This document shows positions 1 to 64,000 of a stretch of 64,000 nucleotides of DNA, one piece after another (position 1 is the stretch's first letter; each line of letters begins with the position of its first letter). Position numbers and translations under genes: made by a program. Location of the stretch: assembly GCA_964017235.1 (NCBI GenBank), contig OZ024935.1:34265596-34329595 (forward strand), written 5' to 3'. The notes beneath the pieces were generated by a model. That model was not told the DNA's origin. It did not search any database and saw only the letters and a program-made list of their open reading frames with translations. Source of the DNA: Sabellastarte sp. h YS-2021 (Eukaryota; Annelida; Polychaeta; Sabellida; Sabellidae).

Positions 1-2340
1 GTTGGTGAGAACCAAAGGGAAATTACTTATAACTGTACAAAGTTTGTCTTTCTATGTCCTTGTCTTGCAGGGATATTTCAACAGAAATATTTTTGAGACA
101 TAACAGAAATATGTCGGGCCATGTTCATAAAAGGAATGAGTGAAAGATCACTGAAAAACTTGCTATGGCGTTTTATAACAAGTTTTTAGCTCATCTCCCA
201 CTATTTCTTGTTGTGATTTGGCTCAAGATATCTGAGACATGAACGGTATTTGCTAGGCTTAATTGCAGATAAAAGGTAATGTTTTTAAATTCAGTTGATA
301 AATTTAAAATTTTGGACGCAAAAACTGTTCAAGAAGGCTAGAAATAGATACAAGGAAAATGGGAATGTCTTAACACTGAATTGTTTCTGATGACAGTTGA
401 GGGGAACAGTTTATAAACTTTCAGAAATTGTTATAGCTGAAGGCATTTTTTTCTTATCTCACACAAAAAAATGCTATATTAAAGATTTATAAGCCAGTTT
501 TAGTTACAGTCATAAGGCTAACTGTTTGAGGCTTTTTGTTGAAAGCTTTTTTGACATTATTAATAATGATGTTTGAATATTTAGCAAATGTATCTTTTTA
601 TATTTACTTTATTCACAAGTAAACTATATTATGTGGAAATATTTGGAGCATAGAAACAAAATCTGATACAAAAAACGAGGCTCATAAAAGTTAATGAAAA
701 ACTGTAATCAGTGACAAAATTGTTCTAAATGTAGTTACTTTTATGTTGTTGTTGCAGTTTCTGGTATTATGTACTTTGCCACGTGATACTGATTTTGAAA
801 TTTATGTCAATGTACGTGTATCATTGTTGAATAAAAATGCAAGCATAATGTTTTAAAATCTTTTACCCATCCATTGGTTATTTATGGAATATGTTACCAT
901 TAGACTCAGAGTTTCCTATTGTAGTTACTTTTGATCAATGGAATGCAAAAGCAGCTTTTACTATTAGTTTATTTCATTTTAAGTAAATCGCTAAGAGATA
1001 AAGTCCGAAAAAATTGCTTGCTGACTTAATTTTTATCGCCCTTCAACTTTTCGGAATAGTCAGTGTCTGTCCTTTTGTCCTCTCACAGCCATGGTACATG
1101 GCCTATCATTACTAAATTTTCACAGGAGGTATATCCCACAAAATTTTGTCAAGGCAACTGTTTTCTTTGGCACTTTTAGCTGTTTTCCAAACTTGAAAGC
1201 TTATGCACGATCCTGATGTCAAACCTGAAGCTTCATCACCATCAAACTTTCAAAATCTGTTCACCATAACAGAAGGCCGATCTTGTGCATTTTATTGAAA
1301 TTTTGGCATTGCCATGGTAATGCTTTAAAATTTTCATGACCTCAATAATGTACTTCTGTACAAGGGCAAACTTATACCATTTTCACATGTGTTATATCTT
1401 GAAGTGGTTTGTCACTTAGTAATAAAGCGGCCCGTCAGGGGTGCATATCTGTTTTCACATAGGTTTGACTGATCGCCGGATTATGGTCTCTCTTGAATAA
1501 CTTCTTGAGCTTTCAAATTTTTCTTTCCTTTCTATTTTTCTTTATAACTATAGGGCTGGGAAAAATTTTCCAGATACTTTTAGGAGACCTTAAACTTTAC
1601 AAAGGGAAACCTTAAGCATTTTTCAAAAGCATCCCATTTTTTGCATTTTCAGGAAAAATTACACACACCAATGCTGTAAAATTTATCAGGTACATTCTAG
1701 ACCTAAATCCGCACATATGAAATGATTTTCTGATCAATCGGACCATAGATGCTTCAGTGGGAGGCGTTTGATTTTCATAATTTTTTTTTAAAAATGGATA
1801 CTTTGTATCTCAAAAATGGTCAGGATTTCGGTGTTTTGTTGGAATAACTTATTCAGCTACTTTTTGATAATCTTTCACATGCCGAAGTTTTAGCCCTGTA
1901 TCGGCAATCTTAAGGTCACCTTAATGTCAAAAGGGGGGTTTTAACCCTCCAGTTCACTTAGTTTTTATGTCGTCACTCTGCTACGTGGGCGTACGCGTCC
2001 GGGTGAACAACTTCTCCCAAAACTACAAGGCCTAGAGACATGCTGTTTGTTTTAAAAGATACCTTATCTATCGAGGATGAAAAATTGTTCAAGGCATGCA
2101 AATCTGTCTGTTCGTCTGTTTGCTAGAGACATTATAAGGGAGGTACCCCCACCAAAAGTGTGAAAATTTCAACACTTTATCACAATTTTCTCAGTGACTA
2201 TTGCAGGGATTTCTCTCATATCTTGCTTATACTAGGCCAGAGGTAGATTCTCTTGTGTGAGTGTGAGACCTGGATCTGTCTTATTTTTTTTTAAATAAAT
2301 TTTTTTAATAATTTTTAATGCATTAAAATTCATGAAATCA
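1..2340. other. Non-coding AT-rich stretch, no gene seen
   Basis: No reading frame with recognisable protein similarity is visible on either strand. The sequence is AT-rich with short homopolymers. It may contain old, unrecognised repeats; several phrases about 'ttatggccaccttaaggtca' recur in other repeat stretches of the window. Confidence 0.6.
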
Positions 2341-3290
2341 TGCACTAAATCACTTATAACTTGAAAGGTGTTGCATGTAGAGCATTTTGTTAAAATATGT
2401 TATTCAGTTACTTTTTTCAGAGCTACTACATGGTGAGTAACTTGGGTGTCTATCTCAATAGCTAAGTGAGTAATAGCTACTTTTGGGCTTTTCAGTAACT
2501 TCCATCATGAGTAAATCACTTATAACTTGAAAACTATTGCATATAGAGTATTTTGTTTCAATATGTTATGACCTATTTTGGGGTCAGCCATAACATAGTG
2601 AAGTTCCAGACCTGTGGCTCAATGCACAGCTGAGTAATAGCTACTTTGAAGTTCTCACGGTTGAGTAAATCAGTTGTAATTGGAAAACTATTGCATTTAC
2701 AGAAATTTGTGTAAATATGTTATTCAGCTACTTTTGGGTCAGCTATAACTTAGTGAAATTACAGACCTGTAGCTCATGGCACAACTGAGCAATAGCTATT
2801 TTCAGGTACTGACTGTTGAGTAAATCAGTTGTAACTTGAAAAATATTGCATTTGGAGTATTTTGTTAAAATATGTTGTTCACCTACTTTTGGGTCAGCTA
2901 TAACATAGTGAAATTACAGACCTATAACTCATGGCATAGCTGAGCAATAGCTATTTTCAGGTTCTCACTATTGAGTAAATCAGTTGTAACTTGAAAACTA
3001 TTGCATTTACAGTATTTTGCTTAAATATGTTGTTCACCTACTTTTGGGTCAGCTATAACATAGTAAAAATTCAGACATGTAGCTCATTGCATAGCTGAGT
3101 AATAGCTACTCTGAGGTTATCACTATTGAGTAAATCAGTTGTAAATTGAAAACTATTGCATTTAGAGTATTTTGTTTAAATATGTTATTCACGTAATTTT
3201 TGGTCAGCTATAACATAGTGAAATTGCAGACCTGTATGTCATGGCATAGCTGAGCAATAGTTACTTCAGGTTCTCACTGTTGAGTAACTT
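2341..3290. repeat. Tandem satellite, about 155 bp unit
   Basis: The phrase 'taaatcagttgtaacttgaa' and its variants recur at 2347, 2522, 2666, 2821, 2976, 3131 and (degenerate) 3285. The last four intervals are 154-155 bp; earlier ones are 144-177 bp. Each unit also contains 'gggtcagctataacatagtg' and 'gctgagcaatagctac'. About six diverged copies, no coding potential. Confidence 0.9.
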
Positions 3291-3640
3291 ATTGTATCCA
3301 CTGGATAGCCGCAGTGTGTAGAGAGATTTCACCATTACCGCTCTAACGAAAAAAATATTATAGCTAGCCTTCTCAATTTTGCAGGATATATTAATAACCA
3401 TAAAATGTTGCCTGGGAATATTTTTGGCCTCATTTTGAAAAACAAGATGGCCGCCAGGGACGTTTATTCGACTTTAAACAAGGACTTTTGTTGGACCTCT
3501 AGAGCAAAGGGTATTATAGGTAGAGATCTCAAATTTGCAGGATATGTTCCTCATTATAAAATCTTGACTGGGAATATTTTTGGCCTCATTGTGAAAAACA
3601 AGATGGCCGCCACAGGTGTTTCTTTGTCAGTCATGAAAAG
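3291..3640. repeat. Dimeric repeat of about 156 bp
   Basis: The phrase 'gggaatatttttggcctcatt' followed by 'aacaagatggccgcca' occurs twice, about 156 bp apart (near 3415 and 3571). It bridges the 155 bp satellite on the left and the 147 bp satellite on the right. The 'gatggccgcc' core resembles a YY1 site on the reverse strand. Confidence 0.75.
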
Positions 3641-4660
3641 TGCTTATATCTCCCTTATTATTGGTCCTAGAGGTTTGGGATGGTAAACCAACCTGTAGGA
3701 AATCATGGGCTGTGAATCTTTTGGTGTGGTCAGATTTGACCTTTGACCCCTCCTTCAAGGTCAAACAAGGATAGCCAAACTTAAAAGTGCTTATAATTCG
3801 CTTTTTATTGGTCCTAGAGGTTTGGGATGGTAAACAGACATACAGGAAATCATGGGCTGGGAATCTGTTGATGTGGTCCGATTTGACCTTGGACCCCTCC
3901 TTCAAGGTCAAATGAGGATACCCAAACTAAAAAGTGCTTATAACTCACTTATTATTGGTCCTAGAGGTTTGGAAATGAAAACCAACCTATAGAAAATCAT
4001 GGGCTTGGAATCTTTTGGTGTGGTTGGATTTGACCTTGGACCCTGCCTTCAAGGTCAAACGAGGATAGCCAAACTTAAAAGTGCTTATAACTCACTTATT
4101 AATGGTCCTACAGGTTTGGGATGGTAAACCAACCTACAGGAAATCATGGACTGGGAATCTTTTGGTGTGGTCGCATTTGACCTTGGACCCCTCCTTCAAG
4201 GTCAAACAAGGGTAGCGAAACTTAAAAGTGCCTATAACTCGCTTATTATTGGTCCTAGAGGTTTGGGATGGTAAACCATCCTATAGGAAGTCATGGGCTA
4301 GGAATCTATTGGTGTGGTCGGATTTGACCTTGGACCCTGCCTTCAAGGTCAAACGAGGATAGCCAAACTTAAAAGTGCTTATAACTCGCTTATTAATGGT
4401 CCTAAAAGTTTGGGATGGTAAACCAACATATAGGAAATCATGGGCTGGGATTCTTTTGCTGTGGTCAGATTTGACCTTTGGACCCCTCCTTCTAGGTCAA
4501 ATGAGGACAGCCAAACTTAAAAGTGCTTATAACTCACTTATTATTGGTCCTAGAGGTTTGGGATGGTAAACCAACCTATAGGAAATCGTGGGCTGGGAAT
4601 GTTTTTGTGTGGTTGGATTTGACCTTGGACCCCTTCTTCAAGGTGGAACGAGGATATTGC
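3641..4660. repeat. Tandem satellite, 147 bp unit, about 7 copies
   Basis: The anchor 'tgcttata' starts at 3641, 3788, 3935, 4082, 4229 (one mismatch), 4376 and 4524, giving intervals of 147, 147, 147, 147, 147 and 148 bp. Each unit carries 'ttattggtcctagaggtttg', 'aggaaatcatgggctggg' and 'tttgaccttggacccc'. The regular spacing and few mismatches indicate a fairly homogeneous array. Short open frames inside it are periodic artefacts. Confidence 0.95.
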
Positions 4661-5341
4661 ATTTGCAGTATTTCTTTAAATATGTTTTAACCTACTTTTT
4701 ACACTTAAACAGTTACCTTGTTACTTTCCTTCATAATACCATTTGCAGGGCACAACTTTTTTGTCCTTCTGTCAGCTTCGGAATTTCTTTCGAACATGCT
4801 GTTCAATTATCATTTACTGTACTTCTGTACAGCACTTTCCCTGATAATTATGCTTTCCTCTCATTATCACCTTCACAAATCAAAAACACTCAGTCAGCTG
4901 ACACAGTGCCCGTTCACGGGCACTCTCCTCTTGTTCACTTTTTCTATCAAAATTGGCATATATATTAAGATTTACCAAAGGATTATCCTGACTTTATGGT
5001 GACCTTAAATTGTTCATATTGATGGAGCTATGGCCCCCCCCTAAAGTCATAAAATTGGAATAAAACCATCTGGCCCCTTTTTCCATATCTAACGTATATT
5101 GATATTGAAGTCGATCAAAAGAAGACTGTTACTACCTTATGATTTAAATATTAATAATGTTATAGCCATCTTAAACTTAAAATGTAGGGTTTTTCAGCCC
5201 TAAGCTCAGTTAATGTTTAAATTTTAAAAATAAAACTTGGCATATTTGTAAAGGTTGACAGAAGGGACATTCTGATTTTATTGTCACCTTAAAGTTGCAA
5301 TATCAATGAAGTTATGGTCACCTTACAGTGAAAAAAGGAAG
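4661..5341. other. Non-coding flank with dispersed repeat piece
   Basis: No gene is seen. The stretch around 5090-5185 (a 'ttgatattgaa' phrase followed by 'aataatgttatagccatctt') is closely echoed at 17845-17935, so it is a dispersed repeat. DIRS-A begins immediately to the right. Confidence 0.6.
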
Positions 5342-5382
5342 TTTTATTGCGTTAATACATCCTATCTAATGGACAATTGCTA
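5342..5382 (+). repeat. DIRS terminal repeat (left end of DIRS-A)
   Basis: The motif 'ttttattgcgttaatacatc' followed by 'ctatctaatggacaattgct' matches both inverted ends of DIRS-C (33779-33818 and 39601-39640) and the start of DIRS-B (12057). It defines the 5' boundary of the element. Confidence 0.9.
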
Positions 5383-5495
5383 ATCCGGTCGGCGCAGACT
5401 GGCCCGCCAAACGTCAGAAAAAGACTTCCTGTGTTTCCTCCTGCCGGCTGGTCCCAGTACTGTGCACTCACCAGGTGGCGCATCGTACTTCCTTC

Positions 5496-5517
5496 CTGTC
5501 TAGACAGCGTGACGTCA
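5496..5517 (+). promoter_or_regulatory. Paired palindromes CTGTCTAGACAG and TGACGTCA
   Basis: A perfect 12 bp palindrome (5496-5507) is followed 2 bp later by a full CRE-type octamer (5510-5517). The pair lies about 150 bp upstream of the gag ATG at 5671. It is conserved at 39513-39535 and 33624-33646; in DIRS-B the first palindrome is kept (12181-12192) and the second is damaged. A promoter or factor-binding role is inferred from conservation and position. Confidence 0.5.
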
Positions 5518-5670
5518 TAGCATCTTTTTCGTTTGGCTCATGTAGTGTGCAAACGGATTATTTTGTGATTGGAAAATTGCAAGCTTTTTTTGAGAATACT
5601 GAACGTTTCTTTCTGAAACTTTATTATTTTATTCTACGTTGTGTATAGGCTATATTGTGTATAGACCATT

Positions 5671-6404
5671 ATGTCCTCTCCTAGTCACATGATGGCTGGT
5701 TTTTATCCTCATAGCGTCTGTGCACGCTGTCGTGACAAGAAGAAGGGTCAGGACCCTTGCATTGAAAAGCCAGACTCTGATTGCTTACACTCTAACACCT
5801 TGACTCCTGAACAATTAGCCCACCTCTCCACACCCTCTTATAAGTTGAAGAAAGAAAAGTGAGAGGCCAAGTCTTTTACACCAGCTAAAAAATGTTCTAC
5901 AGACACTCTCAGTCCCACCCGTGTGGACCCGACACTTGTGTCGGTAGTGGGGGTTGTGATGGCCAGAGCACCTCTAGGTCGCCTGGTTTGAGTGCACCAC
6001 CAGCTGAGAAGAAAGGAAAGACAGAAAACAAGAAGTCTACATCTTCTTAGTCGGTCAAACCAGACAAGGTAGTGAAATCATCTTCCAGCCGACTGCCGGC
6101 TTCTACCTATACTGACCAAGAAAAGTCTGCCTCTACTGATACAGCTCAGCCCTCTGAACCGACTGGCCAACAGACCTTACAGTGGCATCTTGCCAGTGCT
6201 CTTGATACTGCCAGGAAGGATTATTCTTCAAGTGATTCAGAGTCAGATAGCCTGTCATCCGACCGACCACCATTAGACATTTATTTGGAAGAGGGTGAAC
6301 TTTCCGACGAGCAAGAGGTTACCATCTCTGACCCTGACCAATCCCTCTCTGAGGAACAGTCATACCGGGAAACGATGAGAGGGATCCGGTCTTACATGGG
6401 TTGA
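5671..6404 (+). pseudogene. DIRS-A gag-like ORF1, N-terminal part (broken)
   Basis: The ATG at 5671 opens a frame with a small Cys cluster (CARCRDKKKGQDPC) that is conserved in DIRS-C (CARCRDKGIGQDPC) and DIRS-B (CVRCRDKGVGDDPC), suggesting a zinc-binding knuckle. A stop ends it at 5862. Similarity resumes at 6072-6404 with a Ser/Asp-rich acidic segment and the conserved phrase 'EEQSYRETMRGIRSYM', matching 'AEQTYRKTLRGVRSFM' of DIRS-C. The product is presumably a nucleocapsid-like protein of the retrotransposon particle; that role is inferred from position. At least one stop and one frameshift interrupt it. Confidence 0.8.
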
Positions 6405-6739
6405 ATCACATACCTGACATTGATTCCAGTGCTACTACGTCGGATGATAACCGATGAGCAAACTGAATCTAACACTGGTACAGGGCTATCTGACACGTAC
6501 TTCAGAAGCAGGAGGTCTGTTTGTAGGCCAGGCAAAGTCACAAGGGAAATGGTTTGGTCTCCACTCCGACCAGAAGAAAGACACTAGTGACACTATTTCC
6601 TCATGGAACACCGGCTCTTCACGCTTAAATAGTACATATTTGAGAATTGCCAGACAGGCCGGAATTGCAACCAAACCTCCTCTGTCCCGGCCCATCTCAC
6701 AAGAAAGCCTACGTAAGTGGGAGAAGTCGTGAATCATCA

Positions 6740-7327
6740 GTGATCTGCAGTCAAGCAGCTGGATTTAATCGTTGCCTGCTTAAGGTTCAACAAAATATGC
6801 AGACCCAACTGAAAGCCATCCGAGGGGAGTCTAAGGGGAAGGCAGCAGCCAAGGGTTCATCAGCAGTCGACGAATTACGGTATTTGTTGGACTTTAATTC
6901 CAGTGTATGCCAGACCATGGCCAAGTCAATGGAACATTTGACTGACTTTGTTTTTGTGAATATGGCCAACACAACCTTACTTAGAAGAGACTCTTATCTC
7001 TCCTATTTGAAAGCCGGAGTGAAAGCCGACAGACTTAATGCTATGACAAAGGTTGCACTGGGTCGGTGTATAAGAAACATTGTTACCACCCCTATGAATG
7101 GGAAGAGAAGAGGTCAGATAGCAAAAGGCAGGACATATCTTCTTGGAAAAACATCTCTGGGTCGGTGTATAAGAAACATTGTTACCACCCCTATGAATGG
7201 GAAGAGAAGAGGTCAGATAGCAAAAGGCAGGACATATCTGCTTGGAAAAACATCTCTCATGGCCAGCATAGGTGGGGCCAAGGAAAACATTTTCATCATG
7301 ACCAGCCAAGGGCCAGCAGTCGTATAA
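6740..7327 (+). pseudogene. DIRS-A gag-like ORF1, C-terminal part
   Basis: Residues such as 'CSQAAGFNRCLLKVQQNMQ' and 'NTTLLRRDSYLSYLKAGVK' match DIRS-C gag ('CNQAAAFSRCLTKVQDNM', 'NFTLARRDSYLEYIKAGIK'). The segment is predicted mostly helical with a basic tail. It contains a 99 bp tandem duplication (7058-7255), and in the duplicated zone the gag-like similarity moves to another frame, so the reading frame is disturbed. Confidence 0.8.
7058..7255 (+). repeat. 99 bp in-frame tandem duplication within gag
   Basis: Positions 7058-7156 and 7157-7255 are nearly identical (one t/g difference seen). The unit is 33 codons long, so frame is kept. DIRS-C lacks the second copy. Confidence 0.95.
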
Positions 7328-7337
7328 ATGGCGATCA

Positions 7338-7760
7338 ATGTTTAGACAGGTTACAGGCACGACTGCTGGCCAGGAGCCATGTACCACAGACAATGAACAC
7401 TTTTGTGAACTTTCCTGTTGTAAAAGTTGCACCTACTGCGCCAGGGAATTCACACAAGAAAAAAATAAGTCCCGGGGCAGCAGTTTGTTATTATCCTCAA
7501 AAAGAGTGCAAATTAAAATATGTCAAAGGTGTTTCTTGTGTCACTCAATGGTCTTGTGTAAAACCTGGAACAAATGTCAAAAATGTTGTACAAAATCTAC
7601 CTGTAGGGGCGAGACTTCAGAACTATTGGCAAACTTGGCTGGATCTGGGAGCCGGTCCGAAAGTAGTTCAAATCCTGAAAGAAGGTTACACCCTCCCATT
7701 TCGGATCTGGCCCAAACTCTCAAGGTCTCCCACAGTCATAAGCTGTTATGTCAATCCCCA
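7338..7760 (+). CDS. DIRS-A Cys-rich frame overlapping start of pol
   Basis: This frame encodes a dense Cys cluster (SCCKSCTYC, ICQRCFLC, KCCTKSTCRG) that is matched Cys for Cys by DIRS-C at 36923-37411 (SCCKSCSFC, ICERCFLC, TCCTKSACRG). It overlaps, in another frame, the N-terminal region of the RT reading frame. In DIRS-C it is in phase with gag, so it is probably the zinc-binding C-terminus of the gag-like protein. Conservation in two copies is seen directly; the metal-binding role is inference. The end is approximate, because the open frame runs on into the RT-coding zone. Confidence 0.6.
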
Positions 7761-9495
7761 CAGGAACCTCTACCTGCTGGAGGCATTACATCAGCTTATC
7801 GACAAAAACGCAGTAGAGCTGGTACAAAACCAAAAATCTCTGGGCTTTTTCAACAGACTATTTCTAGTTCCAAAACCCAACAACAAGTGGAGACCTATAC
7901 TAGATCTGAGCAAATTAAATCTTTTTCTCATGACAAAAAACTTCAAAATGGAGACACCAGAGACCATCGGGACATCCCTTCAACAAGGGGAGTGGGTCAC
8001 CTCAATAGATTTCAAGGACGCCTACTTCCATATACCAATACAGGAACAGTCCAGAAAATATCTGAGATTTCATGTCCAGGGTCAGACATACCAGTTCAAA
8101 GCACTGCCTTTCAGTTAGTCCACAGCACCCTTGGAGTTCACTGTAGTAGCAAAGGAGGTGAAACTGATGGCCATACACAAGGGTATAAGAATCCACCAAT
8201 ACCTATACAACTGGTTGGTGAGAGCCACATCCCACCAGGTCTGTCTCCAGCATACTCAAGATCTAGTGAAAATATGCCAAAAACTAGGTTGGCTGGTGAA
8301 TTTAGAAAAATCAGAACTGGAACCAAAGCAGATCTTCGATTTTGTAGGCTACCAGTTTCGATCTCGGGGCCTGTCGGGTCCGACTGACACCGGACCGATG
8401 ACAGAAACTTGAGGACAAAGTACTACAAATGCTATCACTACCGGCTTGTCTGGTCCGGCAGTTTATGTCTTTGATAGGTTTATTAACAGCAACAGAAAAG
8501 CAAGTTCACCTAGGCCGACTGCATATGACACCCGTACAGTGGCATTTCAAAACAACTGGAGGGTACCCGAATCACTAGAAAAGGTGATCCCCTTTCCCAG
8601 GTCCCTGCACCCCCACTTACAATGGTGGCTAAAAAAAGACAATGTACTCACGGGTCAACCATTACACCCAATAAAACATACTCTGCAAATCTTTACAGAT
8701 ACATCAAAAGAAGGGTGGGGTGTTCACTTAAACAAACACACTGCAAGAGGAGCCTGGTGCCTTCCGGAAAGCAAGCTGCATATAAATTATCTAGAACTCA
8801 AAGCAGTTTTCCTAGCCTTAAAAGGGTTTCAAGACTTCTGTTTAGACAAGAAAGTACTTGTAGCAACAGACAACACCACAGTGGTGTCATACTTAAACAA
8901 GGAAGGTGGTACACCATGTATTAGGTCGGGCCCGCTTTGTGCCCTACTATGGAGAATCTTGAACTTTTGTACCAGAAATCAAGTAACTCTCAAAGCCCGA
9001 CACATTCCAGGCTGGCTGAAAGTGGTAGCAGACAAACTATCCAGGCTAGGCCAGACCATCCAAACAGAGTGGTCTCTCCTTCCAGAGGTCTTCCAGACAA
9101 TATGCAGCAGGTGGTACCGGCCAAAAATAGACATTTTTGCCACAAGGTTCAACAAGTTTCCTCTGTTTGTGTCACCGGTACCAGATCCCCTGGCTACAGC
9201 AGTGGATGCACTCAGTCTGCCATGGGAGGATTTGGACACATATGCCTTCCCACCAGCAGCCATATTGGGCAAAGTGGTGGAGAAGTTGCAGGGTTCCCCA
9301 TGCAAGAGAATCATTCTGATTGCTCTGGGGTGGCCCAACATGCCCTGGTTTTGGGATCTAGTGGCCATGTCCAGTCCAGTCTCGCTGAGCCTGCCCAATC
9401 TGCTCAACCTGTTGACACAGCCCTTCAGTCAGATCCCTCACAGAAATCTGACAAACCAAAATCTCCATGCATGGCTCCTAGAGCATCGGCAATGA
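7540..9495 (+). pseudogene. DIRS-A reverse transcriptase / RNase H (broken)
   Basis: The frame shows typical DIRS RT blocks: 'NRLFLVPKPNNKWRPILDLS', 'TSIDFKDAYFHIPI', 'QFKALPF', then 'FDFVGYQF', followed by RNase H blocks 'LQIFTDTSKEGWG', 'LHINYLELKAV' and 'VATDNTTVVSYLN'. The catalytic box that reads 'QDLDDWLV' in DIRS-C is 'QYLYNWLV' here, so both Asp residues are lost. In-frame stops lie at 8116-8118 and 8410-8412. Between about 8440 and 8560 the similarity shifts frame and back. The RNase H and connecting C-terminal region otherwise stay open to the stop at 9495. Confidence 0.92.
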
Positions 9496-9639
9496 AAGAG
9501 CAGTGACAGTGGCAGCAAGAATTGAGGCTCCTCAAGGAGGATCCACCAGATCAGTCTACGAGGCAAAGTGGGCCATTTTTACAAAATGGTGCCTCACTAA
9601 TCAGGTGGACTTCAGGGCACCCTTGTAAAGTCAGTTGCT

Positions 9640-10275
9640 GACTTCCTTATGTACCTATTTCAGGACAGGAAGTTGCAGCCCAGCACCATTGATGGTTACA
9701 GGTCCGCCATTGCTGATAAACTGGGAAACTCGCCCATCAATATCAGCAAGGACAAAAATCTTACTCGTCTCTTGGATAGTTTCCATAGAGACAAACCCAA
9801 AGGCAAGAGGGGAATCCCCTCCTGGAACCTATCCCTTGTCTTGCACCAGCTAACAAAGGCTCCATTTGAACCTATCAAAGAGGCCTCCTTGAAGCATTTG
9901 ACCTTCAAGACTGTTTTCCTCTTAACCCTTGGGTCGGGGAAGCGTAGAAATGAGATTTATGCTTGGCAACACCAAAATATTAGACACCAATCTGACTGGT
10001 CAAAGCTTTCTTTCCAAGAATCAGTTGGCCAAAGAAGGCCCAGACAGTGTGGTCCCAGTGGTTATACCAGCCCCGGCCCCAACTCTGGATAGATCCCTAA
10101 AGTCTGACAGGTCCCTCTGTCCAGTCAGAGCATTGCTATATATATTTGGATCAGACCTCAGGCGGAATAAGGAGTTTGTTTTTGTCTTCTTTAAGAAAGG
10201 TTTGGACAAAAACATCTCACCTGCCACTATCTCCTCATGGATTAAGCAGACTGTGATCCTATGTTACCAATGACA
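9640..10275 (+). pseudogene. DIRS-A tyrosine recombinase, N-terminal and box I only
   Basis: It matches the DIRS-C recombinase through 'LQPSTIDGYRSAIADKLG', 'SFHRDKPKGKRGIPSWN' and the box I Arg region 'LTLGSGKRRNEIYAW'. A frameshift separates the part ending near 9990 from 'LSKNQLAKEGPDSV' onward. The gene ends just after 'TISSWIKQTVILCYQ', before HxxR and the nucleophilic Tyr, so it cannot be active. Family role: integrates circular cDNA by strand exchange. Confidence 0.88.
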
Positions 10276-10290
10276 TAAACCACATGACCG

Positions 10291-10436
10291 AATTGGCCAC
10301 TATCTAGTAAAATACTGGCATACATAATCTATATCTCCAGATGAAAGTTGGGATATACAAGTTGCAAGTCTGTCCCCACCAACGTACATTTTGCCAGGTG
10401 TGTGCGATTACTCAAACACACTTTAAAGAATTTCTT
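10291..10436. other. Junction after truncated DIRS-A
   Basis: Short non-coding junction between the truncated end of DIRS-A and the 300 bp tandem repeats. No right-hand DIRS terminal repeat is found here. Confidence 0.5.
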
Positions 10437-11640
10437 TCACACTTGGCACACGCATGTATTTAGGTCAGGAGAAGAATCTTTTTCTGGGTTACCTTAAACT
10501 CCCAATGATATATAAGGAACTTATGGCCACCTTAATGTCAGAAATTTGACATTTGGCCACTTAATGCCGTCTATGTAAAAAACTATGTGGCCCATCTGGC
10601 CAAAATTTTATCTGGGAACACATTGATATATTCTTACATATGCTTTTTGTTGAGGCTAAAATTGTGTTTAAGGCCCTTAAAGACCCTGCTTAGACATTTT
10701 TCTACATTTTTCACATATTTTGCCCTGTTACTTGGAAATAGTAAGTCTGACAAGTCTCAAACTGTATTAGATATAACTGCTATATGTAGTATTTTTCTGG
10801 AAAATTTAAAGTCTGTAGCTTTGCTTTTAAGGTCACTTTAAGGTCTTTAAAATCGCCACAGAGTGGCAATAGGTGTCGAACTGTGTGACTGATACAGCTG
10901 AAATCTCATCTGGGAATATAATAATATGTTATGTTTTTGATTTTCAAGGCTTTATATAGACATTCAACCTGTGTATATATGAGGATAATAAAAACCCACC
11001 TGCATGAAGCTTTTTCTACATCTTCCATATATTCTTCCCAGTAACTTGGAAATTGTAAGTCCGACAAGACTTGAAATATAATAGATATAGCTTTAATTTT
11101 AGTCACCTTAAGGGGTCTAAAATCCCTACAGAGACCCAACTTATGGACTTGTTGACACTTTTAAGCCATACAGCTGTCTAACTATGTGGCTGATAGAGCT
11201 GAAATATCATCTGGGAATATATTGATATGTTCGTTTTACATGTGCCAAAAATAAGGCTTTAAGTAAACATTTAACCTCAACATGAGGTCCTTTTTTCTGC
11301 AGTTTTCACATATTTTGCCTTATAACTTGAAATTGGCAAATCTGATCAGACTCAAACTGCAGTAGATATAACTTGTATATGTGATCTTTCTGTATGGAAG
11401 TTTTGAGCTTTGTAGTTTCAATTTTAAGGTCACATTAAAGTTTATGAAATTACCAGAAGGACCCAGTTTATACCTTTTTGTAGAAACTATGTAACGTGTC
11501 TCTATCTTTACCTCATCCCAGTCAATATTAAGATCTGTAAGGTGATAAATGATTGTTTAGAAAGTGATTATCTGTTTATTCAAAATTTTTCTATTTTATC
11601 ATGTCTTGCTTATAACCTCTAAATAAACATAAACTGAGTT
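10437..11640. repeat. About 300 bp tandem repeat, locus 1
   Basis: The landmark 'tctggga' followed by an AT-rich phrase occurs at 10611, 10909 and 11210 (298 and 301 bp apart). Each unit continues with 'cacatattttgccctgttac' or a variant and ends with 'ttttaaggtcac'. The same family is found at 40420-40966 and 43139-43640, and a scrap at 12931-13026. Confidence 0.85.
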
Positions 11641-12056
11641 ATCCTTCTATGTAAAGTAAATCATGTGCAAATCTGAGCTCTTTTAATACTTCCGAGTATT
11701 GGGGGCATTTATTGTGAATCAGACAAAATGTTTGCCTGTGGCATAAGATGGCCTGTCTGGGGATATGTTAGTGTCGACTTGGTGCAATCTAGTTATCTTT
11801 TTGCTTATTTGTGCTAGTTCTTTTGACAGATGTACTTCAATTAATAAATTTTACAGCTTCATAATTTTTTAGTTTACTAATTAATACTGTCATCTTGCTA
11901 TTGAATTATTTTGTTTTAATACTTTATCTTTACATACATTTTCTCTCTTTTAAATGTTATTTTCTCTACTTAAACATTATTTGGACCTTTACCAAGGTAC
12001 TTGTAACATATAAGGCACTCAAAATGTGCCAAAAACAGAAAAGAGAAAAATTACGA
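11641..12056. other. Non-coding spacer
   Basis: AT-rich sequence with no coding or structural signal that I recognise, between the 300 bp repeats and the DIRS-B terminal repeat. Confidence 0.5.
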
Positions 12057-12930
12057 TTTTATTACGTTAATACATCCTATGCAATGGACAATTACTTTAC
12101 CGGTCTGCGCAACTGGTCCTTCCAAACGCCAGAAAAAGACATTATGGAGTGTGCATTTGCTAGGTGACGCATCGTACTTCCTGTCTAGACAGTGTGATGT
12201 CCTTATCTTTTTTGTTTGGCCCGAGGAGTGTGCGGACGTGTTTTCTACAGAGAGACGTTTTTAGAAGTTTTGCAGCAAATTCAACCTTATTTGAACTTTA
12301 ATTATATCTACATTATTCTGTCATTTTCCTGATCAATATGTCTTCACCAGGACAGAAGAGAGGCACTTGTGGCCACGTTATGGCTCTGATGGCCATTTGA
12401 AGTGCGTTCGATGCAGGGACAAGGGGGTAGGGGATGACCCTTGTGTATTGACGAAAGACTGCCCCATTTGCAGAGCTTTCACCCCAGAACAGATCCAGCA
12501 ATTGGCCACCCCCGCCTACAGAACTAGGAAGAAAAAAGAGCAGAAGAAGATGGTTTCTGCCTCCCCTGTGTCTGCTAACCCCATTCTTGTGGACCCATTA
12601 GAAGTAATACACTGCGACGTGTAGAGGGAGAGAAAGCCAAGAAGAGTGCAGAATTCACAAAATTACAGCAGCAAACCCACGTCTGATGACTTGAAAAGCC
12701 TGGACGAGAAGTGGTCCCAGAGGTTTGCTAGACTTGAAGCAATGTTAATTGCTAAGTCTTTTGCTGTACCAGTGGAGCCGGTGAAGAAACCAACTGCAGT
12801 GGTGACCAGTGACCAGCCCTTTTTTGATCCTGGTGAAAGTTCCAGAAAGATGTCTGTCACCCAACCTACTGATGTGTTTTCCAGTGCCAGTCCTGGTCAC
12901 ATTGAGATCTTTAAAATGTGTAGTGACCAA
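12057..12930 (+). mobile_element. DIRS-B: 5' fragment of a DIRS-like element
   Basis: It starts with the DIRS terminal repeat ('ttttattacgttaatacatc' then 'ctatgcaatggacaatt'), has the 5' leader with CTGTCTAGACAG at 12181-12192, and covers only the first part of gag before similarity stops and a scrap of the 300 bp repeat takes over. No RT or recombinase follows from this family. Confidence 0.85.
12338..12930 (+). pseudogene. DIRS-B gag-like ORF1 fragment
   Basis: The ATG at 12338 begins 'MSSPGQKRGTCGHVMALM', close to the DIRS-C start 'MASPGQKKGSCGHIMALF'. A stop and frameshift follow at once; the Cys motif continues in another frame from 12367 (CVRCRDKGVGDDPC). Further on, 'EKWSQRFARLEAMLIAKSF' matches 'DKWSERFARLEAIFLAKSF' of DIRS-C, with 'PVEPVKKPTAVV' alongside. 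The gene is cut at about 12930. Confidence 0.8.
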
Positions 12931-13026
12931 GTTTATAGACTTTTGGCACTTTTAAGCCCTATAGCTCTCAAACTATGTGAGAACATATTAATATGTTCTT
13001 TTAATTTATCAATGGTATTTGTCTTT
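12931..13026. repeat. Scrap of the 300 bp repeat
   Basis: The phrases 'cacttttaagccctatagct' and 'aaactatgtgagaacatatt' resemble 11155-11225, so a piece of the 300 bp repeat lies between DIRS-B and gypsy-2. Confidence 0.6.
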
Positions 13027-13040
13027 GTCTCAGCCTCCTT

Positions 13041-13735
13041 CAATGGAGTTTAGTGGTGCTGTGGCAGCAAACTGGAAAAAAATCCGCCAAAGGTTTACAC
13101 TTTTGCTAGTGGAAAAGCAGGAGAGAATGATAAAGTGAAGATATCACTACTACTTCACATAATAGGTAAGGAAAGATTAGATATCTACAATACTTTCAGT
13201 TTTCCAGCTGCAAATGAGGACAGTGATCCTAGTATGACCTTAAAACTGTTCTAGATAAATTTGAGGAGTACTGTAACCCAAAGAAAAATATTACTCTTGA
13301 AAGATTTCACTTTAATAAATGTAACCAAGGTCCAGGTAAAACCATAGACCATGATGTTACAAAGTTGAAACAACTTAGTCTCAACTGTGAGTATGATGAA
13401 CTTAGAGATGCATTGATAAGGGACAGGATAATTTGTGGAATAAGTGATAATGTAACTCATGAACGACTTCTCAGAACAAAAGAGCTGGATCTGAAAACTT
13501 GTGTAGACTACTGTAAAGAGACTGTAAAAGTCCAAGCACAACAAATTACTAGTTTCAGTGCAGGGGAATGTACAAGCTGTGAATGCAGTGAGCACAAAAA
13601 AGGGTAGGAAATATGTACATAACAAAGCAAAGACACAAACACAGACAAGTGAACCAAAGAAAAAATGTAACAGATGTGGCTCCAATCATGATTATGGGAA
13701 ATGCCCAGCATTTGGTAAAAAATGTCTTTAATTTG
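13041..13735 (+). pseudogene. Gypsy-2 gag
   Basis: The frame opens with 'AANWKKIRQRFTL', then shifts and continues with 'VKISLLLHIIGKERLDIYNT', then 'KNITLERFHFNKCNQGPGKT' and 'RDALIRDRIICGI', the layout of gag proteins of widespread invertebrate gypsy elements. A zinc-knuckle-like 'CNRCGSNHDYGKCPAFGKKC' follows in another frame near 13670-13730. At least three frame changes or stops interrupt it. Such proteins form the retroelement capsid and nucleocapsid. Confidence 0.8.
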
Positions 13736-13877
13736 GATTACAAGATCACTTTAGGAAATGTAAAAGAAAAAAGCAACATGCTGTGGATGAATCAGACAGT
13801 TCTTGTCTGTTGGAAGAGAGTGACTGTGTTGAACTATTCACAGACAGTGTACAAGTGCACGTGTACATGGAAACTGG

Positions 13878-14087
13878 GTGTTACCATTACCTATAAAACT
13901 AGACACTGGTGCACAGGTTTGTACAATGGGTGAAAATACTTATCATTCACTTTCAAGAAAACCAAAGCTTCACTCCACTAAAGTGCAGTTAGGAGCATAT
14001 GGAAACAATAAAATAGAAGTACTAGGGAAGTGTGTGCTGAATGTGCAGTACAAAAACAGAGCAGTGAAGTTGTTGTTTTTGCACCAG
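13878..14087 (+). pseudogene. Gypsy-2 aspartic protease
   Basis: The motif 'LPIKLDTGAQVCTM' contains the catalytic DTGA of retropepsins, followed by 'KVQLGAYGNNKIEVLGKC'. The frame then diverges and shifts. The role in the family is processing of Gag-Pol. Confidence 0.8.
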
Positions 14088-14199
14088 AGTGAGAGACACA
14101 GATGGAGTGGAAGGGATAAAGATAGTCAGTACTGGCGGGGAGTTGAAAAACTGGGACAATGAATATAAAAAGCTGCTGACAGAAAATGTGTATGTTTTT

Positions 14200-14830
14200 C
14201 AAGGCCTATGTAAACTAAGAGGAGAGCACACAATCAGGATAAATAAAAAAGTGACTCCAGTTAAAAAGAACTGTAGAAATGTGTCCATTTAAGCTGAGGG
14301 AACAGTTGAAACAAAAACTTGATATGATGGTCAAGCAAGGGATAATCAGCAAAGTGGCGGAGCCTACAGATCGGATAAGCTCATTTGTGATAGCACCAAA
14401 GAAGAATGGTGATGTAAGAATATGTCTTGCACCTCAGGACTACAAGAGACAGCATTACAAATTGCCAACCAGAGAAGAAATCATGGCTAACTTTGCTGGA
14501 ACCAAGGTGTTTTCCAAGCTTGATGCATCCAAGGGGTTCTATCAGCTAAAATTATCTGAAGAAAGTAGCTACCTCGCAACATTTAGAAACCCCACTGGGG
14601 CATTATAGGTATTTGTGTATGCCATTTGGGATATCCTCCACACCAGAAGCCTACCATCAACAGACCAATGAGATGTTTCAAGGGATTCCTAATGTTGATA
14701 CATCAATGGATGACGTCATTGTTTGGGATGATTCACACACAGCTCATTTCAACAGCCTAAAGCAAGTTTTGAAGACAGCAAAGGATATAACTTAAAGCTG
14801 AATAAAGATAAGTGTGAAATAGCTGTCAAA
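14200..14830 (+). pseudogene. Gypsy-2 reverse transcriptase
   Basis: RT blocks are visible: 'MVKQGIISKVAEPTD', 'SFVIAPKKNGDVRICLAPQD' (where RICLDPxD is usual, so the Asp is Ala here), 'KVFSKLDASKGFYQLKL', and after a frame change at about 14608 'CMPFGISSTPEAYHQ' and the catalytic 'TSMDDVIVW'. Two frame breaks lie in this region. Confidence 0.88.
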
Positions 14831-15480
14831 GAATTGACATTCTTTGGTGATAGGCTTGCCAGTCATGAAGTACCAGATGATAGAAAGGTCTGCCATAAAG
14901 AATTTGAAAGTGCCTCAGGATTCCAAAGACTTACAGAGATTTTTGGGTATGGTTACCTATTTGGCCAAGTGGATTTCAAACTTGTCAGAAAAGACGGCAC
15001 TGCTAAGAGAGCTGACTAAACAGGATGTGCCTTGGATATGGGGTCCAGAGATTGAAGAAGCATTTAGTCAGTTGAAGAGCTCTTGATGAATGCACCAGTA
15101 CTTAAGTACTATGATCCAGCAAGGGAGCCCAAGATCTCAGCCGACAGTTCCATGAATGGACTAGGTGCCATTTTGTTGCAACACTATTAGGACAAACAGT
15201 GTCTGGTTTCTTATGCTTCACACAGTGTGTCACATGCAGAAAAAACTATGCGAATATCGAGCGTGAATTACTGGCAATAGTATTTGCACGTGAGAGATTT
15301 TATGAGTTTATATGAACAGATGTACCACCTTGATCGAAACTGACCACCGCCCTCTGGTAAATCTTTTCAAAAAACCATTGACAGAATGTCCAGCAAGGAT
15401 TAAAAGGCTCTTGCTCTGACTACAGAAGTACAACCTTAAAGTAAAATATATACCAGGGAAATGGCTACCTGGTCCAGATG
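14831..15480 (+). pseudogene. Gypsy-2 RT thumb and RNase H
   Basis: 'KDLQRFLGMVTYLAKWISNL' and 'WIWGPEIEEAFSQLK' are the RT-RNase H connection. RNase H-like 'KISADSSMNGLGAILLQ' and a 'YANIERELLAIVFARERFYEF' type segment follow after frame changes and stops. No single open frame spans the domain. Confidence 0.78.
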
Positions 15481-15559
15481 CAGATCCAGACCAAGAGCAG
15501 TTGACACAAAATCAAGAACCAGTGATTATGATCAGTGACTGCAGGATGAAATAGCAGCT

Positions 15560-16460
15560 GCAAAGGATACAATGATAAAAACCTTACCCCTGAATGACAA
15601 GAGGTTGGAACAAATAAGGAAACATACAGTGGAAGACCCTGTAATGGCAGATCTTAAGTGGCAAAACCTACAACGATGGCCTAGCAGCAAAGAGATGTGT
15701 TCACAAGAAACAGCTAGTTTCTGGAACATTAAAGCAGAACTCTCAGTGGCAGAAATAAAAAAATCAAAATCCATGTTGGCCACATGGGCATAGAAAAGTG
15801 CAGAAGAAGGTCACAAGAGGTTGTGTACTGGTCTGGAATCAGTCAAGAAATAGACACAATGGTTCGAAAGTTCAACACGTGCATCAGATTGAGTGACCAT
15901 AACTACAAACAACCCCTACAACACCACGAGGTACGAAACAGAGCTTGGCAGAAAGTTGGGGCAGATCTTGGAACATATGGTAGTAAGGGATACCTCATAA
16001 CATGCAACTACTTTTCGTTGTACCCAGAAGTGTTTTAGCTGAGAAATACAACTTCCACAACAGTTATCAGCAAGATCAAGGCAGCTTTTTCCAGATATGA
16101 AACAACAGATGTACTAGTGCGTGACAATGGACAGCAGTTCAAATCAAAAGAATTTCAGGCATTCACAATTGATTGGTCATTTCATCATGTAACATCATCG
16201 CCGCATTACCTTAAAAGCAATGGACTTGCTGAAGCAAAAGTTAAAACTGTCAAGAAATTGCTGAAAAAGTCATTGGACTGTAAACAAGATTTTCAACTGG
16301 CTTTATAGGCTTATCAAGCTACACCACTGTGGCATGGTGTATCACCAGCACAACTGGCTTTACAGGCCTATCAAGCTACATCACTGTGGCATGGTGTATC
16401 ACCAGCACAAATGCTGTTCAAGAGAAGGATAAAAGCTACCCTACCAATTTGACCCAACCT
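15560..16460 (+). pseudogene. Gypsy-2 integrase
   Basis: It covers the zinc-domain region 'GIEKCRRRSQEVVYWSGI' and catalytic-core landmarks: Asp in 'KVGADLGTYGSKGYL', Asp in 'VLVRDNGQQFKSKEF', Glu in 'LKSNGLAEAKVKTVKKLL'. Stops fall at 16036-16038 and near 16306. A 57 bp tandem duplication extends the tail of the core. D, D and E can still be read but across breaks. Confidence 0.85.
16294..16407 (+). repeat. 57 bp tandem duplication in gypsy-2 integrase
   Basis: Units start at 16294 and 16351 with 'caactggctttata' and 'caactggctttaca'; the period of 57 bp equals 19 codons. Only a few substitutions separate the copies. Confidence 0.9.
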
Positions 16461-17330
16461 GTTACATTCTGCAAGTGCTGATTTGGAAGAGAAGATAATT
16501 CAGCGTAAAGCAGCTCAAGACAGGAGTTACAATATGACTGCCAGAAACCTGTCTAGTTTGAAACCAGGTGTTACTGTTGTTCTATATAACTTCAACAATA
16601 AATTATAGGATACATCAGGACATGTTGTGAAGGAAACAACACTGAGGAGTTACAACATTCAAACAGACAATGGTGTTTCAGTAGGAGAAACCGGCAGCAT
16701 ATTAAAAAGTGCCTGTGAGTGTCATCGAAGAAAACCTGGATCACTTTAGAATTAGTTCACCTTTAGACACTCATCAAGATAAAAATAGTGTGCAAAATAA
16801 AGATAGTGATCATGGAGACTTCACCAAAATGACTGACACACCAGTTAGGGCTGAACCAAGTCAGAGAAGTAGGATCATCCCAGCACCAAAAAGACTCATT
16901 GAAGAAATGTAGCATAAAAACAATTTTGTAAAAGCATAAATTAAAACACAGAAACAGCCGGACTGACATTTGGAACATATATATCATGAATTTCTGAAAT
17001 AGTATTCTTTAAATGAGTTAATGCTTTTAGTGAGCAAGCAATATAGACATGATCTAGAGATGTGCACAAATACTGACAGTGTTTAAGAATTGATATTGGT
17101 TTGATTGTTAAAGTACAACTTTAATGTATAAAAGCCAGAAAGATACCAGCATGTTTAAATTCTGTAGTGTATTATTGTATCTTCTTATTGAGGAAACTGC
17201 AAAACTGAACTTTAGATGTCAATTCCAATATAGTAATGAAACTCACAGTATGTGACTCTATATTTTACATATATTTCATTATATGCTCATGACAGGTAAA
17301 TGATTTCATATTTGTGTAAAGGATTCATTT

Positions 17331-17343
17331 AAAACAAAGGGGA
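17331..17343 (+). promoter_or_regulatory. Gypsy-2 polypurine tract
   Basis: 'aaaacaaagggga' lies directly before a TGTTGTGATATC start typical of an LTR, the expected site for plus-strand priming. Confidence 0.6.
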
Positions 17344-17532
17344 TGTTGTGATATCCAAGTCTATTTACCACTGAGTGACTCATGCTTCTGAAACAACTGT
17401 ATGTGTACTTCCTACTAATGAATATGCAAAAATATCAGATCACATGACACAGCTACATTGTGTTTCATTGTTTGTATTAAATTACAAAGATCCTTAAATA
17501 TCTGGATTTGGGTGATCTCATCACTAACAAAA
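17344..17532 (+). repeat. Probable gypsy-2 3' LTR
   Basis: It starts TGTTG directly after the polypurine tract. The right edge is a guess at an '...acaaaaca' end near 17532. There is no second LTR to compare, so the boundary is uncertain. Confidence 0.45.
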
Positions 17533-18439
17533 CAGATTATTTCTGAGTATTTTTATTACCTCTTTTACACATATTAGAGTGTTTGTGATCTGGTTCTTGT
17601 GATATCATACTACTTATATAGTAGCAGTGGTTCTGTTGACATAAGTGTTAGTAGGGGGACTTCATTAGCTCAAGTATTCATGAAGTTATTTCAGTTGATA
17701 ATCACACATTTATAAACCCCAATTTTTAAGTACATTATCTAACACTTTTTTCTTGTGGCTTAATAATTTATAAGTCTGGACATATAATTCTCCTGTTGGG
17801 AATTCCTTATTGATATGTTTTTTGTTGCTTTATCTCTATAAATTGTCATTGATATTGAAATGCTTCAAAGGAAGACCTATCTACTTTCAGTTTAAATAAT
17901 AATGATGTTATGGCTATCTTAAACTTAAAAAAGTTTTTGAACATTTTAAAATTAAACTTGTTGTGCATATTAAAATTGCCAAAATGAACACAGTCCCCCC
18001 CCCTTACAGCCCATAAGACAGAACACCAGTCTGAGGGTTCTATGAATTTTATTAATACATTAACATTATTAGTAATACACACTACACTAATAATTGTATG
18101 TACATGTCCCGTAGAATACACAAGTTCAATACAAATGCAAAAATCCAAAGATGGCCACAAGATTCACAGTCTGTTACACAATGGCCAATATAATTACAAC
18201 ATAAATTTGATACAAGTGATGACACAAATAAGGTCACCTTAACTCAGGAAAGTCTAATTACCAACAGACTTATGATAACAGCTAAACAATAAAAGGTGAC
18301 CACTGAAATTTAGATTAGAACTTTATATACACCATACATGACAATTTTAACATAATTTCACTAACATAAACCTATAGGAGGACAAAGTCCAAAGAATTTT
18401 AACAAGTACATTATGAAAAATCCTTCGAAACCCAACAAA
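17533..18439. other. Non-coding stretch with dispersed repeat
   Basis: No gene is seen. Part of it (17845-17935) repeats the sequence found at 5090-5185. A run of nine C lies at 17996-18004. Confidence 0.55.
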
Positions 18440-18445
18440 CAGCAT

Positions 18446-19249
18446 TTATAAGCTATATAATTTAGAGAATGTAGATGCCACTTGATTAGCATTATCTGAT
18501 TTTGTGTGTATAGAGTTTAAAACACAGTCAGATGACCATGTACCTTGTAATTTTATCTGCTGAAGGGGAACATGAGAAGCAAAGGCTAATAAGGAGCCAG
18601 ATCTTCCAAAAGAATGGAAGGTGAAATAGTGAGGGGAATAACCCAACTTAAAATTTATAAGAGATAATCTTTTTCTAACCTTAGAATCAATAAGCACTTT
18701 TCATCCAGACAACACTTTTAGGGCCATGATGGGACAAAGATGAGAGTGGCCCAAGAAGGGGAGATCAATGATTTTGACCCTATCCCGGTTCTGAATGGCT
18801 TTGGACCATTTTATGAGCAACTTACCCGAAGATCTACCTAAAATGTCAAATTGGAGGATGGCATGAGGAACCATATTTAACAATCTTAAAAAACTATAAA
18901 AAGCCAACAGATAGAGGGCTTTGAAAACCTGACCCATATACATTGTATCACAGATATGGACTATTTTGTGTAACATGGGAATGTCAATGATGGATGGAAT
19001 GGAAACAGTGAGAGGTCTGTTCATTTGGACAGATTTGATGAATAACTTGATACTTGGAGAGTCAAACATAGCAAGGGGAAGACCATGAAGACCTAACATG
19101 GCCTTCACTGCAGAGATATGATTCACGACTGATGAATATGATGATCCATTACCTACCAGGAACTCCATAAACGCCATTAAGACCTCTGAGGTCACTTGCT
19201 GAAATGCAATATTTAAAAACACACAGAAACCTACAAATAAGGCAAACAT
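18446..19249 (-). pseudogene. Ngaro-1 tyrosine recombinase
   Basis: The N-terminal half has 'SSYSSVVNHISAVKAMLGLH' and box I 'YLLAFYSFLRLLNMVPH', with the catalytic Arg, then 'KLLIKWSKAIQNRDRVKII'. An in-frame TGA at 18698-18700 interrupts it; the same frame continues with 'HYFTFHSFGRSGSLLAF'. Related enzymes normally read HSFRRSG, so the HxxR Arg appears replaced by Gly. The segment after 'LQGTWSSDC' lacks an obvious nucleophilic Tyr. The copy is therefore inactive. The wild-type role is cDNA integration. Confidence 0.85.
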
Positions 19250-19358
19250 AGAGTCATAATTTCGTTGAGTGTTGGGTCTGAAGCCTGATTTTGCTCTGGT
19301 GAAGGCCCTGGCGCTAAGGGAAGCTGCAACAGGATGAAGACCTACAAAGAAAAACTAA

Positions 19359-20558
19359 TTATATGGTCCAATCAATATGTAACATATCCAGGTACACAGG
19401 AACCCACTGAGGTTCAGCTATGTGTCTCTGCAATTGTACAATATTATCATGAATAGTATCCCACCTTGATAGCAAATCTGCTACAGTATTTTTGATCCCA
19501 GGGAGGTGGACTACTGTTATTTCTATGTCAAACACAGAAGCTAACATCTGTATGTTTCTTGCATAAGCAGCAAGCACTGGATCACGTGTTTTACCTGCTT
19601 TCATGACAGATACCACAGCTTGATTATCACATTCAAATCTGACCCTCTTACCAGCCCAATTTTGGGCCCAAATTCTCAGGGCTAGGTACAAGTTTAACAT
19701 TTCCAGCTGGACTATACCAAGGTTATCCATGCCTAGAGGTATTTGCAATTTGTATACATAGTTACCCCACCTACCTCCCAGGCCCTGGAGCGAGGCATTG
19801 ACCTGCACTGTACCTTGAACGAATTGATGGTTATACAGACATACACCATTAAAATGAGGTAAGAACTTCTGAAACCATAGCAAGTCTCTATAAAATTCGG
19901 CATTGAGTTCAACGTGGTCACTGTTCGCCTCCCTGAGGTTCTGAAGCATTCTGTTAAGGAAAGGTCTGGAGCTTTTTACACACATCGTGATATGCATAAG
20001 GGATCCGAGTAGTGACTGGAGGTCTCGCTTTCAAACCTGAGTTTTACTTTCCCAAGAGAAACACAGTTCAATGATTTTTCTTAGTTTATCTGGAGGGACA
20101 GAAATGGTACCATCTATTGTGTTAATCTGCACACCAAGACAGGTCACTGTGGTAATTGGAAGGACCAGTTTTTTCGTGCTAGTGGTGAGACCTAATTTTT
20201 CCAACAATTCACACAAGTATTTGAAGCTATTGTGAGCAGTACTGGGCAGACCAAACCCAATCAGATCATCTATATAATTTATGATGTCATAATTCTGTTT
20301 ACTCATGATGAATCTTACTGCATCGCTGGTTCTCTGAAAAATTTTACTACCATGTTTAAATCCAAAAGGCAGGCAAGAATCAAAGTAAAAACCATCCCAA
20401 TTTAGACCCAATTTATCATAATCTGAAGGATCCATTTTTATATGCCTGAAGGCACGACTGATATCTACCTTATATAGCAGATAGCCACGACCTAGCTTGA
20501 CCACTTGAGCAGTTATATCATCAATAGAAGGAAAAGTCAACATGAATTTGGTACCCAT
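19359..20558 (-). pseudogene. Ngaro-1 reverse transcriptase / RNase H
   Basis: The frame opens with 'LLYKVDISRAFRHIKMDPSD' and 'CLPFGFKHGSKIFQRTSDAV', then the catalytic 'NYIDDLIGFG'. A single in-frame TGA after 'SWESKTQV' at about 20031 splits it from the RNase H part, which carries 'FECDNQAVVSVMKAG' and 'VHLPGIKNTVADLLSRW'. The active-site IDD is kept. RT copies genomic RNA and RNase H removes it. Confidence 0.9.
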
Positions 20559-21813
20559 GTATTTGTCCGAATCAACAAAATCATTGATTGAATTACCCTT
20601 TGGCCAACTAAGGTCAACTATGACACGTCTATTTTCAGAGTCGGGTTTTTACTCTAGCAATAAATGGGCTACAATGCAAAGTTTTAAAAGGTTTTTCACT
20701 AAAAGGGCCAAATATGGCTTTAAAACATTTTTCTTCCTGTAAATAACTGTCTACATGCGATGGAAACAAAGTAGCCGACTTATGATTGGACAAATCACAA
20801 CTTAAGTTTGCTTCCAGTTTAACATCCAGGGGAAATCCAAATTTGATATATTGGACAAGTTGCCAGTCCCAATAATCTGTCAAATGTGCTTCCCAGGCTG
20901 TAGGATTCAACTGGTTATCCACTAACAACCTTGTTTGTTGAAAATTGTAAAACCCCGAACTTTTGACAACATTATAAGCTTCAATGGGTGAATGAACTTT
21001 CCCATTTTCTTCCCAATTTTTGTTTCCCAATAATGGACTAAGGGGTATGAACCCAAATGCAAACTTATTTTGGTGTTTCCAGGTTTGAAAAACGGGGACA
21101 GTAGCAGCCTGTTGTAACTTCACTTGTTTTGCTAGTTTACAGTGCCATAAAGGGACTATGTGAGGGAAACTAGTACATTCCTGATCTACGACTTCCCACG
21201 GCATGTCACAGCTGAGATTCGGTTCAGTGCGACTAGCAACATAAGTAGTGTTTCCCTCGTCAACTCTCTTCAATTCTGTAAATTCCACATCTGCATTTGG
21301 TTTTATTTGTACATTTTTGGAACATCGATTCACCGTTTGTTTTACAAGACAATTGTTGGGTTTACTACTGTTGTTACAACTGTCAACCTGACACAACTCA
21401 CCTTTGCTGTTGTTTCGCGACTGTATGACAGTATTTTGTGTATTCAATACACCAGAAAGGTCCTTTTTGTATTTTCCATGCGCTTGTTTTGCCACATTGC
21501 TAACCACATTAACCACGGCCTTGTCACATGTGTTAATTGGTGAATATGTTTCATTATCAAGCTTGTCAAAGCGATTATTGACAGGCACATTGTAACACAG
21601 ATCTTGAACAATATGACACTTTTGTTTAACTGGTTTCTGCATATTGGTGACCTGACCATTTGTTTCACGTTGTACACATGTGTTTTTACCAGAATAGTGC
21701 ACATTTTTGCGAAAATTTGTATTCGCTTCATCAGTATTTACAGTTTTAAATTTGCTATTATATATAATCCTAGTAACAAATGATTTTCTAATTTTTTGAC
21801 AATTTTTTGGCAC
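20559..21813 (-). pseudogene. Ngaro-1 pol N-terminal region
   Basis: The open frame at 20635-21813 is Asn/Lys/Val-rich at first and then has 'WQLVQYIKFGFPLDVK', 'SHVDSYLQEEKCFKAIFGPF' and 'LHCSPFIARVKT', a region that precedes RT in Ngaro-type pol and is echoed in Ngaro-2 ('EAYLPEELDHKAILGPFKEH'). A frameshift near 20635 separates it from the RT frame. Confidence 0.75.
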
Positions 21814-22727
21814 TGCACGTGTGCAGTGCCCTACTCATTTTTTGACCTCCTGTCAGTAGATTTACACTCTTTTGCTGGATGGGAACCTTGACAGTGTGAG
21901 CATACATGTCTATATTTTCAACCACCACTAATATGATCTTTGGAGTGACTGCAGGTCCCAAATTGGAAAAATTTGCAAATGAAACCCAATTCTTTGTTTT
22001 TGACAAATTTACTGCTATTTGCTGCATTGTTTGAGCTTGAAGACCCAATATTCTTTTGAGCGTGTGCTCTCCTAACTCTATCAAGACCCTGAGTGTCTTT
22101 CCACGTCAGTTTCCCATCTTCCATTCTACATAGAGCTACAGCATGAGCAGCTTTAGCTGATGCCCAAGAAAAATCCTGAGCATCTTCCATTAGGTCTGCT
22201 AAGTATTCTAGCATTTTATTTTTAACCTCCACATCAGATTCATCTTGTGCAATACGTGCAAACCCAGAAACCCATTGAAACACATTTAATTGGTCATATG
22301 AAGGTCTAGATCTATTGGAACCTGACAGTACTTGGTTCTGGGGCCATGGAATTTTAAATTTGACAGTAACTTCATCATTGACAGATCTTTGAGATTTGAA
22401 TTTACCTCAACAGTCTCTGTCATTGATGTGTTTCAACTCCTCCAGTCTTGCCTTGACTTGCTGTTGAATGGCAGGATCTTGCTTGATGTATTTCTTGGAT
22501 GGGACGACCATTTTGGTGTCTGAAGAATCTTCGTCACTGGACTGGGGCTGAGGTACTGCAGGCACTTTTGTCTTGATTTTCTTGCCCTTACCATGTGTAT
22601 AAGCAGCTGCAGATGTGGCTTGCAGCTGCTGTTCAGTCGTTGCCAAACGTTTCTCCATCAAGTTTATTTTTGAATTTAAACTTTGCATCTCTTGAAGTAA
22701 TAACAAGTTCGTGTCTTGGGTACTCAC
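21788..22727 (-). pseudogene. Ngaro-1 gag-like ORF1
   Basis: The start 'MSTQDTNLLLLQEMQSLNSK' has coiled-coil character (leucine-rich heptads). After a stop near 22407 similarity continues with 'MLEYLADLMEDAQDFSWASA' and 'RRAHAQKNIG', then a Cys/His cluster 'CKFFQFGTCSHSKDH' and 'CSHCQGSHPAKEC', the zinc-binding end typical of Ngaro-like gag. Two stops interrupt it. Nucleic-acid binding is inferred from the finger. Confidence 0.8.
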
Positions 22728-22745
22728 ACCAGATGCACTTGCAGC

Positions 22746-23515
22746 AATTTCATCACTTGCAGAGTTGAAGCACTAGTGTCCAGATCACTGAATACTGTCT
22801 CTTGTGTAGTCACCACTGTACAACTCTTGCCAACTGGTCACTGGTGTTTCACATAACATTTTGAACAGTAAAAGTTCTTGTTTTTTCCCATTTTTACAGT
22901 CGAATATGACTTGTAAATCTACGTAAGTCAATGTTTTAACTCTGAAAATATACAAGAAGCACCCTGTGCTTAGACTTTGCCAGACAATATTATGCAAATC
23001 GCTTATAATTCTCGACGGTAAATAGGCTATAAGCACAAGAAAACATAAGTTAGACCGTCCCTTCAAAGCATAAGCAAAGAGCATAAGCTTGTCTATCAAA
23101 GTCACAGGAAGAAGCAGCATAACAGCACATGAGAGTTCGTAAAGTAAAACACTGTAAAATTCATTTTAAAAGCATAAAATCCATGTAAAAGTTCATAACA
23201 AGAAACATGTCTGTCTTTTCCAAAACTGAAATTTGAACTGAAGGTTCCCTGTAATCAGAACACAAAGTAATATGAACGAACCAATAGCTACACAGTGCCT
23301 ATAGCAACCTAGCTACACTCTGAAATATGCTACCTAGCCAGGGCCAAGTCTCAGTTACAAGAAATTCTAGCCTGGGAGAGGCTCAGTGGACTGAACCCCA
23401 CAGCACTAGGGTGCAGTGAAGCAATGTATAATTTATGTATAATTTTTATGTAGATGTGTAATTCATACAACTTTTTAAAGCTCTTCAGATAGCAGCTCTT
23501 CCCAAGGAAGGAATC
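22746..23515. other. Spacer between the two Ngaro-like elements
   Basis: No coding similarity is seen. It probably includes the 5' leader of Ngaro-1 and the 3' end of Ngaro-2, but no repeat pair proving the boundaries was found. Confidence 0.45.
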
Positions 23516-23743
23516 TTAATCTTGTCTCGAGATAGTAATGTAAACACCTACATGAACATCTACCATAGCAACTTTCATATATACACAGAAAGCCATGAAC
23601 ACCCTAAACATAGATGTGTAAGCAGCTTGAGTTGAAGGCCTGAATGTGGAGTTGAGCCTTGACATGGCCTGAGCTGTGAGGTTTGCCAGCCTTGAATAAC
23701 CTAACACAAAGCATAGTATCATGTAATTAGTATCAAATATCAC
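23516..23743 (-). pseudogene. Ngaro-2 tyrosine recombinase N-terminal stub
   Basis: 'LTAQAMSRLNSTFRPSTQAA' and 'YTSMFRVFMAFCVYM' resemble the SAM-like DNA-binding N-terminal region of YR-element recombinases. No catalytic box follows, so the gene is truncated. Confidence 0.6.
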
Positions 23744-24475
23744 AATTTAGGTCCAGAAGGGACAATGACGTTTCCATCCATACAAAATTTGGTACAAGGG
23801 AGTTAAGTTCCTGCAAATTTTTTTCACTGCCAGTCCACCTAGACAGTAGGTCAGCTCTTCTATTTCTCTTGCCACTAATATGGACATAAGTAATATCTAT
23901 ATCATGTTTTGCAGCCAGAAGCCACACATTCCTGGCACAGGCAGCCAGATAAGGGTCCAGAGTACTGCCTGATTGTACTACTTGGACAACAGCAATGTTG
24001 TCACAATACAATCCAACATTTGGTTTTGCCCATTGGTTACAAAAAAGCTTTAAAGCTACCAGGATGTTGGTCATCTCTAGATGTACTATATTTAAAAAAC
24101 CTAAAGCAATGGAAACATGGTACACTAAATTGTTGAACATCCCTCCCAAACCTTGAAGACAGGCATCAAGATGTACCTGAAAAGCCACTCTCTTGTGGTC
24201 ATACAGGGCTACCCCATTAAATCAGGGAGAATGTTTAGAAACCATCTCAAGTCTCTATGAAAGCCAGGATTCAAACCTATGTGAGTTGCATTGTGTGCAT
24301 TTCTAAGTACCTCCAACATTCTATTTAAGAAGTACCTGGCAGGCTTCACACACTTATGGATGTAAATCAGGTGGCCTAACAAAGACTGTAGTTGCCTTTT
24401 GGTACAATTTTTTTTTTGCTTTTCCATGTTTGCAACATATTTGAGATTTGAACCATTTTTAGTGGGGATACTCAA
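23733..24475 (-). pseudogene. Ngaro-2 RNase H and connection
   Basis: 'LQSLLGHLIYIHKCVKPARY' and 'FLNRMLEVLRNAHNATHIGL' form the RT-RNase H connection, followed by 'VHLDACLQGLGGMFNNLVYH', 'LYCDNIAVVQVVQSGS' and 'VHISGKRNRRADLLSRW'. These match the Ngaro-1 RNase H block by block. A stop separates the two parts near 24205. Confidence 0.85.
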
Positions 24476-25181
24476 AGTCCCTTTTTCATTGTTAACTTTT
24501 ATACCAAGACCACTGTGCTTGGAGGTATTAACTTCTTACTGCTGTTTGTTAAACCTAGTTCTTGCAACAGCCCATATAAGCAGTAAAATGATGCCCTATC
24601 GTCAGAAGGAACTCCAAACCCAACATAATCATCAATGTACCCAATGATCTTATGACCCATTTTTTCAGTATGAAGCATATGGCGTCACTGCAACGCTGAA
24701 AAATTTGGGATCTATGTCTGCTCCCAAATGGTACGCACGTATCAACATAAACGTCACGCCATGACAGACCCAAAAGATCATAGTCCATAGGATCCACCTT
24801 GAAATGCTCTGTATATGTCAATCTTATATAGGTGGCAACCTTTGCCCAGTAACTTTAACTGCTCAGTAATGTGATCAATGGTTGGGAGATGAAGTGAAAA
24901 ATCAGTGCCCAAATACGAATTTTTGTTCCCATTCACTGAGAGCCCAAGGGGCCAGCTGAGGTCCACAATTACTGTTGTCTTCTGTTGTCTGAATTTGGTT
25001 TTTCCCTAGTTAAGAAGGGGGAAATATGCCCATCTGGGCATGGATGCTCTTTGAATGGGCCCAAGATGGCTTTGTGATCAAGTTCTTCAGGCAGATAAGC
25101 CTCAATGTTATTTGGATAGTTTGTAGCTGAATTATGATAGACCCCTTCCCATTTCAAAGGACAATTTCGATTGACATCCAA
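24476..25181 (-). pseudogene. Ngaro-2 reverse transcriptase
   Basis: RT pieces in several frames: 'TVIVDLSWPLGLSVNGNKNS' type start, 'GKGCHLYKIDIYRAF', 'DTCVPFGSRHRSQIFQR' and, around 24630, a 'GYIDDYVGFG' catalytic box in another frame. The pre-RT region 'EAYLPEELDHKAILGPFKEH' lies at 24969-25181. Multiple frameshifts. Confidence 0.8.
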
Positions 25182-25221
25182 AGGAAATCCAAAATACAGT
25201 AGGTCAATGAGTTATCCTTCT

Positions 25222-26640
25222 CTAAGCATCCAGATTCAGTTGAGAGTCTACTTTTAGTCGAGCACCAAAAAAATTAGGTTTTTGATGTTGTTTGACAATC
25301 AAATGGGCTTCAATAGGACAATAATGCGACATTTCGGATAATCTAAATTCACCCATTGGTATAAAACCAAACTGAAAATCGCTCTGTACATTCCATTTTG
25401 CATATGCTTGCATATTACAGTAAGGAATACTCATACAATGACAAGATCTATTAAGAATGGTATTTAAATACTTATCTTCTAGTCCATTTATATAAAAAAA
25501 TTCATTTTTTGATCCCCATCGTCTGCCAGCATTTCATCAGCCACAACCTTGTGAGATTGAACAGCATGCTTTTCAACACTATCACTACATATTGGTGAAT
25601 CAATGTCACCACGTTCTGTATCATCTGCTATGAAACCACTAGTAGTGTCATCGTGTTAAGTGTCAGCTTTGCCAGAGGCCCTGCCTGCAACTACAGAAGA
25701 AAATAAATGGTTGTCACACAGAGAATACAATTTGTCTACCATGGAACCGCATTGGCGGCTATCTTGGGCAAAATTTTTGCTGCTAGTTCTAGTACTGACT
25801 AAGGATCTACAAGTCTTAGTATACACTTCCACTGCTTTGTCTTTTGACATAGCCAATGATGACTGAACATCTGATTGATTTAACCTAGAATTATTTACAT
25901 TCCTAATTCTATAGTATTTTTCAGTTTTAACTTTACATTTGTCAACATTTTTATTGGTACACAGCCAATGATAAACTGAATCATGTACAAAGCTGCTCAC
26001 AGGTTTTTTGATTGTTTTTCAGACCACAAACAATCTTTCTTGGGATGGTTCGTCTGCCGGCCTTTATCCAAACATTTAGCACAAATGTGTCTGTGCAGCT
26101 TTCCATTACTTTCATGGTCTTTTACAAAAGTACATGATCCCGATTAGTACAGTTTACAGAACCAAGGCCTCTTACAGCCCATCTTACTAGTTTTGTAAAA
26201 ATTTTTGAAATTTTGCACATGTTTTTGGGCATGAGCCCGTCTTACCCTGTCTATATGTGCAGTATCATCCAACATAACAGCTCCCCTTTCCATATCACAC
26301 ATCAATACGGCATGTGCCGCCTTAGCCCAATGCCAACTAAATCATTTTCCATAAGAGCTGAAAGGTAATTGAGCATGTTTTCCCTGGTTTTGTGAGATTT
26401 TTAAGTGTGAGCTTCTACAGATCACTTTTTTTTGTCTCCGGACTTTGATGAAATTGACAACACCTGTGCATTCTGAATTTGCTTCTCTTGCTCCGCAATG
26501 GCTAAAAGGAAATATGTCTTTTTGCCTTTTTCCCATACACATGTCTTTCTGGCATTGGACTTTCATTAATTGTGGCACAGAGTGATGACTATTTCTCTGC
26601 TCACTGAAGTTAAGTGGCAATGGGCTAAGTTAGTCATAGA
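25222..26640 (-). pseudogene. Ngaro-2 pol N-terminus and gag remnants
   Basis: 25222-25434 encodes 'FQFGFIPMGEF' and 'CPIEAHLIVKQHQKPNFFGA', matching 'FAFGFIPLSPL' and 'SPIEAYNVVKSSGFYNFQQT' of Ngaro-1. 25656-26000 is an unrecognised Ser/Lys-rich frame. A gag finger (GSCTFVKDHESNGKLHRHIC, then CLDKGRQTNHPKKDC) is readable in fragments near 26030-26140. No single frame is intact. Confidence 0.65.
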
Positions 26641-27840
26641 AATCATACAAAAAAGCTACAATGGACATCGGCATCTAACTTCTGGGAAATACGGCCGCCA
26701 TATTGAAATATTACAGAATGTTGCGATTATGAACAAAATATGCTGTAAAATGGGCAAACTTTAAATGGCAATATCTCAGTGAATAATCCATCGATTTTCA
26801 ATCTGTAAAAAGCACAGTGAAAAGCAGAAAATAAGCTTTTCACTGATATCAGATCACTCATATAGCAATATTTGTAAAACACATTAAGAATTAAACCTGC
26901 AAATGAATGTATTGATGTTATCTTATTTTAATTTTAAGCAAATTTATTTATGACTCTATAGGTGTACAAAAGACAATTACAACATAGAATGAGTAAAAAT
27001 GGGCTAGAAAAAATCTGAATGCTGTTTAAAAGAAAGAAAATGCACCAAAGAGTAAAATAAAATGCCCAGAAAAAATATTCTCAACTAATTTTAAAAATAT
27101 TGTAAATAAACAAAGAGCAAACAATAGCTTTAATAAAATTATAATAAAATCACCGTTGGAAAAGGGGAAATACCTGAAAAGACAGGTTATATTATATTAT
27201 GGGTTTGTCTGTCTATTGATTTTGAAAATAACTTGTGGGCACTTTTTACTTTTACATTTTCCAATCAGGGGAATTTTGTTGCATGTAAGTTTTTGTGTGG
27301 GTTTGGGCTTGCAAGAGAGGGGAGAGCGATAATGTCTGGAAACTGGGTTCAAGCCCAAAGCAAAGAGGTTTCAGAATTCTGATTTTTTAGATGTTGGAAT
27401 TTGTTGTTTTGTAGAACTGTAGAATACACCTGAACAATAAAATGACATATTTTTATACAGCTAACAGTAGACAATTGCTAAAGTTGTCACACTTTGACAG
27501 GAGGGTTTTAGCACCACGGAGACGCTTTTCTTAGAAATTTCATCTCAACAACGGTTGTTTTTATACACATAAAGTATTTTACATAGGAATGCTACCTCAA
27601 ATATTGCTTTTTATGTATTATCTGTAGTTAGATCGTGTTTTTATATTTTTATCTCCCCTCAGCTCACTGTTACACCTACTTCCTAAAATAGCAGGTATTA
27701 TTGCCCATCAACCGGGAATTAGTGTTGTTCTTTTCCATGAAATATTTTCCCTAAATCAAATATTAGGTGAATTTAACCAACTAACTTGTGTCTTGTTTGT
27801 TTTCTTTTTGTGAATTTTCATTCAGTTTATATATTCTACT
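26641..27840. other. Non-coding AT-rich spacer
   Basis: No gene seen. 'cggccgccatattgaaat' at 26689 is the reverse complement of a phrase at 31941-31958 that contains a YY1-like core. Confidence 0.5.
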
Positions 27841-28016
27841 CCTGTTGTTGGTGGTCTGGTGGGTTGGCACTTAGCTTAAGGTGAGGCTGTAGTGTGGGGT
27901 GTTAGGGTGCCTGTGAGTCGCCCACAGGACGAAGAGTTGTGATTAGGGACCTATTCTTGAGACCCCCCATGGTAGAGTCTAGATTAGGGTAACATAATTT
28001 AACTGTCCCAACAGTC

Positions 28017-28248
28017 ATGATTAGTCTTCGGGTACTCCTCTTTATGGCACTGTTCACAGTTGCACTGGCTCATAGGTCTGAGTGGTTCCACACTAGTGTA
28101 TCAAATACATTAAGTATCACAATGATTAGAAATGTAAAAAAAAATTTTATATTCTTGTTCATGTCGCAAATTTTCAAATTTGTTCAATGGAAGAGGGCTA
28201 ATGTTGTTACTATTACAGGGCGGAGATGTGTCCCTCAACCCTGGTCCT
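28017..28248 (+). pseudogene. LINE N-terminus: signal-like segment and 2A-like motif
   Basis: The ATG at 28017 gives 'MISLRVLLFMALFTVALA', a good signal-peptide-like stretch. In a second frame, 'LLLLQGGDVSLNPGP' ends at 28248; GDVSLNPGP fits the 2A/2A-like consensus DxExNPGP except Ser for Glu. The endonuclease starts right after. In related elements such motifs cause ribosome skipping between Gly and the final Pro. A frameshift between about 28140 and 28180 separates the two parts in this copy. Confidence 0.65.
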
Positions 28249-29160
28249 CTTACACTGGGTGTATTGAATACCAGATCCATAAGGAATAAGTGCCCTCTCC
28301 TTGCCGATATTGTAGCATCAAATGACCTTGACATTCTTTGTCTCACTGAAACACATGTTCATCCCTTTGATTCAGATAGCTTTTTATGATCAATTACTCC
28401 TTCTGATTACATATTTCCTCAAAGGCCTCGTCCCTCAGGTATCGGTGGCGGTGTTGGTTTTTTCATTAGGTCATCCTACAGCCTACATAAAATGGAATCT
28501 CCTTTCTATCAGTCATTTTGAGAACATGGTGATGTCTCTTGGGCTTCACGGCCGCTCATTGTTGCTTGCCTGTGTCCATCGCCCTCCAGGATCATGTGCC
28601 TGCAATTTTCAGGAAGAATTTATGTCCTTTGACAGTTTCTTGTCATCCATCAACTCCTCATATCATATTTTTGATGATTTCAACATTCATGTCAATGTAC
28701 AAGGTGGTGATGGTTATAAATTTATTACCTTTCTTGACTCATGTGATCTGAAACAGTTGATCAACCTACCCACTTGCATGGTCACACACTAGATCTCATT
28801 CTTACTCCGAGCGATCAGGATACTATTGTTGATGTCAAAATTTGTGATTTTGTATCTGATCATGCATTAGTCAAATGCTCAATCGTTCAGCCTCATCAAG
28901 CTGCCCATACTCCAAATAAGGTTCAATACAGAAGGTACCACCGCATCAACATGTCCAATTTCCGCTCTGATCTTAAAAATACTTCCTTTGTCAAATCTCC
29001 TGCTAATGCTGTTGTAGACCTTTATGGGCAATATGTACATGACTTGGTGGATGGTCTCAACAAGCATGTACCACTGATATCTAGACTGAAAAAGAAAGAT
29101 TCTGCAGATTGGGTGTCTGATTCTTATCCGTTACACGTCAGTTTGAAAGAACTTGGTGTA
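28249..29160 (+). pseudogene. LINE AP-endonuclease domain
   Basis: 'LGVLNTRSIRNKCPLLADI' and 'DILCLTETHV' are the first APE blocks (Asn and Glu metal ligands). After several breaks 'HTLDLILTPS' and 'FVSDHALVKC' give the terminal Ser-Asp-His block. In between, 28390-28780 is readable only in mixed frames ('SGIGGGVGFFIRSSY', 'FDDFNIHVNVQGGDG'). The family role is nicking of target DNA to prime reverse transcription. Confidence 0.82.
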
Positions 29161-29297
29161 GGATCAAGAATCCACTGAACAGAAGTAGGCTTTGTTGCTA
29201 AATTGCTCGGTGTAATTCACTTGTTAACAAGGATAAGTCAGACTACTATAGTAAACTTTTCTCTAATAATAGTCAAGACCCTAGAAAACTATGGCAC

Positions 29298-30672
29298 GTG
29301 CTGCGAAAAACCCTGAGTAGGGTCTCTGAAGTGACTCTTCCACCTCACGAGTCTGGCAAGGTATTGACTGACCAGTTTGCCTCCTTTTTCCATATTAAAA
29401 TCACAACAATTAGAGATACTTTCATCCCCTCTGGCACTGAAAAGGATGTTTATCCTTCTTCTGATCCTCCGAAAACTTCCTCAAGATATTGTCAATAAAA
29501 TCATCAGAAAGTCGCCTATGAAATTCTGCCTGTTGGATCCTTGGCCTACATTTCTCATCAAAGAGTGTAGTGACATACTATTACCATCAACTACAAAGTT
29601 GGTTAACTGCTCACTCATGGAGGGTTGCGTCCCTGATGGTTTCAAAACTGCTGTAGTTAGTCCTCTTATTAAAAAGGCTACTTTTCCTGCAGATGATTTT
29701 AAGAACTATCCTCCGGTATCTGGCCTTAGTTTCATATCTAAATTGGTTGAACGAGTGGTTGCTAAGCAACTGTTAGAACATATTTATGTCCATAACTTAG
29801 ACAATCCATATCAATCAGCATATAAAACAGGTCACTCGATTGCGACAGCTCTTCTTTCTATAAAAAATGAAGTTCACCTATCTTTGTCAAGAGGCAAACC
29901 GACTACCCTGATGCTGCTTGATCTCTCAGCAGTGTTTGATACAATTGATTATTCCACCCTTCTTCATTGTCTTCAAACCTGGTTTGGAATTGGTGGTTCA
30001 GCTCTAAAGTGGTTCACCTCCCAACTATCTGAGCGATATCAGTCAATAAAAATTGGTTCTACTATCTCTGGTCTTTGTAAACTCCTGTTCGGTGTGCCCC
30101 AAGGCTCTGTCTTGGGTCCTTTGTTATTTTCTCTATACAATCCCCCTTAGTTTGGTTATTGGTAAACACAAAGGACTAAAGTTTCATTGTTATGCAGATG
30201 ACACTCAAGTCTATATCCATCTATCCCAGAAGAATTCATCTGCTGCCTTTGAAAAGTTGAACAGGTGCCTGGATGATATAAAGGAGTGCATGTCAGCCAG
30301 TAAACTCAAACTTAATCCAGATAAAACTGAGTTTATTGTATTTGGTTCAAAAAGACAGAGGGACAAATTGAAAGCATATTTTCCAACTACCATCTTGGGT
30401 ACTGTCCTGCCCTGGGTGTGTGGGTGTGTGGTTCGATTCTGATTTTTTCAGAATGTCTGAAAAAGTTGTTTTGTGCAACTCAGTGATTTTAGACATGTCA
30501 GGTGGTTTCTTACTCATGATGCCTCTGTACTTGTGGCCAAAGCTCTTGTTAGTAGTCGGCTTGATTACTGTAACTCACTTTTCAGGAGTATCTCTATGCT
30601 CATAAATTACAGTGCATCCGAAAGAGTCCAGCTAGAATCATATCAAATACCAGTAGATACACTAGTATAACT
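29298..30672 (+). pseudogene. LINE reverse transcriptase
   Basis: RT blocks: 'SPLIKKATFPADDFKNYPPV', 'FISKLVERVVAKQL', 'NPYQSAYKTGHSIATALL', 'LMLLDLSAVFDTIDYSTLL', 'FGVPQGSVLGPLLFSLY', then in another frame 'FHCYADDTQVYIHL' with the catalytic ADD and 'LKLNPDKTEFIVFGS'. A frame break at about 30125-30150 lies between the PQGS block and the catalytic block. A third frame continues with 'VLVAKALVSSRLDYCNSLF'. Confidence 0.9.
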
Positions 30673-30834
30673 CCTGTTCTTAAGAAACTTCATCGGCTTC
30701 CTGTTAAACATCTCTCAGTCTTTAAAACAGACACCCTTGTTTATAAGTTTCTCCACACTGGTTTTCCCAAGTATTTTGCTCCATACATCTCTTCCTACAG
30801 CAGTTCCTACAGTAGCAGGCGCAGTCAGAGTGGT

Positions 30835-31057
30835 TTATTTAGATTTATTTGTTGTTTTACGTCGCGTTCAATAGCCAGGGTCATATTGCGATGAGTAGTT
30901 TACAGGTGGAGGAAACCAGTGCATACTGCACTGTAAACCACCGGGCATCGGCAAGTAACTACCAACTTTCCAACATGAAGCGCCCAGCCCGAGATTCGAA
31001 CCAGCGGCCTCATAATTTGGAGGCAAGAACTCTAACCGCTACACCACCGAGCCCCCT
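30835..31057 (-). mobile_element. tRNA-derived SINE copy 1, nested in the LINE
   Basis: Reverse strand: a tRNA-like head with A box region (31030-31047) and B box 'GGTTCGAATC' (about 30990-31002), then a core shared with the SINE at 49627. It is flanked by 13 bp duplications 'cagtcagagtggt' at 30822-30834 and 31058-31070, so the insertion is precise. Confidence 0.9.
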
Positions 31058-31069
31058 CAGTCAGAGTGG

Positions 31070-31434
31070 TGGTAATTTCCTTGTCATTCCCAAGTTTCAA
31101 CCCTCAGTCCATAAATCATTCAAACAGTTTGGTTATAGTTTTGCTTTTGATGCTCCCACTGTTTGGAATGCTCTTCCTGAGGAGATTTGTACATCCCCCT
31201 CTCTTGCCTCCTTCAGAAAATGCCTCAAAACCTACCTTTGCACCAAGGCATATCCTCCTTAGTCTTACTTACCCCTGGCATTCTCCGTGGTGCTTGGACT
31301 CTTTTGTGTCCCTGGATATTGAAATTGGTTGACAGTTTTTGTTTTGTTGCGCCTTAGAGTCCCCTTTGAACAGGGGAGATTAAGCGATATAAAAGTCCAA
31401 TTAGAATTGCAATTAGAATTAGAGGGGGTTTATG
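31070..31434 (+). pseudogene. LINE pol C-terminus and 3' tail, after SINE
   Basis: 'FKQFGYSFAFDAPTVWNALP' and 'SPSLASFRKCLKTYLCTKAY' are the usual C-terminal motif of this LINE group. The stop is at about 31260. The 3' UTR ends with 'agattaagcgatataaaagt' and repeated 'aattagaattg'. Confidence 0.8.
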
Positions 31435-31567
31435 CTAGAAGCATTAAAATAGCACATATAATTCTAATGTTTTTAGATCTTTATCTCTACTCAATAGAAA
31501 ACTAATTGACATTGTTGGTACATCAAAAAAGCAAGTAATTTTGAGTGATTTATGAATGGAAATGTAA

Positions 31568-31752
31568 GGGGCCACAGTGGTAGCACACTCGTCTCCCATC
31601 TCTGCAGTCGGCGGGTCAAACCCCGAACCCTATGTGGAAAAGATGGTAGTTTCTTACCAATGGTCAGCTGTTTACAGTACAGAACCTTGACCAGAACCCG
31701 GTTTCCTCTGCCAAAAAACTACCTATCGTGATGAATTGACTTAAAGGAAACC
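31568..31752 (+). mobile_element. tRNA-derived SINE copy 3, degenerate
   Basis: 'ggggccacagtggtagcaca' and 'cgggtcaaaccccgaac' resemble the head of SINE copy 2; 'tggtcagctgtttacagtac' and 'ggtttcctctgcc' match its core. Target duplications were not found. Confidence 0.75.
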
Positions 31753-33440
31753 CTTAAATTATATGATAACATATGACAAAAAAGTCGGGTCTTTCTCGAA
31801 CTAAATGGGAAGTAGTAACACTCCAGATAGATGCCACTACTTGGAAGCTTTAAAATGGTATATTACTTATCAAAATCGAGCAAGAAATAACAATTTTTTT
31901 TAATTCAACATGTTGCTTCCCTAGTTTACCATAATATACTATTTCAATATGGCGGCCGAAATTCTCGTTCCGCAAAAGGTAGTTTTCAATATGGCGGCCG
32001 AAATTCTCGTTCCGCAAAAGGTAGTTTTGCTGATGATGTGTGACTGTAGCTCCACCCCTTGAGTCTTCCTCAGCCTGGTTGGATTCAACTTTGTCTTGCA
32101 ATAAAGATTTACATTTATTCCCTCTCTTTGGAAGGTGTCTCCCCAGACACTTACTGCACTTCACTTTTTGACTGGGCATTGTCCAACCCTTTTATTTTTT
32201 ACTTTTTAATAGTCTATGTCTTAATAGATCTGAAATGATAAGAATGCACAAGCGTGCTTAATGATCGACATTATGCTTGATTTAGTGGAGGTAAAAATCC
32301 CAAATTACAATCAAATCTCAGCCAAAGGGCTATTAAATTGCAAGAATAACATAGGTAGACGATCCCTCATAGTTGGTAAATCAAGCTTAAAATTGTCAAA
32401 ACAACACGCTGCTCAGCAGAGGCATTTCCAAGTTCGAGCCTGAAGTCACCATTAGCAAAGTTTAGTAGTTGTAATCACACGCTTATAATTATAAGCTACC
32501 ATTGGAAAGTGTCATTTGAATCATATATCAGTCATTAAAATGTTCAAATTAAAATCAGGTTATTATAAAAACACTAAAATCATAAAATCCAGTCATAAAT
32601 CCAATCATGAAACGTTCATATAATTCCGTTCAATTCAAAACACAGACGAAGAGCCACAAATCACAATAGAAATTCTTCAAGTTACAGTTCACAGTTCTGG
32701 CTCTTCTTACATTATGATCAGATTCAATCCCAATTTTGCAGAAACATAAAATGCTACCAATCAGAAATCAGCAAATATTTCCCTACCACAAGTTAACCCC
32801 AAACTCATGAATATTCATGAAGCAATTCCCGCCAGGAAAATTCCCCTCATTCCTACCAATTAGTTTAAATTGACCCCCATGGTTGCTAAGTGACAGGGTT
32901 CACGTACCTCTCACTAGAAGGTGAACCTCTCGCCCTTCAGACTGGTAACCAAAACCTTGCAACCAAAAATTATGGTCTGAGGGACTGACCCCCTGAATGC
33001 CTGAACACCCAGGAAAACTCTTAATTTGTGGTGACCTTCCATAGGAAATAATTTCACTTCAGTCACTTGATAATAAGACATTATAAATTCCCAATGATAC
33101 TACATTATATAACACCTTTTCTGATTTTTATTAACATATCTTTGGGGGTAAGTTGTGTAAAATGTATAGAATTATTTGTCTTCAAATATATTACAATCAC
33201 AGAAAGAGATAAGCTCTTTTGGGATTATTAATTTAGAATAGACATTCAATCATTAATCATTTAATTATCTAAGAGGATTGATTCATTGATTGATAAAAAA
33301 TGAAACTGTCTATATGTAGTAAGAACAATTTGTATTGTGTGTGGACATCTTACCCTGTAAAGATTGTTGTGGGCAAGTTTCCTTATGGGCAAAGTTCCTG
33401 GATTTTCATCTGTCATCTGGGGATACAGTTTTCCTTACAA
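31753..33440. other. Non-coding spacer with a gag-like scrap and 42 bp duplication
   Basis: A minus-strand frame at 31850-32179 starts 'MPSQKVKCSKCLGRHLPKRG' with a CxxC...C cluster that recalls the N-terminal finger of retroelement gag proteins; identity is uncertain. Inside it, 'ttcaatatggcggccgaaat' is tandemly duplicated (starts 31943 and 31985, 42 bp apart). The rest is unremarkable AT-rich sequence. Confidence 0.5.
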
Positions 33441-33780
33441 AATTGCAAATTTAATAAGTAAATTAAATTTTTATAAGTTAATACCCTATCCAATGGACAA
33501 TTGCTTTACTGGTCGGCGCGACCGGTCCCGCCAAATGACAGAAAAAGTCATCCTGTACCAGCCAACTACCAGCAGGACCGGTCACGGAGTGTACATTCGC
33601 CAGGTGTCGCCTCGTGCATACTTCCTGTCTAGACAGGATGACGTCATCACGTCTTTTTCGTTGTCTAAACCTATTAGACCCTTAGTAAGCTGATAGCGGG
33701 GCCGGTTGGGAGGGCCTTGCCTGTCCATTGGATAGGGTATTAACTTATAAAAATTTAATGTACTTATTAAATTTGCAGTT
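33441..33780. mobile_element. 340 bp palindromic DIRS-derived mini-element
   Basis: Left arm 33441-33499 and right arm 33722-33780 are inverted copies of about 59 bp with only a few mismatches; both end inwards in 'taccctatccaatggaca'. The centre (33500-33660) is the DIRS 5' leader with paired palindromes at 33624-33646. No protein is encoded. It abuts the left terminal repeat of DIRS-C. It looks like a non-autonomous derivative. Confidence 0.75.
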
Positions 33781-33818
33781 TTATTGCGTTAATACATCCT
33801 ATCCAATGGACAATTGCT
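33779..33818 (+). repeat. DIRS-C left inverted terminal repeat
   Basis: 'ttttattgcgttaatacatc' followed by 'ctatccaatggacaattgct' is the exact reverse complement of 39601-39640. Confidence 0.95.
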
Positions 33819-34159
33819 GAATAACTACCGCTTGGTAGGCAAGTAAGCTACTAGGACTTGAGTGAACTCATAAGAACCACAATAAATTCCAGACCTGGGT
33901 TAGTTATAGAAACCCCTGAGGTCAAGGTCTGATACTAGAATCCGGTTAACCAGGAGTATAAGACACTACCTCCCCAGCCCCTTTTCGTCATACCTGCTCT
34001 GAGGTTAGGGAAGAGGGGTGTGAGTTCAGTCCTAAGAAATAAACCTCCCAAAGGAAGCATGTCACAGTTTTTTTTGGTTTTTTTTTTGATTGGATGATTT
34101 ATACTTATCTAAGTATCAGTATATACACTATGTACATATTTACAATAATTTTCCCCTCA

Positions 34160-36287
34160 TTATTGGGCCTGTTGGTGGACCTGCTGAGCAGCCACCACTG
34201 GCCCTAGGTGGAAAAGCTCTGAGTCAGCCCAAGCCACATCCTTCAGGTAGAATTGAGTGAAGATGTTATGTGATTTCCAGTGGCAGGCTGACAAAATTTG
34301 GTCTAAGGAGATTCCAGATTGGAATGCCTTAGAGGCAGCAAAGGCTCTAACATCATGGGCTTTAACTGATGTAAGGTGAGAGCCTGCTGGTCAGAGAGCT
34401 CATAGCATAGGATCACAGTCTGTTGGCAGGGGAAATGTCCTTGTCGAAAGCTTTCTTGAAGGACACAAGGACTAATTTCTTATTCTGCCTGAGATCTGAG
34501 GTCCTGTCCAGGTAGTAACGCAGGGCTCTGACTGGACATAATGACCTGTCACCCTTGAGTGACCTATCCAGAGTGGGAGCCAGGGCTGGGATCACAACCG
34601 GGGCCACACTATCTGGACCTTCCTTAGCCAATTGATTCTTGGACAGAAAACTGGGTGAGGGGTATAAGGATACCTTGGACCAGTCAGCTTGGTGTCTTAT
34701 GTTCTTGTGTAACCAAGCATGAATCTCACTCCTGCGTTTACCTGAACCCAGGGCCAATAGAAAAACAGTCTTGAAGGTCAAATGCTTCAAGGAGGCCTCT
34801 TTAAGAGGTTCAAATGGAGCCTTGGTCAGCTGGTGTAACACCAGGGAAAGGTTCCAAGAGGGAATGCCCCTTCTACCCTTGGGTCTGTCTCTATGGAAAC
34901 TATCCAGGAGACGAGTGAGGTTCTCATCCTTGCTGACATTTATGGGGACTTTGCCTAATTTGTCAGCAATAGCTGATCTGTAGCCATCAATAGTGCCTGG
35001 TTGTAACTTCCTGTCCTGGAACAAGTACAGGGGAAAGTCAGCTATGGCTTTTATAGGTGGTGTCCTGAAGTCCACCTGATTACTGAGGCACCACTTTGTA
35101 AAAATGGTCCACTTTGGCTCATAGACAGATCTGTTTGATCCTCTTTGAAGAGCCTCAATTCGTGCTGCCACTGCCTCAGAGAAGCCCTGCTCTTTGATTG
35201 CTGTGGCTCTAGGAGCCAGGCATGCAGATTCAGATTTGACAGGTTCCTGTGTAGGGTCTGGTTGAATGGTTGAGACACTAGGTTGGGTATGTTGGGCAGA
35301 CACAGGGGAATCTGGCTGGACATTTCCACCAGATCCCAGAACCAGGGCATGTTGGGCCATCCCAGTGCAATCAGTATGATTCTGCTGCAAGGGTAGCCCT
35401 GCAACTTCTCCACCACTTTGCCCAAGATGGCTGCTGGTGGAAAGGCATAAGGGTCCATTCCTTCCCATGACAGGCTGAGAGCATCCACTGCCCATGCCTG
35501 GGTGTCTGGAACTGGTGAGACAAACTGTGGTAGCTTGTTGTTGAACCTGGTGGCAAACAGGTCCACAGTGGGTTGGTGCCACCGGTGGCATATAGCTTGG
35601 AAGATTTCTGGACTGAGGGACCATTCGGTTTGAATGGTCTGGCCCAGTCTGGATAGTTTGTCGGCTATCACATTCAGATGGCCGGGGATGTGTCGAGCTT
35701 TGAGAGTAATCTGTTTTCTGGTACACCAGGTCAGAATTCTCCATAGTAGGGCACACAGGGGGCCCGACTTCATTCCCCCTTCCTTGTTTATGTAAGCAAC
35801 CACTGTAGTGTTGTCTGTAGCTATGAGAACTGTAGCGTTGGTACAGAGGGCTTGAAATTCTTTTAAGTCCAGGAAAACTGCTTTTAACTCTAGATAGTTT
35901 ATGTGCAGTTTGCTTTCTGGAAGTGACCAGTTTCCCCTTGCCATGTGCTCGTTTAAGTGAGCGCCCCACCCTTCTTTTGATGCATCTGTAAAGATCTGCA
36001 GAACATGTTTTAGTGGATGTAATGGTTGACCTGTGATCACATTGCTTTCCTCCAGCCACCATCTTAGATGTGGGTGGAGTGAGTTGGGGATGGGGATTGT
36101 CTTTTCCAGTGTTTCTGGTACTCTCCAATTGTTTTTGAGATGCCACTGTATCTGTCTCATATGTAAACGGCCCAGATGTACCTGTTTCTCTGTGGCAGTC
36201 AGTAAGCCGATCAAGGACATTAACTGCCGGACCGGACACACTGGATTCGACATAATGTCCCGTATCTTTGTCTGTAGTGCTTGCCAA
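34160..36287 (-). pseudogene. DIRS-C tyrosine recombinase frame with internal deletion
   Basis: An uninterrupted 624-codon frame spans 36287-34413. Recombinase similarity starts near 35195 ('AVAARIEALQRGSNRSVY') with 'TIDGYRSAIADKLG' and box I 'LALGSGKRRSEIHAW'. Compared with DIRS-A, about 20 bp encoding 'TISSWIK' are missing after 'DKDISPA', shifting the frame. Downstream, in another frame, 'VKAHDVRAFAASKAF' (HxxR as HDVR), 'CHWKSHNIFTQFYLKDV' (candidate nucleophilic Tyr) and a stop at 34160-34162 remain. Catalytic residues are all present but not in one frame. Confidence 0.88.
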
Positions 36288-36390
36288 CGTTCTGGGGTTG
36301 GGCGAACCCTGTCGTTTTTCAAGTCAAACTGGTAACCTACGAAGTTGAAAACCTGTGTGGGTTCCAGCTCTGATTTTTTTTCTTTTTCAC
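35051..36390 (-). CDS. DIRS-C RT thumb, RNase H and C-terminal domain
   Basis: Beginning at 'KSELEPTQVFNFVGYQF', the frame continues with 'LMSLIGLLTATEKQVHLGRL', RNase H blocks 'LQIFTDASKEGWGAHLNEH', 'LHINYLELKAVFLDL' and 'LIATDNTTVVAYINKEGG', then 'LKARHIPGHLNVIADKLSR' and the DIRS-specific 'VDLFATRFNNKLPQFVSPVP' segment. It ends at 35051. Unlike DIRS-A, no stop falls within RNase H. It overlaps the recombinase frame over its whole length. Confidence 0.9.
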
Positions 36391-37689
36391 TAACCAACCC
36401 AATTCTAGACAGAGAGTTACCAAGGTTTGTGTGTGTAGAAGACAAGTTTGGTAGGATCTGGCTCTGACTAACCAGTCGTCTAGGTCCTGGTGGATTCTTA
36501 TACCCCGTTTCATTGCCAGAAATTTGACCTCTTTGGCCACCACTGTGAACTCCATAGGGGCTGTGGAGAGACCAAAGGGTAGTGCTTTGAATTGATAAAT
36601 CTTGTCCTGGACCTGAAAACGCATGTACTTCCTGGACTGGCTGTTTATTGGTATACGGAAGTATGCGTCTTTGAAATCTATGGAGGTTGCCCACCCGCCT
36701 GCTTGGAGGGAGGTCCGAATAGTCTCTGGAGTCTCCATTTTGAATGACTGTGTTTTCAGATAATTGTTCAGTATGCTCAGGTCTAAGGTAGGTCGCCACT
36801 GATTGTTGGGTTTGGGTACCAGAAATAACCGGTTGTAAAACCCCAGGGACTGTGGATTTTGAACCAACTCTACAGCATTTTTGACTAACAGCTGATGCAA
36901 TGCCTCCAACAGGTAGCTGTTCCTATGGGGATTTACACAACAGCTTGGTATGGTGGGTTTTCTTGTTAGGTTGGGCCGGTACTGGAAGGGAAGAATGTAA
37001 CCTTCTCTGAGGACTGCTAGTACTTTGGGGCTGACGCCTAGGGCTGCCCAAATTTTCCAAAACTGGTGTAATCTTGCCCCTACAGGCAGATTTGGTACAA
37101 CAGGTGGGACATTTGTGACATTTTGTACAGAACTCAATTGATTTACACAGGAAACACCTTTCACAGATTTTATTGAACTTTGATGCTCGGGATTTACACC
37201 TTGCGGTAACCCTCCTGCAAAAGGAACATGACTTGCAACATGATAAAATACAGGTAAATGAGTTCTTGTCTTGACATTTCCGGTCACAGAATAACAGTCC
37301 TTTCCGGTAACAGGTACACTGTTCACAATTTCTTCTACACCGGTTACAAAACAATTTACTTTGCCGGTCACACAAACAGGAGAGCCTTCCCTGGCCACAA
37401 ACTGAGCACAATAATTGTCATTGATACTGCTTCTGTGTCTTGGCCGGTCGCTGGAAAAATGACAAGGTAGCCTTGCCCCCGTGAGATCTCTGACCACGTC
37501 TTCTGTTGCCAAGCTGTTTCCAAGCTGGGAGACCCTGTTTCTGGTCCGGTTCTTGCTGTTGCCTTGGAGGCTGGGAATACGGGTGAAAATGTTGAGGTTT
37601 TCTTTGTGAAGGGCCAGAAGTACGCTTATCTTCATGGTGCCGTATTTCTTCCTCAGCCTTGGCAATAATGTGGTCCGGAAACAGTGCAC
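36337..37689 (-). CDS. DIRS-C reverse transcriptase frame
   Basis: From about 37080 downward the frame carries 'NLPVGARLHQFWKIW' and RT blocks 'NRLFLVPKPNNQWRPTLDLS', 'TSIDFKDAYFRIPI', 'QFKALPFGLSTAPMEFTVVA' and the catalytic 'RIHQDLDDWLVRA', the LDD variant typical of DIRS RT. The part before about 37080 is probably not translated in this frame alone, since it overlaps the Cys-rich frame. A frame change in an A-rich run at about 36375-36395 separates it from the following RT thumb/RNase H frame, where an 8-base homopolymer is visible. Confidence 0.88.
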   Translation of the reverse strand: MHCFRTTLLPRLRKKYGTMKISVLLALHKENLNIFTRIPSLQGNSKNRTRNRVSQLGNSLATEDVVRDLTGARLPCHFSSDRPRHRSSINDNYCAQFVAREGSPVCVTGKVNCFVTGVEEIVNSVPVTGKDCYSVTGNVKTRTHLPVFYHVASHVPFAGGLPQGVNPEHQSSIKSVKGVSCVNQLSSVQNVTNVPPVVPNLPVGARLHQFWKIWAALGVSPKVLAVLREGYILPFQYRPNLTRKPTIPSCCVNPHRNSYLLEALHQLLVKNAVELVQNPQSLGFYNRLFLVPKPNNQWRPTLDLSILNNYLKTQSFKMETPETIRTSLQAGGWATSIDFKDAYFRIPINSQSRKYMRFQVQDKIYQFKALPFGLSTAPMEFTVVAKEVKFLAMKRGIRIHQDLDDWLVRARSYQTCLLHTQTLVTLCLELGWLVKKKKNQSWNPHRFSTS

Positions 37690-38017
37690 TGAGGTGAAGT
37701 GGGGCAGTTCTGAGAGACGTTAAAGTGTCCTGTTTTATTCCAGCTTTGATGTACTCCAAGTAACTGTCTCGCCGTGCAAGTGTAAAATTTGCAACATTTA
37801 CAAACACCCCTTCTGATAAATCTTGCATGGTGCGAGCCATAGCCTGTGTAATGCTACGGTTAAAAGTCACAAGAAAATCCAATTCATCAGCAGCTTGGCT
37901 AACCTTGGTGGCTGATTTCCCTTTGCACGTAACACTTTGAATAATCTTGAGTTGTGAGGCCATATTGTCCTGAACTTTAGTGAGGCACCGGCTAAAAGCT
38001 GCAGCCTGGTTACACAT
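36923..38017 (-). pseudogene. DIRS-C gag-like C-terminus with Cys-rich tail
   Basis: 37418-38017 encodes 'CNQAAAFSRCLTKVQDNM' and 'FTLARRDSYLEYIKAGIK', then a basic Gln/Pro/His tail. A TGA ends it near 37418, but the same frame runs on to 36923 with about 30 Cys (CSVCGQGRLSCLC, SCCKSCSFC, ICERCFLC, TCCTKSACRG). The Cys pattern is conserved in DIRS-A. The last 490 bp overlap the start of pol in a different frame. The tail is probably zinc-binding; that is inference. Confidence 0.75.
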
Positions 38018-38211
38018 GTAGGACTGGTCACGTGCAGCTCATTCCCATTTTCTTAGATTTTCTTGTGATACAGGCCTGGAAGCAGGGGCTGAAGGTAGGG
38101 ACCTGTTGGCTATTCTTGGGAAGGTACTGTTCGTCCTAGCTGTTTCATTTGTCCAATTATAAACCTTGGAACGAGAAAAGTCCTTCTTTTCACAGTGCAT
38201 CCCGTACCACT

Positions 38212-39373
38212 TCAATGTCTTTGGATGAACTGATCCCTAGCTAAACCCGCAGTTTCAGATGTACAGGACGGGTAGCCCTCCTGCACAGTTATGTTGAGTT
38301 TCTCCATCTTTTTGAATAACCATTCATCCACAGGAACTTTCACTGACACTTTACCGGAATGAGAACTCTTGGAGCTGGTAAAAGGGTTGTCACCCTGTGA
38401 ACTTGATGAAGTGTCAAACTCCGGAATGTCATTCGAGGCCATAAACGACCTCACACCTCGCAGAGTTTTCCTATAAGTCTGTTCAGCAGTGAGTTCCTGG
38501 TCCATATCTAATAACCGATCTGGACCGGTAGATTCAGTCAGAGACCTCCCCTTCATCATCTAAGCTTGAAGCCCGGTCACTGAACTGTTCTGACTCTGCT
38601 GCCGGTTCCTCAACAGGGGCTACAGAACCGGGATGAGATTTGGAACTCTGCTTGGTTGTAGTAGATGGTTGAGCAGCAGGACCTGGGGGCTGAACCTTGG
38701 GTCTGTAGACTACTGCAGGTAGATCAGTTTCCTGACCAGTGGTGTATGTCACAGGTGCAGCACCGGGAGCCTCAACAGGCCGGGTGGCTAGCACAGCACC
38801 GGGAACCTGAACAGGTTGGGTGGCTCTCTCAACTTCCATCTCTGCACTGTTCGACTGCTTCTCACCGGTAACACCGGTAGCCTGTTGAACTGGTGGGATA
38901 AAAGGCCTGTCTGTCACCACCACGTCTGACTTCTGGACCGGTTCCACCGGTACTTGAAAACTCTTGGCCAGGAAAATTGCTTCTAGCCGGGCAAAACGTT
39001 CTGACCACTTGTCGTCCATAGATTTCAGGTCAGCTTGAAAGTCTACAGAAGTTTTGCCAGCTTTCTTCTTGGTGGGGGATTTGTGAGAGTTTCGCCTCGA
39101 TCACTATTCTCACCCCTGCTCTCTACCTTCCCCAAAGCAGTGACGTCAGCAGGATTAACAGTCTTGGAGGGAGAGCTTATCTTCTTCTGGAGCTCTTTTC
39201 GTGTCCTGTTTCTTCTGCTCTTCAGACAGATTATCACAGATCTGACAAGGTTTCTTCTCTACACAAGGATCTTGGCCAATGCCCTTGTCACGGCAACGTG
39301 CACATTTAGAGTGTGCATCAAAAAGTGCCATAATGTGGCCACATGAACCCTTCTTTTGTCCAGGAGACGCCAT
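38212..39373 (-). pseudogene. DIRS-C gag-like ORF1, N-terminal and middle part
   Basis: The ATG at 39373 gives 'MASPGQKKGSCGHIMALF' and the Cys motif 'CARCRDKGIGQDPC'. Frame changes near 39200 and 39020 move similarity to 39043-39237 and back to 38534-39019 ('DKWSERFARLEAIFLAKSF', then a Pro/Val/Thr-rich linker). Another change near 38540 leads to 38212-38559 with 'AEQTYRKTLRGVRSFM' and a Ser-rich stretch. The paired changes partly compensate each other. The product is presumed structural. Confidence 0.82.
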
Positions 39374-39512
39374 AACTATTCTAGAAGCAATAAAAGTTCT
39401 TTATAGTTGAAAATAAAATGAAAGTTTGTAATTGTCTTAAAAATACTTCGCGTTGAAACACTCTCTGCAAAACACGTCCGTACACTTCACGCGCCAAATG
39501 AAAAAGACGCGA

Positions 39513-39535
39513 TGACGTCATCCTGTCTAGACAGG
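39513..39535 (-). promoter_or_regulatory. Paired palindromes in DIRS-C leader
   Basis: CCTGTCTAGACAGG (39522-39535) and GATGACGTCATC with core TGACGTCA (39513-39520) sit about 140-160 bp upstream of the gag ATG at 39373. The same pair occurs in DIRS-A and in the mini-element. Confidence 0.5.
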
Positions 39536-39600
39536 AAGTATGCACGAGGCGACACCTGGCGAATGTACACTCCGTGACTGGTCCTGCTGGTAGTTTATAC

Positions 39601-39640
39601 AGCAATTGTCCATTGGATAGGATGTATTAACGCAATAAAA
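39601..39640 (-). repeat. DIRS-C right inverted terminal repeat
   Basis: Exact inverse of 33779-33818, marking the 5' end of the minus-strand element. Confidence 0.95.
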
Positions 39641-40419
39641 TAGAAATATTTTAACTTGAATTACTCAAGTTCTTATATAAGTGGTTATGTTTTCCTCAAA
39701 GTTATGTCACAAAAAAGATGGGTCCCATGAAAAATACCCAGTCAAAACATATTGCGAGAGTGATGACCTGTCTGGGGATATGGCCCAATCTAGTTGGAGT
39801 AAACTGGATATAGTGTGTTTATCTACGGAAGAGTGGATTTGCAGTAATTTGGACACTTTAGTACACCTAAAGCAAAGAAAGCAAAGATAATCTAGAAATA
39901 CTTAAATTTAACCTCTGATAAAAATTTAAAAATAATAATAAACTAAAATGCAATAAATTACGGAGATGAAAAATGCCATACATATCCTCCTGAATAAGTA
40001 ATGCCTGAGATATGAACAGCACAAATATTTTATACTTATTGTGTTTCAGAGTAAGTCAGCAAAGCCCCAAGCTTGCCCACTGAAGCCTGAAAGCCCACCT
40101 TCTCAATCACATGACTCTCAAGAAAAGGGCTAATTTTACTTGTGTGAGCTTTTCATGCACTTTATAAATTAAGTTGTTTTTTTGTAAAGTAATTGTTTTA
40201 GTGCTTCATTATATGGACATGGACATTAAACAAAATGTAAACAGTATTAAATGTCTATTTCTTTGCGATTGATACTGGACAAATGTTTGGTCAGACAAAT
40301 TTCAAGAGCCTAGGCTAACATTATTGTACCTCCAGATGAGTCAGGGATACAGTACTGGTTTCACATCCATTAGGCAGCTGTACATTTTAACAAGTGTGCA
40401 CAATAAGTCAAAAATGCTT
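39641..40419. other. Non-coding spacer right of DIRS-C
   Basis: No coding similarity. AT-rich with unremarkable short open frames. Confidence 0.5.
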
Positions 40420-40966
40420 TCACAGATTTCATTCAAACTTAGCACACACATGTATTTTGGTTACGAGAGGAACCCTATTTCAAGGTAAATTACACTCCTA
40501 ATAATAAAGAAGTTATGGCCACCTTAAGGTCATAAGTATGACCTTTAGCCACTTAATGCCCTCTAGGTCAAAACCTATTTGGTTCATCTGGCTCAAATTT
40601 TACCTGGGAAACATATTAATATATTCTTCTTACACGTGCCAAAAATCAAGACTTTATGTAGAGTGTAAAATTGTCTCTGAAGCCCATAAAGACCCTTCTT
40701 AGACTTTTTTCTACTTTTTTTCACATATTTTGCCCTGTAACTTGGAAATGGTAAGTCTTGCAGGTTTCAGTTTGTATTAGATATAACTTCTATATGTAAT
40801 TTTTTTCTGTGAAAAAATTTGAAATCTAAAGCTTTAATTTTAAGGTCACAAAAAGGTCGCTAAAATGCCCAGAGAGATCCAATTTATGGACTTTTTGTCA
40901 CTTTTAAGCCCCATAGCTGTCAAAGTATGCAACTGATAGAGCTCAAATCTCACCTGGGAGTATATT
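40420..40966. repeat. About 300 bp tandem repeat, locus 2, left part
   Basis: It matches 10437-10990: 'cacacatgtattttggttac', 'gttatggccaccttaaggtc', 'cacatattttgccctgtaac' and two 'cctggga' landmarks at 40603 and 40953. It stops at an L1-like insertion. Confidence 0.82.
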
Positions 40967-41504
40967 GTTAAGTATATATACATATCTTTATTCTCCCATT
41001 GAAAAATTGGTTTGAAAACCTGGTGCAGAGTAGATGGGGTTTGGAAACATCTCAAGACCTTCACAAAGAAGCAGCATCATGCAGGATGCCATAAGGATAT
41101 GTTTATGCATAATATATACATTACACCCCATTTTAAAGGCTTTCAAATCATAGAAACTTGTCTTTTACTGTTCTGTTGAATACACCTGTATATAGAATTT
41201 TTTTAAACAAGGAGAAAAACAAAACAAAAAAGAGAGTAAAAACAGTTACCCACTACTATTATGTCTCCTTGCAGATTGCTTGTGGTTTAAATCAATATAT
41301 TTACATTTTATTGATATTTTATTTATTTAGTTGCTAAAACTAAAAACTGGTTCAATTGCGTATCACAATAACATAACCATTTTTACTATCCAATTTTCGA
41401 CAAAATAATAATACCTTATCAAGTTTTGAAAACCTTGAATATTTAATGACTTTCCATTACATTTTGTATCGCACACATATTTCTTCACTAGTGTGAACTG
41501 ATAG

Positions 41505-41576
41505 TTCAAACTGTCCTTATGCCTTGCTGCACCCAAAAGACTTTTGGGGTGCAGCAAGGCATAAGGACAGTTTGAA
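41505..41576. repeat. 72 nt near-perfect inverted repeat (hairpin)
   Basis: 'ttcaaactgtccttatgcct' to 41539 pairs with its inverse up to 41576. The arms of about 34 nt differ by a single extra C in the right arm; the loop is about 3 nt. It lies inside the L1-like insertion. Confidence 0.9.
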
Positions 41577-42468
41577 GTACATTTATATCATTTATATTGT
41601 CTATTATGTCTAGACTTGCCTCAATTGCATCCAAAATTTGGAGTCAAAAAAATTTACTATAAGGGAAAAAAACCGGAACAAATGTTCTATAGTTTCAACA
41701 CTTTATTCACAGAACCAGCATTTGTCACTATCAAGCAATACACATTTTGCGAGAAATTTTTGGGTCAGTATTGTTCTTAGCAAAATCTGATACTGAAAGG
41801 CTCTCAGAGAAGTCTCTATGACACTAAGGTAGTTATTTTGGTAGAATTTTGTCCATTCAGATTTACCAATTTCAGCCTATTTTACTTCATGTCCTCTGAA
41901 ATAATTAACTAGAGATCGCATTATCTGCCCACTTACTACCTTGTTTTTGTTGCAAGAAATTTTGTAATAAACATTATTTCATTTCACTGTCATTTAGTTT
42001 TCTTTTGTGACGTTTTAGCCAATCTCTTGGTATTAAATGCTTCATACCATAAAAGTCTACAAATTTTATCGCAATGTGATATGTTTCCTTCAATTCATTA
42101 TACCCTTGAAGCTGAACTTCAGATCAAAATTTTGTTCTTCATAAAGAAAGATCTTCATATAGGGTATGTTCTACAATCCACATTTGACCAGATTTTTACT
42201 TGAAAATTCGCCAAATCTGGAGAACATCTTTCCATTTGTTTTCTTGTTTTACATGAAAAATGATGACCAGCAACTTAAACTGAGTTAATCAGTTTAGGTT
42301 AGAGTCTAAATGTAGAGTTTCTATGGATTAATTTCAGGTTGTGAAAACATTCTTTTACTGATGAGTCTATACCATTCAAAAGTAGAAAAGTATCTTCAGC
42401 ATATTGCCCAATTCTTATGTTTTTTATTTACTAGAAAACCTTTAACTTTATTGTTGCTGCCATTGGTT

Positions 42469-42756
42469 CTACTGCAAGAATAAATAGGACTCAACAGACC
42501 TCCATGTCTGCAGTACCTTTCTATAACAAAAATCAGTGAAAACTCCATTATTTATAACACATCTACTACTGTTTTTATACAATACAGAAAACCAGGTTCT
42601 AAAATTATTTCCAAAATTATATGCTTTCAAGACCGACTCAAGGTAATCCCACTCCAAGGAATCAAAGGCTTTTTCAAAGTCTATAAGAAGCAGCATTCCA
42701 GTTAATTGTTTTTGTTTCATGTAATAAAAGGAACATGATACTGATATTTTCACCAA
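42469..42756 (-). pseudogene. L1-like RT fragment
   Basis: 'GMLLLIDFEKAFDSLEWDYL' is the RT palm block with its catalytic Asp, followed by 'NFGNNFRTWFSVLYKNSSRC' and 'VINNGVFTDFC', typical of L1/Tx1-type elements. The FADD block is not found, so the domain is incomplete. Further towards the 3' end, about 41640-41760, a Cys/His remnant ('CWFCE' and 'ETIEHLF') resembles the zf-RVT domain. Confidence 0.85.
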
Positions 42757-43138
42757 TGTATCTCTCGTTCAAAGAGTCCTTTTGCTCACTTTGGATTACA
42801 ATTTTTATTGGCTCTCTGTTTCGTTTTAGAAATAGAGTAATTAATCCCTGTTATTGTGATAGAATCATTCAAACTATCCGAAACAAATTTACCAATATCC
42901 TTCCAAAAACTTTATAAAATTATGCAGTGTATTCATCTGTTCTTGGGGACTTACCACTTTACGTGTTTTAATGCTTTTATAATTACATTTTCAATAATAA
43001 GCCCTTCAAACTTTCTTTGTTTTGTCCTACTTAACCTTTTAACATTACTATTATTAGAAAAGGTTTTTATCTAATACTTGGTCTTTATTACGTTTACTTT
43101 GCAGAAGATTTTTACAGAAAGATATAATCCATTTTGCT

Positions 43139-43640
43139 CTGGGAGTATATTAATATATGCTTTTTAATGTGCAAAAATAAAGGCTTTCAGTAGACATTTA
43201 ATCTGTTTATGGGTCTACATTTTTCACATACTTTGCCTTATAACTTGGAAATGGCAAATCTCACCAGACTCAAACTGTAGTGGATATGTGATCTTTATTT
43301 GTGGAAAATTAGAGCTCTGTACTATTAATTTTAAGGTCACATTGAAGTTTCTAAAACTACCATAGTGACCCAGTTTGTACCTTTTCGACCACTTTTTTTG
43401 CAGAAACTATGTAACATGACCCAATCTCTACCTCATCCCAGTCAATATCAGCATCAATCAGCTGATATATTTGGAAAGTGATTGATTATCTGTTTATATA
43501 AAATCCCTATTTTTATCCAATCTTGCTCATAACTTTTAAAAAAATAACATAAAATGAGTTATTCTACTTTTTAATGTAAATCATGCTCAAATCTAAGCCC
43601 TATAACCCTATAATACTATTTTAGAAAATACTGAAACCAT
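43139..43640. repeat. About 300 bp tandem repeat, locus 2, right part
   Basis: It resumes at the duplicated 'ctgggagtatatt' and matches 11208-11650: 'caaaaataaaggctttcagt', 'tttgccttataacttgg', 'catcccagtcaatatc'. Confidence 0.85.
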
Positions 43641-44385
43641 TACGTATTTTGAAAAAGGATTAATCTTATCATTTCAGAAAGGTTGATCAAAAAATGAAAA
43701 AAAAAATGGTTTGACCAAAAAAAAATGAAAAATTGTTTATATTAATTGTGAATCACACAAAGTGTGTGCTACAAAAAATACCTAATGAATGTCTACTGAA
43801 GTCAACTGATGGTTGACTTATGCCATCTATTTGACATCCATATGACATTAGCTGGTGAATAATAAGTGTGTTGGTGTCAGTAACAGTATGTTAATCCCTT
43901 ACTTATTGTTTAAGTCAGCTGCCCCAGTTTCTCTAGAGAAGAAAATGAGGACAAGCAACCAACAAAGATCCCCTCTAGGCAGTAATGACAGGAGGAACAG
44001 ACCAATAGAAGACCACATAATCAAGACAGACAGCTCAAAATGATGTTAAGTGGACTGACCAAACTTATTCAGAATAATATACATTATTTTAAATCACTTG
44101 TTTATCAATAAACTTCAAAAAGTATATTTTACAATTAAATGTTGAATAAAAATATCAAAACATTGTTCATTAATTGTCTTGTCTTGGACTTCTGGTATTG
44201 GCATTCAACTAATACACCTTCTTTGGATTCACTTCAACTCTAACTAAATTGGATTACCAAATCCACTTGATCCCACCCAATGAGGCTCACGATGGCTAAT
44301 CCTCCTTAAGGAGCGACTCAGGGCGGATAGGAAATCTCCACCTTAGTACTCCAAAGAGCATTTCCTGAGTTCCACGTTCATAATA
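43641..44385. other. Spacer with possible Penelope left repeat
   Basis: No gene seen. 43811-43860 ('ggttgacttatgcc', 'catatgacattagctggtg') resembles two units at 46695-46800, compatible with a Penelope-type terminal repeat. Confidence 0.45.
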
Positions 44386-45490
44386 ATGGCAACTTCTGAC
44401 ATGAACAACATTCTTAAAAAAATTAAGGAGGAGGCTAAAATAGCCCATCCTGGCATCCTGCCAAAAGGGAAATCCATGGACAGCCTAGTTGGTCACATAG
44501 TCATTAACTTGTCTGACACTGTTTTAACCAAGGCCCAGGTTTCAGCCCTGGAAAAGGGGCTAACATTCTGTCCCACACCAGGACCCCTAATAAGTCCCAG
44601 ATTTGGATGGACTTTAAGGAGTTCCACAGGAGACTATGCTTAAAGTTTCATTTCGATAATGACAATCAAATGTTTGATCATTTATCAGACCAGGAAATTG
44701 AACTGATCAATTTTATGGCGGATAACCTAGAACAAGAAACCGAGCCATACAAACATATACACAATAAGTTTGTTGACAAAAGCACCTGGAAACTCAACAG
44801 AGTCAACCAGTCTCCAGAAATATTCCAAAGATCTTTTAAATTGGCCCTACTTAACAGTAAAACTAAAACTGCCCATAAACCAAATTTGTCAAAAGAACAA
44901 ATGAGTGGTCTCAAAGAATTAAGTGATAACCCAGAGATTATCATTAAAAAGGTGGACAAAGGCTCGGCAGTGGTAGTAATGAATACCATTGATTATCTTA
45001 GAGAAGGCTACAGACAGCTAGGGGATGGTAAATACTACACTAAGTTACCAAATGACCCACTGAGAAAATAGCCCAAGGTGTTAGGGATATGCTCACCAAA
45101 ATAAAAAAAGGTCATATATCAGAAAAAAACTTTGACCACCTAGCCCCAGACAACTGTACTGAAGCAAGACTCTATATGTTAACAAAAATACATAAAAAGG
45201 TGTACCCAGTAGACCAATTTGCAGTTCTGTTGACCACCCAACTAGCATGATCAGCAAACTTGTTGATAAACATATCAAAGAACATGTCCACCATACTAAG
45301 TCTTACATTAGAGACACCCAGGACTTTATTAAAAAGATTAAAGAACTGGATCCTTTTCCTGAAGGGGCAATTCTTGGCACTTTTAGATGTATCCTCATTA
45401 TACACAAATATTCCTAATAATGAAGGCATCTTAACAGTAGCTGAAAAATTGAGGCGTGATCCTAGTAAAACTCCTATTGCTAATTTCATA
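44386..45490 (+). pseudogene. Penelope N-terminal region and RT start
   Basis: The ATG at 44386 opens 'MATSDMNNILKKIKEEAKIA'. A frame change at about 44610 leads to 'DFKEFHRRLCLKFHF' and 'LSKEQMSGLKELSDNPEIII' followed by 'KKVDKGSAVVVMNTIDYLRE', the conserved Penelope entry block. After 45071, 'EARLYMLTKIHKKVYPV' and 'LKGQFLALLDVSSLYTNIPN' (the palm Asp block) follow in other frames. Confidence 0.85.
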
Positions 45491-46080
45491 CTTGATTGCT
45501 AAAGTTAGTACTGCATAGTATGAATTTTACATTCAATAGAGATCAGTATCTACAAACAGGTGGTACAGCAATGGGCATATCATTAGCCCCTAACTATGCC
45601 AATCTGTTCATGGACTGATTTGAAACAAAGGCTCTAGATGGTTACCCATTAAAACCACTTGCATGGAAAAGATTCATTGATGATATTTTCATGGTATGGA
45701 CTCATGGAGAAGATTCCTTGAACATATCATTGAATACTTAAACTCCCTTTATGAAACTATTAAATTCACACACAAAATGAGCTACAATCAAATTGACTTC
45801 CTAGACACCACTGTAAACTTTGATCACAATAGAGGACTTATCATCACTTTATAAAATAAGCCCAAAGATACCCATTTGTATCTTGAGCACAGTTCAGCAC
45901 ATCCTAACAGATGTCAGACCAAAGGATTGTATGGGCAGTATCTCAGACCTAGGAGAATCTGTACTGACTTTGAGTTCAAGGCCAAAAGCTAACTGGTTAT
46001 TACCTCAAAAGTGGTTATCTAAGTTCCTCTCTGAAAAAACATTACCACAGAGCAAGGAAATTCAATCAAGATGAGCTGTT
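45491..46080 (+). pseudogene. Penelope RT catalytic part
   Basis: 'QYLQTGGTAMGISLAPNYAN' then a stop inside 'LFMDxFETKAL' and the catalytic 'KRFIDDIFMVWTHGED'. Later 'IDFLDTTVNFDHNRGL' and 'HSSAHPNRCQTKGLYGQ' are readable, in shifting frames. The IDD residues are intact. Confidence 0.85.
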
Positions 46081-46089
46081 AGAAAGAGT

Positions 46090-46590
46090 CCCAAAAACCT
46101 CAATTGATATGCCTGTTATGGTCACACAGTTCAACCCTAGGAATCCCAAAATAGGTTCCCTTATTAAGGATAATTGGAATATAATGCAAAACACTGAAGA
46201 ATTGACTCAAATACTCAAATACAAACCATCAATTGGCTACAGGAGACTACTAAATCTCAAAGACTTGCTGAGCAGTAGCAGCATTACATACCCACCTACA
46301 CCTAAACCATTGGTTCCAACAAACCAATATATCCCAATCCCAAAATCAGGAAACTTGAACAAAATACGTGTTTCCACACTAAGAAAACATTTAAATGTCA
46401 ATCACTCCCCCAAAACAAAAGATCACTTGTGAGCTATCAAATGTAATTTACATTATTAATTGCAACCTATGTAGCCTCCAATACACAGGAGAAACCAAGA
46501 GGCCTATTAGGAATAAAATGTGTGAACACTACAGCAGTGTCTCTAGGCACTTCTCACAGAAAAATCATTCTGTAAGAAATATGTAATTCA
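46090..46590 (+). pseudogene. Penelope connector and GIY-YIG endonuclease
   Basis: 46109-46432 has 'MPVMVTQFNPRNP' and 'KYKPSIGYRRLLNLKDLL', the usual connector. In the next frame 'CELSNVIYIINCNLCSLQYT' and 'GETKRPIRNKMCEHYSS' give the GIY-YIG core in its Penelope form (CxxC-type Cys, Tyr, Gly-Glu-Thr, Arg, Glu-His). The C-terminal part is cut short at 46586. Confidence 0.88.
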
Positions 46591-46694
46591 GCATCCTACA
46601 TTGGATTGGGGGTCCATCAAGCCCAAATGCCTCCTCAAGATGCAAGCGTATAGCACCCCTTACCCAGGTGAACCCCTTTGTTGACATTAATTAG

Positions 46695-46800
46695 TGGTTG
46701 ACTTGTCCAGTCTGTGGGATCTTCATATGATCTTAGCTGGTGGTTTCCTTGTCAGATCTGTGTGAGCTTCACATGAGCTTAACTGGGGGTTTCATATGTA
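46695..46800 (+). repeat. Two 53 bp tandem units after the Penelope element
   Basis: 46695-46747 and 46748-46800 share 'cttgtc-ag-tctgtg', 'cttcatatgatcttagctgg' and 'cttcacatgagcttaactgg'. A third related unit lies left of the element at 43811-43860. Confidence 0.55.
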
Positions 46801-46973
46801 AGCCGACAAATCTTATAATCTTCTCAAGTTTGCCTTTAAGTAAGAAAGAGAAGAAACAAAGTAGGTGAGCAAATTCTAAAAAATTATTACCAAAACAATA
46901 ATAAGATTTATGAAAGATAAGCCTTTGAAACTGTTGTTTCACAATGCAATCCTACCACAGCATAAGTCTATTA

Positions 46974-47865
46974 TCACTGTTGTAGTAGTCCATCAAATAG
47001 TTCCTCAGCACCTTTCCTATAAAGTTGGATACCTGGCTCCTCCAACATCCGTGTCTGTGAGCTGGACATTGGCACACCAGGCACCAGATTTCCTTGCTCA
47101 TCCTCATGGTCCACTTCATTGGCCTGTAGGTGTAGATAATGGATACATATGAGGTTATGCAGGGTCAGACTGCCTTCCACAATATTGATAGCCTTCATTG
47201 GCTCCAGATACAGGCAAGACAGTAGACATCTCCAACGATGGGCTAGAAGGCCAAAGGTATTTTCAACAACCCTTTGGGCATGTAACAGAGTGTAATTAAA
47301 AATTCTTTCTTTGTATGGAAGATCTTGGGCACTAAAAGGCTTCAGCCTAAACTTACGAAGGGCAAGTGTCATCAACTATAAATTAGGGTGTGTCACGGTC
47401 TCTCCCCAGTGAGGGGTCAGGGAATCGAATTCTGCCTCCTTCCAGGGCTGCCTATAGACGAAACTGTTGAAGACTCCAGCATCCAATGCTGAACCTGAGC
47501 CACTGGTGCAGCATCAGATCAATTTGTCATCGGCATCAACCTCAACCATTAGGATAATGGAAAAGTACCCATAGTAATTATAATACTCTTACTCACTATT
47601 GGGAAGCTTCTTAGTCTCTGTGTTTTCCTTCAATAGCTCCACAACAGTGATGAAAATCCCATTTAGTGTGAAACCTTTGAGCTACAGCATGCCATTGGTC
47701 ACTGTCCTTGGGTAGGCCAAAAAGTTCACCCCAGTATGAGGCATAACTACAGATATCGTACTGTTGGCAACACGGAAATTAAACTCCAGGCTCTTGTAAC
47801 TGTTACCAGTTGCTAGTTGAAGCCTGGTTTCAAGAGACATCTACTTCTGAAAAGTAGGGGTTAAA
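46974..47865 (-). pseudogene. PIF/Harbinger transposase (HARBI1-like) remnant
   Basis: The minus strand reads 'LQLATGNSYKSLEFNFRVAN' and 'STISVVMPHTG' (DNA-binding/pre-catalytic block), then 'DSDQWHAVAQRFHTKWDFHH' and 'CCGAIEGKH', where the family has GAIDGKH, so the first catalytic Asp is Glu. A stop follows. A middle part near 47394-47570 shows 'ALDAGVFNSF'. The last open frame (46974-47375) carries 'HAQRVVENTFGLLAHRWRCL' with the final catalytic Glu. The second Asp block appears deleted or scrambled. The enzyme would move a DNA transposon by cut-and-paste. Confidence 0.82.
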
Positions 47866-48580
47866 AATTATATACTCTATGCAACCTGACCCACTCTCTG
47901 TTGGAGATTTTTATGTTGGGACGAGTTTATCTCATAGGGAGGGAACATTTATAACTTGAGCACATATGGACACACCTATTTCACATGCAGTTATCTGTTG
48001 AAAGATGAGGATATGCCCTGGTGCATTCCATTTTATTGTCCAGATAAACTCACACACATATTATACACTGTATAGACTTGACTGACACTAGAACAAAATA
48101 TTATAATGATGTAAATTCAATGAAAAAGTTATTCAATGAAAACATTTTTTAACATTATAAATTATTTAAAAGAAGTTGGATTGTACAAAAAGTTTTAGTT
48201 TTGTTTTGTCCTTTGTGTTAATTTATTATGTCTAATCTAGTCTTCGATAGTATTGCACTGTGATATTTATACTTTGTATCTCTTTATATTTACATTGTTT
48301 GTTGTTCATGTATTGTTTATTGCTGTTTTTTTTTGCTTTGTTTATTCTAGTCAAGTCTTATAATTTTGTTTTTGTTTGGGATTTTGCCAGTTGTTAAGTG
48401 TATTATTTGTAATTAAAAGTTAGACATTTTAATCAAGCAGTTTTACATTGAATAACACAGTATGACATAGATAAAGGGGAAATCAAGAAAAGAAATAGGC
48501 TGTACTGTGCTTCTTAACGCAAACATACCCTGAGAGGGTCCCATTCTTCATTGAATTGTGTTGCAGTCACACCTGTTTTT
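47866..48580. other. Non-coding AT-rich spacer
   Basis: No gene or clear repeat recognised. No Harbinger terminal inverted repeat was found next to the transposase remnant. Confidence 0.5.
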
Positions 48581-50085
48581 AATTACTATATTATATTCGA
48601 TTTCCATAACCTCCTTTATCAATTGCATAGCCTCAGGTAAATTAAGTTTTTTGACAGAAATTTAGTTTCATAAATATATTTTTTTCATATACTGAATATA
48701 TGTCTAACACTCCTAAAATAATAAACTTTGCATTAAAAACACTATCCATGTCTACCTTACCTGAAAATTTTTCCCCAAGTTGTTCCCAGAATTTTTTGAC
48801 AAAAGGACATCCACAAAATACGTGTTCCATATTTTCACATTCTGTGCCACAAAAGCTGCATTTTCCTTTTCCTGGATCTTACAGATCTTCAAAAATGTAT
48901 TAGTTGTTAATATTCCCTGGAGTATTTTAAATTGAAAACTCCCCAATTTCGAGTCAATTGTATTAGTTAGTTTGGTGTATTATTTGTTTGTTGTTATTTG
49001 TATATATATTTTTGCTAATTATTGTAAATATTAGTCAATGTATTTATTTCTTTTAACTAGTGCAGCGTAACATGTAAGTGTTTTGCACTATAATTTTAAC
49101 TTACTTTTTAAGCAAATAATCACATGAACCATTCTCAAAGAAGAGTTTTTTGTTATATCCATATTTAAACATTGGCATTCTACTTCACAAAAATATCTTC
49201 TTATCCAGCTAACTTTTAAGGATTTAATAAGTCTTTCACATTCACCATTTTTAAACCACCTATATTAGGGTTTGAGCCTACAATATCTCTTTTTATTTTA
49301 TCTGGTTTGTTATTCCAAAGAAATTGGAAAAATTTACCATTTAACTTGGAAATAAATTTTTGGGGGGTTGGTAAGATTAAAAAGGCATGAATAAATTTTG
49401 AAAGTATCAAACCTTGCAGTATACTTATTTTGCCAATTGGTATGACTTGTCTTATTTACCATTTTTGAAACTTATGTTAGCTTTTTTCAGAATACATGTG
49501 TTACCCAAATTTATTTCTGGCATAAGATTCAAATCAACATTGAAGGTTATCTCAAGAAATAAAAACTCTACTTTGCCCCAATCAAGATTTAGAAACATTT
49601 CATTTTTCTTTGGAATATCTCTTTCTAGGGGCCACGGTGGTAGAGTGGTAACACTCTCGCCTCCCACCTCTTCGGCCGGGGTTCGATCCCCGTCATGGCC
49701 GTAAGTGGGAAAACTGGTAGTTGCTTGCCGTTGGTCAGCAGTTTACAGTACAGAACCCTAGCGAACTATATGTACTGGTTTCCTCTGCCCTTCCAACTAC
49801 CCGTCGTGATATGACCTGTACAGTGTTGAAAGCGACGTTAAACCCCAAATAAACAAATATCTCTTTCTTCCAATCCATATGACTTTTGTTTTTTCCTTGT
49901 TCATTTTAAGACCAGAAAAGTATCCATATATTTCAAGTATGTTAAATGCTGCCTCTAGTGAGTGTTGTGAGCTCTAAGTTGTGTCATCTGCAAACTGTGC
50001 AATCTTAAACTCATTTTCATTTATTTTAAAACCTATTATTTCTAGATTATTTATAAATAAGGGTGCCATAATCGCTGCACCAAAA
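48581..50085 (-). pseudogene. L1/Tx1-like LINE fragment: RT C-terminal half
   Basis: Reading the minus strand: 'PLFINNLEIIGFKINENEFK' and 'IAQFADDTT' (catalytic FADD, about 49960-50070), one stop, then 'GLKMNKEKTKVIWIGRKRDI'. After a SINE at 49627 come 'FLNLDWGKVEFLFLEITFNV', then 'FIHAFLILPTP' and 'LNGKFFQFLWNNKPDKIKRD', and finally 'LGSFQFKILQGILTTNTFLK' type sequence and a zf-RVT domain 'NMEHVFCGCPFVKKFWEQL'. The order is that of an L1-type pol C-terminal half. Several frame changes. Confidence 0.85.
49627..49855 (+). mobile_element. tRNA-derived SINE copy 2
   Basis: The head has an A box-like 'tggtagagtggtaacactc' and a B box 'ggttcgatccc' near 49680. The body ends in 'gcgacgttaaaccccaaata' and an A-rich tail. 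It is flanked by 13 bp duplications 'aatatctctttct' at 49614-49626 and 49856-49868. It is inserted in the L1-like fragment. Confidence 0.92.
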
Positions 50086-50280
50086 AGATGTAAATATGGT
50101 GACAAAGGTCACCTTATCGACATCCTCGACCTGTGTGTATTTCTTCAGACAGGTATCCACTTTGGTAAGCAGACAGTGTGGACGTGTGTAAGCTTTATTT
50201 TGTTTTCTATGGTCATAAATTGTGAAAAGTTAATTAATTAAATAAATGCTATAGTTTGTAAGAGGACTAGTTTTAAAGGA
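50086..50280. other. Short spacer
   Basis: Non-coding sequence between the L1-like fragment and the satellite; no feature seen. Confidence 0.5.
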
Positions 50281-50858
50281 GATATAAGGCAAAAACAGAA
50301 AATCGGCTATTTTATTACCCCAGTTCGACCCATAAGAGGGGGTAAACCTGACTGGCTATATACGCTCCCCATATATGGAATCTATGGTAAAGCTGTAAAA
50401 GCAATAATAAAGGAGATATCAGGCAAAAAGAAAAAAATCTGCTATTTTATAAGCCCAGTTTGACCCATAAGGTGAAATCTGACTGACTATGTAGTCTCTC
50501 TGTACATTCTTTCCTGTGCTGTCTCAATACATTCTAAACCTGTAAAAGCAACAATAAAGGAGATATAAGGCAAAAGGACCAAATCTGCTATTTTTATGAC
50601 CCCAGTTTGACCCATAAGGGGGTCAAGAGGTAAATCGGACCGGCTAAATAGACTCTCCACATATGGTTACCCAATACTTCTTAATACATTCTAAAGCTGT
50701 AAAAACAATAATCAGGGAGATATAAGGCAAAAACACACAATTGGCTATTTTATAACCCCAGTTTGACCCATAGGGGAGAGGGGGGGGGGGTCAGGGGGTA
50801 AATATGACTGGCTATCTAAACTCTTTACAAATGGTTTCCCTGTACCTCTTAATATATT
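50281..50858. repeat. About 120-160 bp satellite, left of gypsy-1
   Basis: 'gagatataaggcaaaa' or a close variant occurs near 50279, 50413, 50560 and 50717. Each unit also has 'ccagtttgacccataa' and 'cattctaaagctgtaaaa'. The array is cut at 'cttaatatatt' by gypsy-1 and resumes at 63231. Confidence 0.88.
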
Positions 50859-51059
50859 ATTGTAAAATAACAGACTCACCAGTAGTTATCTGTAGTGATG
50901 TAGTTGGATTTCCTTTTCAGGTCCTTTCTCTTTGGATATGCACAGATAACTGAATGTGCTTAGTTCATTTCCTGTTCTTCACTTCCAGTGGGGAGATACT
51001 AAAACTCAAACGGTAGGCGAACGGACTTCCATTCGAAACTACCCGGCGGCTTCACTTCA
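50859..51059 (-). repeat. Gypsy-1 3' LTR
   Basis: It matches 63032-63230 closely except for a cluster of differences at about 50900-50935. The element-sense LTR begins TGAAGTGAAG and ends in TTTTACAAT. It includes an inverted pair 'agttatctgt/acagataact' (50887 and 50943). Confidence 0.93.
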
Positions 51060-51072
51060 TTCCTCCCGGTTT
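51060..51072 (-). promoter_or_regulatory. Gypsy-1 polypurine tract
   Basis: On the minus strand 'aaaccgggaggaa' directly precedes the LTR start TGAAG, as expected for the plus-strand primer. Confidence 0.85.
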
Positions 51073-51159
51073 TGTTTAGAACAGGTCCATCAGTCATCTG
51101 AGGTGGGTGGTTGCCAGACCAGACCAGGGTGTTTAACACACTTGCAACGGTCTTTGACA

Positions 51160-51475
51160 TATAGAACAGTGTTGCCTATCCTGTTGTTTCTTTCCAGAGA
51201 ACTTACAACAGTTCTTGACATGTAGAACAATGTTTATAATCCTTCTGGTTTCTTTTGAGTCTCAACAGTTCAGGAACCTGTAGAACAATGTTGAGAATTC
51301 ATCTGTTTTTAGACGATGCTTAACAGTTTAGTATGATGAACAATGTTGCTGTATTCCCTCCAACTGTCTGGTAACCGGGACAATGTTGTGAGATATCCAT
51401 AACAGTCCTTTACATAGAACAATGTTGATGAATTTTGCAACAGTTCATTTCACCATGTAGAACAATGTTAATACT
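51160..51475 (-). repeat. Degenerate tandem repeats in the 3' UTR of the TatD gene
   Basis: On the plus strand 'tagaacaatgttg' or a variant starts at 51162, 51223, 51281, 51335, 51377, 51415 and 51458 (spacing 38-61 bp). Most units also have 'aacagttc' upstream. It lies between the TatD stop (51510) and the polypurine tract. Confidence 0.85.
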
Positions 51476-51509
51476 CCCTCTGTCTTACTTATTCATACTC
51501 ACAATACCC

Positions 51510-52429
51510 TCAAACCTTTAGACCGTAGAGATCTGCAGCGTTCTTTCTGGTAGTGGTCAGCACTGCCCTGATAGTTGTGTCTTTCAGTTGAGCTACACGT
51601 CGAGCTACTTCCTCAAGACCATAAGGGGTATTGTAGGCACAGTTTCCATGAACTGGGGGTGTCAAGTATGGAGAGTCTGTTTCTAACAGGATCTGATCTG
51701 CTCCACAACAGCTTCAAGTTCTGGATTTCGGTCCTTTCGCAAAAGCAAACCAGTGACTCCAATCCTTATTCTAGGAAACCTTGCCAACCAGTCGCGAAGC
51801 GTGGACATACCCCCGTTAAAGCAGTGGAAATGAAGGTTTATATCCTCTCTATGGAATGCAGGTATCTCCTCCTCAAAGACCTTGAGACAGGTTCCATAAG
51901 CATCCATACGGTTTCCCTTGTCCCTGCAGTGAATCACAATGGCTTTGTGGTGGTACAATTCTTCCCTAACAAACATCTGTAGGAACTTCCTACAAAGCAG
52001 GGTTTGTTGAGTTTTAAATTTTCCAAAGTGGCCACTGAAGTCAAATCCAATCTCACCAAGGCCAACACAACGTGGATCCTTGATGACGCTTGTTCTAACC
52101 CTCTCGAAATCCTCGTCTGTGGCAGTATGGGCGAGTTTGGGGTGCAAACCGTGCGTGTGGAAAATTCTGGAATCTCTCTTCCACATCTGTCTCAGTTCCT
52201 TGCTTGGCGCTTCGTGACAAAAGTTTGCAACAACGGCTTCAAGATACACTGGAGTTGCCGGCATTGGACCTCTGTCTAGGATAGTATCAATATCGCGACA
52301 ATGACTGATCCACCTCAGTTTATCCAAGTGCATATGAGAGTCGATGAAGCTCACTCTGTCCCTGCTTTTCACCTTCAGGAAACTGGTCCTTCTTTGCACC
52401 CATTCTGCCTCTTCCGTAAGGGGTACCAA
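51510..52429 (-). pseudogene. TatD-family metal-dependent nuclease domain inside gypsy-1
   Basis: The frame 52429-51683 carries the TatD signatures: His-x-His in 'FIDSHMHLDKL' (residues 32 and 34 from the TTG at 52429), Glu in 'GLGEIGFDF' (126), His in 'VIHCRDKG' (167) and His in 'LHFHCFNGG' (202). It stops at 51683, but the C-terminus continues in another frame to 51510 with 'LLETDSPYLTP', holding the last metal-binding Asp. Family members are TIM-barrel 3'-5' exonucleases/endonucleases using two metal ions. A stop lies just upstream of 52429 and no ATG starts this frame. The SR frame and the C-terminal tail share a frame, so two opposite indels near 52425 and 51690 broke a single gene. The closest animal layout I recall is TATDN2. 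Confidence 0.9.
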
Positions 52430-54107
52430 TATCCTTCACAACCTTGGGTTTAGGCGGACTCTCTAGTATTGAAGAGCTAGCACTCCTCACATCCTCAGAA
52501 GGTGAACCCAGTAAAACAGCTTCCTCCGAGGGAGCAAGACTACTTGCTAAATCCCCAGATTCACACTGGTTACCCTGATCCACCTCCATTGGCTGCTCTT
52601 CCACTGGTACTTCCTTGGTTCCTTCAACTTCTGGTTGAGCAACCTGGACTGGTTGAACAACCTGGGCATCTGTTGGAACATCCTGAACTGGTGTATCCAC
52701 AGTTGAAATAGACTGGACATCCTGGTTTTCAGCCTCGAGATTTGTTGTTTCGAAAGACTGCCTAGGTAATGTTACCTTCTCCTCCCCAATGCAATTGAGA
52801 ACAGTGGAAAAAACTCTCCAGTTCGTAAGGACAGCAACGCAATTGGGGGGGTCCACAATTGGTTTGGACGTCAGTTGATTCCCAGTCAGCCACAGGTGAA
52901 AAGCTTTCACAAACTTGGCATCTTCCTCAGGAATAGTAAACCTGGTGTCCACAGGAAACCACTTATTTTTTACAACAAGCTGCAGTAACTCATCATGGTT
53001 GGACAAACCAAGTGCTGCTTCCAGAGACATCAAAGATTGGTTATAACGGACCATTCTTTCTTCATTGGGCATCTCCTTCCAAGTGGCGAAGGCAATTGAT
53101 AGATGCTTCCCAACGACATGTTTTTTAATACTGGGCGATGGTTGGCCACAGTTGGTCATGTAACAAGCATGCCTCTTCTGCTTTTTCTTAGGAACAATCA
53201 CTTCCAACGTTTCAGAGGACGATCTCTTTAAAGTGTTGGCATTGTTGTTATACACATCTTTAATAGTAACTTCCCTAACCAGTTTAGTAGATGAAATTAC
53301 CTTCTTTGGTGGTTCCTTGTCGCTTTTTTCTTTAGGTATGGTGACCTTTGGTTTTAGTTCTTTAGGTATGGTGACCTTTGGTTTTAGTTCTTTAGGTATG
53401 GTGACCTTTGGTTTGGTACTCTCTACAACCTCCTTTGGCTGGGTGACGACTGTTGCACGAGGAGCAGATACTACAGGAACAGACGCGGATGAGGCAGGCG
53501 CCGCTGAGACACCACAAGCTGCTGCCATCATCTCCCTAACTTTCCTACTGCTAGTTTCCAACAACAGTCCTTGGCTGTAGACTTCCATGCTTGATGCTGT
53601 AGTTTCAACAATGCGCTTAATGGTGTTGAAATCCACAAAGCTATACAATTCTTTCAGCATCCTTATCACCTGCTCGTTGAGTGAACGAGTTGAAGATGCA
53701 GGTGAATGTTCATGTACCCGTGCTCTCGAAGACTGAGTAGACTCTGAACGAGAGTAAACTGTACGTCTAGAACGAGAGACAGAACGCCTTCTTCGTCTTG
53801 GTGGTAGATCAAATGTAACCCTACGCTCTGATCTGGTTTGTTCAGTAGGGCCTTCATCAGTCCTGGTTACAACAGATCTTGGTCTAGATCTGTATGAAGT
53901 AGACGATTGGTTAGATCTTGAACTAGATCTACCCTGGTCTGGTTGACTTGTGACAGTTGAAGATCTCTGATCAGATCTTTCGCGGTTATGAGATCCTGAT
54001 CTTCGACTTGTGGAAGTAGATCTGGGGCTAGATCTATCCGTGTCAGTATGTGAACTTGATCTCAGGTTTGAGTGATTTTTTGAAGTGACTTCTTTCTTGT
54101 CTGCCAT
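52320..54107 (-). CDS. SR-rich zinc-finger protein N-terminal to the TatD domain
   Basis: The ATG at 54107 opens a 595-codon frame. Residues 1-145 are Arg/Ser-rich, like splicing-factor SR domains; 145-200 look helical ('LNEQVIRMLKELYSFVDF'); 232-260 hold three copies of a 10-residue KPKVTIPKEL-type repeat; 307-312 is a KKKQKR nuclear signal; C315, C320, H330 and H335 form a C-x4-C-x9-H-x4-H finger; 480-570 is acidic and Val/Pro/Gln-rich. The last 37 codons overlap the TatD frame and are probably out-of-frame tail after an indel. It starts 149 bp after the pol stop, on the same strand. Function is unknown; RNA or DNA binding is inference from composition. Confidence 0.82.
   Translation of the reverse strand: MADKKEVTSKNHSNLRSSSHTDTDRSSPRSTSTSRRSGSHNRERSDQRSSTVTSQPDQGRSSSRSNQSSTSYRSRPRSVVTRTDEGPTEQTRSERRVTFDLPPRRRRRSVSRSRRTVYSRSESTQSSRARVHEHSPASSTRSLNEQVIRMLKELYSFVDFNTIKRIVETTASSMEVYSQGLLLETSSRKVREMMAAACGVSAAPASSASVPVVSAPRATVVTQPKEVVESTKPKVTIPKELKPKVTIPKELKPKVTIPKEKSDKEPPKKVISSTKLVREVTIKDVYNNNANTLKRSSSETLEVIVPKKKQKRHACYMTNCGQPSPSIKKHVVGKHLSIAFATWKEMPNEERMVRYNQSLMSLEAALGLSNHDELLQLVVKNKWFPVDTRFTIPEEDAKFVKAFHLWLTGNQLTSKPIVDPPNCVAVLTNWRVFSTVLNCIGEEKVTLPRQSFETTNLEAENQDVQSISTVDTPVQDVPTDAQVVQPVQVAQPEVEGTKEVPVEEQPMEVDQGNQCESGDLASSLAPSEEAVLLGSPSEDVRSASSSILESPPKPKVVKDIGTPYGRGRMGAKKDQFPEGEKQGQSELHRLSYALG
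53331..53415 (-). repeat. 30 bp tandem repeat, nearly 3 copies
   Basis: 'gtgacctttggttttagttc' followed by 'tttaggtatg' repeats at 53341, 53371 and partly 53401. It encodes the KPKVTIPKEL repeats of the SR-rich protein. Confidence 0.95.
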
Positions 54108-54114
54108 TTTAATT

Positions 54115-54136
54115 CCTGTAGAAAGGAAAAATCAAG
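54115..54136 (-). promoter_or_regulatory. Candidate 3' splice site before the SR-TatD ATG
   Basis: On the minus strand 'tgatttttcctttctacag' ends at 54116, 8 nt before the ATG at 54107. A pyrimidine-rich tract followed by CAG is a strong acceptor by eye. It would let the accessory gene be expressed from a spliced subgenomic RNA. Possible donors 'ACAGGTATTTC' lie in the leader (about 62870). Splicing is inferred only. Confidence 0.55.
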
Positions 54137-54255
54137 ATAAGCACTGTGGAATCCATACATTTCAATGGGTAATAGCAGTTAGTAGTCATACCAACACCAA
54201 ACCCTCATGCACTTAACTAGGAAATTCCACCAAATCTTATCTAAGTCTTAACTAC

Positions 54256-56625
54256 TTAAATATAGTCCTGCAAATGACGCGGTCTCCTCCTTTCACGACC
54301 ACTTCTGCTGGGCTGTAATTCAGGTAGCTGATCTCCAGAATCAAGATGTTGTTCAATCTCGAGCGTAGACTCTGGCGAAACTGGGTCATCTGGAAACAAT
54401 TGTACTTTCTCCTGACAGTATCCTGGCAGACTGACATCTGTATTATCTGGCTCATTTTCGAATAGCCAATCCAAACAGAAATCATCTTCATTTTCAGGAT
54501 CCTCTTGGTCAAGGTCGTTCAAAATTTTACTTTGTTTTCTGCGAAGCCACAAAGGAATGGCACAATCTTCACAAGGCTTTAACCTATCATGATGTAGGAC
54601 AAATGACTTCCTCTTGTCAGCTACCTCAAAAATAATAGGTGAAATAACCTTGAAGATGACATATGGGCCTTTCCATACCGGCTGTAACTTAGGACTTATG
54701 CCAATTTTTCTAGCTGAATCAAGGACATACACGAGATCACCAATCTCATACGTAGTCACTTTCAACTTGAGGTCATAGTCCCTTTTCTGTCTTTCTTGAC
54801 TGGACTGCAAGGACTCCCTTGCAAGGGTATGGACTTGACGAAGAATTTGCTGTAGCTTTGTGACATATTCCGCAGAAGTTGTTTCTTCTTGACCGATAGA
54901 GCCGAACATCAAATCAACTGGCAACATGACTTCTCTGCCAAGCATCATCATGTTCGGGGTAAATCCAGTGTGTCTATTGACGGTTGAGCGAATAGCACCT
55001 GCTAGTTGCTGTAGGTGTTCATCCCAGGACTTCTGATTGCTTTTCAGGAAACACCGAATTAACTGCAGTAGGGTGCGGTTATAACGCTCTACCTGACCAT
55101 TGGAGCATGGTCTATAGGGTGTAGTCCTTGTTTTGGTAATCTGGAGCAAATCACAGACAGTTGCGAACAGTTTACCATCAAAATTCTTTCCTTGGTCAGT
55201 GTGAATCTCCACTGGGCATCCTAAACGTGAGATGAATCCATCAACCATACATCGGGCCGTTTCTTCTGCATTCTGATGTGGTAATGGAAAACATTCAAGC
55301 CACTTAGTGAACTGATCCACAATCATCAAGACATATTGGTTTCCCTTGGTGCTTGGAGTGAATGGACCTAGAATATCCACATGCACACGTTCTAATGGAG
55401 ATCCTATGTGGTACTGTCCAAGTCCTGCTTTGGCTTTGGTTTTGGCTTTTTTACTCCTGTTGCACACCTGACAGGATTTCACGAAAAGTTCAACATCCCT
55501 TGACATCTTATACCAAATAAAAGACTTTCGGATACGCAAGAGCGTCTTTGCGATACCCATGTGTCCAATTAATGGTATATCATGATTAAGGGATAAAACT
55601 TCTTGTTTTAGGCTTTCTGGAACTACTAATAATTGTTTTTCCCCAAGGACATTCTTCCAGGAGTACCATAATAAGTTGTTTTGGTAACTTAAACGACTTC
55701 TATTGAGGTAGAAATACTTAACTGCTGGGCTGCATAAGGACAACTCCCTTTGACTAGGGGTTATGTCAGTTTGCAGCCAAACAATTAGTTTTTTCAAACA
55801 AGGATCATTCTGCTGAAGTTTTGACAACTCTTCTTCTGTATATGAGAGAATCCACTGGACATCTGGCTCATCTGGCGAGACAGAAGCTGTTCTAACGGCT
55901 AGAGGAACGGCATCATCGACATCAGATTCAAACCTAGACCACTGCTGATGGGCCCTGGTACAGAATTTACAACCTTGACAAGGTAAATCTGCCAGGTCAA
56001 CACCAGCTTGGTAACAGTTGCAGAAACTTGTTTCATCTGGGATTCTGGACAATCCATCAGCGTTTCCATGTCTGTTTCCAGGTCGATGTTGGACGATCAT
56101 GTCGAATTGACTCAGTTCTTCTAACCATCTGGCTAGTTGACCCTCTATGTACTTGAAACGAAGAAGCCAAGTTAGGCTATTGTGGTCTGTCCTCAGGTAG
56201 AATTTTCGGCCTAAAAGATAGTGACGGAACTGTCTTGTGAATCTGATTACAGCTAGGAGCTCTCTTCTGGTCACACAATACTTGCGTTGTTCTGGGGTCA
56301 GAACATAACTTCCGTAGCTAATCACTTTTTCATCACCATCTTGCAGTTGTGATAGCACAGCACCTATTGCTGTTCCTGAAGCATCCGTATCCAGAATGAA
56401 AACGTCTGTTGCATTCGGATAAGCCAAAATGGGCGCATTGACCAACTTCTCCTTGACGGCGTCAAATGCTTCTTGGTGATTTTCCTGCCATTCAAAAGTT
56501 GCTTTACTTCCCGTCAGTTTGTAAAGTATGGAAGTAAGACCTGCGTAATCCTGGATATGATCACGATGGTAATTCACAAATCCTAGGAATTTCTCTACAT
56601 CTTTCACAGACTGTGGATTGGCCAT
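54256..56625 (-). CDS. Gypsy-1 pol: RNase H and integrase (intact 789 codons)
   Basis: The frame starts in the RT-RNase H connection ('DVEKFLGFVNYHRDHIQDYA'). RNase H residues follow: Asp in 'FILDTDASGTAIGAVLSQL' (about 79-81), Glu in 'TRRELLAVIRF' and Asp in 'YLRTDHNSLTWLL'. The integrase zinc domain (GHMGIAKTLLRIR ... CQVCNRSKK) is at about 355-395; the catalytic core has Asp in 'VHVDILGPF', Asp in 'EIHTDQGKNFDG' and Glu in 'SNGQVERYNRTLL'. A GPY/F-type module ('VWKGPYVIFKVISP') and an acidic tail ending 'RRRPRHLQDYI' follow. Length and motifs are normal for Ty3/gypsy. No chromodomain is seen. It is separated from the RT frame by one frameshift near 56620. Confidence 0.95.
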   Translation of the reverse strand: MANPQSVKDVEKFLGFVNYHRDHIQDYAGLTSILYKLTGSKATFEWQENHQEAFDAVKEKLVNAPILAYPNATDVFILDTDASGTAIGAVLSQLQDGDEKVISYGSYVLTPEQRKYCVTRRELLAVIRFTRQFRHYLLGRKFYLRTDHNSLTWLLRFKYIEGQLARWLEELSQFDMIVQHRPGNRHGNADGLSRIPDETSFCNCYQAGVDLADLPCQGCKFCTRAHQQWSRFESDVDDAVPLAVRTASVSPDEPDVQWILSYTEEELSKLQQNDPCLKKLIVWLQTDITPSQRELSLCSPAVKYFYLNRSRLSYQNNLLWYSWKNVLGEKQLLVVPESLKQEVLSLNHDIPLIGHMGIAKTLLRIRKSFIWYKMSRDVELFVKSCQVCNRSKKAKTKAKAGLGQYHIGSPLERVHVDILGPFTPSTKGNQYVLMIVDQFTKWLECFPLPHQNAEETARCMVDGFISRLGCPVEIHTDQGKNFDGKLFATVCDLLQITKTRTTPYRPCSNGQVERYNRTLLQLIRCFLKSNQKSWDEHLQQLAGAIRSTVNRHTGFTPNMMMLGREVMLPVDLMFGSIGQEETTSAEYVTKLQQILRQVHTLARESLQSSQERQKRDYDLKLKVTTYEIGDLVYVLDSARKIGISPKLQPVWKGPYVIFKVISPIIFEVADKRKSFVLHHDRLKPCEDCAIPLWLRRKQSKILNDLDQEDPENEDDFCLDWLFENEPDNTDVSLPGYCQEKVQLFPDDPVSPESTLEIEQHLDSGDQLPELQPSRSGRERRRPRHLQDYI

Positions 56626-57130
56626 TTCTTACTTTGGTAATGTTGTCTGGATTCACAGCAACACCTTTGAAACTAACCACATGTCCCAAAAATGTAGTTT
56701 CAGTATGGAACAGGCTACACTTTTTGGGCTTAAGTTTCAGATTGTGCTGACGAAACCTTTGAAATGTCAACTCAAGGTTAGCAACATGATCTGTGAAGTC
56801 TTTGCCTAAGACAATCACATCGTCAATGTATGCCAATGTTTTGGTCCATGTTAACCCTCTTAGGACAAATTGAATCACTCTTTGGAATGTGGCGGGAGCA
56901 TTACAAAGCCCAAACGCCATCCGTTTGTGTTCAAATAGTCCATACTTGGTAATAAAGGCTGTTTTGTGCTGATCTTTTTCATCAATTTATATTTGCCAAT
57001 AACCACTCGCCATATCAAGTGTGGAAAAGTATCTATTACCAGACAGCTGATCCAGACATTGTGATATGGATGGTAATGGAAATAAGTCTTTGACTGTTTT
57101 GGCATTCAAAGAACGGTAATCCACACATTA
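56561..57130 (-). pseudogene. Gypsy-1 reverse transcriptase, central part
   Basis: After two stop codons near 57127 ('DGSV' followed by stops), RT blocks continue: 'CVDYRSLNAKTVKDLFPLPS', 'FSTLDMASGYWQI' with a stop after it, 'RMAFGLCNAPATFQRVIQF' and the catalytic 'LAYIDDVIVLG', then 'KPKKCSLFHTETTFLGHVVS'. The YIDD residues are kept. At least three stops and two frame changes fall in this part. Confidence 0.92.
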
Positions 57131-58273
57131 TCAGACAGAGCCATCTCTCTTCCTCACAAGAACTGGTGCAGAGGCCCAGTCTGAGGAAGACTCTGAGATC
57201 ACCCCGATATCCAACATCTGCTTCAGGTTCTCCTCTTCTTCGCCTTCAAAACCTATTGGTGTTCGACGCATAGGATGTTTAACTGGTCGTTCTGTACCAG
57301 TGTCTATTGTATGTTTAATTTCTTTGAAACATCCTATATCATGACTCCCCTTGGAAAATATATCCTGATACTTCAGTAGTAAAGATCTCAAGATGGTTGC
57401 TTCCTCTTCATTCAAGAACTTCTTGGAACGCTGGAACAATCCTTCAAGATGATCTGGAAGACTAGTATGAAGTTCAAGACTGGTAGAAGGTTTCTCAAGA
57501 TTGCTTGAATGTTTTTCAAGACTGCTAGTGTTGATCTTTTTGGAATTCTCAGTCAAAACAACGTCACATTCCATTGCATATCCTAACACATGACCAACAT
57601 GAATTAGAATTGGAACGTCTGTGTCATTGACTAATTGAATTGGGACCATTTCCGCTGCCTGAACAATAGTGTTAGGTAGCAAAACACCTTTGTTTTTACC
57701 GGATGGTGAAATAACTATTTCACCAGACAAAGTTTTTGCTAACCGAGCACTAGTTCTTAAAACACTGCTAGGTGGTAGGAACAATTTTTCATGGGCAATA
57801 ACTGGGACACAAGAGTATTGATTCCCCTCGCTAGTTTTGAATTGATTCAACCTCAGTGAATACCTATTCAACATGAGAGTACCTTTATCCAAGTTCAAAA
57901 CAGCTTTGAAATGACAAAGAAAATCTAAACCAATAATTAAAGGTTCAGCTATATTAGCGACATAGAATTTCCATGTGAATGATTGCGACTCACTGAAGGA
58001 GACTGTTACTCCCTCGAACAGTTTTGCATCAATTTTCACATCTTGAATAATTCCTTCCAATTTAAGCATTCCCTTTAAATCAGGTTTGTTTTCAATCTGT
58101 TCATACAGTTTACTACTCATCAAGGAAATCTGAGCGCCGGTATCTAGTAGTGCTTTGGTTTTAACACCTTGAACAGTGCAATCTACTACAGCGCTAAGGT
58201 TATCCTTGTTACTTTCTCGTGTTTTTCTACACCAAACTCTCTTACATGTCTTGTGATTCACCCAATTATTCAT
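57131..58273 (-). CDS. Gypsy-1 protease and RT N-terminus
   Basis: 'VKTKALLDTGAQISLMSSKL' contains the retropepsin DTGA active site, and 'PLIIGLDFLCHFKAVLNL' the usual ILGxD-like block. A linker follows with Ser/Leu repeats ('SSLEKHSSNLEKPSTSLELH'), then the RT entry 'IKHTIDTGTERPVKHPMRR' and 'MLDIGVISESSSDWASAPVL'. It ends in 'RKRDGSV' at a stop. It lies in a different frame from gag, so a gag-pol frameshift is likely in active relatives. Confidence 0.92.
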   Translation of the reverse strand: MNNWVNHKTCKRVWCRKTRESNKDNLSAVVDCTVQGVKTKALLDTGAQISLMSSKLYEQIENKPDLKGMLKLEGIIQDVKIDAKLFEGVTVSFSESQSFTWKFYVANIAEPLIIGLDFLCHFKAVLNLDKGTLMLNRYSLRLNQFKTSEGNQYSCVPVIAHEKLFLPPSSVLRTSARLAKTLSGEIVISPSGKNKGVLLPNTIVQAAEMVPIQLVNDTDVPILIHVGHVLGYAMECDVVLTENSKKINTSSLEKHSSNLEKPSTSLELHTSLPDHLEGLFQRSKKFLNEEEATILRSLLLKYQDIFSKGSHDIGCFKEIKHTIDTGTERPVKHPMRRTPIGFEGEEEENLKQMLDIGVISESSSDWASAPVLVRKRDGSV

Positions 58274-58309
58274 GTTGAGGGTCGGGGCAACGGGTGAATT
58301 ACCCCTCCC

Positions 58310-59163
58310 TGTTAGTTTAAAGACTTTACAGAGTCAGAAAAGGTTACGTTGGACTTCTCACCCATGGAGCTAGGTCGCATGGTGGAGTCAGAACTACCTT
58401 TAAAACCCTGTGTAGTCCTAGGTGGTGAAGGTGGACTATGGTAGCGTTAGTTATCCCTTCTTGGGCTGGTCCTCCAGTTTGAATCATCACTCCGCTGTGG
58501 ACTTCTCCTGTAGTCTCTGTTTTGTGATGGATGGTACTGTCCAGAACAGGGACTGCCATAGATATTCCTCTGATATCCTTGACTGGATGAAGGAAACCTT
58601 TCAGGGGTACCCGGTGGTGTGTACCTATCACGTCTGGGACCATTATGCTGATAACCAGGTAAGTTCCATGTTGGGTCATAACCCTGATGATCTCTCCAGT
58701 TGGGTTGATCGCTCCTGGTTGATGACCATTGTTTTCTGTCGTAACCATCATATCGCCTCCTGGGACAATTTTGTGCAAAATGTCCTGGTTCACCACAGTT
58801 ATAGCATCTCAGTACATCCTGTCTGTTCTTATTTTCTTTCAACACTTTGTGTAGACCCGAGATGACCTTGTGAAACTTCTTGTGGTGACGACCATCTCTT
58901 CTAGATGTATGGCCCCGGGCTTGTAATGTCTTAGCCACAGTTTCCTCTGATGTGGTAGAAGTATCAGAATCAGTTGAGGGACTTGACGAGTCAGACTCAA
59001 CATATTTGACACTCCTCGCAGAAGCCTTCTTCCCAAGGATAGCTTTGCGTAGTTGCATAGCATCCTGAACAAATTTATAAGCATCTTCAAGGGTGGTGGG
59101 ATGTTTACCAGCAGCTGCAAGCACTGCTGCTTTGTCACGGCAGCCCTTCATGAAAGCATCCAC
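58310..59163 (-). pseudogene. Gypsy-1 gag C-terminal part with CCHC knuckle
   Basis: 'MDAFMKGCRDKAAVLAAAGK' and 'TLEDAYKFVQDAMQLRKAIL' are the capsid end. 'CYNCGEPGHFAQNC' is a perfect C-x2-C-x4-H-x4-C zinc knuckle. An Arg/Tyr/Asp-rich tail follows; a single TAA near 58444 lies in it and the frame runs on to about 58310. It is in frame with the preceding gag part. Confidence 0.9.
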
Positions 59164-59187
59164 GAAAAATGGACTGCATGCCTCTTG

Positions 59188-60729
59188 CTTCTACTCATCT
59201 GGGAATAGGGAGACTATCATTCCTTGCATTCTGGCCAAGTACTTTTCAAGATTTTCATCCTCACGCTGTTCAGTTTGTAAAAGTTCCCATCTCAAGGCAG
59301 CTGGGGATTCCGTCTTCCCAAAGTGATCCTGGAATCTCTTTTTCAGCCAATCAAAGTCCGATTCTTTACTGTTTGGCAGGATTCCATAATACTCTGCTGC
59401 TCCTTTCTTCAGGGACATGGCAAAGTTATGGATCTTCTCAGACTCGGTCCAGGCTAAGGTCTTAGCCACAAGCTCAAACTGAGAAATGTATCCATTCCAA
59501 TGTTCACCTTCAAAGGACAGCTTTGGTACGTGAATCTTGGTCTTCGTCTTGTCTTTATGGGTCACGGTTTTCTTCTGAACTTCATCTTCAGAGCTGTCAG
59601 ATGAGACATGGACATTGTCATTCACCTGACTGACTACACTGACACGTGGTGTCTTGTTGTTGTAAACCCTGTTTGGGCTTTTTTCACGAATAGCAGCTGA
59701 TACACGCTGAATACACTCATCCTGATCTTCAATCCTTGATGTTGAACATCTACTAGTTGTCCTAAGATAGCTAGGTACAGGAGTATACAACGGCTGAGAC
59801 ATCCTGACCTGCTTCTGAGGAACCTTCGCAATAGTTTGTTCTTCTGTAGACCCTGGGTAATTAAACTCTGAAACTGGCCTCAAGTCCAATCCTGTCCACT
59901 GAAGACCTGGTAAATTGGACGGAAGCTCATTTTCCAAATTAAATGTATCTTGCATGGTTCTGAGCTGGCGGTTCACTTTCTCCAATGTAGGCTTATGCTT
60001 GGCTTCAAATATCTTGCTCTGGACATTGACATTTCGCTCGAAAGCTTTTTCAATGTCATCAAGACAATTCTCATCAGCCACACCTTCCAGTTGTTACTTT
60101 TGCTGGACTAAAATCTGTTCATGCTTCTGTAATGCAGCTTCGTTCTCGGTCACAAGCTTGGATAACTCTGTAAAGGAATTTTCCAAGTCCTTCTGTAAAG
60201 CTTGAAAAGCTAGATCCTGCTCCACATCAGTTCGATGTTTACTGATCGAAGGATTGTGGTCACAGGGAGCATGCTTAAGGTTCTGTACTTCCTCTTTGAC
60301 AACCTGCACCTGTTGAGCTAGACCATCTAGATCTTGATGCAGCAAAGAGACTTCCTGTTGATGTTGGTTTTCAGCAATCTCAAGTTGTTGGAGAGAGGTT
60401 ATCGCTTCCTCTTGGGATCTCTGAGTTTCTTTGACCGACTCCAGTTCCCGGTCCAACATCACTTGATGTTGTGTCACCCTGGACTTCAAGGAAGAAAACT
60501 CAGTTTTCTGCTGGTCGTACTCTTCAACTTGTCGATCCAAGCGAGAATCAAGTCTTGAAAACCTAGACTTTGTTTCTTGCATCTTGGACTGTAAATGCTG
60601 ACTAAGGTTCGAGACATCCCTATAGCAGTTGAACATCACTTCCTGCTGAGAAGACGTCAAACCGGACACATCACTCTTCAACATTGCGGTGTCACTTTCC
60701 ACTCTGTTTTTGATGTTTCTCCTCGACAT
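59188..60729 (-). pseudogene. Gypsy-1 gag middle: coiled coil and capsid
   Basis: 60094-60729 is a long predicted coiled coil rich in Gln, Glu and Lys ('SRLDSRLDRQVEEYDQQKTE', 'ENEAALQKHEQILVQQK'). One in-frame TAA at 60094 separates it from 59191-60081, which carries the capsid-like region 'VPKLSFEGEHWNGYISQFEL' and 'FGKTESPAALRWELLQTEQR' followed by 'ENLEKYLARMQGMIVSLF'. Another in-frame TAG at about 59188 precedes the C-terminal part. Confidence 0.88.
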
Positions 60730-61462
60730 CAGTCACTCTCTGATCCAAGCCATCTACTCTGGACTTAAGCTCAAGTTGAGCCGTATGGGTTGAATGAACT
60801 GAATGGTTCAATTCTTCCACTGTGCGGAACAACTTTGTCACTTTGTTGCTGGTATCAACCTGGGTAGATTCCAATTTCTTCACAGACTTCTCTGTTTTTG
60901 ATGTGTTTCCCTTGATTGCGATCAGAACTGACCAAATATCATCAAGTCCTGGCTTTCCAGTAAGTATTGGAATAGAGTCCGAAGTCTCGGGTTCAAGTCC
61001 TGCAGTTCCCTGACTGGGAAAAACCTGATAGGATGAGCCCGACAACTCTACTTTTGGTGACTGCAACTTCTGCTGATCAGTTGATGTTCCCGACAAATGC
61101 AATGATCCTTTGTCAGGGAAAGCATACTGGTCATCCGAATCTTCATCGTCCATCTCCTCCACCTCACGGGAATCTTCCGCGCCAACCTGAACTACAAGGT
61201 GTTCCTGACTGGAGCAAACCTTGTTATCAGGCGACACATTTTTGTCACTGAATATGATGAAACCTGAGTGTTGGAGTTTCTTGATCACTGAATTGCTGAC
61301 AACTTTTGACTTCTGAAGGTCATGCAAGGTCAGCGTACCACCATTTTCTTCCCTCAGGTTCAATATCCTGTCTGCCTTTGCTTCACCAATGCTTTTTATT
61401 GACAATAAATCAGCCTTGGTTATATCTGCAATGTGGACTGGTTTTTTTCCACCGGTAGCCAT
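60692..61462 (-). CDS. Gypsy-1 gag N-terminus with helix-hairpin-helix domain
   Basis: The likely start is the ATG at 61462 ('MATGGKKPVHIADITKADLL'); the open frame continues further upstream but without retroelement-like sequence. Residues 10-70 ('LLSIKSIGEAKADRILNLRE', 'LTLHDLQKSKVVSNSVIKKL') match the tandem helix-hairpin-helix fold of ComEA/DNA-uptake type, which binds DNA non-specifically. A Ser/Asp-rich linker and a coiled-coil start follow. A frameshift near 60720 leads into the next gag segment. Confidence 0.82.
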   Translation of the reverse strand: MATGGKKPVHIADITKADLLSIKSIGEAKADRILNLREENGGTLTLHDLQKSKVVSNSVIKKLQHSGFIIFSDKNVSPDNKVCSSQEHLVVQVGAEDSREVEEMDDEDSDDQYAFPDKGSLHLSGTSTDQQKLQSPKVELSGSSYQVFPSQGTAGLEPETSDSIPILTGKPGLDDIWSVLIAIKGNTSKTEKSVKKLESTQVDTSNKVTKLFRTVEELNHSVHSTHTAQLELKSRVDGLDQRVTDVEEKHQKQSGK

Positions 61463-63013
61463 TTCCAGTTTTTTTAAAGCGAATTTACTCAATTCAACCA
61501 ACAAAAAACCTGACAAACAACAAACCGACAAACACTGTAAATTCAATAACCAACCAGCAAAACAATGCCAAGTCAATTAATGAAATTGTACACAAATAAC
61601 ACACAAATCCGATAATCTAACTTGCAAGGCGGAGCAAAGTTAAAACGAATTAAATCAAACCCAATCTGCACGACAATGCAAAGATATAGGTCAAAGTACA
61701 ATAAATAACTTGCAAGACAAAGCAAAAGTTATTTAGCAAAAATCACAAAAGGTACAGATGAAATGAAGAAAATTTGAAATACTGTTCAAAAATTTAAACT
61801 TTTAAAGAAAATACACTACTTTAATTTTTTTTTTTCCTAAACTAAAAAAAAAAACAACAACATCAAATTCACAGTTCTACCTAATTCAGATTGAATGTAA
61901 TTTTGTTATTGAACCTCAATAAATTTTAAACAAGGTTAAATAAATTTTTACGCAATAAAAGATTAGATTATTGTAATGCAATAAAAAAGGTTTTTTTTCC
62001 CTATTGAAAAATCTTCGCAATAAAAATTTGACTACAAATTTTAACTACAACATATAATCATGCAACTAAATGAAAAATAATGGGTCTTAACTACGGTTAG
62101 TAAGGGCAATTTCTTTCAAAGTTCAATATAAAAATAATTTAAAATAATATTCAGAATACTATTCAAAATTTAATTCAAATCACTAGAAAATTACTACAAA
62201 ATACTACCAACAGAAAATTAAATTTACTTGCAAATGTGCTACTAATTTACTATAAAGACAAATATTTTACTACAAGTACTGTCAAAAATACTATATTTAC
62301 TTCAAATTTCCACAAAAGAACCACTATAAATACACTAAAAAAAATGTACTACAAACACACAGCTCTAGAAATACTATTTTGCTTTGAAAAAATACAGTTG
62401 TGTTGAACAATACAGGTATTTTATTTATCAAATAACGGTGCCGACGACCGACCAATTATTTGCAAACAAAAAGTACCCAATCGATATGAGTTGTAATAAA
62501 CAACTGACAACCAACTCGAGCGATGAACAAATATGACAAGAAAAGCAATAAAGAGCAGTGGAAAAACGAAATTTATACTGCCACACACACACAAATATGA
62601 GTACCGAAACCGTACACTGTTTTACAGCAAATATATTTGTGACAATAATTTAAAACAAAATACCTACAAATATGAAGTAAAATAGTGTATATTTTATAGA
62701 AGTTTACCGGAAATCACGCTAAGATCGCCGATTAACACACTACAAAAACGAAAATTCACGCTAAGAATTGCCGATAATTCACGCTAAGAATTGCCGATAG
62801 GTGAATTTCAGAACACTAAATTACAGCATATTATAGACAAACAAAGTAAAAAATAACAATGAATCGAAGAAATACCTGTTTTATTCACCACAAAACACCA
62901 AGCAAATTCAAACAAAGTTCAAATTCACATGGTGAACGAAAATTAAAGATTCATCACAAATAAACAGAAATACCTACAAAACCAATACCAGAATGTAGTG
63001 GGTGATAAAATCA
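61463..63013 (-). other. Gypsy-1 leader (5' UTR), AT-rich
   Basis: A long leader of about 1.55 kb with no coding similarity, rich in 'actacaaa' phrases. At 62713-62800 'ttcacgctaagaattgccga' is repeated twice with a third diverged copy. Possible splice donors (complement of 'aaatacct') occur near 62660, 62870 and 62970. Confidence 0.7.
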
Positions 63014-63029
63014 CACACTTCTGGTACCA
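63014..63029 (-). promoter_or_regulatory. Gypsy-1 primer-binding site (tRNA-Leu-like)
   Basis: On the minus strand TGGTACCAGAAGTGTG starts 2 nt inside the 5' LTR. It begins with the TGG that pairs with a tRNA CCA end. From memory it matches the 3' end of a tRNA-Leu of the type ending CACTTCTGGTACCA. Confidence 0.75.
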
Positions 63030-63031
63030 GT

Positions 63032-63230
63032 ATTGTAAAATACCAGACTCACCAGTAGTTATCTGTAGTGATGCTGTAGGATTTCTTTTAGGTGTTGTTC
63101 CTTTGGATATGCACAGATAACTGAATGTGCTTAGCTCATTTCCTGTTCTTCACTTCCAGTGGGGAGATACTAAAACTCAAACGGTAGGCGAACGGACTTC
63201 CATTCAAAACTACCCGGCGGCTTCACTTCA
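63032..63230 (-). repeat. Gypsy-1 5' LTR
   Basis: Partner of 50859-51059. The flank on the right is ATATT, equal to the flank left of the other LTR. Confidence 0.93.
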
Positions 63231-63500
63231 ATATTCTAAAGCTGTAAAAGAATTCATAAATGAGATACGAGGCAAAAACACAAAATAGGCTATTTTATGA
63301 CCCCAGTTTGACCCATAAAGGGGTGTCAGGGGGTAAATCTTCACATATAGTTTCACAATACCTTTTAGTACATTCTAAAGCTGTAAAAGCAATAATAAAA
63401 AGGGGATATAAGGCAAAATGTCAAAAGTGGGGAAGAAAATTTGACTTGCTTTCTAGACTCTCCACATATGGTTTCCTACTACCTCCAAATACATTTTATG
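63231..63500. repeat. Satellite right of gypsy-1
   Basis: It continues the array of 50281-50858: 'attctaaagctgtaaaag', 'gagatacgaggcaaaaac', 'ccccagtttgacccataa', and a second unit at 63370-63420. Confidence 0.88.
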
Positions 63501-63789
63501 GCTCTAAATGCAATACTTAAGAAGATAATAGGGGGTTCGCATGAATTTTAAGCTTTCTGGTTGGTACCCCCTCTCTTAAAATCTAACCAGCTTGCGTTTT
63601 TGATAATATAAACATGTGTATGAAATTACAAGCCTCTGCGGTCAGTAGATTTTGCTGAGCGGCGATGACGGGCGGGTGTATCCAAAAAACTATTTTTTGA
63701 TCATGTGACCTTGATAAAGGTTAAAGGTAAAACTTAAGCATGTGAAAAATATTTCCCACGCCTGAAACTGAAGCAAAAACAAATAAGCG
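63501..63789. other. Non-coding spacer
   Basis: No feature recognised. Confidence 0.45.
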
Positions 63790-64000
63790 CCTATTCAGGG
63801 AGACTTAATTAGCCTTGCACGATCACTCATCTGCTGCTTGCAATAAAGCCTCTGGGTTTTTGAAATGGTTTTATCAAGAATAGTTTTAAGTTTGCTTACC
63901 AGTACACCAGATGCTAATTTATATGTTACACATAAAAGAGAAATTGGTCTCCAATTTTTCATAATTCATCTTTCCTTATCTCCTTTTGGAATACATGAAA
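63790..64000 (-). pseudogene. Edge of an L1/Tx1-like RT fragment
   Basis: Minus strand: an 'IPKGDK'-type start, one stop, then 'KNWRPISLLCVTYKLASGVL' and 'VSKLKTILDKTISKTQ', the conserved fingers block of L1-type RT. It runs off the right edge of the window. Too short and broken for a long open frame. Confidence 0.75.

What the first reader, a model, noticed from the sequence alone, without database searches (positions are those of the whole stretch)
50859..63230. A Ty3/gypsy retrotransposon carrying an SR-rich/TatD nuclease gene in the accessory-ORF slot
Seen: between the pol stop (54256) and the polypurine tract (51060-51072), on the same strand, lie an SR-rich zinc-finger frame and a TatD domain with its metal ligands (H-x-H, E, H, H and D). 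LTRs, primer site, PPT and target duplication bracket the whole unit. Known: gypsy elements can carry env or other accessory ORFs there; TatD proteins are metal nucleases. I do not recall a gypsy lineage with TatD. Inference: a host TATDN2-like gene was captured and may act on RNA-DNA hybrids or cDNA ends, or on host defence nucleic acids.
Basis: partly seen in the sequence, partly recalled or inferred. Interest (0 to 1): 0.92.

Follow-up and report, generated by a model that had tools for sequence, protein, structure and literature searches.

The report
Retrotransposon carrying a TatD nuclease gene

Summary
A Ty3/gypsy-type LTR element (50858-63230, minus strand) sits in a tandem-repeat array with a 4-bp duplication (ATAT); joined flanks restore an array unit. 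Between pol and the polypurine tract lies one gene: SR-rich tail, zinc-finger/helical domain, TatD nuclease. In this decayed copy it is split over three frames; relatives encode it as one ORF (P0013, cluster of 70 sequences; P0021, 33). One predicted protein runs past TatD into the element's 3' UTR at 94%; another joins the element's gag N-terminus to a P0021-type TatD. So the block probably belongs to the element. New here: the best-scoring 3' splice site (1st of 951 AGs) lies 8 nt before the gene's ATG, and the best 5' splice sites (tied top two of 804 GTs) lie in the LTRs, suggesting an env-like spliced mRNA. Capture of host TATDN2 is neither shown nor excluded: the nuclease groups with other ZnF-TatD proteins (TATDN2 row recalled). 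The own genome could not be searched, so no second full copy was seen. Library searches found no earlier report. Function is inferred.

The parts
50858..63230 (-). whole LTR retrotransposon (decayed copy), inserted in a tandem-repeat array, TSD ATAT
63031..63230 (-). 5' LTR (TGAAGTGAAG...CAATA)
   Evidence: 94% identical to 50858-51059
63051..63052 (-). predicted 5' splice site CTACTG|GTGAGTCT in the 5' LTR
   Evidence: tied best of 804 GTs with its twin in the 3' LTR (50879); matrix from recalled consensus
63014..63029 (-). primer binding site TGGTACCAGAAGTGTG (tRNA-Leu-like by recall)
58447..61576 (-). gag: N-terminal part with helix-hairpin-helix motif, middle part, Retrotrans_gag, CCHC knuckle; in-frame stops at 60094 and 59191 and a frame change near 60.7 kb
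57131..58333 (-). protease (gag-asp_proteas) and, by position, the start of RT
54256..56986 (-). RT (RVT_1), RNase H, integrase H2C2, rve, integrase C-terminal domain; frame change near 56.6 kb
54116..54140 (-). predicted 3' splice site (pyrimidine tract, CAG), 8 nt before the ATG
   Evidence: best of 951 AGs
52320..54107 (-). SR-rich tail, basic region, zinc-finger/helical domain (about 52722-53189), linker; ATG at 54107
51683..52435 (-). TatD domain, N-terminal part (H-x-H, E, H, H ligands)
   Evidence: PF01026 E 2.2e-21
51513..51698 (-). TatD domain, C-terminal part in another frame (LETDSP ligand); stop at 51510-51512
51060..51512 (-). 3' UTR with seven degenerate units AACATTGTTC..AACTGTTG
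51060..51073 (-). polypurine tract AAAACCGGGAGGAA
50858..51059 (-). 3' LTR

Best explanation
It is a Ty3/gypsy-type LTR retrotransposon lineage whose third gene, in the env position, encodes a nuclease: an SR-rich basic tail, a zinc-finger/helical domain and a metal-dependent TatD domain. Shown: the arrangement in this copy, insertion as one unit, near-identical predicted proteins on other contigs, retained metal ligands in full-length relatives, and continuity with the 3' UTR and with gag in two other predicted proteins. Inferred: the protein is made from a spliced subgenomic RNA (donor in the 5' LTR at 63052, acceptor at 54116), as gypsy env is. Inferred with less certainty: in the nucleus the SR tail and zinc finger bring the nuclease to the element's RNA-cDNA or integration intermediates, where it trims RNA or 3' ends and so helps complete the new copy. 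My estimates: gene of the element 0.85; spliced expression 0.6; acting on the element's own nucleic acids 0.4.
For: Element anatomy and clean empty site. Homologues: 12, 9 and 17 proteins in three searches, 33 distinct, with clusters of 70 (P0013), 33 (P0021), 60 (P0023) and 115 (P0024) member sequences. P0013-P0018 (89-94% to the SR ORF) have six different longest-contig lengths. P0018 matches 51672-51139 at 94%, past TatD into the 3' UTR; P0012 joins gag (61405-60983, 83%) to TatD, and its TatD is 91% identical to P0021, so a second lineage is tied to this gag. All five ligand motifs are present in 13 of 31 relatives and the ligands are invariant in the 11 relatives I put in A3. Between P0013 and P0021 the TatD domain is 69% identical, the zinc-finger domain 58%, the linker 39%. 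Splice signals: 1st of 951 AGs, tied top two of 804 GTs; the acceptor score was reached in 0 of 300 simulated 200-nt stretches. The P0013 model has a TatD barrel, best PDB TMt 0.89. Gypsy env comes from a spliced mRNA (PMC4276936, passages). TATDN2 is reported as an RNA 3' exo- and endonuclease that resolves R-loops (PMC12709183, introduction).
Against: No second full copy was seen: the own genome did not complete (15 calls), and five viral-contig scans and one genome-contig scan gave no relative. The protein table lists one contig for each of these rows, so cluster members may include alleles or other assemblies as well as copies; for that reason I put 'gene of the element' at 0.85, not 0.9. 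P0012 and P0018 are gene predictions from unnamed contigs, and P0018 is frame-shifted at the end of TatD. P0006 and P0027 have a changed ligand. Gypsy linkage of P0023, P0024, P0025, P0030 and P0031 is not shown; they may be host genes or lie in other elements. The acceptor score is reached somewhere in 28 of 300 simulated 12.4-kb elements, the matrices come from recalled frequencies, and there is no RNA evidence. The copy is decayed (LTR K2P 0.063). No substrate is known.
Confidence: 0.6

Rival explanations
1. A counter-defence or trans-acting effector: the nuclease degrades host nucleic acids that silence the element, for example small guide RNAs in the germ line, and does not act on the element's own intermediates.
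For: Vertebrate tatdn2 is expressed in germ cells, and human TATDN2 has RNA 3' exonuclease activity (PMC12709183, abstract and introduction). NCBIfam lists a TatD nuclease of the bacterial anti-phage Qat system, and all six relatives scanned match that model, below its cut-off. A separate spliced mRNA would make the protein available in trans.
Against: No substrate, localisation or expression data. The QatD match may be only shared TatD ancestry; the general TatD model scores higher in all six.
Confidence: 0.25
2. The SR-ZnF-TatD gene is a passenger: a host gene taken up once by this family and amplified with it, of no use to the element.
For: The window copy is broken, and many of the relatives are truncated or frame-shifted predictions.
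Against: Two diverged lineages (P0013 and P0021, TatD 69% identical) both keep long open frames and the ligands; the best-scoring splice acceptor is set right before the ATG; no retrogene footprint. Selection itself was not measured, because only proteins of the relatives were held.
Confidence: 0.15
3. Chance nesting: a TatD-bearing mobile element or multi-copy host gene inserted into an ordinary gypsy copy at this locus.
For: Only one full locus was seen, and the window is crowded with other retroelement frames.
Against: P0018 shares TatD and the 3' UTR down to 51139, and P0012 shares gag and TatD; no flanking duplication beyond chance and no poly-A at the block.
Confidence: 0.08

Closest known systems
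Errantivirus/gypsy env (third ORF of Ty3/gypsy elements)
   Same: Position between pol and the 3' LTR, same strand, and a predicted spliced subgenomic mRNA (PMC4276936 passages).
   Different: Encodes a nuclease with SR tail and zinc finger; no envelope domain among the Pfam matches of the SR ORF, the TatD frame or the ten relatives scanned.
TATDN2 (animal TatD protein with disordered N-terminal region)
   Same: Disordered N-terminal region followed by a C-terminal TatD (PMC12709183, passage; model).
   Different: The element protein has a conserved zinc-finger/helical domain, and its TatD groups apart from a recalled TATDN2 domain. In BLAST the recalled domain is about as close to two other TatD rows (98-102 bits) as to the ZnF-TatD proteins (best 113 bits).
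TatD/YcfH nucleases
   Same: TatD barrel and ligands; best solved match S. aureus 6l25, TMt 0.89.
   Different: 22% identity to that chain in the structural alignment; six relatives scanned fall below the cut-offs of all five NCBIfam TatD models listed.
Retand elements of plants (additional ORFs, long pol-3'LTR region)
   Same: Extra ORFs and tandem repeats between pol and the 3' LTR (PMC11963269, abstract).
   Different: Their ORFs are antisense and most clusters encode a TRP28 domain of unknown function (same abstract).

Membership tests
Ty3/gypsy (Metaviridae) LTR retrotransposon | LTR pair, PBS, PPT, target-site duplication | tested here: met
Ty3/gypsy (Metaviridae) LTR retrotransposon | Order protease-RT-RNase H-integrase | tested here: met
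   coordinates; BEL/Pao elements share this order (recall)
Ty3/gypsy (Metaviridae) LTR retrotransposon | RT placed inside a Metaviridae clade by phylogeny | not tested
   no reference RT set was fetched; clade unknown
Errantivirus (gypsy with env) | Envelope glycoprotein in ORF3 | tested here: not met
   no envelope domain in Pfam scans of the third gene and ten relatives
Errantivirus (gypsy with env) | ORF3 from a spliced mRNA | tested here: inconclusive
   strong predicted sites, no RNA
TatD nuclease family (PF01026) | Profile match above curated cut-off | tested here: met
   76.9 bits in the window, 121.4 in P0013, 140 in P0021, cut-off 27
TatD nuclease family (PF01026) | Metal ligands H-x-H, E, H, H, D | tested here: met
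   invariant in the 11 chosen rows of A3; all five motifs in 13 of 31 relatives; in the window spread over two frames
TatD nuclease family (PF01026) | Nuclease activity | not testable with these tools
   needs protein
TATDN2 | TatD closer to TATDN2 than to other TatD groups | tested here: inconclusive
   groups apart, but the TATDN2 row was recalled, only two other outgroup rows were used, and long branches were flagged
Host retrogene insertion | Poly-A tail and own target duplication | tested here: not met
   an old, eroded footprint would not show

The most novel reading that the evidence does not exclude
A long-lived lineage of animal LTR retrotransposons replaced or never had env and instead carries a spliced, zinc-finger-guided TatD nuclease. 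The ZnF-TatD proteins predicted in large clusters (33 to 115 members) are largely genes of such elements, and the nuclease is a required replication or anti-silencing factor.
Probability: 0.35. Interest if true: 0.85.

Novelty: new variant of a known kind. Interest (0 to 1): 0.72.

Why it matters
Extra genes in LTR retrotransposons are mostly envelopes or proteins of unknown role (my recall). An element that spreads a dedicated metal nuclease, with two diverged nuclease lineages tied to one gag type, is a testable case of a mobile element carrying its own nucleic-acid processing enzyme. It also suggests that multi-copy TATDN2-like genes in genome annotations may be transposon genes, and it points to a conserved zinc-finger/helical domain with no Pfam match above cut-off.

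Tried and rejected

Limits of the protein searches: one search scored only the 7998 candidates sharing most words; 421 and 1819 candidates were scored. Alignment A3 used 11 and the tree 15 of the 31 relatives P0001-P0031, chosen as long rows; in the tree P0032 and P0033 were cut, and the P0033 row lacks the first ligand stretch.

Literature: ten library searches. Those whose full list was shown and that bear on an element-borne TatD: TatD+retrotransposon+gypsy 1 paper, TATDN2+transposable element 6, TatD+LTR retrotransposon 2, TatD+retrotransposon 14; none reports it by title and start of abstract. Searches showed only 20, 20 and 10 of 2580, 570 and 1113 papers. That is absence in this open library, not in all print. 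Papers seen: PMC12709183 (abstract, introduction, passages), PMC4276936 (passages), PMC6962438 (one passage), PMC11963269 and PMC12440569 (abstracts); all others as listing only.
Full report
What is there. The stretch 50858-63230 is an LTR retrotransposon on the minus strand. Its LTRs are 202 and 200 bp and 94% identical. It carries gag with a CCHC knuckle, protease, RT, RNase H and integrase by Pfam, a PBS and a PPT. It lies within a degenerate tandem-repeat array (not listed by Tandem Repeats Finder). Joining the flanks and dropping one ATAT gives CTTAATATATTCTAAAGCTG, one base different from a neighbouring unit. The insertion is therefore one event that includes the TatD block.

The third gene. 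From the ATG at 54107 to the stop at 51510-51512 runs a gene with an SR-rich tail, a basic region, a zinc-finger/helical domain, a linker and a TatD domain. In this copy it is split over three frames. P0013 (709 aa, lacking the SR tail; 93% to the SR ORF and 98-100% to the TatD parts) and P0021 (821 aa, with SR tail) show it in one frame. The clusters they stand for hold 70 and 33 member sequences; the more distant P0023 and P0024 hold 60 and 115. The table gives one contig for each row, so members may include alleles or other assemblies. P0013-P0018 (89-94% to the SR ORF) have six different longest-contig lengths, which suggests several copies. Thirteen of 31 relatives have all five ligand motifs; the other 18 are mostly fragments or frame-shifted, and P0006 and P0027 have a changed ligand.

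Linkage to the element. P0018 is a gene prediction whose end matches 51672-51139 at 94% over 178 codons; about 370 nt of this lie beyond the TatD stop, in the 3' UTR. P0012 joins a gag N-terminus (83% to 61405-60983) to a TatD stretch (68% to 52270-51977) that is 91% identical to P0021. Whether this join is predicted splicing or a deletion is unknown, but it ties a second TatD lineage to the same kind of gag. No A run of 8 or more and no flanking repeat beyond chance surround the block. Full second copies could not be examined: the own-genome search did not complete in 15 tries, and five scans of the viral collection and one of the prokaryote collection held no relative.

Expression. The SR frame opens after the pol stop, so it needs its own message. 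Scoring every AG on the coding strand, the best of 951 is TTTTTCCTTTCTACAG|GAATTAAAATGG at 54116, with 8 nt between the AG and the ATG. In the whole window, both strands, 2 of 8088 AGs score as high, this one included. By a plain pyrimidine count it ties for first with one other of 435 [CT]AG sites. The best GTs, 2 of 804 tied, are the twin sites CTACTG|GTGAGTCT in the LTRs. Simulated sequence reaches the acceptor score somewhere in 12.4 kb in 28 of 300 cases, but in a given 200-nt stretch in 0 of 300; position, not score alone, is the evidence. Gypsy env is made from such a spliced RNA (PMC4276936, passages).

Structure and family. AlphaFold2 gives, in P0013, a mostly confident TatD domain (about 405-709) and zinc-finger/helical domain (about 152-290), with disorder between. 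Predicted alone, the helical part stays confident but the zinc-finger part does not (pLDDT 51-57). TatD matches solved TatD barrels (best 6l25, TMt 0.89; human TATDN3 0.81-0.82, TATDN1 0.70-0.75). The zinc-finger/helical domain has no Pfam hit above cut-off and no Foldseek hit with E up to 0.001; the zinc finger is my reading of a C..C..H..H pattern. One cysteine, two histidines and the PP and W residues persist as far as P0030, 17% identical. In a tree of 18 rows the ZnF-TatD proteins form one clade (97/96) against two other TatD rows (one named as planctomycete, one unnamed) and a recalled TATDN2. Long branches were flagged, and in BLAST the recalled domain is about equally close to both sides, so origin from TATDN2 is neither shown nor excluded.

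Mechanism. Most likely the element makes a nuclear nuclease from a spliced RNA to process RNA-cDNA or integration intermediates. The reported activity of TATDN2 (RNA 3' exonuclease and endonuclease, R-loops; PMC12709183, introduction) makes RNA-DNA hybrids or RNA ends plausible substrates. Counter-defence is the main rival. No substrate is known, and the wider family's linkage to gypsy is unproven.

Novelty. Accessory ORFs in gypsy elements are known (PMC4276936 passages; PMC11963269 abstract). A TatD nuclease there was not found among the papers listed for TatD with retrotransposon, gypsy, LTR retrotransposon or transposable element (wider searches showed only part of their lists). I file it as a new variant of a known kind.

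Noticed in passing
window 51060-51512 (-): Seven degenerate units AACATTGTTC..AACTGTTG lie between TatD and the PPT; on the coding strand CATTGTT occurs 5 times in 453 nt against 3 times in the other 11,920 nt of the element. By recall this is a SOX-type site, so the array may be regulatory; the units are copies of each other, so the counts are not independent.
   Followed up: partly
window 60692-61576 (-): The gag N-terminus carries a helix-hairpin-helix motif (HHH_3, E 4.1e-5, below Pfam's cut-off), also seen weakly in P0012 (E 0.0021); unusual for a Gag, by recall.
   Followed up: no
window 53328-53417: A 30-nt tandem repeat in the SR ORF (KPKVTIPKEL) has three copies here against two, two, two, one and two in P0013-P0017.
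   Followed up: partly
window 50250-50857 and 63231-63545: A degenerate tandem array, spacings 121-157 bp, that served as the target site.
   Followed up: partly
window 6644-39100 and 44517-46432: Other retroelement frames: several RT frames, and a phage-integrase SAM-like domain at 18701-19354 beside RT at 20031-20648, as in tyrosine-recombinase (DIRS-like) elements by recall; frames near 45-46 kb without a Pfam hit.
   Followed up: no
PMC6962438 (giant squid genome): The Hox-cluster figure legend lists TATDN2 among non-Hox genes together with ZMYM1 and POGK (passage); these may be element-derived genes.
   Followed up: no
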